64,000 nucleotides of DNA from Gluconobacter sphaericus NBRC 12467 (GTDB taxonomy: Bacteria > Pseudomonadota > Alphaproteobacteria > Acetobacterales > Acetobacteraceae). This document shows, one piece after another, positions 1 through 64,000 of the stretch. The notes beneath the pieces were generated by a model, which saw only the letters and a list, made by a program, of their open reading frames with translations, made no database searches and was not told where the DNA came from. Position numbers and translations under genes: made by a program. The stretch covers positions 1-64,000 of the forward strand of contig NZ_BJMK01000007.1 of assembly GCF_006539125.1 (NCBI RefSeq). The letters are read 5' to 3'. Numbering within the stretch: position 1 is the stretch's first letter; every line of letters starts with the position of its first letter.

Positions 1-237
1 AAAGGATTCAAAGAAGCCTCTGGTTTTGAGACCATAAAGACCAAAATGAGAGATATCGTCCATTGTTCTACAAGTGGTATCTTGAAGAGCGTCGAGGGTT
101 CGCGGTGCTACCCGTTTGATCCATGTTTTCATTTTGGCGAAAATGTTTTCGATCGGGTTGAAATCAGGACTGCAGGGAGGCAGGAACAACATCCTGGCCC
201 GGACTGTCTTCATAGCCTCGTGGGCTCGCTTCCTTTA
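1..237 (-). pseudogene. IS630-family transposase, C-terminal fragment
   Basis: Read on the minus strand from 234 to the window edge, this is the C-terminal part of an IS630-type DDE transposase: a run resembling FLPPCSPDFNPIENIFAKMK (the block around the last catalytic acidic residue), then an Arg/Thr/Leu-rich tail ending near GLYGLKTRGFFESF. It has no start codon and an in-frame TAA at 235-237 cuts it on the N-terminal side. It is therefore a remnant or one end of an element extending left of the window. Family assignment rests on the SPDxNPIE motif. A similar but different fragment lies at 3121-3297. Confidence 0.7.
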
Positions 238-515
238 TGGGTGGGTAGTCTGATGAGAAGAATGAAAATGTCACCCGGCGACGAGGTCGGGCCGAGCCCC
301 TGCGGATATAATGCTCGACGCAGACACATTAAAGCCTCCGACAGCAGCTCGCCGGGTCATGACGGAGACAACCAGCCGCAATGACTCGCCTGCCGCCGCA
401 GATCGGACAATAGAGCTCGCATCATGACCGCCAGCCTGCATCCCAAAAAACAGGATGAACCAGATTTCGCCCAATAAGGAAATCCTAGAATGAACCAGTT
501 AGGTCAGATTATGCT
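238..515. other. Intergenic stretch without a convincing gene
   Basis: Between the IS630 fragment and the quinone oxidoreductase. The longest open stretch is a 67-codon minus-strand frame (271-474) beginning MGEIWFILFFG that I do not recognise and that has no clear ribosome binding site. It could be debris of a disrupted gene next to the insertion. Confidence 0.4.
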
Positions 516-1499
516 TTAGTCGCACGTGAGAACAATTTTCCCAACCCCGCCTCCGGCTTCCATCATACGGTGGGCTTCGCTGGCGTCCTGTAAAAGGACT
601 GTAGCATAGACCACTGGCCTGAGCGCGCCGCTTGCAAAGAGCGGGAGAGCAATTTCTTTGAATCGCTCTATCATCTCGCGCTTTTCTGCGATGGTGCGTG
701 ACTTCATCACCGTTCCCAGGAGGCGCAGGTGATTATGCAGGACGAGGTTCAAGGGGATTACTACGTTCGCATCATCACTGAGTACACCGACCTGCACAAG
801 CGTCCCGCCTTGACGCAAACTGCGCAGGCTAGGCGCCAGATAGCTGCCGCCGACAAAATCGATGACAGCATCGACGCCTTTACTCTCCGTTGCCATCTTG
901 ACGCCGACTTCCCACAGTTCAGGCTGGCGATCCAGAACCACGTTCGCACCTAACCCCTGAACGTCTGGGGCACGTACGGCGCTTGTGGTTGCAATCACCC
1001 TCGCTCCGAGTGCAGCTGCCAACTGAACGCAGGCAGAGCCAATGCCACCAGCGGCTGCATGGATCAGGACCGTCTGACCAGCCGTAATGTTCGCCAGATG
1101 GTGCAACACCTCGACTGCTGTCACGAAGGATTCCATGATTGCTCCTCCTTCGATCCACGTCAGGGAATCTGGGATTTTGACTGCCATAGCCTGATCCACG
1201 CGTGCATCGTCTGCATAAGCTCCGCCGCCCACGATTGCCATGATACGGTCTCCCGTTTGGAACCCTGTGACGTCTCTGCCTACCGTTTTGACTTCTCCCG
1301 CAAGTTCGAGACCCAGCAGATGGCTGTCTCCAAAATGTTGCCCTGCGTAAAATCCGTTTCGTTGTAGAAGATCCGCCCGGTTGACGCCTGCCGCATGAAC
1401 ACGAACGATCAAATCATCCGGCCTCAAAATCGGAAATGGAGCCTCCTCGATACGCAATACATCCGCAGAGCCAAAATCGGCATAGTGAATGGCTCTCAT
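516..1499 (-). CDS. NAD(P)H:quinone oxidoreductase, PIG3-type medium-chain reductase
   Basis: 327 aa. Zinc-independent medium-chain dehydrogenase/reductase, expected to be a soluble NADPH-dependent reductase of quinones or enones. A GroES-like N-terminal half (residues about 25-110, with AAGVNRADLLQRNGFY) is followed by a Rossmann domain with the nucleotide-binding motif HAAAGGIGSACVQLA near residue 148. The MKSRT...EK segment near residue 265 is typical of the PIG3 subgroup. The zinc-ligand cysteines of alcohol dehydrogenases are absent. Its ATG overlaps the stop of the upstream small gene (ATGA at 1496-1499), so the two are co-translated. A LysR gene is divergent from the pair and probably controls it. 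The substrate is not deducible. Confidence 0.85.
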   Translation of the reverse strand: MRAIHYADFGSADVLRIEEAPFPILRPDDLIVRVHAAGVNRADLLQRNGFYAGQHFGDSHLLGLELAGEVKTVGRDVTGFQTGDRIMAIVGGGAYADDARVDQAMAVKIPDSLTWIEGGAIMESFVTAVEVLHHLANITAGQTVLIHAAAGGIGSACVQLAAALGARVIATTSAVRAPDVQGLGANVVLDRQPELWEVGVKMATESKGVDAVIDFVGGSYLAPSLRSLRQGGTLVQVGVLSDDANVVIPLNLVLHNHLRLLGTVMKSRTIAEKREMIERFKEIALPLFASGALRPVVYATVLLQDASEAHRMMEAGGGVGKIVLTCD

Positions 1500-2044
1500 T
1501 GTGCGCTCTCCTGACGAGACAGGGCGCGACGTGCAATACTCTCGGCAAACAATGGTGTTTCCCGACGATTATGGTCGCTACCAGCCGCCTGACGAGCAGC
1601 GGCGGCCGTTTCGAATGCAATTCCGTTTGCGGCGATAAACGCCATGAAATCGTCGGTCGGTCGGGCTGTTACACGGTTTGTATAACGGGTTCGTCCGTTG
1701 CCGATATCTTCCGCAATCAACTCCCAGAGGACATTGACACGGGTGCGGCCGTTGGCCGTAAAGACGTCCGAGATTGAGTTCATACGGCAATAGCTGGGCG
1801 TTGCTTCATCCGCGACGTAATGCTGTACGACCAGACCCGTTCCGACCATCTCAACATTGATTGACATTCGCCGACCGTCATCAGTGGTCGTGATGCCCGC
1901 AGCAATATGATCCGGTTCACAGCAGCGAAGGTACTCGGCCTCCGACACCGTGAACAGCCAGTCTGCTATGTCTACCTGAGTGAACGGCACATCGATCTCA
2001 TGCGAATAGGCTGATTGTGACAGGATTTGATTCAGAATTTTCAT
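1496..2044 (-). CDS. Unrecognised protein, possibly SRPBCC-like, first gene of an oxidoreductase operon
   Basis: 182 aa from the ATG at 2044, chosen because AGAGGG lies just upstream; longer in-frame starts run back through the divergent LysR gene and are unlikely. The sequence alternates polar and beta-prone stretches (TDDGRRMSINVEMVGTGLVVQHYVAD, then RVNVLWELIAEDIGNGRTRYTNRVTA), which resembles an SRPBCC/polyketide-cyclase fold, but I cannot assign a family. No signal peptide or membrane segment. It ends in the overlap with the quinone oxidoreductase and so is its operon partner. LysR (2177 onward) is divergent with a 132-bp gap, the usual place for LysR-controlled promoters. Confidence 0.7.
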   Translation of the reverse strand: MKILNQILSQSAYSHEIDVPFTQVDIADWLFTVSEAEYLRCCEPDHIAAGITTTDDGRRMSINVEMVGTGLVVQHYVADEATPSYCRMNSISDVFTANGRTRVNVLWELIAEDIGNGRTRYTNRVTARPTDDFMAFIAANGIAFETAAAARQAAGSDHNRRETPLFAESIARRALSRQESAQ

Positions 2045-2176
2045 GTCCGATTTCCCTCTTATGCGATGCAACGTCGTGCTGCGTCTGTGCCCAAGGGATG
2101 CCTCGACAGAAGGGCCATGATAACGCATAGATTTGAGGGAGCGCTTTTGCCGAATTAGCAAAGATGGGCCTGTTGG

Positions 2177-3112
2177 ATGAAAGACCCCCGCTTCGCCGAA
2201 CATCTTGGCGTTTTCGTCGATGTGATCCGCCAAGGGAGTTTTTCTGCTGCCGCGCGGAGGCGGGGACAGACACCTTCAGCAATCGTTCGCCAGATCGACG
2301 CATTGGAATATTCCCTAGGGGTCCCGCTTTTGATCCGCTCCACCCGGGCGCTTGCGCTGACAGATGCGGGTGAGCGTATGCTTGAACGTGCCCAGCCACT
2401 GCTGGATCAACTGGCAGACATGCACGCAGAAGTCGCTGCGTTCGACGGTGCCGTGACGGGAACAGTGCGGATTGCGTGCTTTCCGACCTTCGGCAAGCGC
2501 TATGTCATTCCAGCACTGGAGAGTTTGCTCGTAGAACATCCTGATCTCCACATTGAACTGGATCTGACAGAGCGTCTCGCGGATCCTGTGCTTGAGCGGT
2601 TGGACGCGGTTATCCGGATCGGACAGTTAGCGGATAGCACTTTGATTGCAACCAAACTGGCCGACCAAAAGCGCCTCCTTGTTGCCAGCCAGCATTATCT
2701 TGATTGTTACGGCGAACCAGAAACTTTGGCGCAACTGCGTCAACACAAGCTGATCGACAAACTGCATGGCAATGATCTGCTAGGTTGGGCAGATATTATG
2801 GGACAGCGCCTTATCGACGGGAACGACATCAAGCCGGTTTTCCGGTGTGACGATTTTGAGGCTATGAGGTTGGCAGCACGTTCGGGGATGGGAATTGCCC
2901 TGCTGCCAGATTGGGTGGTTGGGCCGGATGTCAACGCCGGCGCCCTTACGCGTATTCGTTTTTTGAGCGAAACGTGGAACACTCACTGTGATGGCATTTG
3001 GTTGTTGCGCGCACTGGCTCAGCCGTCGGCCCGTTTGCGCGTTGTCATAGCAGCGCTGCGCACGACCATCGGGATAATCCCGACATGGGAAAGTCGTAAG
3101 GTTCGGGCCTGA
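2177..3112 (+). CDS. LysR-family transcriptional regulator
   Basis: 311 aa, normal length for the family. The N-terminal winged helix covers residues 1-65 (FVDVIRQGSFSAAARRRGQTPSAIVRQIDALE, then LLIRSTRALALTDAGE). A periplasmic-binding-protein-like effector domain follows from about residue 90 (GTVRIACFPTFGKRYVIPAL) and ends with GMGIALLPDWVV, as in the CrgA/DsdC-like branch. It is divergent from the small gene and quinone oxidoreductase and most likely regulates them. The inducer is unknown. The gene is followed after only about 10 bp by an IS630 remnant. Confidence 0.9.
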   Translation: MKDPRFAEHLGVFVDVIRQGSFSAAARRRGQTPSAIVRQIDALEYSLGVPLLIRSTRALALTDAGERMLERAQPLLDQLADMHAEVAAFDGAVTGTVRIACFPTFGKRYVIPALESLLVEHPDLHIELDLTERLADPVLERLDAVIRIGQLADSTLIATKLADQKRLLVASQHYLDCYGEPETLAQLRQHKLIDKLHGNDLLGWADIMGQRLIDGNDIKPVFRCDDFEAMRLAARSGMGIALLPDWVVGPDVNAGALTRIRFLSETWNTHCDGIWLLRALAQPSARLRVVIAALRTTIGIIPTWESRKVRA

Positions 3113-3120
3113 TCGGAGTC

Positions 3121-3297
3121 CTGTCTGTTTGGATCGTACCTTGTGGCAGTGAAGTAGTTGGTACACTCGGCTTGGGGGAAGGTTACTGAGAGCATAGCTG
3201 TCTCAAGGGCCTTCGACGCTCCGGGCGGCCGCTTTGCGCAGATAAGCATTGAATTTGGCAAAGGCATTCTCAAGTGGATTGAAGTCCGGAACTAAAC
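3121..3297 (-). pseudogene. IS630-family transposase, C-terminal fragment, frameshifted
   Basis: On the minus strand one frame reads VPDFNPLENAFAKFNAYLRK and then AARSVEGP followed by a stop. The homology resumes in another frame as PQAECTNYFTATRYDPN, the usual C-terminal end of this transposase group. It is thus a C-terminal fragment with a frameshift. Its N-terminal edge abuts the hutC stop codon (3300), so the insertion landed immediately downstream of hutC. It differs in sequence from the fragment at 1-237, so the two come from different IS630 members. Confidence 0.75.
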
Positions 3298-3299
3298 AA

Positions 3300-4040
3300 T
3301 TAGAAATGGTCTGATGAGGATTTGCGGCGGCCACCCAGGCTGTAACGGTTGCCTGGGTAGGTGAAGATACCCTTCATGACGACGCGGCCTTTAACCCATG
3401 TGCGGCGTACGAGCTGGAGGCAGGGCTCGTGAGGACCGATGTCGAGTAGCGCTTGTAACTCTGGAGTTGGAGAGACGGCGAACACGATGTGTTCGATCTC
3501 GTCTGGGCCAGAGATATGGTAAAGGTGTCGGTGAGGATGGGTGAGGGTGAAGTCCTGCTGGAGGTATTCGGGTGCGAATGCCGGAGAGACGAAACGCTCT
3601 TCCACCTGAAGAGGAATATCGTCTTCGAAATGGACGATCACGGAATGAAACAGCTTGCTGCCAGGGCGCATGTCGAAAGAAAATGCGAGATCGATGTCGG
3701 CACGGATGGCTTCCAGTGTGATGACGCGGGCAGTATGGACGTGTCCTGAGCTCAGGATGTCATCGGCAATATCGTGAAGTTCCAGCAGATCAGCCTTTGG
3801 CGAAGGGCGCGAGACGAATGTTCCTACTCCCTGCGCGCGGACCACGACGCCTTCGGTCATCAGTTCGCGAAGGGCCCGATGGACAGTCATGCGGGAGACG
3901 CCGAGGAGTTCGACCAGTTCGCTTTCGGAAGGAAGTTTCTGTCCTTCTTTCCATTCGCCGTCCTGAATGCGCTCGGTAATGTAGAGTTTGACCTGTTCGT
4001 ACCGAGCGGGAGAGCGTTCCCGGGAGGCGTCCATTTTCAT
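3300..4040 (-). CDS. hutC: HutC, GntR-family repressor of histidine utilisation
   Basis: 246 aa. The N-terminal GntR winged helix spans residues about 12-80 (YEQVKLYITERI, LPSESELVELLGVSRMTVHRAL, GVGTFVSRP). A UTRA effector domain spans about 100-240 (LFHSVIVHFEDDIPLQVEERFV, then PCLQLVRRTW). In known HutC proteins this domain binds urocanate, which releases the repressor from palindromic operators. The gene lies downstream of hutI on the same strand (98-bp gap). Three sites resembling HutC operators are present in the locus (5413-5425, 7758-7771, 15353-15366). A GGTTGTATGG stretch near 4113-4122 upstream of hutC may be a degenerate extra site. Start: ATG 4040, with ATG 4034 also possible. 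Confidence 0.92.
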   Translation of the reverse strand: MKMDASRERSPARYEQVKLYITERIQDGEWKEGQKLPSESELVELLGVSRMTVHRALRELMTEGVVVRAQGVGTFVSRPSPKADLLELHDIADDILSSGHVHTARVITLEAIRADIDLAFSFDMRPGSKLFHSVIVHFEDDIPLQVEERFVSPAFAPEYLQQDFTLTHPHRHLYHISGPDEIEHIVFAVSPTPELQALLDIGPHEPCLQLVRRTWVKGRVVMKGIFTYPGNRYSLGGRRKSSSDHF

Positions 4041-4138
4041 GTCGCGGGCTGTCCTTCAGCTGGGAAGCGGCAATCCAAAAAACATCCTGACGAAACGGTT
4101 ATTTAGACAAGAGGTTGTATGGATAAGAATATGCAAAT

Positions 4139-5377
4139 TTATATCACAGGGTCCAGTTTACCGTCAAAAACTCGCTGAACAGGCCTTCTGCCGCCAATCC
4201 AGTACGACAGTTCGTGTGGGCCGGCGATGTCCCACAGAAGCATGTCCGCGGCCTGTCCGGGCGCCAGGCTGCCGGTTACGTTCTGAAGTCCCAGAGCCTG
4301 AGCGCCAATCCGGGTTGCGGCCGAGAAGGTTTCTTCGGGAGTCATGCGGAACAAGGTGCAGGCCATATTCATGATGCCCGTAAGGCTCACGCTTGGTGAG
4401 GTTCCGGGATTGCAGTCTGTGGCAAGTCCCATGGGAACGTTGTGTTTTCGGAACAGGTCTATGGGCGGCATCCGCGTTTCGCGGATGAAGTAGAAGGCTC
4501 CCGGAAGCAGCATCGCGACTGTGCCAGCCCGGGCCAGGTCGATGACATCGTCTTCCACGACATATTCCAAGTGGTCGGTCGAGAGGGCGCCGTAACGTGC
4601 GGCCAGCTTGGTGCCGCCGCTGTTTGAGAGCTGCTCGGAATGGAGGCGGACGGGAATTTTCAGGTCGTTTGCCGCGATGAAGAGACGTTCGATCTGATCC
4701 GGGGTGAAGGCGATGTTTTCACAGAAGCCGTCAATACTGTCGATCAGCTTTTCTTCCACGGCCTGAGGGAGAATATCGGTGATGAGGTAAGAGACATAAT
4801 TGTCCTGCCGGTTCTTGAATTCCGGCGGCAGGGCGTGGGCACCGAGGAAAGTTGCGTGAACACGTACGGGCAAGGCGGTGCCGATGGCGCGGGCAACGCG
4901 GAGCTGTTTAAGCTCGTCTTGCAGGGTCAGGCCATAGCCCGATTTCATCTCAAGGGTCGTCGTACCTTCGGCGATCATGCGTCGTACGCGGCGCGCTGTG
5001 ACGTCAAAGAGTTCGTCTTCTGAGACGTTGCGGGTGGCGTTAACTGTAGAGATGATTCCGCCGCCCTTGCGCGCGATTTCCGCATAGGAGACGCCATTGA
5101 GGCGTTCGGCGAATTCCAGGCTGCGGTCGCCCGCGTAAATGACGTGGGTGTGGGCGTCTATGAGGCCCGGCGTCATCCACAGACCGTTTCCCGAGTGGAC
5201 CTGATGAGCCAGATTGTGCGGAGCGTCTGGCAGGTCATGGGCCGCCCCGATCCAGTTGATCCGTCCGTCTTCAATGCCGATGGCGGCGTTGTGGATGCAG
5301 CCATAGCCGTCCTGATCCGAAATGAGCGCCGGGTCGGCAGTCGCAACATGAATGTCTGTCCAGAGAGTATCCCACAT
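4139..5377 (-). CDS. hutI: Imidazolonepropionase HutI
   Basis: 412 aa from the ATG at 5377, picked because AGGAA lies 8 nt upstream; an in-frame ATG at 5398 lacks a site. Metal-dependent amidohydrolase that opens imidazolone-5-propionate to N-formimino-L-glutamate, the third step of histidine degradation. [17 protein letters not shown] (HxH metal site near residues 75-80), the [10 protein letters not shown] block, [10 protein letters not shown] and [11 protein letters not shown] near the end are family hallmarks. It is divergent from hutF; the intergenic region carries a probable HutC operator. Confidence 0.95.
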
Positions 5378-5412
5378 TCGCGTTCTTCCTTGCGCCATCA
5401 AATCTGTCGTGG

Positions 5413-5425
5413 TGGTATATACAAG
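5413..5425. promoter_or_regulatory. Probable HutC operator between hutI and hutF
   Basis: TGGTATATACAAG, a near-palindrome matching two other sites in this locus and close to the CTTGTATATACAAG-type operator known for HutC proteins. It lies 36 bp upstream of hutI and 80 bp upstream of hutF, so one site can control both divergent units. Confidence 0.7.
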
Positions 5426-5505
5426 TCTTACAATTCCATTATCATCATGCAACCAACGGGAAAAGCAAAGACTTTCCGCGTGATGAGGGAGGGAATGTCG
5501 AGGTT

Positions 5506-6867
5506 ATGGAACTGTTTGCAGAGCAGGCCCTGCTGCCGGACGGTTGGCACCGGAATGTACGGATTAACGTTTCTTCTGACGGGTGTTTCGAATCGATTAT
5601 CCCGGACGCCCGGATGTCTGCAAGTTCCGAGCGGAAAGCGATTGTTGTTCCGTCGCAGCTGAGTCTGCATTCCCACGCTTTTCAGCGGGGTATGGCGGGA
5701 CTGGCGGAGAGCCGTCAGAATCCGGCGGATACGTTCTGGACCTGGCGGCGGCTGATGTATCAGCTTGCGCATCGCATTTCGCCCGAACAGATGCAGGATA
5801 TTGCAAGTTATCTGTATATGGAAATGCTGACGGCCGGATATACGCAGGTCGCGGAATTCCATTATCTGCATCATGCGCCGGGTGGAGCGACTTACGGGCA
5901 GGTGGCGGAGATGTCCCTGCGTGTCGGCGAGGCGGCGCAGTCGGTCGGCATTGGTCTGACGCTTTTGCCGACGCTGTACGAGCGCGGGGGCTTTGACGGG
6001 CGTCCGCTTCAGGAGGCGCAGGAGCGCTTTGCGACGACGCCGGAACTTATCGGTAGGATCATCAGCGAGACACGGTCGGCCTGGGGGGAAATGCCACTGC
6101 TCTCCGTTGGGCTGGGTCTGCATTCGCTGCGGGCGGTTGATCTGAGAACGACTTCGGATCTTCTGTCTGCGCAGACAGGATCCGTTCATATCCATGTGGC
6201 GGAGCAGCAGAAGGAAGTGGAGGAGTGCGTCGCCTCGGTGGGGGCGAGGCCTGTGGAATATCTGCTGGCTCAGACGGATGTGGATGAGCGCTGGTGCTTG
6301 GTGCATGCGACCCATTTGTCCGCTTCCGAGGTTGCGGCTATGGCACGTTCCGGAGCTGTGGCGGGGCTTTGTCCGATCACGGAAGCCAATCTGGGGGACG
6401 GTCTTTTCCCGCTTGTGCCGTATGTGAATGACGGAGGACGCTTCGGGATTGGAAGCGATAGCAATGTACTGATCAGCCCCTGGGAAGAACTGCGCACTCT
6501 GGAATATGGGCAGAGGCTTTTCACGCAGACGCGATGTGCGGCTCTGCCGGTGGCAACGCTGGGGTCCACGGGCGGATGGCTCTATCGGCAGGTTCTGGAT
6601 GGCGGACGGCAGGCCTGTGGGCTTGAGTCGTGGGGGCTGCTTGCCGGGGCTCGGGCAGATCTGTGCGTGTTGGACGAGGATCTGTTGCCACTTCCGTATC
6701 TGCAGGACGATGCCGTTCTTGATGCGGCTATTTTCGGATCACGCCAGCCTCCCGTGAAGGATGTGCTGTGTGGTGGTCAGTGGCGCGTGCGCGATGGAAG
6801 GCACGTCAATCATGATGCCGTGACGGCTGCGTTCCGGCGCACCGTGCGCACTCTTCTTGATCTTTGA
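5506..6867 (+). CDS. hutF: Formimidoylglutamate deiminase HutF
   Basis: 453 aa. Amidohydrolase-superfamily enzyme converting N-formimino-L-glutamate to N-formyl-L-glutamate and ammonia, which defines the five-step pathway. The metal site HSHAFQRGMAG is near residues 52-62, HVAEQQKEVEEC near 228, HATHL near 267 and GSDSNVLISPWEELRTLEYGQRL near 317, all characteristic of HutF rather than HutI. First gene of a plus-strand unit; hutG starts 21 bp after its stop. It shares its upstream region and HutC-type operator with divergent hutI. Confidence 0.93.
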   Translation: MELFAEQALLPDGWHRNVRINVSSDGCFESIIPDARMSASSERKAIVVPSQLSLHSHAFQRGMAGLAESRQNPADTFWTWRRLMYQLAHRISPEQMQDIASYLYMEMLTAGYTQVAEFHYLHHAPGGATYGQVAEMSLRVGEAAQSVGIGLTLLPTLYERGGFDGRPLQEAQERFATTPELIGRIISETRSAWGEMPLLSVGLGLHSLRAVDLRTTSDLLSAQTGSVHIHVAEQQKEVEECVASVGARPVEYLLAQTDVDERWCLVHATHLSASEVAAMARSGAVAGLCPITEANLGDGLFPLVPYVNDGGRFGIGSDSNVLISPWEELRTLEYGQRLFTQTRCAALPVATLGSTGGWLYRQVLDGGRQACGLESWGLLAGARADLCVLDEDLLPLPYLQDDAVLDAAIFGSRQPPVKDVLCGGQWRVRDGRHVNHDAVTAAFRRTVRTLLDL

Positions 6868-6888
6868 TCTTACAAGGAAATCCTGACC

Positions 6889-7704
6889 ATGACGGATGTT
6901 TTTTCCTTTGTTCGCGGGACCATGCCCGTGCTTGTGACCCTTCCTCATTCCGGCTGCCATCTGGCGCCCGGTATGGAAAAGCGGATGACGGAGCGGGGGC
7001 GTCAGTTACCTGATACCGACTGGTATATGGAACATCTTTATGCCGGAGCACTGTCGAAAGGCATGGGGGTGCTGAAGGCGCAGCATTCCCGCTACGTGGT
7101 GGATCTGAACCGTGGTGCTGATGATGCGGCGCTTTATCCGGGGCGGCCTAGTACGGGGCTTGTGCCGGCGCTGACGTTTGACGGGCAGCCCATTTACCGT
7201 GAGGGGCAGGCGCCGGACGAAAGCGAGATCGCCGAGCGGCGGGAGGCTTATTGGCGTCCCTACCATGAGGCTGTTGCGGAAGAGTTGGAGCGGCTTCGTC
7301 AGAAATGGGGATGGGCGGTTCTGTGGGACGGGCATTCCATCAAGTCGACCATTCCCCGCCTGTTCGAGGGGGCACTTCCGGACCTGAATCTGGGGACTAA
7401 TAGCGGACAGTCCTGTGACGGGGAATTGCAGGCTCTTTTGGCGCAGAGGTTGGCTGGGAACGTGGCCTATAGTCATGTCGTCAATGGTCGTTTCAAGGGC
7501 GGATACACGACGCGGCATTACGGCCAGCCTGAGCGTGGCATTCATGCCATCCAGCTTGAAATCGCGCAGTCCACCTATTTGCGAAGCGAAGAGGCGCCCT
7601 GGCCGATCGATCTGGAAAAGGCGGTGCGTCTGTCGCGGATGATCGATGGTTTGTTGGAGACTGCGCTGTGTTGGCGGCCAGAAGCAACGTGTTCGGGAAA
7701 ATAA
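6889..7704 (+). CDS. hutG: N-formylglutamate deformylase HutG
   Basis: 271 aa. Hydrolyses N-formyl-L-glutamate to glutamate and formate, the last step of the HutF branch. LVTLPHSGCHLAPGM at residues 12-26, VVDLNRGADD near 70, WDGHSIKSTIPRLFEG near 145, and GRFKGGYTTRHYG near 200 are typical of the FGase (not arginase-type) family. An AAGGAA site precedes the ATG at about 8 nt. Immediately downstream of hutF, so co-transcribed; hutU follows after an 86-bp gap with its own promoter and operator. Confidence 0.93.
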   Translation: MTDVFSFVRGTMPVLVTLPHSGCHLAPGMEKRMTERGRQLPDTDWYMEHLYAGALSKGMGVLKAQHSRYVVDLNRGADDAALYPGRPSTGLVPALTFDGQPIYREGQAPDESEIAERREAYWRPYHEAVAEELERLRQKWGWAVLWDGHSIKSTIPRLFEGALPDLNLGTNSGQSCDGELQALLAQRLAGNVAYSHVVNGRFKGGYTTRHYGQPERGIHAIQLEIAQSTYLRSEEAPWPIDLEKAVRLSRMIDGLLETALCWRPEATCSGK

Positions 7705-7729
7705 ATCCCGATGTCATTTCATAAATGGA

Positions 7730-7758
7730 TTGACAATCCCGCAGAGCAATTTGAGTAT
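7730..7758 (+). promoter_or_regulatory. Candidate sigma-70 promoter of hutU-hutH
   Basis: A perfect -35 hexamer TTGACA at 7730-7735, a 17-bp spacer and a weak -10 GAGTAT at 7753-7758. The HutC-like operator begins at the -10 end and covers the likely transcription start, which fits repression by steric block. Read by eye only. Confidence 0.45.
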
Positions 7759-7771
7759 TAGTATATACAAG
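7758..7771. promoter_or_regulatory. Probable HutC operator upstream of hutU
   Basis: TTAGTATATACAAG, 20 bp before the hutU start, sharing GTATATACAAG with the site between hutI and hutF. Confidence 0.7.
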
Positions 7772-7790
7772 TTCATACAGGATGAAGCCC

Positions 7791-9476
7791 ATGAGTGATC
7801 CCGGCAACCGCCTTTCGAATGATCGTGTCATCCGTGCCCCGACCGGGCCTGAACTCTCGGCAAAGAGCTGGCAGACGGAAGCGCCGCTCCGGATGCTGAT
7901 GAATAATCTGGATCCCGACGTGGCGGAAAAGCCGTCTGAGCTCGTTGTCTATGGTGGCATCGGTCGCGCGGCGCGGAACTGGGACTGCTATGACAGGATC
8001 GTCGAGGCGCTGCGTGATCTGGAAGACGACCAGACGCTTCTGGTGCAGTCCGGCAAGCCGGTTGGTGTGTTCCGGACGCATGCCGATGCGCCGCGTGTCC
8101 TGATCGCGAACTCCAACCTCGTGCCGCACTGGGCGACCTGGGAGAAGTTCAACGAACTCGATCGGGCAGGGCTCATGATGTACGGGCAGATGACGGCGGG
8201 ATCGTGGATCTATATCGGCTCGCAGGGCATTGTTCAGGGCACGTATGAGACCTTCGTGGAAATGGGGCGCCAGTATTATGGTGGCAACCTGAAAGGGCGC
8301 TGGATTCTGACGGGTGGTCTGGGCGGCATGAGCGGGGCGCAGCCTCTGGCGGCTGTCATGGCCGGTGCGTCCATGCTGGCGGTTGAATGTGAGCCGTCTC
8401 GCATCCGCAAGCGTCTCGAAACGGGGTATCTGGACCGTCAGGTCGATACGCTCGATGAAGCTCTGGAAATCATTCAGGACGCCTGTGCGAAGGGCGAGGC
8501 TGTTTCCGTGGGGCTTCTGGGGAATGCGGCTGAAGTTTTCCCGGAACTGGTGCGGCGCGGTATCCGTCCGGATGGTGTGACGGATCAGACGTCCGCCCAT
8601 GACCCGCTGAATGGCTATCTGCCGGCGGGATGGTCGTTGGAGCAGGCCGAGAAAATGCGGATCACCAATCCGGCGGCGGTTGAGAAGGCGGCCCGGGAGT
8701 CCATGCGTCTTCAGGTCGAGGCCATGGTGGCGTTCCATCGTCAGGGCATTCCGACTTTCGATTACGGTAACAACATCCGCCAGATGGCTTTTGACGAAGG
8801 GCTTGAAGACGCCTTTGCCTTCCCGGGCTTCGTGCCAGCCTATATCCGCCCGCTGTTCTGCCGGGGTATCGGGCCGTTCCGCTGGGCAGCGCTTTCGGGG
8901 GATCCGGAAGACATCTTCAAGACGGACCAGAAGGTCAAGGAACTGCTGCCGGACGACAAGCATCTTCACAACTGGCTCGATATGGCGCGGGAGAAGATCC
9001 ACTTCCAGGGACTGCCTTCGCGTATTTGCTGGGTCGGTCTGGGGGACCGTCACCGTCTGGGACTGGCGTTCAACGAAATGGTGGCCAGCGGCGAGCTCAA
9101 GGGCCCGATTGTGATCGGCCGTGACCATCTGGATAGTGGATCAGTCGCCAGCCCGAACCGTGAGACCGAGAGTATGCGTGACGGTTCTGACGCTGTGTCT
9201 GACTGGCCGCTGTTGAATGCGCTGCTTAATACGGCGTCGGGCGCGACCTGGGTGTCGCTGCATCATGGTGGTGGCGTTGGCATGGGCTTTTCCCAGCATT
9301 CCGGCATGGTGATTGTGGCAGATGGTACGCCGGATGCGGCGCGACGTCTGGAGCGGGTACTGTGGAACGACCCGGCTACGGGTGTTATGCGGCATGCCGA
9401 TGCCGGTTACGACATTGCAACTGACTGTGCCCGCGAGAAGGGCCTCGACCTTCCCATGATTACGCGCGGAGCCTGA
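7791..9476 (+). CDS. hutU: Urocanate hydratase HutU
   Basis: 561 aa from the ATG at 7791. This start is preferred over the in-frame ATG at 7782 because the AGG at 7779-7781 would touch the earlier codon but lies 9 nt from the later one. NAD+-dependent enzyme turning urocanate into imidazolone propionate. The family-typical [22 protein letters not shown] opening, the [16 protein letters not shown] block, GNNIRQMA...[17 protein letters not shown] and [17 protein letters not shown] near the end are all present, so it is full length. hutH follows after 7 bp. Confidence 0.97.
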
Positions 9477-9483
9477 GACCATC

Positions 9484-11031
9484 ATGACAATCAGTATTTT
9501 TACCCTCACGCCCGGCAAGATCACGCTCAGCGACCTGCGGGACTTCTATTTCGGCCAGCAGGATGTCCGCTTGGACGACGGGACCTTTGAGGTCCTGCAG
9601 CGTGCGGCGGAATCCGTGGAGCGCATCGTTGGACGTGGCGAGCCTGTCTATGGTGTGAACACGGGTTTCGGAAAACTCGCGAAGACCCGGATTCCCGATG
9701 ACCGTCTGCGCGATCTTCAGCGCAATCTGGTGCTGAGTCATGCGGCGGGAATTGGTCAGCCGATGCCGGAGCGTGTGGTGCGCTTGATCCTTCTGCTTAA
9801 GGCCAATGGTCTGGCGCGCGGCTATTCGGGTGTGCGTCCGCAGATTGTGCAGCTTCTGCTGGACATGCTGAACCGGGGTGTTGTGCCCGTTATTCCAGAG
9901 AAGGGATCGGTTGGGGCTTCGGGCGATCTGGCTCCGCTGGCGCATATGTCGGCCGTGGTGATCGGCGAGGGCGAGGCATTCTATCAGGGTAAGCGCCTCA
10001 AAGGCGATGAAGCTCTGAAAGCCGCCGGGCTTGAGCCTCTGGTTCTGGGTGCAAAGGAGGGTCTGGCCCTTCTGAACGGTACGCAGGCTTCCACGGCGCT
10101 GGCGATTGCGGCCCTTCTGGATGCCGAACGGCTGTTTCATGCCGCCCTCATTACGGGTGGCCTGACGCTTGATGCTGCGCGCGGCACTGATGCGCCGTTC
10201 GATCCGCGTTTGCATGAATTGCGGGGTCAGAAAGGGCAGATCGAATGCGCTGCGGTCTATCGCACGCTGATGCAGGGGTCGGCCATCCGGGCATCGCATC
10301 TTGAAGATGACGAGCGGGTTCAGGATCCGTACTGCCTACGCTGCCAGCCGCAGGTCATGGGCGCCTGTCTGGATAATCTGCGTCAGGCGGCGCGGGTTCT
10401 GGTGATCGAGGCGAATGCGGTTTCGGACAATCCGATCCATTTCCCGGACACGGATGAGATGATCTCGGGTGGTAACTTCCATGCCGAGCCGGTGGCGATT
10501 GCCGCGGATCTCATGGCGATTGCCGTGTCCGAAGTCGGGGCGATTGCAGAGCGGCGTCTGGCGCTGCTGGTCGATGCGCAGATGAGCGGCCTTCCGCCGT
10601 TCCTGGTGCAGGATAGCGGGCTGAACTCCGGCTTCATGATCGCGCAGGTCACGGCTGCGGCTCTGGCATCCGAGAACAAGACACTGGCCCATCCGGCAAG
10701 TGTGGACAGTCTGCCGACTTCGGCCAATCAGGAAGACCACGTCTCCATGGCGACGTTTGCCGCGCGTCGCGTGGGCGATATCGTGGACAATGTCCGGACG
10801 ATCATTGCAGTTGAATATCTGGCGGCCGTGCAGGGACTTGATTTCCTCGCACCGCTGGAAACATCCGCGCCGTTGCTTGAAGTCGCGAAGACGTTGCGGA
10901 AAACTGTGCCCTTCTTTGCTCAGGACCGGCTGTTTACGCCGGACATGGAAGCTGCCCGCGCGCTCATTATCGATGGCGCTTTGGGAGACTGTGTCGGGTC
11001 GGGTGTTGCCTTGCCTGTTCTTGAGGGCTGA
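9484..11031 (+). CDS. hutH: Histidine ammonia-lyase HutH
   Basis: 515 aa. Deaminates L-histidine to urocanate, the committed step of the pathway. The Ala-Ser-Gly triad that cyclises into the MIO cofactor is residues 145-147 in [23 protein letters not shown] (about 55-65), [32 protein letters not shown] and [14 protein letters not shown] are conserved family blocks. It follows hutU by 7 bp and precedes the FMN hydroxyacid dehydrogenase by 23 bp, so hutU-hutH-dehydrogenase are probably one transcript under the operator at 7758-7771. Confidence 0.97.
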
Positions 11032-11054
11032 TCGGGACGGAAGAAGAACGGGGA

Positions 11055-12200
11055 ATGAATTATCACGGCATCGCGGCTCTGCATCGTCGGGCTGATAGGG
11101 TTCTTCCCCGTATTTTTCGGGACTATGTAAACGGTGGTTCGCATTCCGAGCGCACCGTTAGGGCCAATCGCCGGGCTTTTGACCGTTGGGCGGTTGTTCC
11201 GAAATGTCTGGTGGATGTTGCGGAGTGCGATCTGTCCGGGGCGTTTCTGGAAGCCACGCATCGGCTCCCGTTCATGTTTGCACCGCTGGGTTTTGGCGGT
11301 CTGATGTGTCCAAACGGTGAAATCCGGGCTGCGCGGGTTGCGGCTTCGGTGGGTCTGCCGATGGCGGTGTCCACTTTCGCCATTCAATCGTTGGAAACGC
11401 TCTCCCGGGTGCCGGGCGTGACGCTCGCGGCACAGATCTATGTCTTCAGGGACCGAGGCATCACCCGCGACATGCTGCGCCGGGCGGAGAGTTGCGGCAT
11501 CCGAAGCATCATCCTGACGGTTGATACGCCGATTACGCCGCTTCGTCTGCGGGATGTGCGTAACGGTTTTCGCAATCTGACGCGCCCCTCTCTGCGGCAT
11601 GTGCTGTCCATGGCCGCACATCCGCGCTGGACGGCGGGGATGCTGCGGAACGGGATGCCGAAAATCGGTAATCTGGCGCCCTACGGCATGGGCAGTAACC
11701 TGATGGAGCAGGCAAGAAATGCTGCGTCTCAGATTGATCCTACCCTGACCTGGAAAGATCTGGACTGGCTGCGCTCTGTCTGGCCGGGGCAGCTTGCCGT
11801 TAAGGGAATTATGGATGCTGGGGACGCGCTGGCTTGCCAGAAGGCGGGGGCGCAGACCGTGATTGTTTCCAATCATGGAGGACGGCAGATGGACCCGGCC
11901 CCGTCGTCGCTTTCCGTCCTGCCGGAGATTGTCGAAGCCCTGAAGGGGGAGACGGACGTCATTCTTGACGGCGGTGTCCGTTGGGGTGGCGACGTTGTCA
12001 GCGCGCTGGCGCTGGGTGCGAAGGCCGTGGGGATCGGGCGTCCCTGGGCCTGGGCGCTTGCTGCAGATGGCGAGAGAGGCGTTCGCAGTCTGGTGGACGG
12101 GCTGGGCGGTGAAATCCGCGATGTCCTGCGTCTGGGCGGAATGGTGGATCTTGCGTCGCTTCGGGCACAAGGACCTGCAGCGCTCCGGCCGGTCAGTTGA
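11055..12200 (+). CDS. FMN-dependent L-2-hydroxyacid dehydrogenase (LldD-like)
   Basis: 381 aa, the length of L-lactate dehydrogenase/2-hydroxyacid oxidases. The TIM-barrel FMN enzyme motif VIVSNHGGRQMDPAPSSL (active-site His and substrate-binding Arg) is at about residues 274-291, followed by the flavin phosphate-binding LDGGVRWGGDVVSALALGA and GIGRPWAWALA. It oxidises an L-2-hydroxyacid to the 2-oxoacid, passing electrons to oxygen or quinone. Its place directly behind hutH and in front of hutD suggests the substrate is L-imidazole-lactate rather than lactate; that is inference. Its 3' end overlaps the convergent hutD by 8 bp. Confidence 0.88.
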   Translation: MNYHGIAALHRRADRVLPRIFRDYVNGGSHSERTVRANRRAFDRWAVVPKCLVDVAECDLSGAFLEATHRLPFMFAPLGFGGLMCPNGEIRAARVAASVGLPMAVSTFAIQSLETLSRVPGVTLAAQIYVFRDRGITRDMLRRAESCGIRSIILTVDTPITPLRLRDVRNGFRNLTRPSLRHVLSMAAHPRWTAGMLRNGMPKIGNLAPYGMGSNLMEQARNAASQIDPTLTWKDLDWLRSVWPGQLAVKGIMDAGDALACQKAGAQTVIVSNHGGRQMDPAPSSLSVLPEIVEALKGETDVILDGGVRWGGDVVSALALGAKAVGIGRPWAWALAADGERGVRSLVDGLGGEIRDVLRLGGMVDLASLRAQGPAALRPVS

Positions 12201-12726
12201 TGGCGTAGGCGATCTGGCCCGCTTTCAGGACGGTGAGTTTAAAGGGAGTTTCGCTCAGGAGAATGTCTCCTGGTGCGAGCGTGTAATGTTGCTCTCCTGC
12301 CATGACCTCCCAGTGACCTTCTGCGACGACAAAACCCAGAAGGCCATCTGAAGGAAGATCTTCCGACGTGACGGCAGTCAGGTCCGGGCCTGTCCTGTTC
12401 GCGGGGCGCATCAGGTTCAGGACTTCGATCGGACCGTTCAGAGGTGCGCCTGTTAGGGGTAGTTCGCCGCTGAACCGGATCACGCTGCCGGGTTGATCCA
12501 GCAGAAGGGGTGGAGCGCCCGAAACGGGATGAAGTCGGACGCCGTTTCCTGTCAGAAGCCCCATCTGTCTGAACAGACCCGTAAAACTGGAGAATGGTGC
12601 GGACCGGGTGATGCTGGCGGCACTGAGGCGCCATTCCGGCTGTTCGATCAGCAGGCGGGTGGTGCCGGCTCCATTTTTCCATGGGCTTGCCGGCACGGTG
12701 TGCAGATGGATGTGCCGCATGCTCAT
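12193..12726 (-). CDS. hutD: HutD family protein
   Basis: 177 aa. HutD proteins are cupin-like, found in many hut loci, and are thought to limit hut expression or flux; the mechanism is not settled. The opening WKNGAGTTRLLIEQPEWRLSAASI and the FSSFTGLFRQMGLLTGNGVRL block are the recognised family signatures. A C-terminal cupin-like strand set ends GQIAYAIN. The ATG at 12726 overlaps the stop of the FAD dehydrogenase (ATGA), so it is translated with that gene. It is the last gene of the minus-strand aminotransferase-dehydrogenase-hutD unit. Confidence 0.85.
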   Translation of the reverse strand: MSMRHIHLHTVPASPWKNGAGTTRLLIEQPEWRLSAASITRSAPFSSFTGLFRQMGLLTGNGVRLHPVSGAPPLLLDQPGSVIRFSGELPLTGAPLNGPIEVLNLMRPANRTGPDLTAVTSEDLPSDGLLGFVVAEGHWEVMAGEQHYTLAPGDILLSETPFKLTVLKAGQIAYAIN

Positions 12727-14129
12727 GGCACGTCCGCGGGAACGAGTTTTCCGGGGTTGAGGATGTTCTTTGGGTCCAGTGCGGTTTTGATGGCGCGCAT
12801 GACGGAGAGGGCAGCAGGCTCGTGCTCTTCGGTCATGAAGATCTGTTTTGCGAGCCCGATCCCGTGTTCGCCGCTCGCGGAACCGCCGAGCGATAGCGCG
12901 CGGCGGATGATTTTATGGTCCAGTTCAAGAGCGCGCTTTTCGGCATCCGCGTCATTGGGTGGGATTAGGATGACGGTGTGGAAATTGCCGTCGCCGACAT
13001 GGCCGACAATGGGGGCCAGAAGGCCGGAGGCGTCGATATCAGCTCTGGCGCCGGTCATGAGTTCCGTCAGTGCGGCGATAGGGACGATGGCGTCTGTGGT
13101 GATACCCTTGAAGCCGGGGCGATAAGCCATGCAGGCCCAGAAGGCGTCATGGCGTGCTTTCCAGAGTGTGTTGCGCTCTTCGGTGGCGGTGGCCCAACGG
13201 AAGGACTGGCCGCCCTGGCCTTCCACGAGATCGCGCAGCACTGTTTCCTGCTCCGCGACACTGGCGGGTGAGCCTGTTAGCTCGAAGAACATGGTGGGGA
13301 GGGCTTCGTAGCCCGTAAGATGGGAATATTGGATGCAGGCATCCATTTGGACGTCGTCGAGCAGTTCCATCCGGCCGACTGTCAGGCCGCATTGGATCAC
13401 GAGTACGGCTGTCTCCACGGCGTTGGCCAGTGTCGGGAATTGGCAGACCGCAGCTCCCACGGCTTCGGGGATGGGATGGAGCTGGGCCTGGACTTCCGTG
13501 ATGACGGCCAATGTGCCTTCGGAGCCGATGAGCAGCCCTGTCAGATCGTAGCCTGTGGCTGCCTTGCGGACGGCACCGCCCGTATGGAGGATTCGTCCGT
13601 CGGCCAGCACTGCTGTTAGGCCCAGCACGTTGGCGCGCATGGTGCCGTAACGCATGGCTCCGGTGCCGGAGGCCCGGGTGGCGCACATTCCGCCAAATGT
13701 TGCTTCGCCGCCGGGATCGACCGGAAAGAACAGGCCCTGTGTTCGCAGATGGAGGTTCAGGTCCTGCCGCGTGACACCGGCCTGCACGCGGCAGGTCAGG
13801 TTTTCGGGCGAGACGTCGAGAATATCCGTCATCATGGACAGATCGAGGCTGACGCAGTCCGGAACAGGCGTCAGTTGTCCTTCAAGGGAGGTGCCGCCGC
13901 CGAAGGGAATCACGGGAACGTTTTCTTCGTGGCAGATCCGCAGGACGTTGGATACGTCCTGCGTTGTGCGGGCGAACAGGACATAGGCCGGCAGCAGGGT
14001 CTGATTCGGATGGCGCCATCCTTCACCGTGGGCATGATGATCGCGGACCGTCTCGTTGGCGGTCAGGCGATCTCCGAAAAGAGGAGCGAGACGCCGGGCG
14101 GCGCGTTCGGCGGCAGAGGGGCCGGTCAT
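12723..14129 (-). CDS. FAD-linked D-2-hydroxyacid (D-lactate type) dehydrogenase
   Basis: 468 aa from the ATG at 14129, supported by AAGGAA 6 nt upstream; the longer in-frame start would overlap the aminotransferase gene. A PCMH-type FAD-binding domain (VPVIPFGGGTSLEGQLTP near residue 70, VDPGGEATFGGMCATRASGT near 135, GLLIGSEGTLAVITEV near 195) is followed by the FAD-oxidase C-terminal domain (IVGHVGDGNFHTVILIP, SGEHGIGLAKQ, LDPKNILNPGKL). This is the GlcD/LDHD family that oxidises D-2-hydroxyacids. Lying between a HisC-like aminotransferase and hutD, it probably acts on D-imidazole-lactate (inference). Confidence 0.88.
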   Translation of the reverse strand: MTGPSAAERAARRLAPLFGDRLTANETVRDHHAHGEGWRHPNQTLLPAYVLFARTTQDVSNVLRICHEENVPVIPFGGGTSLEGQLTPVPDCVSLDLSMMTDILDVSPENLTCRVQAGVTRQDLNLHLRTQGLFFPVDPGGEATFGGMCATRASGTGAMRYGTMRANVLGLTAVLADGRILHTGGAVRKAATGYDLTGLLIGSEGTLAVITEVQAQLHPIPEAVGAAVCQFPTLANAVETAVLVIQCGLTVGRMELLDDVQMDACIQYSHLTGYEALPTMFFELTGSPASVAEQETVLRDLVEGQGGQSFRWATATEERNTLWKARHDAFWACMAYRPGFKGITTDAIVPIAALTELMTGARADIDASGLLAPIVGHVGDGNFHTVILIPPNDADAEKRALELDHKIIRRALSLGGSASGEHGIGLAKQIFMTEEHEPAALSVMRAIKTALDPKNILNPGKLVPADVP

Positions 14130-14142
14130 GACGCGTTCCTTC

Positions 14143-15297
14143 TCAGGCTGCGGAGGAGTGTAAGGGCTGACGGACGCGATCGAGGGCGGCAAGGAAGGTC
14201 TGGCTGTCTTCGGGGCGCGCAATGCTGACACGGATCCAGGTCTCGTAACCCTTTTCCTTCCAGGGTTTGACGATGACGCCCTGCTCGAGCAGGCGCTCGG
14301 CGAGAGTTGACGCGGATTCGTGGGCGTTGAAGAACAGGAAATTGGCGAAGGACTGTGCGACGAAATAATCGCGCTCTTCCAGAGCCGCTTTTAGCGCTTT
14401 GCCTTCGGTCAGGGTGGCGTCCACCGTTTTGTGCATGTGTTCCTGATCGAGCAGGCTCAGTCGGGCCATTTCCAGCGCCGCACTGTTGCTGTTGAAGGGA
14501 TCGCGGACGCGGGTCATGACGGCGGTGAGGCCGGGATCAGATGTCAGGGCATAACCGACGCGCAGTCCGGCCAGACCATAGGCTTTTGAGAAGGTTCTCA
14601 GGACCATCCAAGGGCGGGACTGGTTTTGGAGAATGGCGAGACTGTCGGCATAGTCTGGACTGGAACACGCATATTCCCAGTAGGCTTCGTCGATGACGAT
14701 CAGCGTGTCTGCGGGGCAGGCGTCGATGAGTTTCTGCATGGCGTCGCCTGTCATTAGGCAGCCGACCGGATTAGATGGGTTGGAGAACATCAGGATCTTG
14801 AGGGGGCCGGATGCTACAGCCTGATGCAGCTGTGGCAAGTCGAAGCGGGCATCTGTCGTCATGGGGATGGCCTCTGCCTGGGCCCCCATCATCTGAGGCC
14901 AGATCAGATGCAGCCCGAAAGACGGCAGGACCGTGACGAGGCGGTCTCCGGGGGACAGAAAGGCCTCGCAGATCATACGGATGATCTGTTCGGAGCCGTT
15001 TCCGATAACAATCCGGTCCGTGTCGATTCCGGTCTGACGTGACAGCTCTTCCCGAAGCCCCTCTGCGGAAGCATCCGGATAGCGGAACAGGCTGGAGGCT
15101 ATTTCTGTCCAGTGCTTTAGAGCCGCGGGCGATGGCCCATAAGGGTTTTCATTGCTTCCCAGCTTGGTGATCTGGGGAATTCCGTATTTTGCCCGCACGG
15201 CGTCTTCTGACAAGCCCGCATTATAGACCGGCAGTTGACGGACTTCAGCCCGGGCCAGGGAGAGGGGGGAGGTTCGACATTCAGGGGCGGTGTTCAT
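14143..15297 (-). CDS. HisC-type PLP aminotransferase, putative histidine/imidazole-pyruvate transaminase
   Basis: 384 aa from the ATG at 15297 (GGAG 7-8 nt upstream). Class I/II aminotransferase of the histidinol-phosphate aminotransferase group: [17 protein letters not shown] near residue 43, [20 protein letters not shown] near 95, SNPSNPVG near 175, VIDEAYWEY near 205, and the PLP-lysine motif [18 protein letters not shown] near 237. It is first in a minus-strand unit with the D-hydroxyacid dehydrogenase and hutD, not in a his biosynthetic cluster. A HutC-type operator lies 56 bp upstream. The likely reaction is interconversion of imidazole-pyruvate and histidine; aromatic amino acid transamination is the alternative. 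Confidence 0.85.
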
Positions 15298-15725
15298 GCG
15301 ATGGCTCCACGGGAAGAATGGGATGGGGCTGTGTGGGGAGGGAGTTATTCGGCTTGTAAATACAACCATAGATTCTTTGGGATATCCAGAGGTCGGAGGG
15401 GCTTCAGATGTGTTTTTCAAACCTTCTCATGCGCTTTTTGCAGGGGAATTTTTCTTTTCGGAAAAGGGTAGAATCGGAAAGAATAGAATATTGATAAAAG
15501 GATATATTTTGAGGAATTTCGGGCGAAAAATGATGCCGGTATAGTCTTTGCTAGGGGTGAGAAATTTCCAAAAAACCAGTTCGATATCAGAATAGATATA
15601 GACAACCTTTTTCCGTAATGACATGGTCTCTTGCGAAAAGGCTGCATGCCTTTCGGTTTCCTCTGTAGCCTGTCAGTGACTGATGGTGTCTCCTTCAAAC
15701 GACTGCTTTGGGAAAGTACGGGAAT
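15298..15725. other. Divergent intergenic region between aminotransferase and TonB receptor
   Basis: 428 bp without a credible gene; AT-richer than its surroundings, especially 15420-15620. It holds the HutC-like site at 15353-15366 and must contain the promoters of both divergent units. A frame on the minus strand (15427-15624, rich in Phe/Ile/Lys) has no conserved features and is rejected. Confidence 0.6.
15353..15366. promoter_or_regulatory. Probable HutC operator upstream of the aminotransferase operon
   Basis: CTTGTAAATACAAC; its reverse complement, GTTGTATTTACAAG, has the same frame as the sites at 5413 and 7758 with one central change. It lies 56 bp upstream of the aminotransferase start. 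Confidence 0.6.
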
Positions 15726-18242
15726 ATGATGTCCAAGAATAACATTCCATTACCGGATCAGGATGCCTGTTGTTTTCCCGTTTCAGGAAGCAGAATTCAG
15801 TCGGATCTGAAACGAAAGGGTGCATCTTCGTTTCTGGTCTGGGTTCTCGCATCGACGGCATTTTCTTGCTGTGCGGCCCAGGCCGCAGATCCCAGGAAGC
15901 AGGCCCGTCCCGTCGTCCATCACAATCCTAGCAAGGTAGCTCCTGTTCACTCGAAGGCCGTGCGGGCCCGTCGTGCTACAGCGCGTGAGGCGCTGGAAAG
16001 CGAGAGCATGCAGGTGACAGCCCGCCACGTTCCTCACGGTGCCGTTACGACTGTATCTTCCGAAGCGCTGGCGGACGCGGTGCCAGGCACTAATCCGCTC
16101 AAGGTTCTGGCGCGTCAGCCGGGCATCATGTTCCAGTCAGATGATCCGCAGGGGATGGATACCTGGTCTACCCAGTTTTACATGCACGGATTCCTGCAGA
16201 ACCAGATCGGCATGACGCTGGATGGTATTCCGCTGGGTGATCAGGAATTTCATACCTTCAACGGTCTGAACTCCGTTAACGCAATTTCTGCCGAGAATGT
16301 CGGCCGGATGGATGTCTCCATGGGAGCAGGGGCTGAATCTGTTGCCAGTACCAGCAATCTGGGTGGTGCTGTCGAGTATGTCTCTTCCGACCCCAAACAC
16401 AAGGCGGGTGGTCTGGCGTCACAGACCTTTGGCTCAAACAGTGGATTTCATACGTTTTTGCGGATGGATAGTGGCGATCTGAATAAGAGCGGCACCCGAT
16501 TTTACGTCTCCTACATGCGCAATTCGCAGAATAAGTGGAAAGGGGGCGGGGACCAGTTCGGTCAGCAGGTCAACGCCAAGTTTGTGCAGCCGATTGGTGA
16601 GCACAGCAGTATTTCTTCTTTCTTTGATTACAACCTGACGCAAAGCTATCTGTATCAGGATATGTCTTTCGACATGCTCAAGAATGGTGGATACCGGCTC
16701 GACAACTTTTACGGTACGCCCAACGCCTACAAAAAAGCCTATCTGTCCGCACTTTCAGCAAATGGTCTTCCGGGTGGTGCGTTGCCGGCGGGTTATTCCA
16801 AGATGTCCGATCCGTGGGATGCATCCTATTACGATGGTGCATTGGTTGAGCGTGATTATCTGGGTGGTCTGAAAGCAAATCTGGCTTTGACGGATCGTTT
16901 GCGTTGGGAAAGTGTTGTGTACGGTCATGGGCAGTATCTGCGCGGAACCTGGGCCAATCCGTATGTTTCTTCTCCCAATGGTGCGCCGCTGATCGACCAG
17001 GCGACCGTGACGCATTCCCAGCGCTTCGGTTTTACGTCCGCGCTTCATTATCAGATCGCGCATAACGATATCAGCGGTGGCGTCTGGTATGAGAATTTCC
17101 ATACCGATGTAGGGCGTTTCGCTTATCAGGAACCCTTGCTTTCGGATGTGGAATCCGGGAAGGCCAAGCCTGTCAATTCGGTTGGGGAACTTCCTGACCC
17201 TTATGCCACGCTGTGGGGGCAGAACCTTAATTCCAACAGCTTTACGGCTTTCGTGCAGGACACGTATCATGTTCTGCCCAACCTTTCCCTGCATTTCGGC
17301 TTTAAGTCGCTTCTGCAGACGGTGCGGGGTGGGCAGTATGCCAATGATGAGAGCTATACGGGCGTTGGTCAGATCGCAGGTGGCAGCATTACGACGGCCA
17401 GGGCGTTCCTGCCGCATTTCAGCGGAGACTGGCATTTCCTGAAACATCACGAGCTGTATTTCGACATCGCGGAGAACGTGAAGTCCTATCCTGTACAGGC
17501 CTTCAAGGAAGGGGCATCGCCTTTTTCCGTTTCACAGTCCGCGTATAATCAGCTGTTGCAAAATGGTGGTCTGAAGCCTGAGACGGACTGGAATTTTGCG
17601 GTCGGTTATCGTTTTACGCACAAATATGCTCTGGCGTCCGTGCATGCGTATAGAACGAATTTCCACAACCGTCTGCAGCAGGTGACGTCGGGGTCGATCG
17701 TCAATCCGATTTCTACGGTTGCGAATGTGGGTGGCGTGACCATGAACGGTGTGGATGCCGGTCTGACGCTGATGCCCGTCAAGGGGCTCTCGCTGTATAA
17801 CAGCATCAGCTACAATCACGCGACTTATGACAACAACGTTACGGAAGCCGGAACGACCTATCACACCAAGGGGCAGCAGATCGTTGCTTATCCGCGCTTT
17901 ATGTACAAGGCGAGTCTGGCCTATGAGTGGCAGAATTTCTCCGCGCATCTCGATACCCAGTTCCTTGGCACACGCAATTACAGCTATACAGGGGACATGA
18001 AAATTCCTTCTTACTGGATCGAGACGCTGGGTGCGCGGTATCGCTTTGGTAGCCTTGGGAAATATTCCAGAAGCCTGGGTTTTGTGCAGAACCTGACTTT
18101 TGAGTTCAATGTCTATAACCTGACGAACACGAAATATATTTCTACGATGGGTGAAAATGGTGTGCCGATGTCGGGTGACTACCAGTCCTTCCTCGTGGGT
18201 GCGCCGCGTCAGTACTATGGTACGCTCAAGGCGGAATTCTGA
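15726..18242 (+). CDS. TonB-dependent outer-membrane receptor
   Basis: 838 aa from the ATG at 15726. A long N-terminal signal sequence carries a hydrophobic core (FLVWVLASTAFSCCAAQAA, residues about 35-55). A plug domain follows (GTNPLKVLARQPGIMFQSDD, TLDGIPLGDQEFHTFNG, GAGAESVASTSNLGGAVEYVSS, residues about 115-225), then a beta-barrel ending in a C-terminal aromatic (TLKAEF), as expected for outer-membrane barrels. It takes up an unknown ligand with TonB/ExbBD energy. The NCS1 permease starts within its stop codon, so the two are coupled. The position beside hut genes suggests a histidine-related ligand. An in-frame TTG at 15708 is a less likely start. Confidence 0.88.
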   Translation: MMSKNNIPLPDQDACCFPVSGSRIQSDLKRKGASSFLVWVLASTAFSCCAAQAADPRKQARPVVHHNPSKVAPVHSKAVRARRATAREALESESMQVTARHVPHGAVTTVSSEALADAVPGTNPLKVLARQPGIMFQSDDPQGMDTWSTQFYMHGFLQNQIGMTLDGIPLGDQEFHTFNGLNSVNAISAENVGRMDVSMGAGAESVASTSNLGGAVEYVSSDPKHKAGGLASQTFGSNSGFHTFLRMDSGDLNKSGTRFYVSYMRNSQNKWKGGGDQFGQQVNAKFVQPIGEHSSISSFFDYNLTQSYLYQDMSFDMLKNGGYRLDNFYGTPNAYKKAYLSALSANGLPGGALPAGYSKMSDPWDASYYDGALVERDYLGGLKANLALTDRLRWESVVYGHGQYLRGTWANPYVSSPNGAPLIDQATVTHSQRFGFTSALHYQIAHNDISGGVWYENFHTDVGRFAYQEPLLSDVESGKAKPVNSVGELPDPYATLWGQNLNSNSFTAFVQDTYHVLPNLSLHFGFKSLLQTVRGGQYANDESYTGVGQIAGGSITTARAFLPHFSGDWHFLKHHELYFDIAENVKSYPVQAFKEGASPFSVSQSAYNQLLQNGGLKPETDWNFAVGYRFTHKYALASVHAYRTNFHNRLQQVTSGSIVNPISTVANVGGVTMNGVDAGLTLMPVKGLSLYNSISYNHATYDNNVTEAGTTYHTKGQQIVAYPRFMYKASLAYEWQNFSAHLDTQFLGTRNYSYTGDMKIPSYWIETLGARYRFGSLGKYSRSLGFVQNLTFEFNVYNLTNTKYISTMGENGVPMSGDYQSFLVGAPRQYYGTLKAEF

Positions 18243-19645
18243 TGACGAAACAGGTGCGCAGGGCTGAATTCCATCAGTCCGTCGAGGTTCATACGATCTA
18301 TCGGATCCCGACGGAACACCGGCATGGACGTGTCCGCGACCTGTTTACGGTCTGGTTCAGTACGAACATGACGCTCCTGACGATTGTAACCGGGGCGCTC
18401 GGACCGAAGATTTTCGATCTGTCCCTGATTTGGGCGATTGTCGCCGTGATTGCAGGCAATCTGGTGGGCGCGGTTTTCATGGCGCTCCATGCCGCGCAGG
18501 GTCCGGTTCTGGGTGTGCCGCAGATGGTGCAGAGTCGCGGTCAGTTCGGAGTCTGGGGTGCGGTTCCGATCATTGTACTGGTCGTGTTGATGTATATCGG
18601 GTTTGCGGCTTCGAACTGTGTTGTGGGCGGTGAGGCGCTGGACGATGCTCTGCCTGTGTTGGGGCGGGTTCCGGCGGTTCTGCTGCTGGCCTTCATCAGT
18701 CTCGTTCCCTGTATTTTGGGATATGGGGCGATCCATGCGTGTTCAAAGGCTGTGACATGGCTGTCCGGAATTGCGGTCATGTACTGTCTGGTGGTCGGGT
18801 TCTGGCACATGCCGATCACGCTTCTTATGGAGCTTCATGGTTCGGTCGCCGGTTTCTGTGGTATGTTTTCGATCGCGGCACTTTGGCAGATTGCCTATGC
18901 GCCGTATGTTTCCGACTCATCTCGCTATCTGCCCGAGGACAGTCTGTCCGTCCGGAATACGTTCTGGGCGAGTTATGGGGGGACTGTGCTTGGCACGATC
19001 CTCCCGATGATCCTGGGCGCCTTTCTGGTCCTGCAATGGCCTGGCGAGAGCGTGGTACAGTCGCTGGGGCATCTGGCGGGAGTGTGGGGCGCGCCGGTGC
19101 TGGTGGTTCTGTCTCTGTCCATTGCTCTGGCTAATGCCATGAGTGTTTATTGCGGGGCGCTGTCGAGTATCACGATCATCCAGACCTTTCTGCCTGAATG
19201 GCGGGCAGCTTTGAGAAGCCGCGTTGTTCTGACATGTGCGCTGCTGGGGCTATCGCTGTTCTTCGCGTTGGGAATGGCGGATACCTTCATGAAATCCTAT
19301 GCGGCTTTTCTGGATATCCTGATGGCTGTCATGGTGCCGTGGACTGCAATCAATCTGTATGATTATTATGTTCTGCGTCATGGAGACTATGATGTTGATT
19401 CATTCTTCCGAAAAGATGGCGGTATATACGGGTATGTAAACTGGGCCGCTGTGGGAAGTTATGTTCTGGGTGTCCTTGTCGAAATTCCTTTTTTGAAAAA
19501 TGAATTCTTTACGGGATTTTTTGTTCCATATCTTCAAAAAGTGGACGTTTCCTGGCTGGTCAGTCTGGTTGTAACCAGTCTGTTTTATGCGGCCGTATCC
19601 CGAAGGAGCCGTGTCGACGATGTCTCGCGTCCTTCTTCCTGCTGA
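18242..19645 (+). CDS. NCS1-family cytosine/purine-type permease (CodB-like)
   Basis: 467 aa inner-membrane transporter with about 12 hydrophobic segments (for example LSLIWAIVAVIAGNLVGAVF and AVPIIVLVVLMYIGFAASN). The GPVLGVPQMVQSRGQFG segment near residue 85 is typical of the NCS1 nucleobase:cation symporter family. The start overlaps the TonB receptor stop by one base and the stop lies inside the next gene, showing tight coupling. CodB-like permeases occur in Pseudomonas hut loci, so import of histidine, urocanate or an imidazole compound is plausible; nucleobase import is the alternative. Confidence 0.88.
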   Translation: MTKQVRRAEFHQSVEVHTIYRIPTEHRHGRVRDLFTVWFSTNMTLLTIVTGALGPKIFDLSLIWAIVAVIAGNLVGAVFMALHAAQGPVLGVPQMVQSRGQFGVWGAVPIIVLVVLMYIGFAASNCVVGGEALDDALPVLGRVPAVLLLAFISLVPCILGYGAIHACSKAVTWLSGIAVMYCLVVGFWHMPITLLMELHGSVAGFCGMFSIAALWQIAYAPYVSDSSRYLPEDSLSVRNTFWASYGGTVLGTILPMILGAFLVLQWPGESVVQSLGHLAGVWGAPVLVVLSLSIALANAMSVYCGALSSITIIQTFLPEWRAALRSRVVLTCALLGLSLFFALGMADTFMKSYAAFLDILMAVMVPWTAINLYDYYVLRHGDYDVDSFFRKDGGIYGYVNWAAVGSYVLGVLVEIPFLKNEFFTGFFVPYLQKVDVSWLVSLVVTSLFYAAVSRRSRVDDVSRPSSC

Positions 19646-20153
19646 CATGCTGCGGCGTGTGTGGTGTCAGAGCTGTCAGATCGGTCTGTTTGCGGTCGGG
19701 GTGGCGGGGAGTGTGCAGGGTGCGTCGGCGCAGACCGTGCAGCGCTATTCCGATCCGAAGGATAATTTTCCGATTTCGGCGGCTGTTCAGGTCCCGGCAG
19801 GAGCAGAGACGGTTTATGTCTCCGGTCTGGGGCCTGCGCCGGACAGGGCGTCCGGCACGACAACTGCGGAGCAGACGCGGAGTGCGCTGGATCAGATCTC
19901 GGGGGCGCTCGGGCATTTCGGGATGACATTGCAGGATGTTGTGCAGATGCATGTCTATCTGGTGGCTGATCCGCGGCTGGGCCACATGGATTTTGACGGC
20001 ATGATGCAGGCTTATCGTTCCAGGTTCAGCAGCGGTTTTCCGGCCCGGACCGTTATCGAAGTTCCGCATCTGACAAATCCGCACTGGTTGGTCGAAATCG
20101 ATGTCGTCGCAGCGAGGAACGATTTGGATAAAAAACGTTTTCTTGCGAAATGA
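19620..20153 (+). CDS. RidA/YjgF family protein with signal peptide
   Basis: 177 aa from the ATG at 19620, which has AAGGAG about 11 nt upstream and overlaps the permease gene by 26 bp. The N-terminal hydrophobic segment (IGLFAVGVAGSVQGASA) predicts export to the periplasm, unlike ordinary cytosolic RidA. The Rid domain follows from about residue 40: VYVSGLGP, TRSALDQISGALGHFGMTLQDVVQMHVYL, and FPARTVIEVPHL containing the conserved Arg used for imine substrates. RidA proteins hydrolyse reactive enamines/imines formed in amino acid catabolism. Here it is coupled to a permease and TonB receptor; its substrate is unknown. A start at 19647 (MLRRVW) would give a more standard signal peptide. Confidence 0.8.
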   Translation: MSRVLLPADMLRRVWCQSCQIGLFAVGVAGSVQGASAQTVQRYSDPKDNFPISAAVQVPAGAETVYVSGLGPAPDRASGTTTAEQTRSALDQISGALGHFGMTLQDVVQMHVYLVADPRLGHMDFDGMMQAYRSRFSSGFPARTVIEVPHLTNPHWLVEIDVVAARNDLDKKRFLAK

Positions 20154-20232
20154 TGTTCCCTCCGGGAGTAGCAAGGCGGCGTCTGATCGTGGTTTCGTCT
20201 CTTGATTTTCAGGGCATTAAAAGGGGTAAGGC

Positions 20233-21675
20233 ATGAACGTATTCAAGCGGACGCGGCTTTCTCGGAAGCGGATGGGCAAGGCCCTGCTGAAAAGCGGCTT
20301 TCTGCTGCTGGCTGGCGATCTGATGGTGGCCCAGGCGTTTAGTGCGCCGGCGGATCATCAGGCTGCGGCGGACCAGGCTCTGGATCTGGCTGAAAAAGCC
20401 ATTGCACTGCGCTCGGTCGCGGGGCCGGGAAACCAGACGCCGCAAGTCGCTGCGCTGTTCCGCGATGCGCTGGTCAAGGGCGGTTTTGCTCTGTCCGATA
20501 TTACGATCACGCCCTACAAGGACACGGCCTATCTGATCGCCCGCTGGCCGGGACAGGATCCGTCCCTCAAGCCTCTTGTGATTTCAGGGCACATGGATGT
20601 TGTGGAAGCCAAGGCGTCGGACTGGACGCATGATCCGTTCAAGCCGCAGATCGAGGACGGCTATCTTCTGGGCCGTGGCTCCACGGATATGAAGCTGGAT
20701 GACACGCTGGCGATTGCTGCTCTTCTGGAGCTCAAACGCGAGGGGTACAAGCCGCGGCGCGATATCATCATCGAGTTTTCGGGGGATGAGGAGACCACGA
20801 TGGCGACGGGCGCCATCATCGCGGACAAGCTCTCTCATGCCGAACTGGTGCTGAACATGGACGGCGCGAATGGCACGCTTGATGAGAAGACGGGGAAGCC
20901 GGATTATTTCACCTGGGAAGGTGCGGAAAAGAATTATGCCGATTTCCGCCTGACTGTGATCAATCCGGGGGGGCATTCCTCCGAACCGCGTCCGGTGAAT
21001 GCGATCGATGAGCTTGCGGCTGATCTTCTGCGGATCCAGCAGCACCGTTTCAAACCGGAAGTTAACGAGCTCAGCCGTAGCTATTTCCTGAATGCAGCGC
21101 GCTGGCAGGAGCCGGAGATGGCAGCTGCCATGAAGGCTTTTGCGAAAAACCCTGCGGATAAAAAAGCCATTCGTACACTGTCTTCAGACCCGTCCTATAT
21201 TGGTCGCATCGGAACGACCTGCGTCGTGACCATGATCGAGGGGGGGCATGCGCTGAATGCCTTGCCGCAGAAGGTGACGGCCGATATCAACTGCCGGATT
21301 TTCCCGGGTCATCCGCGGACAGCCATTATGGACGAACTTCGTCAGGCTGCGCAGGATCCGTCCATGAAGATTGAGGATGCGACAGAAGGGTCGGTTCAGA
21401 CTGCCGCGTCTCCGATGCGTCCGGATGTGATCAAGGCGATCGAGCATGGGATGCAGGTTGCCTATCCGGGGGTGGCCGTTTTCCCTGCGCTGTCTTCAGG
21501 TGCCAGTGACAGTATGTGGTTCCGTTCCCATGATGTGCCGAGCTACGGGATCAGTCCGATTTTTATCAAAAATTCGGATTCCTTTATGCACGGTCTGAAC
21601 GAGCGTACTCCTGTGGCCAGTATCGCGCCTGCCATTGAGGATCTGCTAGTGCTGTTTTCGGACTTGTCTCACTGA
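20233..21675 (+). CDS. M20-family metallopeptidase, exported
   Basis: 480 aa with an N-terminal signal (MGKALLKSGFLLLAGDLMVAQAF region, residues about 15-40). Zinc-binding blocks SGHMDVVEA (residues about 117-125), GRGSTDMKLDD (about 152-162), and the catalytic Glu pair in EFSGDEETT (about 180) are present. A dimerisation domain insert (NPGGHSSEPRPVNAI) and a late ligand region (SGASDSMWF) complete the fold, so it is full length. The M20 family contains carboxypeptidases and dipeptidases such as carnosinases. Following the receptor, permease and RidA genes, it may release histidine or imidazole amino acids from peptides in the periplasm (inference). GGGGTAAGG precedes the ATG. Confidence 0.88.
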   Translation: MNVFKRTRLSRKRMGKALLKSGFLLLAGDLMVAQAFSAPADHQAAADQALDLAEKAIALRSVAGPGNQTPQVAALFRDALVKGGFALSDITITPYKDTAYLIARWPGQDPSLKPLVISGHMDVVEAKASDWTHDPFKPQIEDGYLLGRGSTDMKLDDTLAIAALLELKREGYKPRRDIIIEFSGDEETTMATGAIIADKLSHAELVLNMDGANGTLDEKTGKPDYFTWEGAEKNYADFRLTVINPGGHSSEPRPVNAIDELAADLLRIQQHRFKPEVNELSRSYFLNAARWQEPEMAAAMKAFAKNPADKKAIRTLSSDPSYIGRIGTTCVVTMIEGGHALNALPQKVTADINCRIFPGHPRTAIMDELRQAAQDPSMKIEDATEGSVQTAASPMRPDVIKAIEHGMQVAYPGVAVFPALSSGASDSMWFRSHDVPSYGISPIFIKNSDSFMHGLNERTPVASIAPAIEDLLVLFSDLSH

Positions 21676-21707
21676 AGGTAGTCCGGACGTCGTGAAAGGG
21701 CGCGCAC

Positions 21708-21791
21708 GTGTTTGATCTCGTGATCCGTAACGGTCTTCTGGTTGATCCGGAAACGGGGCTGGAGCAGGTGGAGGGATCGAAGAACCATTAA
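21708..21791 (+). pseudogene. Amidohydrolase N-terminal stub, truncated by an IS remnant
   Basis: A GTG at 21708 with AAAGGG 8 nt upstream opens a frame reading VFDLVIRNGLLVDPETGLEQ, the unmistakable start of a cyclic amidohydrolase/N-acyl-D-amino-acid deacylase. It then runs into the IS end and stops at 21789-21791 after 27 codons. The catalytic barrel is missing and no continuation appears on the far side of the remnant. The gap to the M20 peptidase is only 32 bp, so it was once the next operon gene. Confidence 0.75.
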
Positions 21792-21980
21792 TTGATGCGC
21801 TTGGCACGTGATTTTCGGGCTTTTGGTGATTTGATTAACGGTTCTTGGGGGAGCTTTTGATCTGCGTTTTGAGCAGATCAAAAGCTGTCACCCGCTGGAT
21901 GGTATGGTGCTATCGTGCATAACGATCTGGGTGCGACAGCTTTGCGGGCTTGTCCCGCCAGTCTTCGGGAATATGATTTT
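21771..21980 (-). pseudogene. IS5-type element remnant
   Basis: On the minus strand the segment reads IPEDWRDKPAKLSHPDRYAR, then a stop and HHTIQRVTAFDLLKTQIKSSPKNR with a terminal TAA. These are two non-adjacent parts of an IS5-family transposase, so most of the gene is deleted. The outer end, GAGGGATCGAAGAACC at 21771, matches the end of a second remnant near 57293-57308 (reverse complement GGAGGATTCGAAGAACC), and the two align, with differences, for over 100 bp inward. A perfect 14-bp inverted repeat (21852-21865 / 21873-21886) lies within the old coding end. Confidence 0.7.
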
Positions 21981-22032
21981 CTTTTGTTCCCCGTATTCGA
22001 TATCTTCAGCTTTTTTCGGAGAGTCTGTGACC

Positions 22033-22521
22033 ATGGCTATCAAAGATCCTGTTGTGATCGAGCATCTTAACACGCAGCTCACGAATGAGCTGACGGCGAT
22101 CAACCAGTATTTCCTTCATGCCCGGACGCTCCGGCACTGGGGCGTGACCCATCTGGGGAAGAAGGAGTATGACGAGTCCATCGAGGAAATGCGTCATGCG
22201 GACTGGCTGATCGAGCGGATCCTGTTTCTGGGTGGTCTGCCGAATGTGCAGCGTCTGAACCCGATTCTGATTGGTCAGACGGTTCAGGAAATCCTGGAAT
22301 GCGATCTGAAGCTTGAAGAGAAGGCCATTCAGGATCTGCGGGACGGAATTGCTTACTGTGAAAGCGTCCGGGACTATGTCTCGCGTGATCTTCTGCTGAG
22401 AATCCTCGTCAATGAAGAAGAACACGAAGACTTTATCGACCGACAGTTCGACCTTATTAAGCAGGTCGGCATCGAGCGTTACATCCAGAAGAATTCTGCT
22501 TCGGCGCCTGATCAGGACTGA
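22033..22521 (+). CDS. bfr: Bacterioferritin
   Basis: 162 aa from the ATG at 22033, with GGAGAG about 9 nt upstream. Four-helix-bundle iron storage protein that forms a 24-mer with heme. Di-iron ligands are visible: Glu in LTNELTAINQYFLH (near residue 18), ExxH in EEMRHADWLIERI (near 51-54, with the heme-axial Met in the same region), Glu in KLEEKAIQ (near 94) and the ExxH of VNEEEHEDFI (near 127-130). It is convergent with the bacterioferritin-associated ferredoxin and shares a terminator with it. Confidence 0.96.
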   Translation: MAIKDPVVIEHLNTQLTNELTAINQYFLHARTLRHWGVTHLGKKEYDESIEEMRHADWLIERILFLGGLPNVQRLNPILIGQTVQEILECDLKLEEKAIQDLRDGIAYCESVRDYVSRDLLLRILVNEEEHEDFIDRQFDLIKQVGIERYIQKNSASAPDQD

Positions 22522-22548
22522 AGCTGCGTTTACAGTATGACTTCCAGC

Positions 22549-22575
22549 AACCCGGCTTAGTCCGGGTTGTTTTTT
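22549..22575. terminator. Rho-independent terminator between bfr and bfd
   Basis: AACCCGG (22549-22555), a 6-nt loop and CCGGGTT (22562-22568), followed by GTTTTTT. It directly follows bfr; from the other strand it lies at the bfd stop. Confidence 0.8.
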
Positions 22576-22774
22576 ATGCGGCGTTGAGCTGCGTCTGTTC
22601 CATCTGTGTTTTTTGAAGGGCGGAGCGCAGAAGGCAGACGATGCCGGGGACGCAGTTGCCGCACTTGGCTTTGCATTTTCGGGCTGAATAGATTTCCGCT
22701 GGCCGGGATGCGCCGTTGTGGATGGCGATTTCGATGTCCTGATGGGACAGCGCGTTGCATGAGCAGACGATCAT
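22574..22774 (-). CDS. bfd: Bacterioferritin-associated ferredoxin
   Basis: 66 aa, the normal length. The four [2Fe-2S] cysteines are present in the BFD arrangement: CSC at residues 4-6, and CKAKCGNC plus CVPGIVC around residues 34-48. It delivers electrons to bacterioferritin so that stored Fe3+ is reduced and released. Convergent with bfr, and preceded by a Fur/Mur-type palindrome at 22826-22840, consistent with induction at low iron. Confidence 0.93.
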   Translation of the reverse strand: MIVCSCNALSHQDIEIAIHNGASRPAEIYSARKCKAKCGNCVPGIVCLLRSALQKTQMEQTQLNAA

Positions 22775-22825
22775 GGAGAAGCAGGCTTCCGTTCACAGGG
22801 ACCGATGAAGAGAACCTAGTTCAAA

Positions 22826-22840
22826 TGCAAATGGTTCGCA
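22826..22840. promoter_or_regulatory. Fur-family (Fur/Mur) box upstream of bfd
   Basis: TGCAAATGGTTCGCA is an almost perfect inverted repeat matching the TGCAAAT-N-centre-TTGCA style box of alphaproteobacterial Fur/Mur. It lies about 52 bp upstream of the bfd start, where an iron-responsive repressor would act. Confidence 0.55.
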
Positions 22841-22864
22841 AACGCATTTTTGGTTTTTGGTGAA

Positions 22865-23329
22865 TCAGGAAGGGGCTTGACTGATCCAGCGTTGGACGAC
22901 GGGGCGGATTGCGAAGTTGCTCTGGATGCGGACGACTCCGGGGAGGCGGGAGAGCTCTTCTTTGTGAATGCGTTCATAATCAGCGAGATCCCGCGCGGCG
23001 ACGTGGAGCAGGTAATCGGCTTCACCCGTCATGAGGTAACATTCCCGAACATCGGGGCACTCGCGGATACGGGCTTCGAATCGGCGGAGCGTTTCATCCG
23101 TCAGGCGCTCAAGGGTGATTTGAACGATAACGGTGGTGAGCTTGTGGGCCGAGCGTTCGTCGATGACGGCTCGGTAACCCCGGATGACACCCTGTTCTTC
23201 AAGCAGGCGGACGCGTCGGAGGCAGGCCGACGGGGAAAGGCCCACACGTTGTGCAAGTTCGGCATTGCTGAGGCGTCCGTCGTGCTGGAGGATGCGCAGG
23301 ATGGATTCGGTGATGCGGTCGAAGATCAT
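22865..23329 (-). CDS. Lrp/AsnC-family transcriptional regulator
   Basis: 154 aa. The N-terminal HTH (ILRILQHDGRLSNAELAQRVGLSPSACLRRVRLLEEQGVIRGYRAVID, residues about 8-57) and a C-terminal RAM ligand-binding domain (CPDVRECYLMTGEADYLLHVAARDLADYERI) make a standard Lrp-like protein. Divergent from alanine racemase across a 114-bp gap, it is likely its regulator, as in the dadRX-type arrangement where alanine is the effector. No dadA gene is adjacent. Confidence 0.9.
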   Translation of the reverse strand: MIFDRITESILRILQHDGRLSNAELAQRVGLSPSACLRRVRLLEEQGVIRGYRAVIDERSAHKLTTVIVQITLERLTDETLRRFEARIRECPDVRECYLMTGEADYLLHVAARDLADYERIHKEELSRLPGVVRIQSNFAIRPVVQRWISQAPS

Positions 23330-23443
23330 GATGGAATTATCGGTCTATTTTCGCATTTTCGATCATGGATTTTTTGTTAACTGAAAGATTATGCGGTTGT
23401 CCGGTAGGATATTCTGATCGGGAAAAGGATAGTCTAATTTTTC

Positions 23444-24595
23444 ATGATGAGCGCATGTCCTAACCCTCTGTGGCCTTCTTATCGTGCCGGTGCCCGCCTG
23501 ACGGTGGACCTGGACGCGATTGTTTCCAATTACCGGTATCTTCAGACTTTGGCTTCAGGTGCTTCCTGTGCTGCGGTCGTCAAGGCTGATGCTTATGGGC
23601 TGGGAATCGAACGGGTTGCTCCGGTTCTGGAGAATGCCGGAGCCACGGATTTCTTTGTCGCGCATGTCGATGAGGGCATCAGGCTGCGGTCAGTTGTTTC
23701 GGAACAGGCCCGGATTACGGTGCTGCATGGACCGCGCCCAGGGGCGTCTGCAGACTGTGTGCGTTATGGTCTGCGGCCTGTCCTGAACAGTCTTGAGCAG
23801 ATTGCGCTGTGGCGCGATGAAGGATTGCGGACCGGCGCGCTCCCGGAAGCGGCGCTTCAGGTTGATAGCGGGATGTCACGATTCGGACTCTCCGACGCCG
23901 ATCTTGAAACCTTGCAGACGGATAAGGGACTTGTGGATGGGCTGAAGATCGGTCTTGTCATGAGTCATCTGGCCTGCGCCGATACGCCGGATCATCCTGC
24001 CAATCAGGCCCAGAAAGACCGAATGTTGCAGATGTCCGTGCGGTTGCCGTCTGCGCCGCTCAGTCTGTCTGCATCATCGGGGATTTTCCTTGGGGCGGAC
24101 TATCATCTGGATGTCGTGCGACCGGGTGCCGCGCTGTATGGAATTGCACCTAATCGGACTGGCCCTAATCCGCTTTTGCCGGTGGTCCGGCTTCAGGCTC
24201 ATATTCTGCAGATCCGTGAGATTTTTCCGGGTGAGGGGGTTGGCTATGGCTTGACCTATCGGCCTGATCGGGTGCGCAGGATTGCGACGGTGGCTGTCGG
24301 GTATGCGGATGGTTTTTCCCGGCATGGCGCTGGGCAGGGCTGTGCGTGGTTCGAGGATATCCGTCTGCCGATCCTGGGACGGGTCTCGATGGATTCCCTG
24401 ATCGTGGATATTTCAGATGTGGCGGAAGGAAAATTAGGCCCAGACATGATGGTGGATCTGATTGGGCCCAGACGGAGTGTCGATGATGTTGCCGAAGCGG
24501 CGGGAACGATCGGATACGAGGTTCTCACGTCTCTGGGGCACCGTTTTCATCGTGAATATGTTGGAAGTCTGGATAACTCCTCAAGGGGTGATTGA
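23444..24595 (+). CDS. Alanine racemase
   Basis: 383 aa. Fold-type III PLP enzyme interconverting L- and D-alanine, for cell-wall synthesis or alanine catabolism. The PLP lysine is K47 in AVVKADAYGLG; the catalytic tyrosine lies in GEGVGYGLTYR (near 268), and GRVSMDSLIVDIS and the GYADGFSRH block are conserved. It could be the biosynthetic (Alr) or catabolic (DadX) form; the adjacent divergent Lrp-type regulator favours an alanine-responsive role. Three closely spaced ATGs (23444, 23447, 23456) leave the start uncertain by a few residues. Confidence 0.93.
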   Translation: MMSACPNPLWPSYRAGARLTVDLDAIVSNYRYLQTLASGASCAAVVKADAYGLGIERVAPVLENAGATDFFVAHVDEGIRLRSVVSEQARITVLHGPRPGASADCVRYGLRPVLNSLEQIALWRDEGLRTGALPEAALQVDSGMSRFGLSDADLETLQTDKGLVDGLKIGLVMSHLACADTPDHPANQAQKDRMLQMSVRLPSAPLSLSASSGIFLGADYHLDVVRPGAALYGIAPNRTGPNPLLPVVRLQAHILQIREIFPGEGVGYGLTYRPDRVRRIATVAVGYADGFSRHGAGQGCAWFEDIRLPILGRVSMDSLIVDISDVAEGKLGPDMMVDLIGPRRSVDDVAEAAGTIGYEVLTSLGHRFHREYVGSLDNSSRGD

Positions 24596-24680
24596 CATTC
24601 CAGCATGGAAAACGAGATAGACGAACTGAAATCGGACTATGTCATGATGATATCGTCTGTCGCAGCAAATCGGAATTCTC

Positions 24681-25127
24681 ATGTATCTCCGTCGTGATAG
24701 AGCTTTGACCGCCATATCCATCATGCTGGATGTCGCTTTCCATGCAGGCCGATCCGGGGTTGTGAGTGGGGCGGATATTGCCCGGCGTGGTGACATGCTG
24801 CGTCGGGGGATTGAGCCCGTGCTGCAGGCGTTGTCCCGGGTCGGGCTGCTTTCCAGTGTCCGTGGGCCCAAGGGTGGCTATCGCCTGGGGCGGCCGCCGC
24901 GGACCATCACGCTGAACGAGATCGTCCGGACTGTGACGGAAGATCAGGAAATGCCCGGGGATGGGGGCAATCTTCTGCGGAGCAAGGTTCTGGAGCCGTT
25001 ATGGCAGTCGGTGGATCATGAGGTTTCGGAAAAGATGGCGTCCGTCACGCTGGAGCATTTGCTGCAGCATGCGGAAGAAGCCGGAATGCAGCGTCCAAGC
25101 CGGGCACCGATTTCCTTCTCCATATAA
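24681..25127 (+). CDS. Rrf2-family transcriptional regulator without cluster cysteines
   Basis: 148 aa. Winged-helix Rrf2 protein: ALTAISIMLDVAFHAGRSGVVSGADIARR then LLSSVRGPKGGYRLGRPPRTITLNEIVRTV. IscR and NsrR carry three cysteines for an Fe-S cluster; none occurs here, as in the CymR-like and some IscR-like sub-branches. It lies 208 bp upstream of the sulfite reductase cluster on the same strand, so a sulfur-assimilation regulator is a reasonable guess. The C-terminal half (VSEKMASVTLEHLLQHAEE) is helical. Confidence 0.85.
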   Translation: MYLRRDRALTAISIMLDVAFHAGRSGVVSGADIARRGDMLRRGIEPVLQALSRVGLLSSVRGPKGGYRLGRPPRTITLNEIVRTVTEDQEMPGDGGNLLRSKVLEPLWQSVDHEVSEKMASVTLEHLLQHAEEAGMQRPSRAPISFSI

Positions 25128-25335
25128 CCAATAAAAAAAGTATTTTGTAAAAATCACGAAATAGGTTTTACAGGACTGGATATCCTACCATGATGGATCA
25201 ATGTTTGATCTGTTGTGGTGAATTTTCTGTCTCAGGTATGCCTTCGTTCTGCTGTTCAGGCGTGGGAGCAGGGATGGATTCATGATGGGTTCGGTCTGAA
25301 GGTCAGGTCGGGATTCATCAGGAAGGTGAGCGCTG

Positions 25336-25653
25336 ATGAAACGTCCTGTCCGACTTGAACCTGGTCAGAAGCTGGTTTTGACTGCCAATCGCTTGCTGGA
25401 TGGTCGGATCGTCTGGTGGTGTGAGGGCGGGACGTGGGATCTGCACATTGGACGCGCGGCCCTTCTGGATGCGGATGAGGCGGAAGCAGTGCTTGCGCGC
25501 GTAGTGGCAGAGGCCCAGCGTGATGGGGTGGTGGGCGTCTATGATACGGCGGTGCAGGCTGCTGTTCCGCCGGAGCCTGTTACGGTTCGTGAAAAGATCC
25601 GGGCTCATGGCCCGACAGTTCATCCCGAATTTGCAGTGGAGACCGAACAGTGA
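25336..25653 (+). CDS. DUF2849 protein of the sulfite reductase cluster
   Basis: 105 aa. Matches the small alphaproteobacterial DUF2849 family that precedes cysI-type genes: LTANRLLDGRIVWW near residues 15-29 and the acidic DADEAEAVLA stretch. Function unproven; the conserved neighbourhood indicates a role in sulfate assimilation. The stop overlaps the next start by 4 bp, so translation is coupled. AAGG-rich sequence 8-14 nt upstream serves as ribosome binding site. Confidence 0.85.
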   Translation: MKRPVRLEPGQKLVLTANRLLDGRIVWWCEGGTWDLHIGRAALLDADEAEAVLARVVAEAQRDGVVGVYDTAVQAAVPPEPVTVREKIRAHGPTVHPEFAVETEQ

Positions 25654-27323
25654 GCATTCCTGTCGGCCATTACCAGTATGACCGGGTAGACCGGGATTTC
25701 CTTCAGGCGCGGATTGCCGAGTTCGAGGGACAGGTGAACCGTCGTCTGGACGGGACGCTGAGTGAGGATGAGTTCAAGCCGCTGCGGCTGATGAACGGGC
25801 TCTATCTGCAGCTACATGCCTATATGCTCCGTGTGGCCATTCCTTATGGAATTCTGGACAGTCGGCAGTTGCGCAAGTTGGGCGAGATCGCCCGGCGTTA
25901 TGATCGCGACTATGGGCACTTCACGACGCGGCAGAACATCCAGTTCAACTGGATCCGGCTGGAAGATACGCCGGATATTCTGCGTGAGCTGGCTGAAGTG
26001 GACATGCATGCCATCCAGACCAGCGGAAACTGCATCCGCAATGTGACGGCGGATGAGTATGCGGGCGCGGCGGCGGATGAGCTGGTGGACCCGCGGGTTC
26101 ATGCGGAGGTTCTGCGGCAGTGGTCCACGCTGCATCCTGAATTCACGTTCCTTCCACGCAAGTTCAAGATTGCGATTTCGGGCAGTCCGAATGACCGGGT
26201 GGCCGCACGCTTTCATGATATCGGGATTCTGGCTCGTCCGGGTGAGGATGGGGCTCCGGTGTTCCGGATTTTTGTGGGCGGGGGACTGGGGCGGACGCCG
26301 GTTATTGGCGAAGAGCTGTTTGACAGCGTGCGCGAGGAGCACCTGCTGGCGACGCTTGAGGCTATTTTGCGCGTCTATAATGCTCATGGGCGTCGCGATA
26401 ATATCTACAAGGCGCGGATCAAGATTCTCGTTCAGGCAATCGGGGTTGAGGCCTATCGGGAGGCTGTAGAAGCCGAACTGGGTCAGATGGAGCTGGATCG
26501 GTACCGGCTGACGCCGGAGGCGGTTGCGGCGATCCGGGCGCGGTTTGCCGTGCCATTGCTTGAGGCGCCGGACGATGCGGATGCTGTGCTGACGCAGCAG
26601 CGGAGGGATGATCCGCTGTTTGATCGCTGGGTGCGGAGCAATACGCATGTTCATCGCGATCCTGGGCATATCATTGCGACCATTTCGCTGAAGCCGGCTG
26701 GCGGGATTCCAGGGGATGCGACGTCGGCGCAGATCGGGCGTCTGGCGGATCTGGCGGATGCGTATTCGTTTGGGGAAATCCGGATCACGCATTTGCAGAA
26801 TGTGGTTCTGGGGCATGTCCGCAAGGACCGGCTGCGGGATCTGTGGCTTGGACTGTCGGAAGTCGGGCTTGCGGAAGCGAATATCGGGCTGATCGGCGAT
26901 ATCGTGGCGTGCCCGGGGCTGGATTACTGTGCGCTGGCGAATGCGCGGTCCATTCCGATTGCCCAGAAGCTGGGGGCGCGTTTTGCGGATACGGCGCTTC
27001 AGGCGGAAATTGGGGCGTTGCGGATCAATATTTCGGGCTGCATCAATGCCTGTGGACACCATCACGCCGGGCATATCGGACTTTTGGGCGTGGACAAGCG
27101 TGGAGAAGAATTCTTCCAGCTGACGGTTGGTGGCCAGGCTGAGAATGGTGCGGCGATCGGGACGATTCTGGGGGCCGCTCTGCCGGAAGATGAGACAGTG
27201 GATGCGATTGCGCGGCTTGTAGACTGCTATCTCGGGCGCCGGGAGAACGGCGAGACGTTCCTCGATACGTTGACGCGGCTGGGGCATGAGCCTTTCAGGG
27301 AGGCGGCATATGAAACTGTTTGA
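25650..27323 (+). CDS. cysI: Assimilatory sulfite (nitrite/sulfite) reductase hemoprotein
   Basis: 557 aa. Siroheme/[4Fe-4S] reductase making sulfide from sulfite. Two ferredoxin-like halves are seen (GHFTTRQNIQFNWIRLEDTPDIL near 90, and FGEIRITHLQNVVLGHV near 370). The cluster cysteines are in ACPGLDYCALANA and NISGCINACGHHHAGHIGLLG (near 415-465), giving the C-x5-C ... C-x3-C pattern. It sits between DUF2849 and DUF934 genes, the usual alphaproteobacterial sulfate-assimilation arrangement, which favours sulfite over nitrite. The DUF934 gene overlaps its end. Confidence 0.93.
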   Translation: MSIPVGHYQYDRVDRDFLQARIAEFEGQVNRRLDGTLSEDEFKPLRLMNGLYLQLHAYMLRVAIPYGILDSRQLRKLGEIARRYDRDYGHFTTRQNIQFNWIRLEDTPDILRELAEVDMHAIQTSGNCIRNVTADEYAGAAADELVDPRVHAEVLRQWSTLHPEFTFLPRKFKIAISGSPNDRVAARFHDIGILARPGEDGAPVFRIFVGGGLGRTPVIGEELFDSVREEHLLATLEAILRVYNAHGRRDNIYKARIKILVQAIGVEAYREAVEAELGQMELDRYRLTPEAVAAIRARFAVPLLEAPDDADAVLTQQRRDDPLFDRWVRSNTHVHRDPGHIIATISLKPAGGIPGDATSAQIGRLADLADAYSFGEIRITHLQNVVLGHVRKDRLRDLWLGLSEVGLAEANIGLIGDIVACPGLDYCALANARSIPIAQKLGARFADTALQAEIGALRINISGCINACGHHHAGHIGLLGVDKRGEEFFQLTVGGQAENGAAIGTILGAALPEDETVDAIARLVDCYLGRRENGETFLDTLTRLGHEPFREAAYETV

Positions 27324-27756
27324 ACTTGGTGAGCGGACCGCGCAGGTTCATGAAGTGCTGGTAACGGTTGGAGAACTGGCGGAACGGGATGACGCGCGGG
27401 CTGTCCTGTTGGAGAGTGCGGACGATCCGGCGCTTTTGCGGCCTTATCTGAACCGGCTGGATCTCGTGGTGCTGCGGTTCCCGATTTTCAGGGATGGGCG
27501 TGGGTTCACGCAGGCCCGGGAGTTGCGGGAATATCTGCGGTTTTCCGGTGAGATCCGCGCGGAGGGGCATATTCTGCCGGATCAGGCGGCGTTTCTGCGC
27601 CGATGTGGGGTGGATAGTGTTGTTTTGCCGAAGAACGGTAATGGAGATCCGGCGCTTTGGGAGAAGCAGCTGCGGCAGTTTCCGGTTGCTTATCAGCGGT
27701 CGGTTCTGCTGGAGCGGTCCGTGGGGCCGGGATTGCGGGTGGAAGAGGCTTCCTAA
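27310..27756 (+). CDS. DUF934 protein of the sulfite reductase cluster
   Basis: 148 aa from the ATG at 27310, which has GGAGG 6 nt upstream and overlaps cysI by 14 bp. DUF934 proteins are almost always next to cysI in proteobacteria and are presumed to assist siroheme sulfite reductase or its electron supply; the role is unproven. Recognisable blocks: LVVLRFPIFRDGRGFTQARELRE near residue 58, ILPDQAAFLRRCGVDSVVLP near 95. The 3' end overlaps convergent corA by 4 bp. Confidence 0.9.
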   Translation: MKLFELGERTAQVHEVLVTVGELAERDDARAVLLESADDPALLRPYLNRLDLVVLRFPIFRDGRGFTQARELREYLRFSGEIRAEGHILPDQAAFLRRCGVDSVVLPKNGNGDPALWEKQLRQFPVAYQRSVLLERSVGPGLRVEEAS

Positions 27757-28730
27757 CGGGCGCCGAACCATCCTCGACGCCAGAACCAGAGCAGCGGCAG
27801 TATGACCGAAAGTGCCATGAGGGTCAGGCCGTAGGGATAGCCGTATTTCCATGACAGTTCGGGCATGTTGTGGAAGTTCATGCCGTAAATGCCTGCGATC
27901 AGGGTTGGCAGGATGCCAATGGCGCTGACGACGGTCAGGACTTTCATGCCATCATTCTGTTCGATGCTGATGAAGCCGAGTGTGGCGTCGAGCAGGAACT
28001 GGACCTTATTGACGGTCTGGGCATCGAAGTCGTTGAGAGAGGCGATGTCGCGCCCTGCGACCTTGATGCGCGTTTTCAGGGCCTGTGGATCTTTTTCTGT
28101 CCTGTCGCTGATATAGATCAGGATCCGGTCCAGCCCGAGCAAGCTGTCGCGGATCATGGAGGCGAGATCGCCGCCATGGCCGAGGCGGCGCAGGGTTTCA
28201 CGCAGCATTTCTCCCGCGCGCGCCGGGTCTCGGGGACGATCGGTGTTGAAGACCCGTTTGGAGATGGCGTCGAGGTCGCGGCCAAGGCCTTCCAAGGTGT
28301 CTGCCAGACGGTTGATGACTTCCTCAATGATCTCGACGAGGACTTCGTTGGCGGAAGGCTCGCCTTTGGCTGGGTCGCGTTCGGCCTGACGGCGTCCGAC
28401 GATGTCAAACCCGTAATAGTCGGCATAACGGACGGTGATGAGGCGTCTGTCGGTCAGGACGAAGCCGATCGGCAGGGAAAATGCCGTGCCTTCTGCTCGT
28501 CTGACGAGGGGGGTTGAGAGATAGAGGACTCCATCTTCTTCGTGATGGCGGGACGAGCTTTCGATTTCCTCCAGTTCTTCCCGGCGGGGGATATGGGTAC
28601 CAAGGGCCTTTTCAGCTCGGGTGATTTCGTCCGGGGTCGGATTGATGAGGTCGAGCCAGACCGCTTTCGAAATGTCGATATCCGGTCCGATTTCCCGGGC
28701 CGGAACGCCAGCGGGGCGCACGAGGAACAT
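27753..28730 (-). CDS. corA: CorA-family magnesium/cobalt transporter
   Basis: 325 aa. Large N-terminal cytoplasmic domain with a long helix (EVINRLADTLEGLGRDLDAISKRVF), then two C-terminal transmembrane helices. TM1 (LTVVSAIGILPTLIAGIYGMNF) ends in the YGMN selectivity motif, followed by the periplasmic loop HNMPELSWKYGY and TM2 (LTLMALSVILPLLWFWRRGWF). Pentameric inner-membrane Mg2+ channel. Convergent with the sulfite reductase cluster. Confidence 0.93.
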   Translation of the reverse strand: MFLVRPAGVPAREIGPDIDISKAVWLDLINPTPDEITRAEKALGTHIPRREELEEIESSSRHHEEDGVLYLSTPLVRRAEGTAFSLPIGFVLTDRRLITVRYADYYGFDIVGRRQAERDPAKGEPSANEVLVEIIEEVINRLADTLEGLGRDLDAISKRVFNTDRPRDPARAGEMLRETLRRLGHGGDLASMIRDSLLGLDRILIYISDRTEKDPQALKTRIKVAGRDIASLNDFDAQTVNKVQFLLDATLGFISIEQNDGMKVLTVVSAIGILPTLIAGIYGMNFHNMPELSWKYGYPYGLTLMALSVILPLLWFWRRGWFGAR

Positions 28731-28910
28731 CAGGCAGATCCTTGGAATAAATGAAATGGCTGTGAGGCTCTCTCATGTCCTGACTGCAGCGGGATCGCAA
28801 GGTCCTGTCCCGGAATTGTTGCAGGATAAGTCCGAAATCAGCGAGATGGATGGACGGCGGGGGCTGCCCTTGGTATCGCATTGGGGCTCTGAAGTGGAAC
28901 CGAGTGCGGT

Positions 28911-30137
28911 ATGACGAACACATCTTCCCCCCTGTCCAATTCTCTTCGTTCCGGCCCTGATGACCGAGGACGGTTCGGGATTTTCGGTGGTCGCTTTGTT
29001 GCGGAAACACTGATGCCCCTGCTGCTTGAGCTGGATGAAGCCTATCGCGCGGTGCAGGCCGATCCGGAATTCCGCAGGGAACTGGACTATTACCTGAAGG
29101 ATTATGTTGGTCGTCCGAGCCCACTGTGGTTTGCGCAGCATCTGACGGAAGAGCTTGGCGGCGCGAAAGTCTACTTCAAGCGTGAAGAGCTGAACCATAC
29201 CGGTTCCCACAAGCTCAACAACGTCATGGGTCAAATTCTTGTTGCCCGGCGGATGGGTAAGACGCGGATTGTCGCGGAAACCGGTGCGGGGCAGCACGGT
29301 GTGGCGACGGCGACGGTCTGTGCGCTTTTTGGGCTGAAATGCACGATTTACATGGGTGCTACGGACGTTGAGCGTCAGAAGCCCAATGTGTTCCGTATGC
29401 ATCTGCTGGGCGCGGAAGTGAAGCCGGTGACGGCTGGGGCAGGGACGCTCAAGGATGCGATGAACGAGGCCATGCGTGATTGGGTGGCCAATGTTGCCGA
29501 CACGTATTTCCTCGTTGGTACGGTCGCGGGGCCGCATCCGTATCCGGAGATGGTTCGAGATTTTCAGTCCGTTATCGGGATGGAGGTCAAGGAACAGATT
29601 ACGCAGGCTGAGGGACGTCTGCCGGATGTGATCGTGGCGGCTATCGGGGGCGGGTCGAACGCGATGGGGATTTTCCATCCGTTCTTGGATGATGCGTCCG
29701 TCAGGCTGATTGGTGTCGAGGCGGCAGGGCATGGGCTGGATTCCGGGAAGACGGCAGCGTCCATTTCCCGTGGTCGGCCGGGTGTGCTGCATGGCAATCG
29801 GACATATCTGCTCCAGGATAAGCACGGACAGATTGAGGAGGCTCATTCGATCAGTGCGGGGCTGGATTATCCGGGGATCGGGCCTGAGCATTCCTGGCTG
29901 AATGATATCGGTCGGGCCGAATATGTCGGCGTAACGGATGAGGAGGCGCTTGAGGCGTTTCAGGTCTGCACGCGGACGGAGGGTATTATTCCTGCGCTTG
30001 AGTGTGCGCATGGGCTGGCGCATGTCATGAAGATTGCGCCCATCATGGCGAACGACCAGATCATTGTCCTGAATGTTTCCGGGCGTGGGGATAAGGACAT
30101 CTTTACTGTGGCGCATCATCTGGGAGTGAAGCTGTGA
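28911..30137 (+). CDS. trpB: Tryptophan synthase beta chain
   Basis: 408 aa. Condenses indole and serine to tryptophan with PLP. The PLP lysine lies in [14 protein letters not shown] near residue 98, and the phosphate loop [10 protein letters not shown] near 245. [19 protein letters not shown] is the typical N-terminus. The stop overlaps trpA by 4 bp. trpF, which often precedes trpB in alphaproteobacteria, is not in front of it; the 180 bp upstream holds no gene. Confidence 0.96.
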
Positions 30138-30946
30138 GCCGTATTCAGACACGTTTTGCGGCCCTGAAGAAGGAAGGGCGTGGCGCCCTGATTCCGTATC
30201 TTCAGGCCTGTGACCCGGATTATGATACTTCGCTGGAGTTGCTGCGGGCGATGCCGGCGGCGGGGGCTGATCTGATTGAGATTGGTGTGCCGTTCTCCGA
30301 TCCGTCCGCGGATGGGCCGACGATTCAGGCGGCGGCGCTTCGTGGTCTCAAGGCTGGTGCGACGCTGGGGCGTGTGCTGGAAATGGTCCGGGCGTTTCGT
30401 GAGAGCGACAGTGAAACGCCGATCGTGCTGATGGGGTATCTCAACCCGATTGACAGTTATGGTCCGGCCGAATTTTGCTTTGATGCGGCTCAGGCGGGTG
30501 TGGACGGGATTATTGTCGTCGATATGCCGACTGAAGAGGCTGATCTTCTGGATGCGCATGCGCGGGAAGCAGGTCTCGATATCATCTCGCTGGTGGCACC
30601 GACAACGTCGAACTCTCGTTTGTTTCACGTCCTGAGGGACGCAAGCGGGTTTGTCTATTATGTGAGCATTACCGGGATTACCGGGACGAACAGCGCGAGT
30701 GCGGAGGATCTGGAGCAGGCGTTGCCGCGGATCCGGGAAGCGACGGACCTGCCGGTGGCCGTTGGTTTCGGGATTTCTACTCCGGAGCAGGCGCGGACGG
30801 CATCTCGGATCGGGGATGCGGCTGTGGTGGCTTCGGCCTTGATCAAGACCATGGCGTCCACGCTGGAGAATGACCAGGCGACGGACCGCACGGTTCCGGC
30901 AGTTCTGAAACAGCTTGAAGGTCTGGCGGCGGCCGTCAGGGCCTGA
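30134..30946 (+). CDS. trpA: Tryptophan synthase alpha chain
   Basis: 270 aa. TIM-barrel subunit that cleaves indole-3-glycerol phosphate. Catalytic Glu in [19 protein letters not shown] (near residue 50) and Asp in [15 protein letters not shown] (near 130); phosphate-binding GFGISTPEQ near 210. Start overlaps the trpB stop, showing coupling. A hairpin after the stop probably ends the transcript. Confidence 0.96.
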
Positions 30947-30955
30947 TTTTGATGT

Positions 30956-30979
30956 TCCGGCAGGCTGTCGCTTGCCGGA
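30956..30979. terminator. Hairpin between trpA and hdeD (likely bidirectional terminator)
   Basis: TCCGGCA (30956-30962) and TGCCGGA (30973-30979) form a perfect 7-bp stem with a 10-nt loop between convergent genes. The T-tract after it is short (GTGTTTA), so termination strength is uncertain. Confidence 0.5.
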
Positions 30980-30989
30980 GTGTTTAGTG

Positions 30990-31553
30990 TCAGGCGTTGT
31001 CGCGCAGGGAGAGTCCGAACAGGACTGTGGCGATGCCGGCCATCAGAAGCTCTACCGCAATGAACATCCCGATCAGCCACAGGCCGGACCAAGGTAGTGT
31101 CATGTAGAGCATGATGCCGATGAGCAGCGTGATGAGTCCGCTGATGGCAAGGGCGAGCCAGCTTCGGTTGTTGCGATGACCGCCAGCCCAGAAGGTGCGG
31201 GCGAGGCCGGCGAAGATCAGGCAGCCAGCGAGAATGGCGGTCAGGAAGATCGAGCCGGTTGCGGGCTCTTCAATCAAAAGCAGGCCGCCGAAAATGTAGA
31301 GGGCACCGATCAGTCCGGACAGCCACTTGTTCGGGAGGGGAAGGCCGCGATGGGCGAAGCTCTGCATGACCTGGGCGACGCCGCCGATGATCATGAGGGC
31401 GCCGAGAATGACCATGCTGGTCAGAGTGGTGGTGATGGCATCTAGGGCGGCTAGGGTACCGAGAATGATCAGGAAGGCACCGAAGCCGATGAACCAGCCG
31501 GGTTTGAGGCCCTGCGGACTGGGGAAGCGGATGGTGTTGAAACTGTCGGACAT
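30990..31553 (-). CDS. HdeD family (DUF308) membrane protein
   Basis: 187 aa integral membrane protein with six hydrophobic segments in repeated pairs (GWFIGFGAFLIILGTLAALDAI, ALMIIGGVAQVMQSF, LIGALYIFGGLLLI, IFLTAILAGCLIFAGLA, LALAISGLITLLIGIML, LWLIGMFIAVELLMAGIATVL). HdeD homologues are linked to acid resistance in enterobacteria, which would suit an acid-producing host, but function here is untested. Monocistronic, convergent with trpA and divergent from accD. Confidence 0.85.
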   Translation of the reverse strand: MSDSFNTIRFPSPQGLKPGWFIGFGAFLIILGTLAALDAITTTLTSMVILGALMIIGGVAQVMQSFAHRGLPLPNKWLSGLIGALYIFGGLLLIEEPATGSIFLTAILAGCLIFAGLARTFWAGGHRNNRSWLALAISGLITLLIGIMLYMTLPWSGLWLIGMFIAVELLMAGIATVLFGLSLRDNA

Positions 31554-31822
31554 GGTCTTCTCCGTTCAGGAACATGCTCTGTCGGGTAGGCCTTTTCGGT
31601 AAAGGAGCCGGATCCCGGGTATGACGTCCGCTGTGACGGGTCATGTTGGAGAAGATGGCATGGTTTGTGATGCAGGCGTGAGCGATAAGACGGGCCTCTG
31701 ATGGTTGGGCTGGCATATTTGGCCTTCGGGCGTTAAAACGCGCCAGAGAATGCAGCCCTTCGCCGGGCTTTAACCCCACTCCGTCCTTTGTCCTGAAGGC
31801 GGGCAGAAAGTAACGAGACGAC

Positions 31823-32692
31823 ATGAGCTGGATGACCGACTACGTCCGACCCAAGCTGCGTGGCCTGCTTCAGCGGGACGTGCCGGACAATCTGTGGACC
31901 AACTGCGAATCCTGCGGGCAGATGATGCTCACCAAGGAGCTGGAACGGTCTGAGAAAGTCTGTCCGCATTGCGGCCATCACATGCGGGCAACGGCAAAGG
32001 AGCGTCTGGGATGGACGTTCGACGGGGGGGAATACACCACCATCGAGCTGCCGAAGATGCCGGTCGATCCGCTGGGATTCAAGGATTCCAAGCGTTATAC
32101 GGACCGTCTGAAGGATGCGCGGAACAAGTCGCATCTCGATGAGGCACTGGTCGTTGCTCATGGCATGATCAAGGGGCAGAAGGCTGTTGTTGCGGTCATG
32201 GCGCCCGAGTTCCTGCTGGGGACGATGGGGGCTGCGCTGGGCGAGGCTTTTGTGGCCGCCTGCCGTCTGGCTGTTCTGCAGAAGTCACCGCTGGTGGTCT
32301 ATACGGCTTCGGGTGGTGCGCGGATGCAGGAAGGCGTTGTTAGTCTGATGCAGATGCCGCGGACGACGATTGGTGTGCAGATGCTTCAGGAAGCGGGTCT
32401 GCCTTATATTGTCGTGTTCACGAACCCGACGACGGGTGGTGTTTCGGCGTCTTTCGCTATGTTGGGCGATGTGCATATTGCCGAGCCCAATGCGCTGATC
32501 GCGTTTGCGGGGCCTCGTGTCATTCAGGACACCGTTCGTGAGAAGCTGCCTGAGGGCTTCCAGCGTTCGGAGTATCTGCGTGAGCACGGTATGGTCGATA
32601 TTGTGGCCAAGCGCTCCGAGCTTCCGGAACTGCTGGGGCGGATTTTAGGCATCATGACGCGCCAGAAAACCGTTTCCGACGCGGCGGCCTAA
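31823..32692 (+). CDS. accD: Acetyl-CoA carboxylase carboxyltransferase beta subunit
   Basis: 289 aa. The zinc ribbon at the N-terminus (CESCGQMM ... CPHCGHHM, residues about 30-55) marks AccD. The crotonase-like carboxyltransferase domain follows (VVYTASGGARMQEGVVSLMQM, TTGGVSASFAMLGDVHIAEPNALIAFAGPRVI). Makes malonyl-CoA together with AccA. The stop TAATG shares a base with the folC start, the usual accD-folC pairing. Confidence 0.96.
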   Translation: MSWMTDYVRPKLRGLLQRDVPDNLWTNCESCGQMMLTKELERSEKVCPHCGHHMRATAKERLGWTFDGGEYTTIELPKMPVDPLGFKDSKRYTDRLKDARNKSHLDEALVVAHGMIKGQKAVVAVMAPEFLLGTMGAALGEAFVAACRLAVLQKSPLVVYTASGGARMQEGVVSLMQMPRTTIGVQMLQEAGLPYIVVFTNPTTGGVSASFAMLGDVHIAEPNALIAFAGPRVIQDTVREKLPEGFQRSEYLREHGMVDIVAKRSELPELLGRILGIMTRQKTVSDAAA

Positions 32693-34014
32693 TGACTGTG
32701 GAGCGTGGGACGCCGGTTCGGCTGTCCGGCGAGTATCAGGGGCGTCCGGGGGCTGTTCTTGCGCGGTTGCAGGAGTTGTATCCGGCGCTGATTGATCTTT
32801 CTCTGGGGCGGCTTGAGGCGCTTCTGGCGAAGCTGGGTAATCCCGAGCGTCATCTGCCGCCTGTCATTCATGTGGCGGGGACGAACGGTAAGGGCAGTAC
32901 CTGCGCCAATCTGCGGGCCATAGCCGAGGCGGGAGGTCTGCGCGTGCATGTCATGAGCAGCCCGCATCTTGTGAGTGTGACCGAGCGCTTTCGGTTGGCG
33001 GGACGGCTTGTGGATGAGGATGTTCTGGTTGCCGCGCTCGAGAAGGTCGAGCAGGTCAATGCCGGCGCTCCGATTACGGTTTTTGAAGTTCTGACGGCGG
33101 CGGGGTTCCTGCTGTTTTCGCAGGTTCCGGCTGATCTGGTGGTGCTGGAAGTCGGACTTGGGGGGCGACTGGATGCGACCAATGTCGTGCCGAAGCCTGC
33201 GGTCTGCGTGATTACACCGGTCAGTTTGGATCATGAGGCGTTTCTGGGCAGTACGGTTGCGGCTATTGCCGGAGAGAAGGCCGGGATTATCAAGGAGGGT
33301 GTGCCGGTTGTTTCGGCTGCCCAGGCACCGGAGGCGCTGGATGTCATTCGCCGTCGGGCTGCGGAACTGAATGCGCCGCTTCGAGTGATCGGGAAGGATA
33401 TTGTCTTTGCCGAGAGTGCGGATGGTCTGGAATATCGGGATGTGGATGGTGTGCTCTCTCTGCCCGTGCCGGCTCTGAAAGGGCAGCATCAGGCGGGGAA
33501 TGCGGCGCTGGCTGTGGCCGCATTACGGGTTTCTGGGCTGGCTTTGCCGGTTTCGGTTTATCAGGGTCTTTCCAAGACCTTCTGGCCTGCACGGTTGCAG
33601 AAACTGGATGGCATGCTGGCGCAGATGCTTCCTGCAGGGTGGGAACTCTATCTGGATGGTGGGCACAATCCTGATGCGGGGCAGGTGTTGGGAATGGTTC
33701 TTGATGGCTGGAAAGACCGGCCGGTCCACGTGATCGCGGGTGTGAAGCAGACCAAGGATGCTTCTGGGTTTTTGAAGCCGATTGTTGAGCGGGCGGCTTC
33801 GGTTCAGGCGGTGGCAGAGCCGGGACAGCATCTGGCGATGCCAGTCGAAGAGATCATTGCGGCTTCGGGGGGGCGGGCGATTGCCGGTCCCACCGTCAGG
33901 GACGCTCTGGAGCGTTTGGTGGCTGGAGGGGGTGCGCCTGCACGCGTACTGATCTGTGGTAGCCTTTATCTGGCGGGTGTTGTTCTGGCTGAGGATGGTT
34001 GGGTCGCGCGGTAA
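32692..34014 (+). CDS. folC: Folylpolyglutamate/dihydrofolate synthase
   Basis: 440 aa. Mur-ligase-like ATP enzyme adding glutamate to folates. P-loop HVAGTNGKGSTCANLRAIAEA near residues 60-75; LVVLEVGLGGRLDATNVV near 150; ITPVSLDHEAFLGSTVAAIAGEKAGIIK near 180; C-terminal domain with DGGHNPDAG near 325. One-base overlap with accD ensures coupling. Confidence 0.93.
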   Translation: MTVERGTPVRLSGEYQGRPGAVLARLQELYPALIDLSLGRLEALLAKLGNPERHLPPVIHVAGTNGKGSTCANLRAIAEAGGLRVHVMSSPHLVSVTERFRLAGRLVDEDVLVAALEKVEQVNAGAPITVFEVLTAAGFLLFSQVPADLVVLEVGLGGRLDATNVVPKPAVCVITPVSLDHEAFLGSTVAAIAGEKAGIIKEGVPVVSAAQAPEALDVIRRRAAELNAPLRVIGKDIVFAESADGLEYRDVDGVLSLPVPALKGQHQAGNAALAVAALRVSGLALPVSVYQGLSKTFWPARLQKLDGMLAQMLPAGWELYLDGGHNPDAGQVLGMVLDGWKDRPVHVIAGVKQTKDASGFLKPIVERAASVQAVAEPGQHLAMPVEEIIAASGGRAIAGPTVRDALERLVAGGGAPARVLICGSLYLAGVVLAEDGWVAR

Positions 34015-34053
34015 TCCGTTTCTGGTCGCGATGCAGGATGGTAGAAGGGCAGC

Positions 34054-35574
34054 GTGAACATGATCGAATCGCATTCTTCTCCGACCGTCTCTGATGCTTC
34101 CTCGAACGACGGAGATCTGGGTGTCCTGCTGAGGCGCAGTCCGCCGTCCAGTACGGCGGCCGAGCAGGCGCTTCTGGGCGCCATTCTGACCAATAACAAG
34201 GCGTATGAGCGGGTTTCGGACTTTCTGGAGCCGGCTCATTTTTCTGATCCGCTCAATGGACGGATCTACGAGGCCATTGCCCGCCGCATCGAGCGGGGGC
34301 AGTTGGCCGATCCCGTGACCATGCGTGCGGAATTCGAGCATACCGGTGTTCTGGATGCTGCAGGTGGCCCGGCCTATCTGGCGAAGCTGCTGACGGCGAT
34401 GGTGGGTATCGTCAATGCGGGTGATTATGGACGGGTGATCCATGATGCCTGGGTCCGTCGGCAATTGATCGATATTGGTGAAACTGTCGTTAACAATGCT
34501 TTTGGGGCGCGGCCGGATCTGGATGGTTCCGATCAGATTGCGGCGTCTGAAGAAGCATTGTTCAAGTTGGCGACGGAGCGGGGGCAAGAAGGCGGGTTTG
34601 TCTCGTTTACCAAGGCGCTCACGGTAGCTGTCAGTGTTGCGACCCAGGCCTATCAGCGTACTGGCGACGTGGTTGGTTTGACTTCGGGTCTGCGGGACTT
34701 TGACAAGCGTACGGGTGGTTTGCATCCTTCCGATCTGATCATCCTTGCCGGGCGTCCTGCGATGGGCAAGACGGCGTTGGCGACCAAAATCGCGTTCTCA
34801 GCGGCACGCTCGATCCTGCGGGATGCCGAAGACAGAGGCGAGAAGCCCAAAGGGGCGGTGGCGATTTTCTCGCTGGAAATGTCATCCGAGCAGCTGGCGA
34901 CCCGTATTCTTTCGGGTGAGGCTGAAGTTTCGGGTGAAAAGATCCGGCGCGGTGATATCGGGCAGAAGGAATTTGACCGGTTTGTGCGGGTCGCGCGTGA
35001 GCTTCAGCGACTGCCGCTCTATATCGACGATACGCCGGCGATTTCCCTGTCTGCCATGCGGACGCGATGCCGCCGCCTGGCGCGGACGCAGGGCCTGAGC
35101 CTAGTGGTGGTAGATTACCTGCAGCTAATGCGTCCGGCCATCGGAACGAAGCCTGACAGTCGTGTTCTGGAAATTTCGATGATTACGCAGGGGCTCAAGG
35201 CGATTGCGAAAGAGCTTTCCGTGCCTGTGATTGCGTTGTCCCAGCTTTCACGTCAGGTCGAGTCGCGTGAGGATAAGCGACCGATGCTGTCGGATCTGCG
35301 CGAATCGGGTTCGATCGAGCAGGATGCGGATGCGGTCATGTTCGTTTATCGCGACGAATATTACCTGCAGCAGCGCCAGCCCAAAGACAGTGCCTATGAC
35401 AGCAATGACAAGTTCCAGGCTGCGACAGAGGAGTGGCAGCGCAAGATGGCTCTGGTGCACAACAAGGCCGAGTTGATTCTTGAGAAGCAGCGGCATGGCC
35501 CTACCGGAATGATCCAGCTGTATTTCGAAGGGGAATATACCCGGTTCGGAGATTTGGACGTCATTCACGAGTAG
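34054..35574 (+). CDS. dnaB: Replicative DNA helicase DnaB
   Basis: 506 aa. N-terminal helical domain (SSTAAEQALLGAILTNNKAYERVSDFL, residues about 30-60) and RecA-like C-terminal motor. Walker A is LAGRPAMGKTALATKIA near residue 232, Walker B LVVVDYLQLM near 350, and SQLSRQVESREDKRPMLSDLRESGSIEQDAD near 400. Hexameric fork helicase. Start is GTG 34054 (AGAAGG 5 nt before) or ATG 34060. It has its usual chromosomal neighbours but is followed by a prophage; it is the host gene, with no phage-like features. Confidence 0.95.
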   Translation: MNMIESHSSPTVSDASSNDGDLGVLLRRSPPSSTAAEQALLGAILTNNKAYERVSDFLEPAHFSDPLNGRIYEAIARRIERGQLADPVTMRAEFEHTGVLDAAGGPAYLAKLLTAMVGIVNAGDYGRVIHDAWVRRQLIDIGETVVNNAFGARPDLDGSDQIAASEEALFKLATERGQEGGFVSFTKALTVAVSVATQAYQRTGDVVGLTSGLRDFDKRTGGLHPSDLIILAGRPAMGKTALATKIAFSAARSILRDAEDRGEKPKGAVAIFSLEMSSEQLATRILSGEAEVSGEKIRRGDIGQKEFDRFVRVARELQRLPLYIDDTPAISLSAMRTRCRRLARTQGLSLVVVDYLQLMRPAIGTKPDSRVLEISMITQGLKAIAKELSVPVIALSQLSRQVESREDKRPMLSDLRESGSIEQDADAVMFVYRDEYYLQQRQPKDSAYDSNDKFQAATEEWQRKMALVHNKAELILEKQRHGPTGMIQLYFEGEYTRFGDLDVIHE

Positions 35575-35902
35575 CTCTGAGGACAGGGTGAGTACTTTGA
35601 ATGATGCAGATACCCCTCAGGCGCTCCTGTCTGAGGGGAAGGGCCGTTTGGTGCTTGGGATTGTGAAAAAGCGCCGTAATTTTTTTTCGGGAAAGCGTCT
35701 GCGTGGGCGGACATAGAATGTCTCGATAATTGAATTGGTGCTTCAAAAGTACAAATTTCATTAAAATATACAGTCAGAAAAAAGCTGTAATATGAGCCTC
35801 TTCAGCGCGATTCCTCTGTGAAATGCGGTTGAGGATGCCTGTCTGCTATGCCGGATTGTGGCTGCAATTCGGAAAATTGGTGGTGCTCAAAAGCTGTCTT
35901 AA
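35575..35902. other. AT-rich intergenic region between dnaB and the prophage control region
   Basis: No credible gene. It contains the inverted repeat at 35613-35638 and AT-rich tracts (for example around 35675 and 35755-35785). The left prophage boundary probably lies here, but I found no attachment-site repeat matching the far side. Confidence 0.5.
35613..35638. terminator. Inverted repeat after dnaB, possible terminator
   Basis: CCCCTCAG (35613-35620) and CTGAGGGG (35631-35638) pair perfectly around a 10-nt loop. No T-tract follows at once, so it may be a factor-dependent terminator or RNA-stabilising hairpin. Confidence 0.4.
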
Positions 35903-35915
35903 TGGCTTAAAGCCA
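35903..35915. promoter_or_regulatory. Prophage repressor operator 1
   Basis: TGGCTTAAAGCCA, first of four TGGC-N5-GCCA palindromes around the repressor gene. It lies just upstream of the -35 box of a plus-strand promoter. Confidence 0.7.
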
Positions 35916-35925
35916 TATTTGTTCC

Positions 35926-35954
35926 TTGACCCAATGGCATAGTGCCATTAATTT
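35926..35954 (+). promoter_or_regulatory. Candidate operator-controlled promoter reading toward (antisense to) the repressor gene
   Basis: -35 TTGACC at 35926-35931 and a -10-like TAATTT at 35949-35954 with a 17-bp spacer. The spacer contains operator 2, so repressor binding would block the promoter. A GGAGG ribosome binding site and ATG follow at 35965-35977. Confidence 0.5.
35935..35947. promoter_or_regulatory. Prophage repressor operator 2
   Basis: TGGCATAGTGCCA, extended to the perfect repeat AATGGCA-TAG-TGCCATT. It lies in the spacer of the promoter at 35926-35954. Confidence 0.75.
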
Positions 35955-35974
35955 ATCGTTAATCGGAGGTTGTC

Positions 35975-36304
35975 ATGGGGGCAGCTAACGGGGAAGGAAG
36001 GGAGCCGGTCAATGAATTTAGATGTTTTGATGACCGGGAATGTTTCCGATTTGTTCATTCCATCGATAAGGCGAGCTTATCGTGTCGTATCGAATGGGGG
36101 GCGCCTGAAAGCGTATGGAAACCAGTGAAACAGTCACTAATGGATCTCCTCATCTGGTCTCTTGGGCGGATCAGGTGTGTCGGAAGATGTGTTTCTGTCC
36201 GTGTTCGGAGCCATGTCTTGTCGCTGGAGCACCAGTTCTGGGTGCAGGGCAGCCAGCCGCAAAGCCAGTTCTTCGTCGGTACGACCGTTCAGGACGCCTT
36301 TTAG
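35975..36304 (+). CDS. Possible small prophage protein overlapping the repressor gene antisense
   Basis: 109-codon frame with a strong GGAGG site 5 nt before the ATG and an operator-controlled promoter in front. The last 55 codons lie antisense to the repressor gene and look like shadow sequence, so only the first part (MGAANGEGREPVNEFRCFDD) may be meaningful. No recognisable domain. A second, shorter frame starts inside it at 36012. Translation initiation looks real; the true product is uncertain. Confidence 0.3.
   Translation: MGAANGEGREPVNEFRCFDDRECFRFVHSIDKASLSCRIEWGAPESVWKPVKQSLMDLLIWSLGRIRCVGRCVSVRVRSHVLSLEHQFWVQGSQPQSQFFVGTTVQDAF
36012..36128 (+). CDS. Possible 38-aa prophage early peptide
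   Basis: ATG at 36012 with GGGAG about 6-8 nt upstream opens a frame beginning MNLDVLMTGNVSDLFIPSIR and ending in GNQ, stopping 9 bp before the repressor stop codon. Basic and short. No family recognised. It could be the real product of the leftward-control region (for example an antirepressor or excision-type peptide) or a remnant. It overlaps the longer frame from 35975 in a different frame. Confidence 0.3.
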   Translation: MNLDVLMTGNVSDLFIPSIRRAYRVVSNGGRLKAYGNQ

Positions 36305-36529
36305 AAGAAAATCTGTCGAGACGCGCAGACGGTTCGACAGTGCAGCAATGAGGAAGACGCTGGGTGCGCGGTCACCGCGTTCGATCTTGTTGAGGGTCGA
36401 AGCGTCAACGCCCAGCAGGCGGGCGCACTCGCTCTGATTGGGCATGACGAGTTCACGAGCCCAGGAAATGCGAGTTCCGATGGCTCGTTGGAGTGCAGTC
36501 AGAGAGTCCGGGCGCTTGTGTTTGGCCAT
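36137..36529 (-). CDS. Prophage repressor, XRE-family HTH protein
   Basis: 130 aa. A lambda-repressor-like helix-turn-helix covers residues about 14-75 (ISWARELVMPNQSECARLLGVDASTLNKIERGDRAPSVFLIAALSNRLRVSTDFLLKG). There is no S24 peptidase domain for LexA-type autocleavage, so induction must use another route than RecA-stimulated self-cleavage. The tail (RNTSSDTPDPPKRPDEEIH) is charged and probably disordered. Only minus-strand gene of the prophage; operators 3 and 4 lie between it and the rightward genes, operators 1 and 2 beyond its 3' end. Confidence 0.85.
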   Translation of the reverse strand: MAKHKRPDSLTALQRAIGTRISWARELVMPNQSECARLLGVDASTLNKIERGDRAPSVFLIAALSNRLRVSTDFLLKGVLNGRTDEELALRLAALHPELVLQRQDMAPNTDRNTSSDTPDPPKRPDEEIH

Positions 36530-36545
36530 GAGGCCTTTTTAGCAA

Positions 36546-36558
36546 TGGCTTTATGCCA
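36546..36558. promoter_or_regulatory. Prophage repressor operator 3
   Basis: TGGCTTTATGCCA, 17 bp upstream of the repressor start, in its leader. Suits autoregulation. Confidence 0.7.
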
Positions 36559-36590
36559 AATCCAGAAGAAGTTTTTTTTATCACACACTG

Positions 36591-36603
36591 TGGCATTTTG
36601 CCA
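36591..36603. promoter_or_regulatory. Prophage repressor operator 4
   Basis: TGGCATTTTGCCA. On the minus strand its edge forms TTGGCA, a possible -35 of the repressor promoter; on the plus strand it lies 39 bp before the first rightward gene. Confidence 0.7.
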
Positions 36604-36641
36604 AAGTTAGCAACAATTCTGTACTGATGAAGGATGTTGAG

Positions 36642-36947
36642 ATGAGGCAGGTCAAGTCAGGTTCCGCACCCCGGCGGGTATCCGCAAGCGCTCTCGCCGC
36701 CATGCTGGCGTCCGATGGTTGGCTACCTGAGCAGGGAAGTGCACGCAAGGGGCGGGGACGTTCTGCGAGAAAAACATCTGAGGCGTCGGCTTCACGTATG
36801 CGGACGGTGACGGACCGGGAGACCGCCGAAACATTACCTGCGGGTCATCCTGTAAGTTGGAGTGCGCTGTGGGGGGCGGATCTGGTACCGGTCTTTCCGG
36901 GACTGCAGCCGATGGGTGGTCGTGAGACTGGGCTGGAGATCAACTGA
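36642..36947 (+). CDS. Unrecognised prophage early protein
   Basis: 101 aa from the ATG at 36642, which has AGGA 8 nt upstream (the in-frame ATG at 36627 has no site). Basic N-terminal half (VKSGSAPRRVSASALAAMLASDGWLPEQ, then KGRGRSARKTS) suggests nucleic-acid binding; no known domain. First gene of the rightward transcript beyond operator 4, the position of a cro- or early-regulator gene. Its stop shares a base with the next start. Confidence 0.6.
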   Translation: MRQVKSGSAPRRVSASALAAMLASDGWLPEQGSARKGRGRSARKTSEASASRMRTVTDRETAETLPAGHPVSWSALWGADLVPVFPGLQPMGGRETGLEIN

Positions 36948-37510
36948 TGTTCGAGATGGTGCGGGAAATACCAGTCGCTGTTGCGGGACTGCCCGAGGGT
37001 GTGGTCAGGCCGACTGGGGAGCGATATCGCCATTCTGAGATCCGCGGGGTTGGAAATACGTTCCGGGTCGTGAACGCGGTGCAGTCCATGTACGACGCCG
37101 GCGATATCGGGGACGATGAACTGGCTGCTGCGGATCGCTGGTATCGCGAATATGTTTTTGCCTCTCTGGGGGTGGTGGAAACTCCATCTTCTGATGGTCG
37201 TGTCAGGGAGCGGGGAGATATTCACACCTGGATGATGGGGCGCGGGCAGTGTTCTGCGCGGATTACGCAGATTCGTGACATGCTGGGGCTGTGTGCGCAT
37301 GTTCGTCTCGAGATGCTTTTGGCGCGGGAAATGTCGTTTTCGGTTATGGCGCGGCATCTCTATCCAGCTTTGTCAGAAGGGCGTGCGCGGATGAAGGTGT
37401 CGGCTCAGTGTGCACTGCTTCTGGAACAGTTGGCGCATGCCTATGAGGTGTTATCCAAAAAGAAAAATAGTAAAAATCTGGTTAACGATAAATTACCGCT
37501 TGATATATGA
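36947..37510 (+). CDS. Prophage protein with a C-terminal HTH-like region
   Basis: 187 aa. The C-terminal part (CAHVRLEMLLAREMSFSVMARHL, then RARMKVSAQCALLLEQLAHAYE, residues about 108-165) has the spacing of a helix-turn-helix as in DUF6456/sigma-region-4-like phage proteins. The middle contains RVVNAVQSMYDAGDIGDDELAAADRWYREYVFA. A late-gene activator or DNA-binding role is possible but unproven. Translated with the preceding gene (TGATG overlap). A strong terminator follows at 37564. Confidence 0.65.
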   Translation: MFEMVREIPVAVAGLPEGVVRPTGERYRHSEIRGVGNTFRVVNAVQSMYDAGDIGDDELAAADRWYREYVFASLGVVETPSSDGRVRERGDIHTWMMGRGQCSARITQIRDMLGLCAHVRLEMLLAREMSFSVMARHLYPALSEGRARMKVSAQCALLLEQLAHAYEVLSKKKNSKNLVNDKLPLDI

Positions 37511-37563
37511 ACGCGGTTTTGGTATAAAAAATACATACTGAAGAATTACGACATGAAAACCTG

Positions 37564-37600
37564 AAGCCGACCTTTCAAAAGAAGGTCGGCTTTTATTTTG
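37564..37600 (+). terminator. Rho-independent terminator after the early genes
   Basis: AAGCCGACCTT (37564-37574), a 7-nt loop and AAGGTCGGCTT (37582-37592), then TTATTTT. Separates the early control genes from the packaging and structural operon. Confidence 0.85.
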
Positions 37601-37615
37601 GAAGTTTCCTGATTT

Positions 37616-38050
37616 ATGGAAAAATGTGAAATTTCTTCTGGTAGCGTTGTGTTGTCTGGCAGACAGACATTCATTGTTCTTCGGAAAAATGCAGGTTCAT
37701 TTGTCGGATGTCCTCTCGTTTATGAAGGCGAGCCGGTTCATCGGGCAGATGTTGTTCTGGAATGGCATGAACTGGTGGATGCAGGTCTTTCTCGCCTGGA
37801 TGTTCGGTGCCGGTCCATTTCCTGTCAGCGGTCGGTTCTTTCTGCCCGGGTGATTGGAGAGATCGCGCCGGAAACCCTCTCCCGTGTGGCGGTGCAGGCT
37901 GAACGAGAACAGACGCAGCGGAATGTGGAAACCCTGGCGCGGCGAGGGACGAGTCACAGGGATCGGCCTCGGCACAAGCCGGTTCGGGCTGTCTGGCTCG
38001 AGAGTGGCATGATGATGAGCCGCAGGGAGGCTTCGTTGAAAGCCATCTGA
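37616..38050 (+). CDS. Small prophage-borne protein, weakly PemK/MazF-like
   Basis: 144 aa. A beta-rich N-terminal half (GSVVLSGRQTFIVLRKNAGSFVGCPLV, then ADVVLEWHELVDAGLSRLDVRCRSI) ends with SARVIGEIAPETLSRVAVQAERE, which resembles the end of PemK/MazF-type toxins. A basic tail follows (RRGTSHRDRPRHKPVRAV). No antitoxin gene is adjacent, since it stands alone between a terminator and the terminase genes. It may be an RNase-like toxin homologue, a phage moron, or unrelated. GGAAG precedes the ATG by about 9 nt. Confidence 0.6.
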   Translation: MEKCEISSGSVVLSGRQTFIVLRKNAGSFVGCPLVYEGEPVHRADVVLEWHELVDAGLSRLDVRCRSISCQRSVLSARVIGEIAPETLSRVAVQAEREQTQRNVETLARRGTSHRDRPRHKPVRAVWLESGMMMSRREASLKAI

Positions 38051-38092
38051 TGGTTGGTGCTCAGGGCGATCTGGGGGAAAGGGTTGAAGCAG

Positions 38093-38545
38093 ATGGATGA
38101 TGACGTATCTGGTAAATGTTCTTTGCGGCGGGAACAGTCTTGGGAACGGAAGAAGAGATTTCTCGAACATCTGTCTGTGAGTGGAAATATTTCTGAAGCC
38201 GGGCGTGTCGCTGAAGTTCAGCGCAGTACGTTATACCTCTGGAAAGATACGGATAAGGAATTTTCTTCCCAGTGGGAGGAGGCTCTGGAAGAGGCTGTGG
38301 ATGCTCTTGAAGCGGAAGCGCGTCGACGCGCCGTGGAGGGATACGATGAGCCTGTTACGTATGCGGGGCGTGTCGTCTGTGATCCGGATACGGGCAATCC
38401 GATTGTTCGTAAACGGTACAGTGACGGGTTGATGGCGTTTCTGCTTCGGGCGCATCGTCCGTCCCGTTTCAGGGGGGGTATGGAATCCGAAGGGCGGTCG
38501 GGGATGATTTCGATTAGCATCAGCAGTGATGACAACGCCCTTTAG
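38093..38545 (+). CDS. Phage terminase small subunit-like protein
   Basis: 150 aa from the ATG at 38093 (an upstream TTG frame is unlikely). The N-terminal HTH (KKRFLEHLSVSGNISEAGRVAEVQRSTLYLWKDTDKEFSSQWEEALEEAVDALEAEARRRAVEG) is the common form of small terminases that recognise the packaging site. C-terminal part binds the large subunit. Overlaps the large subunit start by 17 bp. Confidence 0.8.
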   Translation: MDDDVSGKCSLRREQSWERKKRFLEHLSVSGNISEAGRVAEVQRSTLYLWKDTDKEFSSQWEEALEEAVDALEAEARRRAVEGYDEPVTYAGRVVCDPDTGNPIVRKRYSDGLMAFLLRAHRPSRFRGGMESEGRSGMISISISSDDNAL

Positions 38546-39842
38546 ACTGAATGATTCGCAACGTGAGGCGGTGCGGCTTCTGGGTGGGCCGGCGCGGCAT
38601 ATTTTTCTGAGGGGTGGCTCGCGGTCCGGGAAGACCTTTGTTCTGGTTCGGGCCGTTGTGATCCGGGCGCTGAAGGCACCGGACAGTCGGCATGGCATTT
38701 TTCGTTATCGGCTGACGGCGCTGAAGGCGTCGGTTTTGCGGGACACGTTTCCGAAGGTCATGCGGATGTGTTTTCCGCAGGTCGGGTGGAAGCTGGACCG
38801 GCAGGACTGTGTTGTGACGTTCCCGAATGGATCGACGATCTTTTTCGGGGGGCTGGATGACGAACAGCGGACAGAGAAAATTCTGGGTCTGGAATTTGCG
38901 ACCGTTTATTTGAACGAGGCCAGCCAGATCAGTTATGGCGCGCGAAACATGCTTCTGACGCGTCTGGCGCAGAAGACGGATCTGGCGGTCAAGGAATATA
39001 TCGATGCCAACCCGCCGAGCATGGGGCACTGGCTCTATGCGCTTTTCGAAAACGGGATCGAGCCCAAGTCGGGGGAACCGGTTGGAGACAGGTCGCTCTA
39101 TGCGACGATGATCCTCAATCCGCAGGCTAACCGGGATAATCTGAGCGAGGATTATCTCGCCAGCCTTGAAGTGCTCCCTGAGCGGGAAAGGCGGCGGTTT
39201 CTGTATGGTGAATATCAATCGGTTGTTGAAGGCGCGCTGTGGCGGCTGGAGATATTCCGGCGCGAGGTGGCGATTACGTCGCAGAGCCGTTCGGATGTTG
39301 CTGCTCGGATGCGGCGTATTCTGGTGTCTGTTGATCCTTCGGGGGCTGCGGGACCGGAAGATTACAGGTCCGACGAGATCGGGATTGTGGTCTGCGGCGT
39401 TGATGCGGCTGGTGTGGGGCATGTGCTGGAAGATCTGTCTGCCAGGGATAGTCCGGCGGGCTGGGCTGCCAGGGCCCTGCGGGCATTTGATGAATGGGGT
39501 GCTGAACGCATTGTTGCGGAGCGGAACTTCGGGGGGGCTCTGGTAGAGGGAACGATCCGGAGTGTGCGGGCGCATGCTTCCGTCAAACTGGTGACGGCGG
39601 CGCGGGGCAAGGCGGCACGCGCAGAGCCGGTCGCAGCGCTCTATGAGGTTGGCAGGGTTGTTCACCATGGCCGGTTTGCGGCTCTGGAGGATCAGCTCTG
39701 TCACTTCTCGGTCAGTGGATATCGTGGGCCACGGTCTCCGGATCGGGCGGATGCGATGGTCTGGGGGCTGAGTGAACTGATGCTTGCCGGAAGTGGCGGC
39801 ATGACGGGCTGGAGCTCGTCTGGATTTTCGCTGGCGCGCTGA
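38529..39842 (+). CDS. Phage terminase large subunit
   Basis: 437 aa from the ATG at 38529 (preceded in frame by a GTG). ATPase domain with Walker A RGGSRSGKTFVLVRA (residues about 29-43) and Walker B region EFATVYLNEASQI (near 125). The C-terminal nuclease domain contains RILVSVDPSGAAGPEDYRSDEIGIVV (first acidic residue of the RNase-H-like fold, near 265) and DRADAMVWGLSELM near the end. Packages DNA into the prohead. Overlap with the small subunit is typical. Confidence 0.93.
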   Translation: MTTPFRLNDSQREAVRLLGGPARHIFLRGGSRSGKTFVLVRAVVIRALKAPDSRHGIFRYRLTALKASVLRDTFPKVMRMCFPQVGWKLDRQDCVVTFPNGSTIFFGGLDDEQRTEKILGLEFATVYLNEASQISYGARNMLLTRLAQKTDLAVKEYIDANPPSMGHWLYALFENGIEPKSGEPVGDRSLYATMILNPQANRDNLSEDYLASLEVLPERERRRFLYGEYQSVVEGALWRLEIFRREVAITSQSRSDVAARMRRILVSVDPSGAAGPEDYRSDEIGIVVCGVDAAGVGHVLEDLSARDSPAGWAARALRAFDEWGAERIVAERNFGGALVEGTIRSVRAHASVKLVTAARGKAARAEPVAALYEVGRVVHHGRFAALEDQLCHFSVSGYRGPRSPDRADAMVWGLSELMLAGSGGMTGWSSSGFSLAR

Positions 39843-39888
39843 ACCGATCTTTGCGGGTCGGGATGTGGCCTGAAACAATGGAGAACAC

Positions 39889-41307
39889 ATGGACTGGTTG
39901 TCCCTGCAACAGCGTTATGCTGTTCCCGCGGGTGCGTCCGCGCGGACGGCGCGGCTGCTGGCGCTTAAGCGTGTTCTGGACGGCACGCAGTATGATGCGT
40001 TGCCGCATCCGTTCTCGAAGGAGAAGTCTGGGGCGGGAGAATATATTCCGCTGTCCAGTCGGCGTCCTTCTGTTCGCACGAATTTGTGCCGGACGGTTGT
40101 GGATGAGTCGGTTTCGCTGCTGTTCGGGGATACGCACTGGCCTGGTCTGGTGACGGATGATGCGCGGGTGGCGCATGCTTTGAGTGCGTTTGCTTCGCAG
40201 GCCCGGCTAGCGTCGTTGCTGATGGAAGCGGCGCGGCTGGGGTCGGTGGGGTCGGTTGCGATCCTGTTCGAGGTCTCGGCCGGGGTTCCGAAGTTGTCCG
40301 TGCTGGAAACGGCATATCTGACGCCGTTCTGGGATGATGCGACGGGGGAGCTGCTTCGGGTTGAGGAGCGGTTTCTGGTCCGGGGCCGGGATCTGGCGGC
40401 GCAGGGTTATCCGATTGCAGATGAGCTGCTGGGCGCGCAGTTCTGGTGGCAGCGGGTCTGGACGCCGCTGGATTGTGCGGTTTCCGTGCCCTGGCTGGTG
40501 GGAATGGATGGCGGGGTTCGGGACGAGAGCCGCTCCGTTCGCCATGGGCTGGGGTTCGTGCCCATTGTGTGGATACGCAATCTGGGTGGACCTTGTGGAC
40601 GTGATCCGGAAGGTGAGTGCACGTTCGAGCGGGCCATCGATACGGTGATCGAGGCGGATTATCTGCTGTCACAGGCAGGTCGGGGGCTGAAATATGGCTC
40701 AGATCCGACGCTGGTTCTGAAGACAGGTGGATTTTCCGACGGGATTGCGCATCAGGGGGGCGCCGCTTCGGCACTGACGCTTCCGCCCGAGGGTGATGCC
40801 AAACTGCTGGAAATCAACGGGAACGCAGCGGGGGCGGTGCTCGATCATTATCGGGAACTGCGTCTGGTGGTGTTGGAGCAGTTGCATGGCAACCGGGCCC
40901 ATGGTGACCGGGTGGGCGGCGCGCAGTCGGGCAAGGCCATGGAGATGATGTGTCAGCCTCTGATCTGGTTGGTAGATCGTTTGCGTCATTCCTACGGCGA
41001 AGGCGCGCTGATTTCGATTTACCGGATGGCCTGCCGGTTTTCCTGTGTTCTGGAAAACGGACTTCGGATCGGGGGAACGCTGGTCAAGGACCTGCCGTAC
41101 TGCCGCATGAGTTTGCTGTGGCCGGCGTGGTTTCCGTCCACGGATCCGGAGCTTCTGTCGCTGACGCAGGGTCTGGTGACGGCTGTTTCCAATGGAATTC
41201 TGAGCCGCGAAACGGCGGTTCGGATGTTTGCGATGGCATCGGGAAATTCTGATCCGAATACGGAATGGAAAATGCTGGAGCAATGGTGTGCTTCTGAACA
41301 AGCATGA
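39889..41307 (+). CDS. Phage portal protein
   Basis: 472 aa, in the expected slot between large terminase and scaffold. Conserved-type features include SSRRPSVRTNLCRTVVDESVSLLFGD near residue 55 and AIDTVIEADYLLSQAGRGLKYGSDPTLVLKTGG near 245, then QSGKAMEMMCQPLIWLVDRLRHSYG near 345, as in the SPP1-gp6/DUF1073-like portals. Forms the dodecameric DNA gate. GGAG lies 6 nt upstream. The stop overlaps the scaffold start. Confidence 0.85.
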   Translation: MDWLSLQQRYAVPAGASARTARLLALKRVLDGTQYDALPHPFSKEKSGAGEYIPLSSRRPSVRTNLCRTVVDESVSLLFGDTHWPGLVTDDARVAHALSAFASQARLASLLMEAARLGSVGSVAILFEVSAGVPKLSVLETAYLTPFWDDATGELLRVEERFLVRGRDLAAQGYPIADELLGAQFWWQRVWTPLDCAVSVPWLVGMDGGVRDESRSVRHGLGFVPIVWIRNLGGPCGRDPEGECTFERAIDTVIEADYLLSQAGRGLKYGSDPTLVLKTGGFSDGIAHQGGAASALTLPPEGDAKLLEINGNAAGAVLDHYRELRLVVLEQLHGNRAHGDRVGGAQSGKAMEMMCQPLIWLVDRLRHSYGEGALISIYRMACRFSCVLENGLRIGGTLVKDLPYCRMSLLWPAWFPSTDPELLSLTQGLVTAVSNGILSRETAVRMFAMASGNSDPNTEWKMLEQWCASEQA

Positions 41308-41819
41308 GTGTTGACGGGGGAATGATGTCCGGAACTGATGACACCATTGAGGATGTAGAGGCTCTGCGTCGGGCGTTGAATGAAGCGCGGAGTGAGGTTG
41401 AGGCGGTCCGTCAGGAAATGACGGATGTTGTGACGCGACAGGAGACGCTTCAGCGCAGTCATGAGGAGGCGTTGGCCCGGGTGCGGGAAGACAGTGACCG
41501 GGAGGTTATTGTGTCGGCGCTTCGGGCGGAGGCGATCCGTAATGGCGCGCATAATCCTGATGATGTTGTGCGGCTGATTGACCTGAAGGGGATCGATCGG
41601 GGCGAGGACGGCTCAGTGGTCGGTGTGGTTGAGGCTTTGCAGCAGGCCCGTCAGGAGCGGGCCTATCTGTTCGGCGAGGCGCTCCGGCCCGGATATTCGA
41701 GCGGCACTACTGTTGGGCAGGCAGCGCCGCGGCCGGGTGGGATCGAACCGTTCAATGCGCGCGCCGCCAGTGAGGCGGATTACGAAACGCGCAAATGGCA
41801 GTTTCTGGCCCAGGGCTAA
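41304..41819 (+). CDS. Putative phage scaffolding protein
   Basis: 171 aa, acidic, with a long coiled coil (EDVEALRRALNEARSEVEAVRQEMTDVVTRQETLQRSHEEALARV, residues about 14-60) and an Asp-rich centre, the build of scaffolding proteins (DUF4355-like). Located between portal and capsid and translated from an ATG overlapping the portal stop. No prohead protease is encoded nearby, so scaffold release may need no cleavage. Confidence 0.75.
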   Translation: MSVDGGMMSGTDDTIEDVEALRRALNEARSEVEAVRQEMTDVVTRQETLQRSHEEALARVREDSDREVIVSALRAEAIRNGAHNPDDVVRLIDLKGIDRGEDGSVVGVVEALQQARQERAYLFGEALRPGYSSGTTVGQAAPRPGGIEPFNARAASEADYETRKWQFLAQG

Positions 41820-41889
41820 AGCCCGGGACGATATTTGAGCGGGTCTGATGGCAGGCCGGGTTCAGAAAACACATTTACGGAAAAAACAC

Positions 41890-43269
41890 ATGAGCATTGA
41901 TAATTTTCCTGTTCAGCTTCAGGCCGCCATTCAGCAGGGTTTTCTGGCCCGTGAATTTGAGAATGGCCTGAAATCCCGGTTGGGCTTCCGTCAGGTTGCT
42001 GATCGTGAAGTGTTCCCGAATGCCATCGGTGAGACGCTGACGAAAACCCGCAAGAGCCTCAAAGCGCCGGTGACTACGCCGCTGAACCCGACGGGTAATA
42101 CGAATTTTGATAATGGTCTGAGCCCGTCCGGCTGGTCGGTTGAACAATATACGCTGTCCATCAACCAGTATGGCGATACGATCGATCTGAACATGGTCAC
42201 CAGTGGTGTGGGGATTGCGTCGCAGTTCCTGGCCAATGCCAATACCAATGGTGTGCAGGCCATGCAGTCCCTTGACCGTTTGGCACGCAATACGCTGTTC
42301 GGTGGTGCGCAGAATGGTGTGGGCGGTTATCTGGGTGGCAACACGCGTGTGACGGCGACGCTGGGGAGCGCTGGAGACACCATCGCGGTGGACGATATTC
42401 GTGGTTTCCAGTCCGTGATCGTGAATGGTCAGGTGACGCCGATCAGCGCGACCAATGGCATGACCGTGACGGTGGGCGGGGATGTTTACACACTCGTCAG
42501 TGTGACGGCTGATGCGACGAATGTGTCCACGGCGCCGGGCGGTGTTTCGGGGCAGATGACGTTTTCTGCGACTGTTTCGGTTGCAGATGGCACAGAAGGT
42601 CAGGCCGTTGTAGCGTCCACGGCGCCGCTGGTGATCCGTCCGAATGGTCGTCTGACGACTGCGGCGTTGCAGACGGCAAGCACGAGCGGTCTGGCGGATA
42701 CGTTGGGAATTCAGCAGGTTCTGGCTGGTGTGGCGACGCTGCGACGTAATAACGTGCCGATGATTAACGGTGCGTATCACTGCTATCTTGATGATCTGCA
42801 GCTTCTTTCGCTCTTCCGTGATCCGGATTTCAAGCATCTGTATCGGGGTGCTTATGGTTCGGAAGAGTATCGTTCCGGTCAAGTAATAGAACTTCTGGGT
42901 GTGCGTTTCATCCCGACGACGGAAGCACCGCAGCAGGCCTCTCTGGGTGCTGGGTCCATTCATCGTGCGTTGTTGCTGGGCCAGGGGGCGCTGATTGAGG
43001 GTGACTGCGCGCTGACGGGGCATTCTGATATTCCGGATTCCGAGCGTGCGCTGATCGAGATGGTGGACAGTGTGGCGATGGTGACGCGTGAGCCGCTGGA
43101 TCGTCTGCGCCAGATCATTGCTCAGTCCTGGTACTGGATTGGCGGTTTCGCTCTGCCGACGGACGTGACGGCGGACATGACCGTTATTCCGACGGCCACA
43201 AACAGCTATCTCAAGCGTGGTGTCGTGATCGAGAGCCTTGGCACGGATGCTCTCGGTCTGACGTTCTGA
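41890..43269 (+). CDS. Phage major capsid protein
   Basis: 459 aa from the ATG at 41890. Position after scaffold and abundance-type codon use fit the major capsid. MSIDNFPVQLQAAIQQGFLAREFENGL is the N-arm; the P-domain-like part is MQSLDRLARNTLFGGAQN; an inserted beta-rich segment of about 90 residues (RVTATLGSAGDTIAVDDIRG to PLVIRPNGRL) may be a surface domain; the end is VTADMTVIPTATNSYLKRGVVIESLG. HK97-like fold is assumed, not demonstrated. Confidence 0.8.
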   Translation: MSIDNFPVQLQAAIQQGFLAREFENGLKSRLGFRQVADREVFPNAIGETLTKTRKSLKAPVTTPLNPTGNTNFDNGLSPSGWSVEQYTLSINQYGDTIDLNMVTSGVGIASQFLANANTNGVQAMQSLDRLARNTLFGGAQNGVGGYLGGNTRVTATLGSAGDTIAVDDIRGFQSVIVNGQVTPISATNGMTVTVGGDVYTLVSVTADATNVSTAPGGVSGQMTFSATVSVADGTEGQAVVASTAPLVIRPNGRLTTAALQTASTSGLADTLGIQQVLAGVATLRRNNVPMINGAYHCYLDDLQLLSLFRDPDFKHLYRGAYGSEEYRSGQVIELLGVRFIPTTEAPQQASLGAGSIHRALLLGQGALIEGDCALTGHSDIPDSERALIEMVDSVAMVTREPLDRLRQIIAQSWYWIGGFALPTDVTADMTVIPTATNSYLKRGVVIESLGTDALGLTF

Positions 43270-43322
43270 CCTTTTTACGGCCCCTGTCCATGAGGCGGGG
43301 GCCTCTCTTGGGGGAGAATGAT

Positions 43323-43724
43323 ATGTCCGGAACGGTTGGCTTATCGACGGATATTCTCTCGGAAGGAGAGAAAATGGATATTCGCCGGTTTTGCGGTTAT
43401 CCCGCCATTGGATCGCGGGAAGGAAACCAGGAATCCTGGCGCTTCTTTCAGGTGGAAGGGGCGCTGGAGTGGCGGATGAACTGTTTGTCCGGGGCAGAGC
43501 TTCAGCAGATCAGGCTTTATTTGTCGCAGCTGTATCCGCTGGAAACTGCGATTGCGGGGGCTTCGGACAATCTGGATACGGCGCAGGCGGCGAGTTGGTA
43601 TCACAATGGTCGGGAAGTGCAGGACCGGGTGATGCTGTTTACGTTGTGGCGGCGGCGGCTGTGTGCGTTTCTGGGTGTGGCCGGCGGCCTGGAGTTGCAG
43701 GACGGTCGGGCGATCGTGGTCTGA
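43323..43724 (+). CDS. Putative head-tail connector protein
   Basis: 133 aa from the ATG at 43323, chosen for the GGGGGAG site about 8 nt upstream; an earlier in-frame ATG at 43290 lies in a GC hairpin. The MDIRRFCGYPAIG start and helical core (SGAELQQIRLYLSQLYPLETAIAG) suit a gp6/gp15-type adaptor that docks on the portal. Assignment is by position after the capsid gene. Confidence 0.6.
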   Translation: MSGTVGLSTDILSEGEKMDIRRFCGYPAIGSREGNQESWRFFQVEGALEWRMNCLSGAELQQIRLYLSQLYPLETAIAGASDNLDTAQAASWYHNGREVQDRVMLFTLWRRRLCAFLGVAGGLELQDGRAIVV

Positions 43725-43734
43725 GGAGGGCTAT

Positions 43735-44334
43735 GTGCAGCAGGCAATGATCGCGGCCAGGCTCTCCAGGGGATATGCGAGGGCTGCGGCTGTTCTGGGG
43801 GCTTCGGGGGAGCAGTATCGTCCTTCGGGCGGTCTGTTGCCGATGGGAACCCTTTATGAGCAGCCCATGCTGGCTTTTGATGTGGACGCTGAATTTTCGT
43901 TCGTGCGGCCGATCGGCTGGGGCATACCGACCGAATATGTTCTGACCGACCGTCGGGAGGATACGCAGGTTGCCGATATTCTGGTGGCGAGCGGGCGGAC
44001 GTATTTCGTGGCGTCCGTGGAGCCTTTGCGGCCGCCTTTGTGTGTGGTGTGCAGTCGGATGGTGTCGGTCAGCGGTGTTACGGGAACCGTGCAGACGCTG
44101 GTTTCGGAGTGTCCGGCGGCCATTATCATGCGGGCGAAGGGGGAATCTTCGGGCAGCGGTGTTCCGGGGGCGACGCGGCCGGGACAGTCGGTGATGTATC
44201 TTCCGCTTCTACCCGGCGTGGTGCTGACGCCTTACATGACAGTCACGACTGATCTGGGAACGACTTATACGGTCAATGCGGTGGAGGTTTCCGGATTTGG
44301 TGTCCGGTGCACTATGTCGCTTCAGCAGGTCTGA
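43735..44334 (+). CDS. Putative head-completion/neck protein
   Basis: 199 aa from the GTG at 43735, which has GGAGGG 4-5 nt upstream; the next in-frame ATG (43747) is too far from it. N-terminal basic helix (AARLSRGYARAAAVLGASGEQYRPSG), then all-beta: TEYVLTDRREDTQVADILVASGRTYFVASVEPL. This resembles head-closure/stopper proteins of contractile-tailed phages. Assignment by fold impression and position only. Confidence 0.55.
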   Translation: MQQAMIAARLSRGYARAAAVLGASGEQYRPSGGLLPMGTLYEQPMLAFDVDAEFSFVRPIGWGIPTEYVLTDRREDTQVADILVASGRTYFVASVEPLRPPLCVVCSRMVSVSGVTGTVQTLVSECPAAIIMRAKGESSGSGVPGATRPGQSVMYLPLLPGVVLTPYMTVTTDLGTTYTVNAVEVSGFGVRCTMSLQQV

Positions 44335-44346
44335 GGGAGGACAGGA

Positions 44347-45330
44347 ATGACAGATGCCTCCAGGGTCGGGCTGGCGCTGGCCTATAACTGTGTGCAGGTC
44401 CTTTATCCGGATGGTCTTTCGGGAGCTTCGGTGACGGGACGGCAGGTGGTGCTGCGGCGGGGGTGGCTGTTGCCGAGCGATCTTTTCGCGGCGCAGAACA
44501 TCCGTAACAACATCGATTTTGTCACGGTCACCATGGCGCCCCGGAAGATGCCGGAATGGGCGGAACCTCTGGGGCGGCCCTGGCGTGTGCAGCAGAAAGT
44601 CGAGCCTACGGTCGGTGTTGTGGTTACGGATGGGACGGTTGAGATCGTCTTTTCCGGAACATCCACGCCTACGGGTGTGGTGGCGGTCTGGCTGGATGAT
44701 ATGCCGCGTGGGGGCGCTCCTTCCGCAGCTTATGCGGTGACGGCGCAGGATACGCCCGCGACGGTTGCCGCGGCTCTGGCGGTTGCGCTGACGGGGGGGA
44801 TGGCGAATGGTGCGATTGTCAGTGTGCCGGGTCGGGTCCTGAATGCTCATGCCGGTGGATATGGGCAGTCAGTTCGGGTGACGCGGCGGCAGGCGCAGCT
44901 TTATCGGGTTTCGATCTGGACTGCGGATGCGACGGCGCGAGAAATCTTGGCGTCCGTTCTGGATACGGCGCTGGCGGAGCAGAGCTGGATCAGTACTTTG
45001 GATGGGCGGGAGGCTCAGCTTCGGTTCCAGAGCGTGGAAGATGTCGACACGATGCAGAACGAGGCGTTGTATCGGCGGGATTATTTCTATGAGCTGGTTT
45101 TTGACACCCTTCAGGTGCAGTGGGCGTCCGAAATGCTGTGTGGCATCGGGGATCTGTCCGGAGAGGATGAGGTTGCAGCGTCTTTTGGTGTTCTGGCTCC
45201 TGGCGCCGCGAACCAGACGGTGACGGCGGCTCTGGATGCCATGCAGGCTGTGGTTGCGGCTCAGGCTGCCAGAACCGCTTATCCAGGGCTGGGGGTTGAT
45301 CAGTTCGGGACAGTGGTCGCCGCTGCCTGA
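44347..45330 (+). CDS. Phage neck/tail-completion region protein
   Basis: 327 aa directly before the tail sheath. The N-terminal part has beta-rich repeats, the centre contains a Pro/Ala linker (PSAAYAVTAQDTPATVAAALAVALTGG), and the C-terminal third (YRRDYFYELVFDTLQVQWASEMLCGIGDL) could match a tail-terminator fold. It may join head and tail. GGAGG lies 9 nt upstream. Not recognised as a named family. Confidence 0.6.
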   Translation: MTDASRVGLALAYNCVQVLYPDGLSGASVTGRQVVLRRGWLLPSDLFAAQNIRNNIDFVTVTMAPRKMPEWAEPLGRPWRVQQKVEPTVGVVVTDGTVEIVFSGTSTPTGVVAVWLDDMPRGGAPSAAYAVTAQDTPATVAAALAVALTGGMANGAIVSVPGRVLNAHAGGYGQSVRVTRRQAQLYRVSIWTADATAREILASVLDTALAEQSWISTLDGREAQLRFQSVEDVDTMQNEALYRRDYFYELVFDTLQVQWASEMLCGIGDLSGEDEVAASFGVLAPGAANQTVTAALDAMQAVVAAQAARTAYPGLGVDQFGTVVAAA

Positions 45331-45366
45331 GGCAGAAGTTGAGTCAAGGGGCTGAAATTTTATCAG

Positions 45367-45402
45367 GAAAGCGGGCTGCTTCTACAGGAGGCGCCCGCTT
45401 TC
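45367..45402 (+). promoter_or_regulatory. Hairpin in the leader of the tail-sheath gene
   Basis: GAAAGCGGGC (45367-45376) and GCCCGCTTTC (45393-45402) form a perfect 10-bp stem with a 16-nt loop, followed by TGCATTTT. It ends 8 nt before the GGAGAG site of the sheath gene. Could act as a partial terminator, an RNA end protector or a translational control element. Confidence 0.6.
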
Positions 45403-45426
45403 TGCATTTTGGAGAGCGATCCGGGG

Positions 45427-46914
45427 ATGTCTCTGGTCTATCAGGCGGGAACGTTGAATACCACGGCACTGACCGTGCCAAATCTTTATGTGCAGATTGC
45501 CCAGCCGCAGACGTTGGCCCTCGCGGGAGCATCGTCGTCGCAACTGGGTGTTGTGGGAACTGCGGGTTGGGGCCCTGTAGGGATGCCACTGCCGATCGGA
45601 GGTATGAGCGATTATGTCTCGGCGTTCGGTGCCAAACAGAACAAAACGACGGATGCGGGTCTGGCCGTTAATATTGCAGTGATGCAGGGGGCTTCGGCTT
45701 TCGTTGTTGTCCGTGTGACGGATGGGACGGACGTGGCGGCTTCCGGCACGCTGGATGGGGTGACGGTTCAGGCTGCCTGCACCGGCAGCGCTGGCAACGG
45801 GATCGTGGCTGCGGTGACGGCGACGGGTTCTGGCTATGCGCTGGCTGTCACGCATGCGGAGCTTGGGGCCGCGACGTATGCGGGGGCGGACTGGTCTACC
45901 ATTGCCGCGGCTGTGACGCAGGATCTGGGTGCGCTGGTGAAGGTCGTCCTGCCGAAGACGGTGCCGGCTGTGGCTGCTGCTAGTGTGACGCTTGCTGGGG
46001 GTACGGATGGTGGTGTGCCGACGACGGCGCAGTTCCTGGGGCAGGACAGCACGGTGCGGAATGGCATGTATGCGCTGCGCGGGCAGGGTTGTGCGGTGGC
46101 GTTGCTGCATGGTGTGACGGATAGCACGTCCTATACGGCGCAGGCGGCTTTTGGGACGTCCGAAGGGGTCTATATGATCGCTGTCGGTCCGGCCTCCGAT
46201 ACGGTGACGAATGCGATTGCGGTTAAGGCTGCGAGTGGTCTGGATGCGCCTTCGGTCAAGCTTATGTTTGGTGACTGGCTGTGGTGGAATGATGACAGCA
46301 ATGGTATGATGCTGGTTAGTCCGCAGGCTTTTGTGGGTGGCCGGTTGGTAGCCCTTTCGCCGGAGCAGTCCAGCCTGAACAAGGCGTTGTCGGGGATTGT
46401 GGGGAGCCAGAAGGCCGGGCTGACGGGGAGCAGCGCGACCTATTCCACGGCTGAACTGTCCGTGCTGTTCACGGCCGGAATTGACGTGATCTGCAATCCA
46501 GCGCCGGGTGGGACGTACTGGGCGGTGCGGTGTGGGCATAATTCGTCCAGCAAAAGCACCATGAATGGTGACAATTACACACGCTTGACGAACTACATTG
46601 CGTCTTCTCTTGCCGGTGGCATGGGCGGTTATGTTGGTGAGGTGATCAACGACACGCTGTTCAGTGATATCCGGTCGACGCTTCTGGGCTTTCTGTCGTC
46701 GCTGCTGTCGCAGGGTATTCTGGGTGTTCAGAATGGTGAGCTGCCGTACAGCGTGGTCTGTGATTCGAGTAACAATCCGCAGTCCCGAACGGCGCTGGGC
46801 TATGTGCAGGCGGATGTGGCGGTTCGCTACCAGGGCATCAACGAGAAATTCATCGTCAATCTGCAGGGCGGCGCGTCGGTTACTGTGTCTTCTGCGTCGG
46901 GGAGTGTTGGCTAA
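45427..46914 (+). CDS. Phage tail sheath protein
   Basis: 495 aa from the ATG at 45427 (GGAGAG 10 nt upstream; a TTG at 45409 is less likely). The FI/Mu-L-like sheath fold is seen in NLYVQIAQPQTLALAGASSSQLGVVGTAGWGP at the N-terminus. A characteristic late segment is TLFTAGIDVICNPAPGGTYWAVRCGHNSSS, and FSDIRSTLLGFLSSLLSQGILGV is near the C-terminus. Contracts to drive the tube through the envelope. Followed at once by the tube gene. Confidence 0.93.
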   Translation: MSLVYQAGTLNTTALTVPNLYVQIAQPQTLALAGASSSQLGVVGTAGWGPVGMPLPIGGMSDYVSAFGAKQNKTTDAGLAVNIAVMQGASAFVVVRVTDGTDVAASGTLDGVTVQAACTGSAGNGIVAAVTATGSGYALAVTHAELGAATYAGADWSTIAAAVTQDLGALVKVVLPKTVPAVAAASVTLAGGTDGGVPTTAQFLGQDSTVRNGMYALRGQGCAVALLHGVTDSTSYTAQAAFGTSEGVYMIAVGPASDTVTNAIAVKAASGLDAPSVKLMFGDWLWWNDDSNGMMLVSPQAFVGGRLVALSPEQSSLNKALSGIVGSQKAGLTGSSATYSTAELSVLFTAGIDVICNPAPGGTYWAVRCGHNSSSKSTMNGDNYTRLTNYIASSLAGGMGGYVGEVINDTLFSDIRSTLLGFLSSLLSQGILGVQNGELPYSVVCDSSNNPQSRTALGYVQADVAVRYQGINEKFIVNLQGGASVTVSSASGSVG

Positions 46915-47340
46915 ATGGCAAATCCATACAGCATTGGCCGGGATTGCCGGATTACCGTTTTGTGGAATGGTCAACGGGTTGATTTGAGGGATGTCACGTC
47001 CTTCAGTGCAGCTCAGGAAACGCAGGCCCTGCGTGCTAATCCGCTGAACGGGGTGCCGCTGGAGTTCAATGTTCCGAATGGCTGGCGGGGTGCGTTCCAG
47101 ATTGCCCGTGCCAGTGCGGCACTGGATAATCTGGTGGCTGCTGTTGAGGCTGCTTACTGGAATGCCGGTACGGTCGGGAGCGGGACGATCTATCAGTACG
47201 TGACTGAACCGGATGGATCGACCAGTACCTGGGAATTCAGCAATGTCTCCATGCAGCTGAAGAGTGATCCCTGGCAGGCGGATCACATGATCCATCAGAC
47301 GGTTCAGTTCTTTGCTTCTACGAGGACGAAGATTTCGTGA
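46915..47340 (+). CDS. Phage tail tube protein
   Basis: 141 aa directly after the sheath stop (no gap). Beta-rich tube protein of the Mu-M/P2-FII-like class: GRDCRITVLWNGQRVDLRDVTSFSAAQ and HQTVQFFASTR at the end. Normal length for a short tube subunit. Its stop overlaps the GTG start of the tail chaperone. Confidence 0.85.
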   Translation: MANPYSIGRDCRITVLWNGQRVDLRDVTSFSAAQETQALRANPLNGVPLEFNVPNGWRGAFQIARASAALDNLVAAVEAAYWNAGTVGSGTIYQYVTEPDGSTSTWEFSNVSMQLKSDPWQADHMIHQTVQFFASTRTKIS

Positions 47341-47654
47341 GTGATTTTCCGCAAGAAATTGTGTTGGCTGATAATCGGCGCCTGACGCTGCGTGAGATCG
47401 ATCCGGCGGATATGTTGGACCTGATCGAGGCGGCGGGCAGTGCGATTAATGGCGCATCGGCAGCCGCCTGGCTTGGTTATGCGGAAATGATTTGTTCGGT
47501 GACGGCAATTGATGGCGTTCCGGTTCAGATGCCGCAGAGCAAGGACGAGATCCGTGATCTGGCGCGTCGGGTCGGGAAGGTCGGGATTGCCGCGCTGACG
47601 CCGTTGTTCGAGCGTGATGCGGATGAAGGCCTGCGGGACGTCGCAAAAAACTGA
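47337..47654 (+). CDS. Phage tail assembly chaperone (gpE-like), zero-frame product
   Basis: 105 aa from a GTG overlapping the tube stop (GTGA). Small acidic/helical protein (LREIDPADMLDLIEAAGSA, then LARRVGKVGIAALTPLFERDADEGLRDVAKN) in the slot of P2 gpE and lambda gpG. Its last sense codons form an A AAA AAC slippery site just before the TGA, allowing a longer -1 product (see the entry for 47337-47824). Such short/long pairs hold the tape-measure protein during tail assembly. Confidence 0.85.
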   Translation: MSDFPQEIVLADNRRLTLREIDPADMLDLIEAAGSAINGASAAAWLGYAEMICSVTAIDGVPVQMPQSKDEIRDLARRVGKVGIAALTPLFERDADEGLRDVAKN

Positions 47655-47824
47655 GTCGGCACTCCGGGTTTCAGGAGATGCTGTATCTGCTGGATCACGG
47701 GGTGCCGTGGGACGTATTGCGGGGGTGGTCGAGCGCGCGGCGTCTGGCCGCGTGTGTCATTACCGCAGAGCGGGAAGGGCACTGTTTTGACTGGGACATG
47801 ATGGGTTATCGGGGAGAGATATGA
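47337..47824 (+). CDS. Tail assembly chaperone, -1 frameshift extension (gpE+E'-like)
   Basis: Slippage at A AAA AAC (47645-47651) joins the 105 zero-frame codons to 57 codons in the -1 frame. The extension starts LSRHSGFQEMLYLLDHGVPW and ends DWDMMGYRGEI, with a stop at 47822-47824, giving about 162 aa. The extension has no good start of its own (only ATG in AGGAGATG, far downstream of its first codons), and its composition (helix, PWD, AERE) fits E'-type domains. The next gene starts inside its stop codon. Confidence 0.8.
47645..47651 (+). promoter_or_regulatory. Programmed -1 ribosomal frameshift site
   Basis: A AAA AAC in phase with the zero frame (codons GCA AAA AAC TGA), a canonical X XXY YYZ heptamer placed one codon before the stop. 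Confidence 0.8.
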
Positions 47825-48684
47825 TGCGAGAGGACATCTGGCGGTCTCTTCTCTCGGCCGGGACTTTTTTTGTCTCTTCTTCCAGAGGGCTGGCGTGGAC
47901 GCATCGGTCGTTTCCGGTTGCAGCTGTGCCTCGGTTGAAAAAACCGGTTGGGATTGTGCCATCTCCCATCAGGAAGCTTGTGGTGTCTGAGAGTACGGTA
48001 CGGGGTGGCGGCTTTCAAAGAAAAGAGGGCATCCAGGAAATTGCACCTGTTCGAAAATCGGATGCAGTATTTCGTTCGGTGTTGTTTCCTGTGCGGAAAA
48101 AAGAGCGGGTGGTGCGGATCCTGCGACCAGATCTTCCGCTGTTGAAGCCTTTTTCCGAGGGTGCAGAAACAGCGGGAATACGTGTGGGTGTGCATAAATT
48201 TATTTCTTTTAAAAAACGATTTGGGCGACTGGATGTAAAATTGGGGCGGACTGTGGAAGCGCGGAAACGGGCTTCTGCTGATGTCGGACGAGTGACGATA
48301 TCCCTCGGTCGGAGGGGAATCATCGAACGCATATCTCCTGTGGGTCGTAGCAGGCTTGGTACGGCGGGGATGTCTCCTGTTGTTCGCTGGACAGCAGTAC
48401 GGGCGGATGAAAGTTCAATCTGTATTCCGCCAGTTTCGAGGCAGACTGTGCACGCGTCATCATCTAAAAGAGCCGGACGGGGACATGATGCGCTTCCAGC
48501 CTTTCCGGCGCTCCGGAATTATCACGACAGAAACACTGTGAGTGGTGATGCGGATCACGAGATGCGCTGCGATGATTTTTCGTTCGGTAATCGCAAGTCC
48601 CGTCTGGCGGCGCGACGTTCTGGCGGTGGCGTGGATGAAATCATGCAGCCTCAGTATCCGGGCCGAAGTATTGGATTTTTCTGA
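47821..48684 (+). CDS. Protein in the tape-measure slot, unrecognised
   Basis: 287 aa. ATG at 47821 or 47824, with GGGGAGAG just upstream, overlapping the chaperone extension stop. In P2-like phages this position holds the tape-measure protein (gpT, about 800 aa). This product is short, rich in Arg, Ser and Val, and has few coiled-coil or hydrophobic stretches (KKERVVRILRPDLPLLKPF, RRGIIERISPVGRSRLG). It may be a much shortened tape measure, a replaced gene, or another tail component. Sequence is unlike its neighbours; no frameshift needed to read it. Confidence 0.6.
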   Translation: MMREDIWRSLLSAGTFFVSSSRGLAWTHRSFPVAAVPRLKKPVGIVPSPIRKLVVSESTVRGGGFQRKEGIQEIAPVRKSDAVFRSVLFPVRKKERVVRILRPDLPLLKPFSEGAETAGIRVGVHKFISFKKRFGRLDVKLGRTVEARKRASADVGRVTISLGRRGIIERISPVGRSRLGTAGMSPVVRWTAVRADESSICIPPVSRQTVHASSSKRAGRGHDALPAFPALRNYHDRNTVSGDADHEMRCDDFSFGNRKSRLAARRSGGGVDEIMQPQYPGRSIGFF

Positions 48685-48702
48685 CAGAGGAGATGTTCCC
48701 CG

Positions 48703-49617
48703 ATGGGTATTGGTTTTTCCGATATCGAAAATGCCATTGGTGCCGTAGGACGGCTGGGATCATCATCTCCTGTCATACTGGGAAATCTGGTTCTGACGGG
48801 AATTGAAGTTCCCGATACGCTGCAGGTTGGCGGCCGGCAGATGCTGGTTGTGCATCGTCTTCCGGGGGGCAGGCGTGTTGTTGATGCGCTGGGTAACGAT
48901 CCGGGGCGTCTGGAGCTGAAGGGGCGTTTTCTTGGTCCGGATGCGCAGATGCGGGCGCAGGCCGTTGAACGCATACGGATGGCAGGCCAGCAGGTCGCCT
49001 TTTCAGCGGCGGGTCTTTCTGTTCAGGTCTGGATCGCTCAGTTCTATTATGTCTATCAGGCAAAAGGTGCCGTCTGTTCCTATACGCTGGTTCTTGAGCG
49101 ACCACAGGAAACAACGGCCGTACAGACTTCCCGTACCTTGTCCGGAATTCTGGGAGATGATGTCGGAAGCGCTCTCGACAGTTTTTCCAGCGTGGTTTCG
49201 GATGTTTCCGAAGGGGTTTTTACGGCTGTGGGACAGGTGTCTTCGGTTGTCGGACAGGTCATGCCGCTTGCGACGCTGGTGGGTGCTGGGGGGGTTGCTT
49301 CGAAGGTGACGGATGCTCTGGGGACGGTCAACGGCGTGGCGCAGAGTGGTATGAATCTCGCTACCGTGCCTTCTGCGCTGACCTCTGTTGCCGGAGGGCT
49401 GGAAAATGCGGGAAGTGGATTGCAATCCATTCTGACCGGAGCCGGGCAGAATGTTGAAGCCATTCAGCCGGTCAACAGTTTTTCACTGAACGTTTTGGGG
49501 CAGAACGCGGCGCTGCTGAGCGCTGCGGCCGATGCGGGCAGTCTGGTGAATCGTTCTGCGGCGAATGTTGCTGTGGCGCAGGGGCAATCGACGTCTCTGC
49601 CGTCCGTTATCGCGTGA
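48703..49617 (+). CDS. Tail/DNA-circularisation-like protein (gpU/N-type) with a tape-measure-like C-terminus
   Basis: 304 aa. The N-terminal domain (LGNLVLTGIEVPDTLQVGGRQMLVVHRLPGGRRVVDALG, residues about 28-66) is seen in phage baseplate-adjacent proteins of the DNA-circulation/gpU type. The C-terminal half (residues about 150-260) is a low-complexity run of V, S, G and A (FSSVVSDVSEGVFTAVGQVSSVVG) that could be helical and resembles short tape measures. Precedes gpX and gpD, as expected for the U slot. Confidence 0.7.
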   Translation: MGIGFSDIENAIGAVGRLGSSSPVILGNLVLTGIEVPDTLQVGGRQMLVVHRLPGGRRVVDALGNDPGRLELKGRFLGPDAQMRAQAVERIRMAGQQVAFSAAGLSVQVWIAQFYYVYQAKGAVCSYTLVLERPQETTAVQTSRTLSGILGDDVGSALDSFSSVVSDVSEGVFTAVGQVSSVVGQVMPLATLVGAGGVASKVTDALGTVNGVAQSGMNLATVPSALTSVAGGLENAGSGLQSILTGAGQNVEAIQPVNSFSLNVLGQNAALLSAAADAGSLVNRSAANVAVAQGQSTSLPSVIA

Positions 49618-49621
49618 GGAC

Positions 49622-49834
49622 ATGATGCAGGATATTATTGTCAGTGCTGCGGATATTTCCCTGTTTCATGTGGCCGCGCGGGAACTTGGGAATGCTTCTC
49701 AATGGTGGAGGATTGCGCAGGTCAACGGAATGACGGATCCGGATCTGGGATGGATTTCTGAAACTGTTATGCTCAAGGTGCCGGCGGTCGAGAGCGATTT
49801 GATATCGGGCTTGCCTGACGGAGTGTCGGAATGA
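49622..49834 (+). CDS. Phage tail protein X (gpX-like, LysM-type)
   Basis: About 70 aa. ATG at 49622 or the adjacent 49625; GAGGA lies directly upstream, so 49625 has better spacing. Short baseplate protein with the LysM-like pattern FHVAARELGNASQWWRIAQVNGM and a final VPA, typical of gpX next to gpD. Stop overlaps the next start. Confidence 0.8.
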   Translation: MMQDIIVSAADISLFHVAARELGNASQWWRIAQVNGMTDPDLGWISETVMLKVPAVESDLISGLPDGVSE

Positions 49835-50892
49835 GTGTCAGAAAACTGGAAGTCCAGGTTTTTTTTGATGGGCAGGTTGATCCGGTTCTGGCGCTTCTGC
49901 AGTTCGAGATTGATGCGAACCGGTATGAAGCCTGTGATGTCGCATCACTTCGTTTTGCCGTCAGGGGGCAGGCGCAGCAGGTTTTGTGGTTTGAAACGGA
50001 GCAGCCCGCTCGGAAATGGGTAATCCTTCAGATGCGCGATGCGCAGGGTGTTTCGTCTTCGTGGATTACGCTGTTTGAGGGGCAGATCGACCATATTGAA
50101 TATGCGGCCGAGCATGCCGTTCTGGAAATGGAATGCCGGGATGCGTTGGCGGCGTTGATGGATCTGCGGATTCAGGATGCGTGGCTCAACCATACCCAGC
50201 AGGAATTGCTCGAAATCATGGCGCAGGCCGCAGGTTTGGATGCGGTGATTGCGCTCCCCTCTGATCAGGCGCCGCTTATGGCGGGTCAGTTCTGGCAGAT
50301 CGAGCATAAGCGCGGTGCTCTCATGGGGCAGCATCGTTTTCAGACGGCCGCGGATCTTGCGTTCACCATTGCCCGGGATTCCTTTTGCGATCTTTACGCA
50401 AGTGGAGCATCTCTTGTTTGCCAGCCACTGGGCTCCTCTTCCGATGCGGGTGTGCAGGTGACAGACGTGCGGAACGCTGTTCTTGAAACCAGTGTTGCGC
50501 GGGATCTACAGCTTCTGTCTGGTGTGGTTGTGCACATGGCGTCGTGGGATTCCCGTCAGAGAAGTATGACGCAGATTTATTATGATGGCGTTTCATTTTC
50601 TCAGGATGCCCCGTCGGAAAATGCCAGTATCCATACCTTTCGTGTGCCAGGTCGTCGGCTGGACGAGTTGCAAAGGCTGGCGCGTGGTAAGCATGCACGT
50701 ATTGTTGCGCATGCGTTGTCTGTGCGGATCAGGATTCCGGGTGTGCCGGGTATTGCGCCAAGAAATTACATGACTGTCGTAACGGGAAATGGAGAAAAGA
50801 CCCTGGGGATTGAGCAGGTGATCTCCCGGTTTTCCGTGGAGCAGGGATTTGTTCAGCAGGTTGTTCTGAGGGATCGCGGAGGTGGGACATGA
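49831..50892 (+). CDS. Baseplate hub protein gpD (late control D/VgrG-like)
   Basis: 353 aa. Central baseplate hub of the P2 gpD/T4 gp27 type. Recognisable parts: EACDVASLRFAVRG near residue 30, a beta-barrel linking DLRIQDAWLNHTQQELLEIMAQAAGLDAVI near 108, and FQTAADLAFTIARDSFCDLYASGASL near 170. A variable C-terminal half follows. Overlaps gpX at the start and gpV at the stop. Confidence 0.88.
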   Translation: MSVRKLEVQVFFDGQVDPVLALLQFEIDANRYEACDVASLRFAVRGQAQQVLWFETEQPARKWVILQMRDAQGVSSSWITLFEGQIDHIEYAAEHAVLEMECRDALAALMDLRIQDAWLNHTQQELLEIMAQAAGLDAVIALPSDQAPLMAGQFWQIEHKRGALMGQHRFQTAADLAFTIARDSFCDLYASGASLVCQPLGSSSDAGVQVTDVRNAVLETSVARDLQLLSGVVVHMASWDSRQRSMTQIYYDGVSFSQDAPSENASIHTFRVPGRRLDELQRLARGKHARIVAHALSVRIRIPGVPGIAPRNYMTVVTGNGEKTLGIEQVISRFSVEQGFVQQVVLRDRGGGT

Positions 50893-51512
50893 GTGATGCC
50901 CGTTTTGATGCGGCGGCCCTTCAAGGCAGGACGGCGCATACGATGTTTGGAATCGTCTCAGCTGTCGACCCCGTTAATCATGCCGTAAAGGTCCGGATCC
51001 AGCCTGAAAACGTGGAAACTGGCTGGCTTCCGGATGCTGGTGGGGTGCATGCGGGAGATCTGCGGATTGCGTGTCCGTCTTCTCTCGGCACGCATGTTGT
51101 TCTTCAGCCTGTTGAGGGAGATGGAGAGCATCTTGTTGTGACGGGATGTGTGTTTGACACGGTGGTGATGGCGCCTGTGTCTCCTCTGACGGGAGACGTC
51201 GCGCAGCCTGGCGAACTTCTGGTCAAAGGAGGGTGTGGTTATCCGCCGCTTTCCTCGTCAGGTGCTTCCGGGGCGACGTCTTCGAAGGCTGGCTGGTTGC
51301 ATGTCGGACCTGTTGGTGTGGCAGTTGGTGCGGGAAATGCACGGATTGTTCTGAAGGATGGGGAAATCAGTCTTTCTGTTGCTGGGACAAACATGACTCT
51401 GACATCTTCCGGGTTGACGGTTTCGGGGGGGGATGTGCGTACGGATCAGCATTCGCTGAATGAGCATGTTCATCTGCTGGGAAGTCAGAAGACGGAAGGA
51501 CCGCTTGGATGA
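50889..51512 (+). CDS. Baseplate spike protein gpV
   Basis: 207 aa. An OB-fold N-terminus (FGIVSAVDPVNHAVKVRIQPENVETGWLP, residues about 20-48) marks the gpV/gp5 spike base; a beta-helix-like stretch follows (ARIVLKDGEISLSVAGTNMTLTSSGLTVSGGDVRT) and the tip has NEHVHLLG, similar to the HxH metal-binding tips of such spikes. Punctures the outer membrane. Confidence 0.88.
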   Translation: MSDARFDAAALQGRTAHTMFGIVSAVDPVNHAVKVRIQPENVETGWLPDAGGVHAGDLRIACPSSLGTHVVLQPVEGDGEHLVVTGCVFDTVVMAPVSPLTGDVAQPGELLVKGGCGYPPLSSSGASGATSSKAGWLHVGPVGVAVGAGNARIVLKDGEISLSVAGTNMTLTSSGLTVSGGDVRTDQHSLNEHVHLLGSQKTEGPLG

Positions 51513-51868
51513 TCGCTCTTTCACATATTTTCGGGAACGATCTGGTGCTGACCTCCGGTACGCTGCAGACGGTCTCTGGCACGGAGTTGACGAGACAGAG
51601 TCTGTTGAGGCGTTTGCTGACTGTTCCCGGGAATTATATCTGGCAGCTGGATTATGGGGTGGGGCTGCCACTCATGGTCGGTCAGATCATTACACCGGAA
51701 GCGATGGAATCTGTCATCCGGGCGCAGGTTCAGGCAGATGCCGGGGTGGATTCATCACAGGCTGTAACAGTGACTGTGACGGATGAGAGCGGTGGTGTCT
51801 GCAGATGTGATGTGTCCTATGTCGATGCGGCATCCAGTCAGCAGCAGAGCCTGTCTTTTTCCTACTGA
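51509..51868 (+). CDS. Baseplate wedge protein gpW (gp25-like)
   Basis: 119 aa. gp25/gpW lysozyme-like-fold wedge subunit: LTRQSLLRRLLTVPGNYIWQLDYGVGLPLMVG near residues 28-58, preceding a helix and beta strands, including the EPR-like core region. Start ATG overlaps gpV stop. It initiates sheath assembly. Confidence 0.82.
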   Translation: MIALSHIFGNDLVLTSGTLQTVSGTELTRQSLLRRLLTVPGNYIWQLDYGVGLPLMVGQIITPEAMESVIRAQVQADAGVDSSQAVTVTVTDESGGVCRCDVSYVDAASSQQQSLSFSY

Positions 51869-51912
51869 AATGATGAGAGCGGCACAGTATTGAACCGCTC
51901 CAAGAGGATGCG

Positions 51913-53052
51913 ATGTCTCTCTCCTTACGTTCTTTCTCCACGACTGTTTCGGCAGCAGTGACAACAGCGCAGTCCTCATGTTCTCAACTGTTGGACGTTT
52001 CCATCGGATCGCCTGTGCGGGCGCTTATGGAAGGTGTCGGCGGTGTAGGATTGTGGTTGCAGTATTTGGTATTGCAGTCGTTGTTGCGGACTCGTCTGGC
52101 GACATCGACGGGGTCGGACTGTGACAGTTTCGTCAATGATTTTGGTATGATCCGTCTGCCTGGAACGCCAGCGACGGGGCTTGTGACGTTTACGTCCTTT
52201 ACGGCCAACGAGCAGTCGGCGGTTGTTCCGCCGGGAGTGATCGTGCGGACTGTGGGGGGAATATCCTTTGTTGTGACGCAGGATCAGTCCTTGTCGACAT
52301 GGTCCGCATCTGCCGGTGGATATGTTCGTGAAGCCGGTGCGACGACGCTGTCTGTGCCTGTTTCATGTCAGGTGGCGGGAACAGTCGGAAATGTCTCGGT
52401 CGGTGCGATCTGCCTGATGGGCACGGCGGTTTCAGGGCTGGATACCGTGACTAATACGGCTCCTTTCCTGAATGGTTCCGAACAGGAGACGGATAGTCAG
52501 CTGAGGGCACGTTTTCCGCTCTGGCTGGCGGCGAAGGCGTCTGCCAGTCGGGCCGCAGTGGGGAATGCCATTGCTAACGTACAGACGGATCTGAGTTATG
52601 CGCTCCGGGATGGTTTGGATGCGGCGGGTGTTGTGCGTAGCGGATACTTTATTGCTGTGGTCAATGACGGAAGTGGGGTGCCTTCGGATCAGCTGTTGTC
52701 GAATGTCTATGGGGTCATTGATTCTGTTCGGGCCCTGGGGGTTGGGTTTGGTGTGCAAGCGCCACAGGTTCTGACGGTGGATGTTTCCATGGATGTTGTG
52801 GTGCCGTCTTCCGTTTCGGTTCTGGCGGCGGCAAGCGCCATTCAGTCTGTCGTTTCGAAAGATATTGCCGCGATGACCGTCGGGGCCGGATATCCGTATA
52901 GTCGTCTTTCCTACCTGGCCTATGCGGGCGGGGGGATCTCCGTGACGTCAGTTCTGAATGTCCGTCTTAATGGAGGGCAGGCCGATATTCCCGCCAATGG
53001 CAATCAGGCGCTCGTGGTTGGAAGCATTCAGATCAATGTCACCCAGGGCTGA
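51913..53052 (+). CDS. Baseplate wedge protein gpJ
   Basis: 379 aa. Baseplate_J family: LDVSIGSPVRALMEGVGGVGLWLQYLV near residue 27, SGSD-like TGSDCDSFVNDFGMIRLPGTPATG near 68, the all-beta centre VPPGVIVRTVGGISFVVT, and the helical NGSEQETDSQLRARFPLWLAAKASASRAAVGNAI near 190. Located between W and I as in P2, except that an extra gene intervenes before I. Confidence 0.88.
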   Translation: MSLSLRSFSTTVSAAVTTAQSSCSQLLDVSIGSPVRALMEGVGGVGLWLQYLVLQSLLRTRLATSTGSDCDSFVNDFGMIRLPGTPATGLVTFTSFTANEQSAVVPPGVIVRTVGGISFVVTQDQSLSTWSASAGGYVREAGATTLSVPVSCQVAGTVGNVSVGAICLMGTAVSGLDTVTNTAPFLNGSEQETDSQLRARFPLWLAAKASASRAAVGNAIANVQTDLSYALRDGLDAAGVVRSGYFIAVVNDGSGVPSDQLLSNVYGVIDSVRALGVGFGVQAPQVLTVDVSMDVVVPSSVSVLAAASAIQSVVSKDIAAMTVGAGYPYSRLSYLAYAGGGISVTSVLNVRLNGGQADIPANGNQALVVGSIQINVTQG

Positions 53053-53094
53053 GGATCCCGAAGCTGGATCTATCGGCAGGGATGAGGAATTTTC

Positions 53095-54333
53095 ATGGCG
53101 GTATTTAATACATATCCGAAACTCGAATCTCTGACGGGAGAAGAGGTCCTTGTTCTGGCGGATGCCAGCGGAACACGGACAGTGACGGCGACTGTAGCGC
53201 AGGTAATTGAGGCTCCTGTCAGCGTTTCGGCCAGTGGTCAATTCTATGCTGACAAGGGAGCGCAGGTAAAACGTTTTGCGGACCGGCTTCTGGTTGGTGT
53301 TGCGGCGGAAAATCCTGCTCTAAGTGACCGGGCCAGTTCTTCGGAAAATGACTGGTTGTCGGAAGCCATGGCGGCGACGTCCATTGGTCCATGGGCATTG
53401 CAGGATGCCCAGTGCGCGTCGGTTGCGCAGTTCGGTAACAGTGCGTTTGTTGCGGGGTCGCGGACGTCTGATGCGGTGATCGGCTCTTCGGTTCTGGGGT
53501 TCCAGCCAAGCTCCATCGGAGTGGCATCCTGGGGAATTTCCGACGATACGTCCAACCCTACTACCACGACCGCCTATGCCTATTATGGTGAAGCGTGGCG
53601 AATGGCAGGGGTGAATTACCAGCCGACTTTCGGAATGGAGCTTGAGGCAGTCAACTTCGGTGGCCTTGCGGTGGGTCAATCCACCCCTTATGCGCCCAAT
53701 GTCGGTGGTGGCGTATATGGAATCCAACTTGGCGCAGGTGGGGGGCAGACGTCTGGGACGTCCGATGCTGCAGCAGGAATAGTATTTGTTGCCAATCCGA
53801 ACTCTTGGCAGACGGGTATCGTTTTTGGCGCTCAGTCTCTGACGGGAACGGATGGGAAGGACTCGGGATATGCGTCTGCTGTGTCGCTGGCGCGAAATCA
53901 TGCTGTCGAATGGCATACGCCTGAGAGTGTTTCTGGTGTGGCAGGTGCCAATGTGGGAGCATTTGTCCGTTCCACGGTGACGGAACGCACCAGTGGCACG
54001 CGACAGGAATTTACCAATGACGGAATCCTGTTTGGTAATATCGAGGGCGAAACACTCTTCTCGATTGCCGGCATGGCCAGCCCGACCAATGCTCTTCAGG
54101 TTCAGGCGGGAGCCGGGACGCAGGCAGCGGGTCTGTATGTGCAGGAAGGGACGGGAGGTTCCGGAAACCTAGGACTTTTCCCCGCAAACGGGGGCGAAAT
54201 TCAGATCACGTCGCCGGTCACGGGAGCCGGAGGTACGATGCCGACTGTGGCAGATGGTGGTTTTCTTCATATTAACGTCAATGGTGCCGATTATCGTATT
54301 CCGCTGATGAGTCCTAGCCAGGCTGGGGGATGA
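53095..54333 (+). CDS. Putative tail fibre/receptor-binding protein inserted between J and I
   Basis: 412 aa, GAGGAA 8 nt upstream. Gly/Ser/Thr/Ala-rich and beta-prone throughout. It begins with a short conserved-looking adaptor (LESLTGEEVLVLADASGTRTVTATVAQVIEAP) of the kind found at the N-terminus of tail-fibre and head-fibre proteins. No membrane segment or enzyme motif. In P2 no gene stands here. A structural fibre or decoration protein is the best reading; not recognised by family. Confidence 0.65.
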   Translation: MAVFNTYPKLESLTGEEVLVLADASGTRTVTATVAQVIEAPVSVSASGQFYADKGAQVKRFADRLLVGVAAENPALSDRASSSENDWLSEAMAATSIGPWALQDAQCASVAQFGNSAFVAGSRTSDAVIGSSVLGFQPSSIGVASWGISDDTSNPTTTTAYAYYGEAWRMAGVNYQPTFGMELEAVNFGGLAVGQSTPYAPNVGGGVYGIQLGAGGGQTSGTSDAAAGIVFVANPNSWQTGIVFGAQSLTGTDGKDSGYASAVSLARNHAVEWHTPESVSGVAGANVGAFVRSTVTERTSGTRQEFTNDGILFGNIEGETLFSIAGMASPTNALQVQAGAGTQAAGLYVQEGTGGSGNLGLFPANGGEIQITSPVTGAGGTMPTVADGGFLHINVNGADYRIPLMSPSQAGG

Positions 54334-54337
54334 TCGG

Positions 54338-55024
54338 ATGGGTATTCTCTATGACGAAGGTCGGGATATTCTCCGGGCATCGGATGGAAGCATCCTTTTC
54401 GATACGGGACCGGTTCCCGGTTCGATAGATGATTTCGCAGGCCGGCTCCGGCGGCTTTTGCCCAAGGGATGGTTTCCTGCGGACCCTCAGGGGCTGGATG
54501 AGGAAGCCGCACCAGTACTGGCGGCTCTTCTGCGCGGGTTTGGCACTGTCTTGGCTGGCATCTGGCAACTGATGCTGGAGTGTTCCCCCCAGATGCGTCT
54601 TGCGACGATGAGCGGCGCGTTTCTGGACATGGCTGCGGACGATTATTTCGGTGCAAGCGGTCTGGTCCGCCAAGCTTCCGAAACAGATACTGTCTATCGC
54701 AAACGCATCAGTGCCTCGTTGTTTGCCGAACGCAACACACGTCAGGCTGTGACGAATGCGATTGTTGCGGTGACCGGTGTGCAGCCGATTATCATTGAAA
54801 CCCTGAATGCTTCTGACTGCCATGCCCTTGGCTGCGCGACGACACCTGCTCTGGGTGGGGGGTACGGTTATGGTGCGGGGGGCTTGCGTTACGGCAGTCT
54901 CCAGGGTGGTCAGTTCTTTGTGGAAACACAGTTGGGAAAGGCTGCAGATCTGGCGACAGTCTGCCGCGCTGTCGATCAGACGGCGGCCATGGGCGTTACC
55001 GGCTGGATCAAGGTGAAAAATTAA
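54338..55024 (+). CDS. Baseplate/tail protein gpI
   Basis: 228 aa. gpI-type (DUF2313/YmfQ-like) protein: LRRLLPKGWFPADPQG near residue 35, VLAALLRGFGTVLAGIWQLMLECSPQ near 58, then ATMSGAFLDMAADDYFG. The YGYGAGGLRYGS segment near the C-terminus is common in this group. Links baseplate to fibre. TAATG overlap with the fibre gene. Confidence 0.78.
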   Translation: MGILYDEGRDILRASDGSILFDTGPVPGSIDDFAGRLRRLLPKGWFPADPQGLDEEAAPVLAALLRGFGTVLAGIWQLMLECSPQMRLATMSGAFLDMAADDYFGASGLVRQASETDTVYRKRISASLFAERNTRQAVTNAIVAVTGVQPIIIETLNASDCHALGCATTPALGGGYGYGAGGLRYGSLQGGQFFVETQLGKAADLATVCRAVDQTAAMGVTGWIKVKN

Positions 55025-56280
55025 TGGACCGGGCAATCGTTTATGCGGGATCCATCCCGCTCGACACGGATCTTCTGCAGGCCGGGCGTTATACCAAGGC
55101 CGCTTTCGGAAACCTGGCGTCTATGCTGTACGGTCCGAATGTCATGGCTGCGTCAGGACTGGGATATTCTGCATCCTCCAGCGATCTGAGCCTCACGGTT
55201 GAGGCGGGTTCGATTCTGGCACCGGGCGTCATCGACGCCACCAGTCTGGGCGGCAATGGCGGGGGGCTTGCGGCGGATACAACGGCTCTCACATGCCAGT
55301 ATATCAGCACGGAGTCGCAGATCGTTACGATTCCGGGGAGTGGAAATACCTATACTGTTTATGCAGTCTGCTCCGAGCAGGATGTTGATCCAACCGTGTT
55401 GCCGTTTTTCAATGCCAGCAATCCGTCGCAGACGCAGGCAGGAATCCAGAATGACGGTGGCGCGCTGCCCGTGCGACGGGCAGGTGTGCTTTCTCTGGTG
55501 GCCGCGGCCAATCCGCCTTCCGCTCCTTCTGGCGGATGTGTTGTGGCGCTTTACACGATTGCGGTTCCACAGGGGGCGAGCAGCCTGTCAGGTGTGACTG
55601 TTCAGCCGGGACAGGTTTTCTGGCCGACCATCCCGGAATTGGCGACCCAGGCTCTCCTCAAGGCCTGCACAGAACCCATGACGCTGGTGACAGTCAATGG
55701 CTCGGTGCCTGTTCCGGCATGGGCATCCCGAGTAGAACTGCGTGTTATTGGCGGTGGCGGCGGTGGGGCTGCTTCTCAGTCGATGACGACCGCCGGTGCG
55801 TTTTCTGGTGCCGGTGGCGGCGGTGGGGGGGATGCCTGGGGTATCTATGCCGTCAGCCCTACACAGGGGAATGGTCTGGCGATTACTGTCGGAAGTGGCG
55901 GTGGGTCCGAGCAAACGGGCGGAACCTCCCTGGTGAGTTACAACGGGCAGACGCTACTACAGGCCGAAGGTGGACAGGGCGGAGCCTTTTATTCCACGAT
56001 CGGATCTGCGGGCGGTGTGGGTGGCAATGCTTCTGGCGGCACGATCTGGAACCAGAGCGGAACCTCTGGTGGGGACGGGCAGTGTAACGCCTATACGTTC
56101 TCCGGATATGGTGGGGATGGCCCCTGGGGGGGGGCGGGACGTTGTGGCAACCAGGGGGGGCGCCTTGCAACGCGGTACGGCGCAGGCGGCGGCGGCTCCT
56201 ATTCGGCGACGGCTGAGGGTGTGTCTTCCAATGGTGGGGCTGGGTATCAGGGCTGTGTGCTTTATCGTTTCCTGCCCTGA
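55024..56280 (+). CDS. Tail fibre protein with glycine-rich C-terminal domain
   Basis: 418 aa, in the gpH slot. N-terminal attachment region (FNASNPSQTQAGIQNDGG, VQPGQVFWPTIPELATQALLKACTEP), then a C-terminal domain from about residue 240 with many polyglycine turns (VIGGGGGGAASQS, SGAGGGGGGDAWG, GGRLATRYGAGGGGS), the polyglycine-sandwich style of receptor-binding tips (as in S16 gp38). No separate chaperone gene follows; the next DNA is IS debris. Confidence 0.8.
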   Translation: MDRAIVYAGSIPLDTDLLQAGRYTKAAFGNLASMLYGPNVMAASGLGYSASSSDLSLTVEAGSILAPGVIDATSLGGNGGGLAADTTALTCQYISTESQIVTIPGSGNTYTVYAVCSEQDVDPTVLPFFNASNPSQTQAGIQNDGGALPVRRAGVLSLVAAANPPSAPSGGCVVALYTIAVPQGASSLSGVTVQPGQVFWPTIPELATQALLKACTEPMTLVTVNGSVPVPAWASRVELRVIGGGGGGAASQSMTTAGAFSGAGGGGGGDAWGIYAVSPTQGNGLAITVGSGGGSEQTGGTSLVSYNGQTLLQAEGGQGGAFYSTIGSAGGVGGNASGGTIWNQSGTSGGDGQCNAYTFSGYGGDGPWGGAGRCGNQGGRLATRYGAGGGGSYSATAEGVSSNGGAGYQGCVLYRFLP

Positions 56281-57308
56281 GACGGCATTATCTGCCATAT
56301 CTGGTGGGCATGGTCTTGCTGAACTGTTTGACGGATTCTGCTGAAACAGGAGAGGTGTGTTGCCCCTGGCATGGCGGATGAAAGTCACGATATTGGTAAT
56401 CTGGTGATCGGTTGTTTTGTGACTGATAGCGTGCAGGACGTTGTCGGTCAGTTTCTGTGTGCCGTGCAGAACAGCGGAACTCATGAAGCAGGCTCGTTTT
56501 TTTTTGATGCTGAAGAGCGGCTTGCGTGATTGAGTGGGCTTAGTGATCAGCTCGAAGCCTTTTCCCTGCATGTGGATTTTTGAAGTGTTTCGCCCTGCTC
56601 TGGAGAAGGATTTGACCTATTCAGACGGCAGTAAAGGCGGGCGGCTGCCGTTTTGATCAGGTGCCGATGTTCAGGAGCCTGACGATCCAGACGCTGAACA
56701 ATCTGTCCAATGAACAGACGGAGTATCTGGTCAGCGACCATTGAAAGATTGTTTGACTGCTTTGACGCGTCCCTGCGAAACGCGGGCTATCTGCTAATCT
56801 CTGGACAGATCCTCGATGTCACACTGATAGCCACGCCAAAGCAGCGCAACACGATCACCGGGAAAGCGAATCTTCGAGAGGGACGGATCTCGCAAGTCTG
56901 GCAAGACAATTCGGCAAAGCTGTCCCACAAGGAGCGCCATGCGCGCTGGACACTGAAGTTCACCAAAGCAAAACGGCAGGATGATGGGACGATCCCGTCA
57001 ACGGATCTTGCCATTCCGTTCTCTGGCTACAAATCCCATATTTCCATCGACCGGAAGTTCTGGTTCATCCAAATTGTCGGTATCATTCAGGTCACCATAA
57101 AAATCGGGCTGGCCAATATCGTCTACAACATTCGCCGCGTCCTCTGCCTGGAGCGGATCAGCGCCACAGCGCAGCTATCAAGCGGATAACAGCCCCCGAT
57201 CTGTTCAGAACGCAGAGCGAAAGTGACACAAAGAACCGTCAATCAAATCGCTAAAACTAAAGATCAGAAACAAGGAACATCAACTAACGGTTCTTCGAAT
57301 CCTCCATG
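56281..57308 (+). pseudogene. IS5-type transposase remnant at the right edge of the prophage
   Basis: Homology starts near 56585 (RPALEKDLTYSDGSKGGRLPF), shifts frame near 56655 (then TIQTLNNLSNEQTEYLVSD), has a deletion, and continues in the frame of 56710-57189 with ERLFDCFDASLRNAGYLLIS and KLSHKERHARWTLKFTKAKR. A second internal deletion lies after SIDRKFWF before IKIGLANIVYNIRR. The right end is near 57308 (ACGGTTCTTCGAATCCTCC), complementary to the end of the remnant at 21771. Nothing recognisable was seen in 56281-56540. Confidence 0.75.
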
Positions 57309-57491
57309 TGGTTCCAAGAAGCCCTTTTACGAAACCGTGGCGAAACGGGCGGCCTTATGGGAGGCATAGGTTTCTCTGGATAATAGAAAATATGGAAACA
57401 GTCGTTTTACAAAAAGGATGCACTTTTCCTAACTGAGGCCGTCGCAGTACACACAGACACGTGCTCATCACAGCATGATGAAAGGCGTAAA

Positions 57492-58310
57492 TTAGTGCGT
57501 TTGAGTGCTGTCTGTTGAGGGAAGCTTCAGTATTCCGGGCTGTGGCGAGTGCTGGGTGGCCGGTGCGGCTGTCGCCTCGGTGTCGGATCCTGTGGGGAAA
57601 ATGGCGTCCGGTACGCTCGGCGCGGCAGCGGGTGTTGTCGCTTTTTCGGACGCGGTCGATCCCGCAGTAGTTTCTGTAGCAAGTGTCGGCGTCGTCGGAG
57701 TGGGTGCTGGTGCTGTCCCAGGTGCTCCAAGCGCCTGCTGCTGGATACCGCCATTGATGAGCGGAGTTCCGGCAGCATCCGTCATCCAGGAGAGGAGTTT
57801 CTTGCGGATCTGGAATTCCAGTTCCACGTTCATGTCCTGCATCATCTCGTTGGTAAGGGTATAGAGTTCTTTGCGCGAGGTCGGATCCCGATCTCCCGCA
57901 TCCAGCTTGTGGGTGATGCGTGCATGCACGAAACCGGTATGCTGGTTACCGGCATCTGCGACGTTGAGTTGTACATCCATGGCGCCGGTTATCACGTTAT
58001 CGCCTGCCCGGTTTAGATAGGCCTGCTTGATGATGAAGTCGGCCTTGCCGGAGGTACCGCTGGCTACCAGACGCTGGTTTGCCATGGCCTTCAGGGCCTG
58101 GTCCGGTGCAACAGGGGCTTTTGCGGATAATGAATCCGGCGCAGCGAGAGCTTCATCCTGCACGTCAATCGACGCTACGTTTAGATGGATCTGGGACAGA
58201 TAGCTGTAATCGAGCGGAGGAAAGGTCTGGTTCGCATCTCCATCGGAGCATGCCGCCATGCCAAGAGACAGCACCAGAGCACTCAGACCAGTCCAGTAAT
58301 GTACGCGCAT
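57492..58310 (-). CDS. Putative lipoprotein, unrecognised
   Basis: 272 aa. N-terminal signal with lipobox LGMAAC (cleavage before Cys at about residue 21), so likely anchored to a membrane. A structured middle part (residues about 35-185: ALKAMANQRLVASGTSGKADFIIKQAYLNRAGDNVITGAMDVQLNVAD, then ELEFQIRKKLLSWMTDAAGTPLINGG) is followed by a Pro/Thr/Ala-rich tail, probably disordered. I do not know the family. 19 bp lie between it and the upstream gene on the same strand, so it ends the arg-hslO series. Confidence 0.75.
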   Translation of the reverse strand: MRVHYWTGLSALVLSLGMAACSDGDANQTFPPLDYSYLSQIHLNVASIDVQDEALAAPDSLSAKAPVAPDQALKAMANQRLVASGTSGKADFIIKQAYLNRAGDNVITGAMDVQLNVADAGNQHTGFVHARITHKLDAGDRDPTSRKELYTLTNEMMQDMNVELEFQIRKKLLSWMTDAAGTPLINGGIQQQALGAPGTAPAPTPTTPTLATETTAGSTASEKATTPAAAPSVPDAIFPTGSDTEATAAPATQHSPQPGILKLPSTDSTQTH

Positions 58311-58329
58311 ATCCTGTCTCCTGAAGGCG

Positions 58330-59289
58330 CTACAGACGCCCGAAAAGGGACTTGAGTCGACTTTTTAGCCCCTGTCTAGATGCTTGAGGTGGAACTGCGG
58401 AAGCCGGTTGTGCCACTGGGAGCGACGAAGGAGCTGGCGCAGCCAGTGGAGGTGGAGAATTTTCTTCCGATGGTTTCGGGCGCAGGCCGGACGCCTGTCC
58501 GACGCCGAAATCCTCGGCCCTGAAGGGCCGCGCCTCTCGGATCAGCTCTGCATGTTCGGGATGGCGCGCATACCAGCTTAGGATCATCCCAGGGATCATC
58601 GCGCCGCCCGGATCATCACTGATAAGCAGCGGGGCATCGGGATAGTAGAAAGAGGGGCGAAGGGCTGGAAGAGTGTCGTTCCAGATCAGGTAGAAAACTG
58701 TATCGGCTTCTTGAAAACGGCTGACATTCAGGGAGCCCGTCTGGAACGTGATCTGTGCCAGCAGGGGGAGCGCCGTGAAGGGCGAAGAAACGATCAGCGG
58801 GCCATTTCCGCGCTGGGCAGCCAGCAGTGCCGTTATCCGGTTGGCGCCGATTTTGCGGCCGTTCGGACATGGCAGTGCCTCGCCGCTATCTGCATGGCCT
58901 GATGGCAGAAGAAGCGTATGCGGTGCGTATCCTTCAAGCCAGGAACCGGCAAGCTCGTTCACGGCAATTTCGGGCAGGGCGTCGCAGGAGGGGCCGGTCT
59001 TGTCGGGTAGGGGAGAGCCCAGCACTCCTGATGCCAGCGGCCAGAACACCGGATCCATGGTGGTCAGAAGGCGTTTCTGCAAGGAGGGATCAAGTGCCAG
59101 AACATGGCTGGCACGATAATTTTCGCCTTCAAGCCACCAGCAGGCTCGGCGGTTGGTGCTTGTTTCAGTAAACACCACAACGCTGAAATCATTCTCTAGA
59201 GGCGCCCGGCTGAGAGGCGCCCAGCCGGGATAAAGCTGCTCGACCGGAAAGCCATTGAGCTTTGCGTCATCAAGCAGGGGTAGAGTCAT
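58330..59289 (-). CDS. Unrecognised protein in the hslO-arg series
   Basis: 319 aa, cytosolic by sequence. No motif I recognise. Blocks: AACWWLEGENYRASHVLALDPSLQKRLL-like region near residue 50, LPSGHADSGEALPCPNGRKIGANRITALLAAQRGNGPLIV near 125, FQEADTVFYLIWNDTLPALRPSFYYPDAPLLI near 190. A proline-rich C-terminal linker (SSLPVAQPASAVPPQ) ends in a basic tip (RLKSLFGRL). Its start overlaps hslO by 4 bp, so it is coupled to it. Confidence 0.75.
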   Translation of the reverse strand: MTLPLLDDAKLNGFPVEQLYPGWAPLSRAPLENDFSVVVFTETSTNRRACWWLEGENYRASHVLALDPSLQKRLLTTMDPVFWPLASGVLGSPLPDKTGPSCDALPEIAVNELAGSWLEGYAPHTLLLPSGHADSGEALPCPNGRKIGANRITALLAAQRGNGPLIVSSPFTALPLLAQITFQTGSLNVSRFQEADTVFYLIWNDTLPALRPSFYYPDAPLLISDDPGGAMIPGMILSWYARHPEHAELIREARPFRAEDFGVGQASGLRPKPSEENSPPPLAAPAPSSLPVAQPASAVPPQASRQGLKSRLKSLFGRL

Positions 59290-60218
59290 GCAGAGTGTGC
59301 TCCAAGTTCATCGCGCGTGAATCTGAAACCCACATTGCAGAATTCACAGTTCATCGTGATGGCGCCATTTTCGACCATGTGGTCGAGATCGTCATCGGGG
59401 AATGTCTCCAGAACGGACGCCAGCCTTGCCCGGTTGCATCGGCAGCCATACGCCAGCGCGCGTGGCGTGCCTACGCGGACGTCCAGCGTGCCGAAAAGCC
59501 GCTGGATCAGGCGCTCATTGGACAGGTCCGGGTCAAGGATTTCCTGCTCGGTCACCGTTCCGGCCAGCGTGCAGGCGGTTTCCCAGGCGTCCTCATCCTG
59601 TTCGGAAGTCTCGATCCCGCCTTCCGCTGCGATCCGTTCCAGAACTAGCGCTCCAGCCTTCCATCCGTCCGCCGATTTCGCACAGAACAGTCGGATCCAG
59701 CAGTCATGTTGCTCGCTGGTCTGGAAGTAGTTCACGGCCATGTCCGCCAGCGTCGTGCCGGTCAGATCCACGATCCCCTGATGCCGGTCCATGTCCGGTC
59801 CCTGGTCAATGGTGAACGCCATGTAGCCGTCTCCCAGAAGGCTCTTGGCCGTCTCAGGGAGGGCATCTCGGTCCGCATCGTCGCGCAGACGCGCGAAAAA
59901 CCGCAGATCCCCGCTGTCTGTGGCATCCGTCACCAGCATTGAAACCGGCCCGTCGCCTTTGACCTGGAGGGAAAAGGCCCCCTTGAACTTCAGGGCCGAC
60001 ACCATGGCCGCCACGAGGGCCAGCGCTTCTCCCCCAAGCTGCGAAACCGCATCGGGATTGTCATGCCGCGACAGGATGGCATCTGCCAGAGGCCCAAGCC
60101 GCACCAGACGTCCCCGCACCGGGGAGCGTTCCAGATAGAAGGGCGTAACGCCGCCCGAGACGACCATGTTGGGAACGTCAGGCCGGTTCGTGTCCAGGAA
60201 GGGTGGTGTATCCATCAA
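59286..60218 (-). CDS. hslO: Redox-regulated chaperone Hsp33
   Basis: 310 aa. Holdase active on oxidation of four C-terminal zinc-binding cysteines: the CxC in YGCRCNRARLASVL (near residue 258) and CxxC in MNCEFCNVGFRFT (near 292). LGEALALVAAMVSALKFKGAFSLQVKGDGPVSMLVTDATDSGDLRFFARL is the typical N-terminal domain. Start at 60218 or 60215 overlaps the argF stop. hslO behind argF-argD recurs in some alphaproteobacteria. Confidence 0.93.
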   Translation of the reverse strand: MMDTPPFLDTNRPDVPNMVVSGGVTPFYLERSPVRGRLVRLGPLADAILSRHDNPDAVSQLGGEALALVAAMVSALKFKGAFSLQVKGDGPVSMLVTDATDSGDLRFFARLRDDADRDALPETAKSLLGDGYMAFTIDQGPDMDRHQGIVDLTGTTLADMAVNYFQTSEQHDCWIRLFCAKSADGWKAGALVLERIAAEGGIETSEQDEDAWETACTLAGTVTEQEILDPDLSNERLIQRLFGTLDVRVGTPRALAYGCRCNRARLASVLETFPDDDLDHMVENGAITMNCEFCNVGFRFTRDELGAHSA

Positions 60219-61159
60219 CTATTTTCTTTCCCAAGAGCCCAGAGTAGCAGGCCCTTCTGCGTGTGTAGGCGGTTTTCCGCCTCATCGAAGACAACGGACG
60301 TCTGGCCTTCAAAGACCTCCGGCGTTACTTCCTCTCCGATATGGGCAGGCAGGCAGTGCAGGAACAGGGCATCGGGCGCAGCTTTTGCCATCAGCGCCGT
60401 ATCGACCTGATAGGGCTGGAATACCTTGAGGCGCGTTTCACGGTCTTTGTCACCCATGCTGACCCAGGTATCCGTCAGCACGGCATCAGCGCCCGCGACG
60501 GCTTCCGCAGGGTCGTGGAAAACCTCGATCGTCGCACCATGGGTGCGTGCCCACGCCACGGCGTCAGGGTTGGGCGCGAACCTTTCCGGTGTTGCCAGGC
60601 GGACATTGAAGCCGAGAAGGGCCGCGCCTTCCATCAGGGATGTCGCGACGTTGTTGCCGTCTCCGATCCAGGCCAGCGTTTTGCCGCGGATCGGCCCGCG
60701 ATGTTCCTCGAACGTCAGGACATCCGCCAGAATCTGGATCGGATGGGAGACGGGCGTCAGGCCGTTGATGACCGGAACCGAGCTCCACTTCGCGAGTTCG
60801 CGCAGATTGGCGTCATTCCCGGTCCGCAGCACGATCACGTCCAGAAAGCGCGACAGGACGCGGGCCGTGTCGGCCACCGTCTCGCCCCGGCCAAGCTGCA
60901 TGTCGCCCGGCGAAAGGACTGAAACGGACCCGCCAAGCTGCCCCATCCCGACCTCGAACGACACGCGGGTGCGCGTCGAAGGCTGGGCGAGGATCAGGCC
61001 GAGGGTACGGCCTTCCAGCGGGCGATCCGGATGCAGAGGCTGACGCCGCCCGTTCTGCATGGCCTTGACCTTCGCTGAAAGGTCGATGATCTGCCTGATG
61101 ATTTCGGGGCTGAAATCGCGCAGATCCAGAAAGTGCCGGGGGGATGTTGTCGCGCTCAC
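60215..61159 (-). CDS. argF: Ornithine carbamoyltransferase
   Basis: 314 aa. Makes citrulline from ornithine and carbamoyl phosphate. Carbamoyl-phosphate site PSTRTRVSFEVGMGQLGG near residue 57; VINGLTPVSHPIQILADV near 130; ornithine site VLTDTWVSMGDK near 232; HCLPAHIGEEVTPEV near 270. Four-base overlap with argD at its start and with hslO at its end. Confidence 0.96.
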   Translation of the reverse strand: MSATTSPRHFLDLRDFSPEIIRQIIDLSAKVKAMQNGRRQPLHPDRPLEGRTLGLILAQPSTRTRVSFEVGMGQLGGSVSVLSPGDMQLGRGETVADTARVLSRFLDVIVLRTGNDANLRELAKWSSVPVINGLTPVSHPIQILADVLTFEEHRGPIRGKTLAWIGDGNNVATSLMEGAALLGFNVRLATPERFAPNPDAVAWARTHGATIEVFHDPAEAVAGADAVLTDTWVSMGDKDRETRLKVFQPYQVDTALMAKAAPDALFLHCLPAHIGEEVTPEVFEGQTSVVFDEAENRLHTQKGLLLWALGKENS

Positions 61160-62352
61160 GATACTTTCTCCTGCGCGGCAGAGGCTTTCAGGGACAGGGC
61201 GGCCTTCAGCAGCCGCTCGCAGGCCTCACGGCATTCGGCTTCTGTGACGATCAGCGGCGGAACAAGACGCAGCACATTGTCCCCCGCGCCTACTGTCAGG
61301 AGTCCCTGATCCAGAACGGCCTGCATGACGTCAGCGACCGGCGGCACACAGTGCAGGCCGCGCATCAGTCCAAGACCGCGGACATTGTCGAAAACGCCTT
61401 CCGAGCGGCTGACAACGTCTTCCAGCATCTTGCCGAACGCGTCTCCGACCGTGCGGACATGCTCCAGAAAGTCGGGGCTCAGAATTTCTTCCAGAACGGT
61501 AACCCCGGCTGCGCAAGCCAGCGGATTGCCGCCAAAGGTCGTTCCGTGGGAGCCCGGTGTCAGGTGTCGCGCCAGCTCTTCCGTCGCAAGCACGGCGCCA
61601 AGCGGGAAGCCACCGCCGATGCCTTTGGCCACTGAAATCACGTCCGGACGGATGCCATACCATTCATGTGCAAATAGCTTGCCCGTCCGGCCAACGCCCG
61701 TCTGGACTTCATCAAAACCCAGATACAGCCCGTATTCGTCACAGACGGCGCGCAGCCCTTCCATGAACTCGCGCGTTGCGGGCTTAATGCCGCTCTCGCC
61801 CTGAACGGGCTCGACGATGATGCCCGCCGTGTGCGGCGTAATGGCCTCACGCAGCGTGTTGGTGTTGTTGAACGGCGCATGGTCGAACCCTTCCACCACA
61901 GGGCCAAAGCCCTTTTGATAGGCGGGATTGCCTGTCGCCGAGATCATGGCGAGCGTCCGGCCGTGGAAGGCCCCGTCAAAGCACAGGATGCTGGTCCGCT
62001 CCGGATGCCCGTTCTCGAACTGGGCGCGGCGGATCATCTTGACCATGCCTTCATTGGCCTCGGCGCCCGAATTGCAGAACAGCACGGAGTCCGCAAACGT
62101 GTTCTGCACCAGAAGTTCCGCCAGCGCCTCCGCCTGCGGAACCCGGTAAAGGTTCGAGACATGCATGACCTTCGCGGCCTGTTCCGCAATGGTTTTAACC
62201 AGTTTCGGATGGGCATGTCCCAGCGAAGTCACGGCAATGCCGGCCCCGAAATCCAGATATCGTCGCCCGTTCGTCGCCGTCAGCCAGACGCCTTCGCCCT
62301 GCTCGAAAGCGAGGTCGGCACGTTTGTAATTCGGCATCAGCGCGGGGATCAT
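61156..62352 (-). CDS. argD: Acetylornithine aminotransferase
   Basis: 398 aa from the ATG at 62352 (MIPALMPNYKRADLAFEQGEGVWL), the usual family start; a longer frame to 62454 is unlikely. PLP enzyme of arginine synthesis; may also act on succinyldiaminopimelate. LFCNSGAEANEGMVKMIRRAQ near residue 97, FDEVQTGVGRTGKLFAHE near 218, and the PLP-lysine block VISVAKGIGGGFPLGAVLA near 247. First gene of argD-argF-hslO. Confidence 0.95.
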   Translation of the reverse strand: MIPALMPNYKRADLAFEQGEGVWLTATNGRRYLDFGAGIAVTSLGHAHPKLVKTIAEQAAKVMHVSNLYRVPQAEALAELLVQNTFADSVLFCNSGAEANEGMVKMIRRAQFENGHPERTSILCFDGAFHGRTLAMISATGNPAYQKGFGPVVEGFDHAPFNNTNTLREAITPHTAGIIVEPVQGESGIKPATREFMEGLRAVCDEYGLYLGFDEVQTGVGRTGKLFAHEWYGIRPDVISVAKGIGGGFPLGAVLATEELARHLTPGSHGTTFGGNPLACAAGVTVLEEILSPDFLEHVRTVGDAFGKMLEDVVSRSEGVFDNVRGLGLMRGLHCVPPVADVMQAVLDQGLLTVGAGDNVLRLVPPLIVTEAECREACERLLKAALSLKASAAQEKVS

Positions 62353-62520
62353 GATGGATCTCTGAATATCTGGTTGAAAACGAAACGGTTTATGCGGAAT
62401 CGCAAAACCCTGCTCCGGTTGCCCGGAGCAGGGCTTCAAATTCCGCCCGTGCATAGTGAAGGGCAGAACGGGGTTCCGTCAAACCCCGGCGTGCCGGAAT
62501 GTGGCGGTCAACCCGGCAGA

Positions 62521-64000
62521 TCAGACCCGTTGATACGACAGATCCCGCGCCAGCCAGCACCCGACCCGCACTGCCGTCACGCTGCCGCCCTGCCGCTCGA
62601 ATGCCAGGGTCCAGTCTCCGGGAGCCGTGTGATCGAGTGCGCGCGGGCAGGGCAGAACCCACACATCCTTTGCCAGACGCTGGAGCATTTCCATCCGTCC
62701 ATCGCCCAGGATTCCCGAAAAGCCGCCATAAACCACGCCACCGGCCAGTGTGATGGTGACTTCGGCCTCGTCCAGTTCCTCGCAGCGATAGACGCCAGCC
62801 AGTTCGGCAATATCCTCGCCGGGAGTTTTGTCGCAGCGCGTGAGGATGCTCGTCCGGTTTTCGCCCGGACGTTCCACCACTATTTCCGGACTCTCCGTGG
62901 TTTCCTGCGCCTTTACGATGACCGATCCCCCTTCAGCTCGCGTTGTCGAAATCCCTTCCAGAGCCTCCGGCACCATCAGATAGCGCAGCGTTGCTCCACC
63001 GGTTGCAGGTTCGATTCGGGCCGACAGTCCCGTCTCCCGCTCCAGATAGGTCCCATACAGCGCGGTTGGAGGCTGCGTGCTGCGGTCCGACTCATAGGGA
63101 ACGCCCAGAGCCGCTGCCAGAATCTGCGCCGCCGCAACCTGTGCTGCGCTCATGTGATTGAACATTACCACGACTGACAGACGCTCGGACGCGACGTGCA
63201 GTCGATGGGAGCGCCAGCCCCGCAACGCGCCGCCATGCATCGTCACATCCTGTCCGAACATCGTGCTGCGTTGCAGGCCAAATCCATAAGGCGCGGCCTG
63301 ACCGTCGCTGAACGTCACCGGCGCGGTCAAACGCCGGTACAGACTGTCCGGCGCTTCACGTGTGGCATCAATGAACCGCTCCCAGGCGATCATGTCTTCC
63401 AGAGACGCCCCAAGCCCGGCATCTCCCGTCCAGATGACATTGTTGACCGCCGGGCGGAAACCGCTCTCCACGGTTCCTTCATAGCCGACTGTCCCATCCG
63501 GCATGGCACGCGTATCGGCGGCCAGAATGGCGCGTTCCATGCCCACCGGATTGAAAATGGATGTCTGGAGCAGTTCGGCAAAGTTGCGTTCTGTCCGGTC
63601 CTGAAGAATGTCGGAAATCAGCCGGAAATTCTGGTTTACATAGGAATAGGACGTGCCGGGCTGAAACTGGAGCGTCCGAGTTCCCTCAATGACACGCCGG
63701 GCCTCGCGGTCTCCGAAATCCCCTTCGATGGGCGCGCCATGCAGCATCGCTACGGCCCAGTAATCCCGCAGGCCCGACTGGTTATGCGCCAGATGCAGCA
63801 TTCCCGGCGAAGGCTCGTCGAGCTGCGGCAGCCGCGCATCCACATCCGCGTCCAGCTCCGACGGATCGTCATACAGATCCAGCAGCGTGCCGCAGGTGAA
63901 CTGTTTGGTGATGGAGCACATGCGAAACAGCGTGGAAGGCGTGAACGGAATGCGCCGCTCCACATTCGCATAGCCCCACCCATGCCGGACCAGAACCTCA
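62521..64000 (-). CDS. dap: D-aminopeptidase (DAP, peptidase family S12), 5' end outside the window
   Basis: At least 493 aa; runs off the right edge. Serine beta-lactamase-like enzyme removing N-terminal D-amino acids, known from Ochrobactrum. The SxxK nucleophile is in MCSITKQFTCGTLLDLYDD, the YSY motif in PGTSYSYVNQNFRLISD, and the HxG-type motif in TMHGGALRGWRSHRLH. After the catalytic domain come two beta-barrel domains ending WTLAFERQGGSVTAVRVGCW, a DAP hallmark. The open frame continues past 63963 (a GTG there is internal: GWGYANVERRIPF), so the start lies beyond 64000. Confidence 0.85.
   Translation of the reverse strand, partial: EVLVRHGWGYANVERRIPFTPSTLFRMCSITKQFTCGTLLDLYDDPSELDADVDARLPQLDEPSPGMLHLAHNQSGLRDYWAVAMLHGAPIEGDFGDREARRVIEGTRTLQFQPGTSYSYVNQNFRLISDILQDRTERNFAELLQTSIFNPVGMERAILAADTRAMPDGTVGYEGTVESGFRPAVNNVIWTGDAGLGASLEDMIAWERFIDATREAPDSLYRRLTAPVTFSDGQAAPYGFGLQRSTMFGQDVTMHGGALRGWRSHRLHVASERLSVVVMFNHMSAAQVAAAQILAAALGVPYESDRSTQPPTALYGTYLERETGLSARIEPATGGATLRYLMVPEALEGISTTRAEGGSVIVKAQETTESPEIVVERPGENRTSILTRCDKTPGEDIAELAGVYRCEELDEAEVTITLAGGVVYGGFSGILGDGRMEMLQRLAKDVWVLPCPRALDHTAPGDWTLAFERQGGSVTAVRVGCWLARDLSYQRV

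Follow-up and report, generated by a model that had tools for sequence, protein, structure and literature searches.

In Pseudomonas testosteroni, the degradation of imidazole-lactate passes through imidazole-pyruvate and histidine, and the related P. acidovorans reportedly has an NAD(P)-linked dehydrogenase (EC 1.1.1.111). That one organism, P. testosteroni, degrades both L-histidine and imidazolyl-L-lactate, as we propose for the organism described here, is given in the title of the original report (Coote and Hassall 1973, doi 10.1042/bj1320409). Standard Pseudomonas hut operons combine the hut enzymes with the repressor HutC and its operators, for which the available text of PMC12977541 gives the consensus TGTA-N2-TACA. 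A related gene content is seen on the Paracoccus yeei plasmid pLM20P5, whose annotation places hut genes, a HisC2-type aminotransferase, and an FAD D-2-hydroxyacid dehydrogenase together; the accessible part of its description (PMC4447125) lists hut, histidinol-phosphate aminotransferase, and D-lactate dehydrogenase as separate modules, along with a vanillate module, and draws no functional connection between them. As far as its accessible text goes, the literature searched on imidazole-lactate catabolism names no genes for it.

The window analyzed here is a whole stretch of 64,000 nt from Gluconobacter sphaericus NBRC 12467 (Acetobacteraceae; contig NZ_BJMK01000007.1). Its hut locus shares hut enzymes, HutC, and TGTA-N2-TACA operators with the Pseudomonas operons, but includes two further elements proposed to act before histidine, namely another operon and a gene linked to hutH. 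Unlike pLM20P5, on which no FMN enzyme is annotated and a VanAB-type oxygenase is added, and unlike P. acidovorans with its NAD(P)-linked enzyme, it encodes two flavoenzymes, proposed to serve one enantiomer each, with genes assigned and apparent hut control. We consider it probable, judging from sequence, that this hut regulon has been extended by steps that precede histidine, in which imidazole-lactate is converted via imidazole-pyruvate to histidine and passed to the hut enzymes. This reading, put forward in the original prediction, is the best available, being backed by synteny, a HutC-type operator, clade-independent recruitment, and catalytic residues; the accompanying word 'undescribed' is too strong because of the 1973 work on P. 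testosteroni and the P. yeei plasmid modules. The operator, the pair of transporter genes, and the oxygenases of relatives, which point to a broader substrate, were not part of that prediction. The route itself is old biochemistry; what seems new is the set of genes and its placement under hut control.

The hut genes comprise hutC (3300..4040, minus strand; PF00392 and PF07702), encoding a GntR/UTRA-type repressor, hutI (imidazolonepropionase; 4139..5452, minus strand; TIGR01224, 439.7 bits), hutF (formimidoylglutamate deiminase; 5506..6867, plus strand; NF006684 and TIGR02022), hutG (N-formylglutamate deformylase; 6889..7704, plus strand; TIGR02017), hutU (urocanate hydratase; 7782..9476, plus strand; TIGR01228, 963.7 bits), and hutH (histidine ammonia-lyase; 9484..11031, plus strand; TIGR01225, 707 bits). 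Besides hutH, hutU, and hutI, the regulon thus encodes the steps that follow formiminoglutamate, each of these genes being over its cut-off. As predicted, an FMN-dependent L-2-hydroxyacid dehydrogenase (11055..12200, plus strand; PF01070, 395 bits), the proposed L-imidazole-lactate dehydrogenase, follows hutH by 23 bp and is the last gene of a tight hutU-hutH-FMN operon. A second operon on the opposite strand, likewise anticipated, comprises hisC2 (14143..15297, minus strand), an FAD/metal-dependent, LDHD-like D-2-hydroxyacid dehydrogenase (12723..14129, minus strand; PF01565 and PF02913), the proposed D-imidazole-lactate dehydrogenase, and finally hutD (12193..12726, minus strand; PF05962, 117.9 bits), with a 13 bp gap followed by a 4 bp overlap. 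Divergent from hisC2 lie genes for a TonB-dependent receptor (15708..18242, plus strand; PF00593 and PF07715) and an NCS1-family permease (18242..19645, plus strand; PF02133), which may import the imidazole acid across the outer and inner membrane, respectively. The receptor gene adjoins hisC2 in all seven other genus loci, and the permease also lies next to HisC2 in N. hansenii (L089) and in genome G073.

The aminotransferase had been labeled HisC-type; the gene is there, and the general label is corrected to NF003496 (PRK05166), which HisC2 matches with 622.8 bits against a cut-off of 540. It narrowly misses the cut-off for biosynthetic HisC (TIGR01141; 267.7 of 276.55 bits). HisC2 and biosynthetic HisC have the family and PLP site in common, but differ in that HisC2 is linked to hut and carries a Lys in place of the substrate-anchoring Arg: its clade has K-[PA]-W at this site (K344-P-W346 in the window protein), and a place that reads mostly PGK in HisC reads mostly YNAGL in HisC2. 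All five displayed chains of solved HisC/ArAT structures have Arg at the position of K344, and the two-Arg phosphate-binding arrangement is absent from HisC2. K344 would be equivalent to Arg337 of the Mycobacterium tuberculosis enzyme HspAT, which binds the substrate phosphate according to the available text of PMC4703992. Given a separate general hisC over the cut-off elsewhere in the genome, the Lys for Arg, and the hut neighbors, we rejected a biosynthetic HisC role; HisC2 is instead the proposed imidazole-pyruvate:glutamate aminotransferase. Some K-x-W relatives of HisC2 do pass the TIGR01141 cut-off.

Three HutC-type sites occur in the 64 kb against 0.22 expected, a number reached in 0 of 100 shuffles. 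These are TGGTATATACAA (5413..5424; one mismatch), about 88 bp before hutF and inside the longest reading frame of hutI, at its 5' end, TAGTATATACAA (7759..7770; one mismatch) before hutU, and the perfect TTGTAAATACAA (15354..15365), which precedes the hisC2 start by about 57 bp. From these sites, one of which precedes the added hisC2 operon, HutC is predicted to repress hutF, hutUH-FMN, and hisC2-FAD-hutD jointly. Of 39 K-x-W loci, 15 have a HutC-type site in the 300 bp that precede HisC2 (0.42 expected), seven of the 15 being from the window's genus and L043 and L090 being near-copies; the remaining 24 have no such site near hisC2. Among 61 other loci (60 with Arg, one unclassed), a single one has it (0.66 expected).

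Gene order is kept in all seven other genus genomes with a close FMN ortholog (89-96 percent), and the co-location is more than chance because the same order recurs in all seven. In one genus genome (G129), the FMN gene is divided over different frames. Four of four other family genomes, from four genera and with a 48-53 percent FMN ortholog, hold hutU-hutH-FMN and FAD-hisC2 together in the same relative order, with hutG-hutF and hutI-hutC placed otherwise and oxygenase and ABC genes added; hutD was not detected in one of them (L043). A survey of 120 family genomes shows the hut-type FMN enzyme (E <= 1e-100) in five, all of them among the six with HisC2 (E <= 1e-75). HisC2 is linked to HutH in five of these six; G073 has HisC2 and no hutH match, and the association across the 120 genomes is not significant (Fisher p 0.21). 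At six hut loci read in this family, all three genes are missing from the stretch covered.

Beyond the family, the best 80 of 589 confirmed HisC-like stretches, ranked by similarity to HisC2, comprise 18 K-x-W, 60 Arg, and two unclassed loci, with flanks that end at contig ends. In this set, 9 of 18 K-x-W loci versus 0 of 60 Arg loci have HutH (the query being the window's own) at a distance of up to 10 kb; the other nine K-x-W loci have no hut enzyme within 10 kb. An FAD or FMN 2-hydroxyacid dehydrogenase is nearby in 10 of 18 versus 0 of 60. For FAD and FMN, one query each was taken from the window; the second FAD and FMN queries, like the HisD2, oxygenase, ABC, and unk405 queries, were taken from K-x-W or FMN-linked clusters, so that for these the absence from Arg loci is partly built in. 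A phylum sample holds ten HisC2 loci besides the window's, eight with the FAD enzyme and six with a hut enzyme. Acidovorax soli has FAD-HisC2 between hutI and hutF, and Pseudomonas moorei has the order hutH-FMN-FAD-ABC-HisC2-hutC-like and an FMN enzyme that falls outside the window's clade, albeit on a long branch of unsure placement. Proximity of the FMN enzyme to HisC2 is seen in only 5 of the 18 K-x-W loci among the best 80 of 589 stretches and in 0 of the 10 phylum loci. Eleven FAD enzymes adjoining HisC2 form a clade of their own (100/100) that does not include the window's LDHD-like type. Different lineages thus appear to have recruited dehydrogenases of different clades separately beside HisC2 and hut.

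The FMN enzyme exceeds the PF01070 cut-off and has all its catalytic residues, Y24, Y129, R164, K250, H274, and R277 being invariant in nine alignment rows; we take these Tyr, Arg, Lys, and His-Arg residues to play the catalytic roles. It falls short of both L-lactate dehydrogenase LldD cut-offs (NF008398, 296.6 of 376 bits; NF033901, 259.4 of 550 bits), and the L-lactate dehydrogenase profile scores it about the same as its paralog C3 (about 296 versus 303.5 bits). A clade confined to hut was rejected, since its closest relatives also stand beside an NCS1 permease, an amidohydrolase, and a HisD paralog; the loci of the nearest FMN paralogs contain a HisD paralog, and HisC2 was not found in them. 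The FAD enzyme has the FAD domains and the R, H, H, E, H metal/substrate site of the LDHD type (R326, H377, H384, E421, and H422, present in 52 of 52 alignment rows), and misses the cut-off for the glycolate oxidase subunit GlcD (TIGR00387; 321.7 of 567.9 bits). Its closest solved relative, mouse LDHD (PDB 8jdc), a general D-2-hydroxyacid dehydrogenase in the available text of PMC10589216, shares family, metal, and catalytic residues with it but differs in the side-chain pocket, where V101, W351, S365, and I407 become L, F, T, and V. The word 'imidazole' is absent from the main text of that paper, and the pocket does not separate hut-linked from unlinked relatives within the family, giving no specificity signal.

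These likenesses bear on whether the genes are ordinary D- and L-lactate dehydrogenases with an aromatic aminotransferase, lying near hut without a joint pathway. Both dehydrogenase families are lactate-dehydrogenase-like, lactate is plentiful for acetic acid bacteria, and no gene anywhere in the genome, this FMN gene or any other, exceeds an L-lactate dehydrogenase cut-off. We nevertheless regard such an arrangement as unlikely and rejected plain lactate use as the main reading, given the HutC-type site before hisC2, the tight operons, and the repeated co-location of such dehydrogenases with hut and HisC2, seen at none of the 60 ordinary hisC loci in the best 80 of 589; further FMN (C3, C14) and FAD (C6) paralogs in the same genome could serve lactate.

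In the favored pathway, the FMN enzyme would oxidize L-imidazole-lactate and the FAD enzyme D-imidazole-lactate, both to imidazole-pyruvate, with electrons from both presumably passing to the respiratory chain. HisC2 would then convert imidazole-pyruvate and glutamate to L-histidine, which HutH, HutU, HutI, HutF, and HutG would degrade, regenerating glutamate and releasing ammonia. Flavin 2-hydroxyacid dehydrogenases oxidize their substrates, the two operons hold no reductase gene, and histidine nitrogen is already removed by HutH. These points make it very improbable that HisC2 runs in reverse, deaminating histidine when hut is limited while the dehydrogenases recycle leaked imidazole-lactate, even though transamination is reversible and, in the accessible text of PMC8669023, imidazole-lactate built up in cervical cell models with Lactobacillus crispatus (q 0.1-0.3). 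Use of D-histidine was also considered, but the scanned genes include neither an oxidase nor a dehydrogenase for D-amino acids.

Genes found in relatives hint at a wider substrate. Among the best 80 of 589 stretches, 6 of 18 K-x-W loci and 0 of 60 Arg loci have an oxygenase of the 2OG-Fe(II), PhyH, or VanA type close to HisC2, although the oxygenase queries themselves came from K-x-W loci; so do 5 of 10 phylum loci, and VanA occurs in 10 of 15 plasmid regions hand-picked from 149 records. In Rhodoferax (L101), two HutC-type sites TTGTATAGACAA, identical to the hutC/hutU intergenic site there, stand just before VanA-HisC2-FAD. An S-(hydroxymethyl)glutathione dehydrogenase gene follows HisC2 in Leisingera, and a Roseateles cluster holds genes for this enzyme and S-(hydroxymethyl)glutathione synthase. 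Since relatives carry oxygenases and formaldehyde-detoxifying genes, methylated imidazole-lactates are suggested as a feed. The core would then be one module within a wider pathway that actually serves a modified imidazole acid, such as an N-methylated imidazole-lactate, from which an oxygenase strips the methyl group as formaldehyde before the FAD/FMN enzymes and HisC2 form histidine, the window's lineage having kept the core only. This we hold to be possible but doubtful: such oxygenases are absent from the window and all seven other genus loci as searched, none was seen in L080, L082, L084, L091, or L093, formaldehyde genes occur in only 2 of the 15 hand-picked plasmid regions, and, to our knowledge, no substrate is known for any such oxygenase. 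Comparable groups of genes are found again in unrelated bacteria, and plasmids carry them too. As a tentative generalization, HisC2 might mark mobile, modular clusters that funnel modified histidine relics to histidine: both hands of imidazole-lactate (FAD/FMN), N-methylated imidazole-lactates from methylhistidines (VanAB-type Rieske or 2-oxoglutarate-dependent demethylases, some with formaldehyde disposal), and reduced forms (HisD paralog), the window being a hut-embedded two-enantiomer core without demethylases.

The hut regulon extended by imidazole-lactate oxidation, our preferred reading, would provide testable genes for an old orphan pathway and would account for the repeated finding, in hut loci, of a 'histidinol-phosphate transaminase' and of 'lactate dehydrogenases'. 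The common annotations HisC, D-lactate dehydrogenase, and vanillate demethylase may also mislead for a whole clade, part of which is on plasmids. The available text of PMC12583827 describes D-imidazole-lactate as an antimicrobial metabolite of microbial origin. The locus also suggests that lactic and acetic acid bacteria, two groups with habitats in common, engage in cross-feeding.

Curated models and gene order bear out the original prediction that an FMN 2-hydroxyacid dehydrogenase lies behind hutH, and that an FAD enzyme and a HisC-type aminotransferase lie with hutD. On contig C7 of the 3.06 Mb genome, curated models identify hutC (3300-4040) and hutI (4139-5452) on the minus strand, and hutF, hutG, hutU and hutH (5506-11031) on the plus strand; the FMN enzyme gene (11055-12200, plus strand) starts 23 bp past hutH. 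Convergent to it is a tight minus-strand operon of hisC2 (14143-15297), the FAD D-2-hydroxyacid dehydrogenase gene (12723-14129) and hutD (12193-12726), with a gap of 13 bp followed by a 4 bp overlap. A TonB receptor and an NCS1 permease are divergent from hisC2, with an M20 metallopeptidase next (20233-21675; NF006596, over cut-off). The N-terminus of this peptidase looks exported by eye, and its gene stays beside that of the NCS1 permease in the genus; the enzyme may act on dipeptides to free histidine or imidazole acids.

HisC2 exceeds the NF003496 cut-off (622.8 bits vs 540) and falls narrowly below that of the general hisC model, which some of its relatives pass. Hits above the NF003496 cut-off are rare: they were found in one genome of the 240 from the class and in six of the 299 from the phylum, the window's own genome being counted in both. 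The HisC2 clade was defined here by a K-[PA]-W motif, and in alignments its members mostly carry YNAGL, while HisC has Arg and mostly PGK. HspAT of M. tuberculosis is described as holding the substrate phosphate by Arg337, Arg346 and Asn176, and ArAT as binding carboxylates by Arg322 and Arg330 (PMC4703992). HisC2 K344 aligns to Arg in all five solved chains displayed, and this Arg would correspond to Arg337 of HspAT. Given Lys in place of Arg, a separate hisC elsewhere in the genome (C1:181072, over cut-off) and a distinct family, HisC2 probably transaminates an unphosphorylated analogue, imidazole-pyruvate rather than imidazole-acetol phosphate.

Neighbouring genes in other bacteria were surveyed in the best 80 of 589 loci, ranked on HisC2 similarity with neighbours ignored, of which 18 carried the motif (K-x-W loci), 60 carried Arg and 2 were unclassed. 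Within this best 80, and with locus flanks stopping at contig ends, HutH lay within 10 kb of 9/18 K-x-W vs 0/60 Arg loci (p 2.7e-7), an FAD or FMN dehydrogenase lay nearby in 10/18 vs 0/60 (p 3.5e-8), and the FMN enzyme alone in 5/18 K-x-W loci. A phylum search added 10 loci, all K-x-W, with the FAD enzyme in eight, a hut enzyme in six and the FMN enzyme in none. Examples include Acidovorax soli (hutC-H-U-D-I-[FAD-HisC2]-F-G), Pseudomonas moorei (hutH-FMN-FAD-ABC-HisC2-hutC-like), a Rhodoferax MAG, and Komagataeibacter xylinus (FMN, FAD and HisC2 with hut). Across 120 family genomes, HutH presence per se did not predict HisC2 (p 0.21).

Pseudomonas HutC is reported to bind TGTA-N2-TACA and to be released by urocanate (PMC12977541). 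Searching the 64 kb window for TTGTANNTACAA with at most one mismatch gave three sites (expected 0.22; 0/100 shuffles reach 3): upstream of hutF (5413), of hutU (7759) and, as a perfect match, of hisC2 (15354). Such a site precedes hisC2 in 8/8 genus loci (window counted) and in relatives L043-L046, L090 and L095, plus Pseudogemmobacter L103 and L079 (genome G184), the last of which has hutH with a similar site variant. Sites within 300 bp of hisC2 were found in 15/39 K-x-W loci vs 1/61 others (60 Arg, 1 unclassed; Fisher 1.2e-6, genus members being non-independent), leaving 24 K-x-W loci with none in that interval. At the Rhodoferax locus, two sites ahead of VanA-HisC2-FAD are identical in sequence to the hutC/hutU site there.

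The FMN 2-hydroxyacid dehydrogenase family is L-specific, and the FAD and FMN enzymes would oxidise D- and L-imidazole-lactate, respectively. A tree of 52 FAD enzymes includes 13 that are HisC2-linked and not from the family; 11 of these group in a single clade (100/100), distant from the LDHD-like type of the window, and the remaining two (L079, L102) fall among LDHD-like rows. The family's 14 HisC2-linked rows lie inside a 19-row group including five unlinked. In the FMN tree, the window belongs to an 18-row clade of family members (100/100), with HisC2/HisD-linked Rhizobiales and Rhodobacterales enzymes near it (22 rows, 96/90) and the P. moorei enzyme elsewhere on a long branch. The same slot thus seems to be filled by different enzymes in different lineages, which argues for a common reaction. 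The closest solved relative of the FAD enzyme, mouse LDHD, is described as a metal-dependent general dehydrogenase of D-2-hydroxyacids with hydrophobic side chains, inactive on L-forms and hydrophilic side chains (PMC10589216); imidazole being partly polar, this speaks somewhat against direct transfer of LDHD specificity. All 52 rows carry its five site residues. LDHD pocket Trp351 is Phe in the window and Ala, Gly, Ser or Asp in the 11 separate-clade enzymes; since linked family rows and 20/25 unlinked ones alike have Phe or Tyr, the pocket proves nothing for specificity.

A 2OG-Fe(II), PhyH-type or VanA-type Rieske oxygenase, often with a reductase, recurs near HisC2: in 6/18 K-x-W and 0/60 Arg loci of the best 80 of 589, where queries for oxygenases, HisD2, ABC and unk405 were drawn from K-x-W or FMN-linked loci and so bias the Arg-locus absence, and in 5/10 phylum K-x-W loci. 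Searches at the window and the 7 other genus loci found none of these oxygenases. HisC2-like genes (E <= 1e-60) occur in 149 of 72,556 plasmid records, including Klebsiella (31), Escherichia (18) and Enterobacter (13), from which L207 is the sole region examined. Fifteen plasmid regions, chosen by hand, contained the FAD enzyme (11), VanA (10), a HisD paralog with HisC2 (3), hutH (2) and formaldehyde-detoxifying genes (2; Leisingera, Roseateles). Annotation of Paracoccus yeei pLM20P5 places hut, HisC2, the FAD enzyme and VanAB together; its authors' account gives hut, aminotransferase, dehydrogenase and VanAB as separate modules (PMC4447125). The recurrence of oxygenases and formaldehyde-detoxifying genes near HisC2 is a hint that the natural feed may include methylated imidazole-lactates.

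On the E. coli plasmid (L207:8941-12380), HisC2 is closely grouped with an FMN alpha-hydroxyacid oxidase and an iron alcohol dehydrogenase resembling glycerol dehydrogenase, and the group adjoins a Tn3-like mercury transposon; the HisC2 gene overlaps the oxidase gene, whose product is 35 percent identical to the window FMN enzyme. Some HisC2-oxygenase clusters come with a DUF2817 protein (L215, L216, L218) or an aspartoacylase-like protein (L079, L211, L214, L219, L220), a hint that the substrate may occur in amide-linked form. A second cluster type (L052:14440-18932; L081, L083, L094, L098, L100, L103, L108, L209, L210, L217) combines an SDR, a histidinol dehydrogenase paralog and a zinc alcohol dehydrogenase. 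A 400-450 aa protein, which had no Pfam match (L052, L108) or NCBIfam match (L052), is usually present too, a HutC-like regulator or the FMN dehydrogenase is often present, and HisC2 occurs in all except L052; the cluster possibly serves histidinol or imidazole-propanediol catabolism.

The FMN enzyme has a match (E <= 1e-80) in 17/26 genomes of the genus sample. The close type occurs in eight, own counted (89-96 percent for the other seven), and all eight share the order hutC-I-F-G-U-H-FMN, hutD-FAD-hisC2, TonB-NCS1. One genome (G129; L038/L054) has the FMN gene in two overlapping pieces, apparently frame-split, with hutH, FAD and hisC2 each in one piece. Three genus loci (L066, L072, L076) represent a different hut locus, with an aromatic lyase (35-37 percent identical) in hutH's place beside hutC, hutD, hutI, hutF, hutG and a 92 percent hutU, and HutC-type sites ahead of the lyase and between hutD and hutC; in L066:9480-11902 (G143, which also holds an ordinary hut locus, L065) hutI, hutF and hutG match in several pieces, and in one piece each in L072 and L076.

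Among the 120 family genomes, hutH (E <= 1e-60) is found in 60, the hut-type FMN enzyme (E <= 1e-100) in five and HisC2 (E <= 1e-75) in six. The other four FMN-type genomes, from four genera, have hutU-hutH-FMN, then 2OG oxygenase, FAD and HisC2, then PhyH, ABC and NCS1 genes; the locus of G060, a genome of the same family, is nearly identical to that of K. xylinus (L090), which suggests that this family is Acetobacteraceae. The sixth HisC2 genome (G073) has a TonB-NCS1-HisC2 arrangement and no hutH match at E <= 1e-60. Linkage to hut in relatives is found throughout the eight genus genomes and in four family genera, but not in six other family hut loci (L063, L064, L065, L070, L071, L078), where FMN, FAD and hisC2 are absent from the stretch examined (just 7.5 kb for L070).

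The combination, originally put forward as undescribed, is not wholly new as a pathway: a 1973 paper, by its title, reportedly dealt with degradation of L-histidine and imidazolyl-L-lactate by Pseudomonas testosteroni. Our literature search on imidazole-lactate catabolism found no gene assignments. A putative conversion of imidazole-lactate to histidine is the best reading of the locus, better supported than it was from sequence alone, and, because six family hut loci lack the three genes, the imidazole-lactate branch would be an optional addition to hut.
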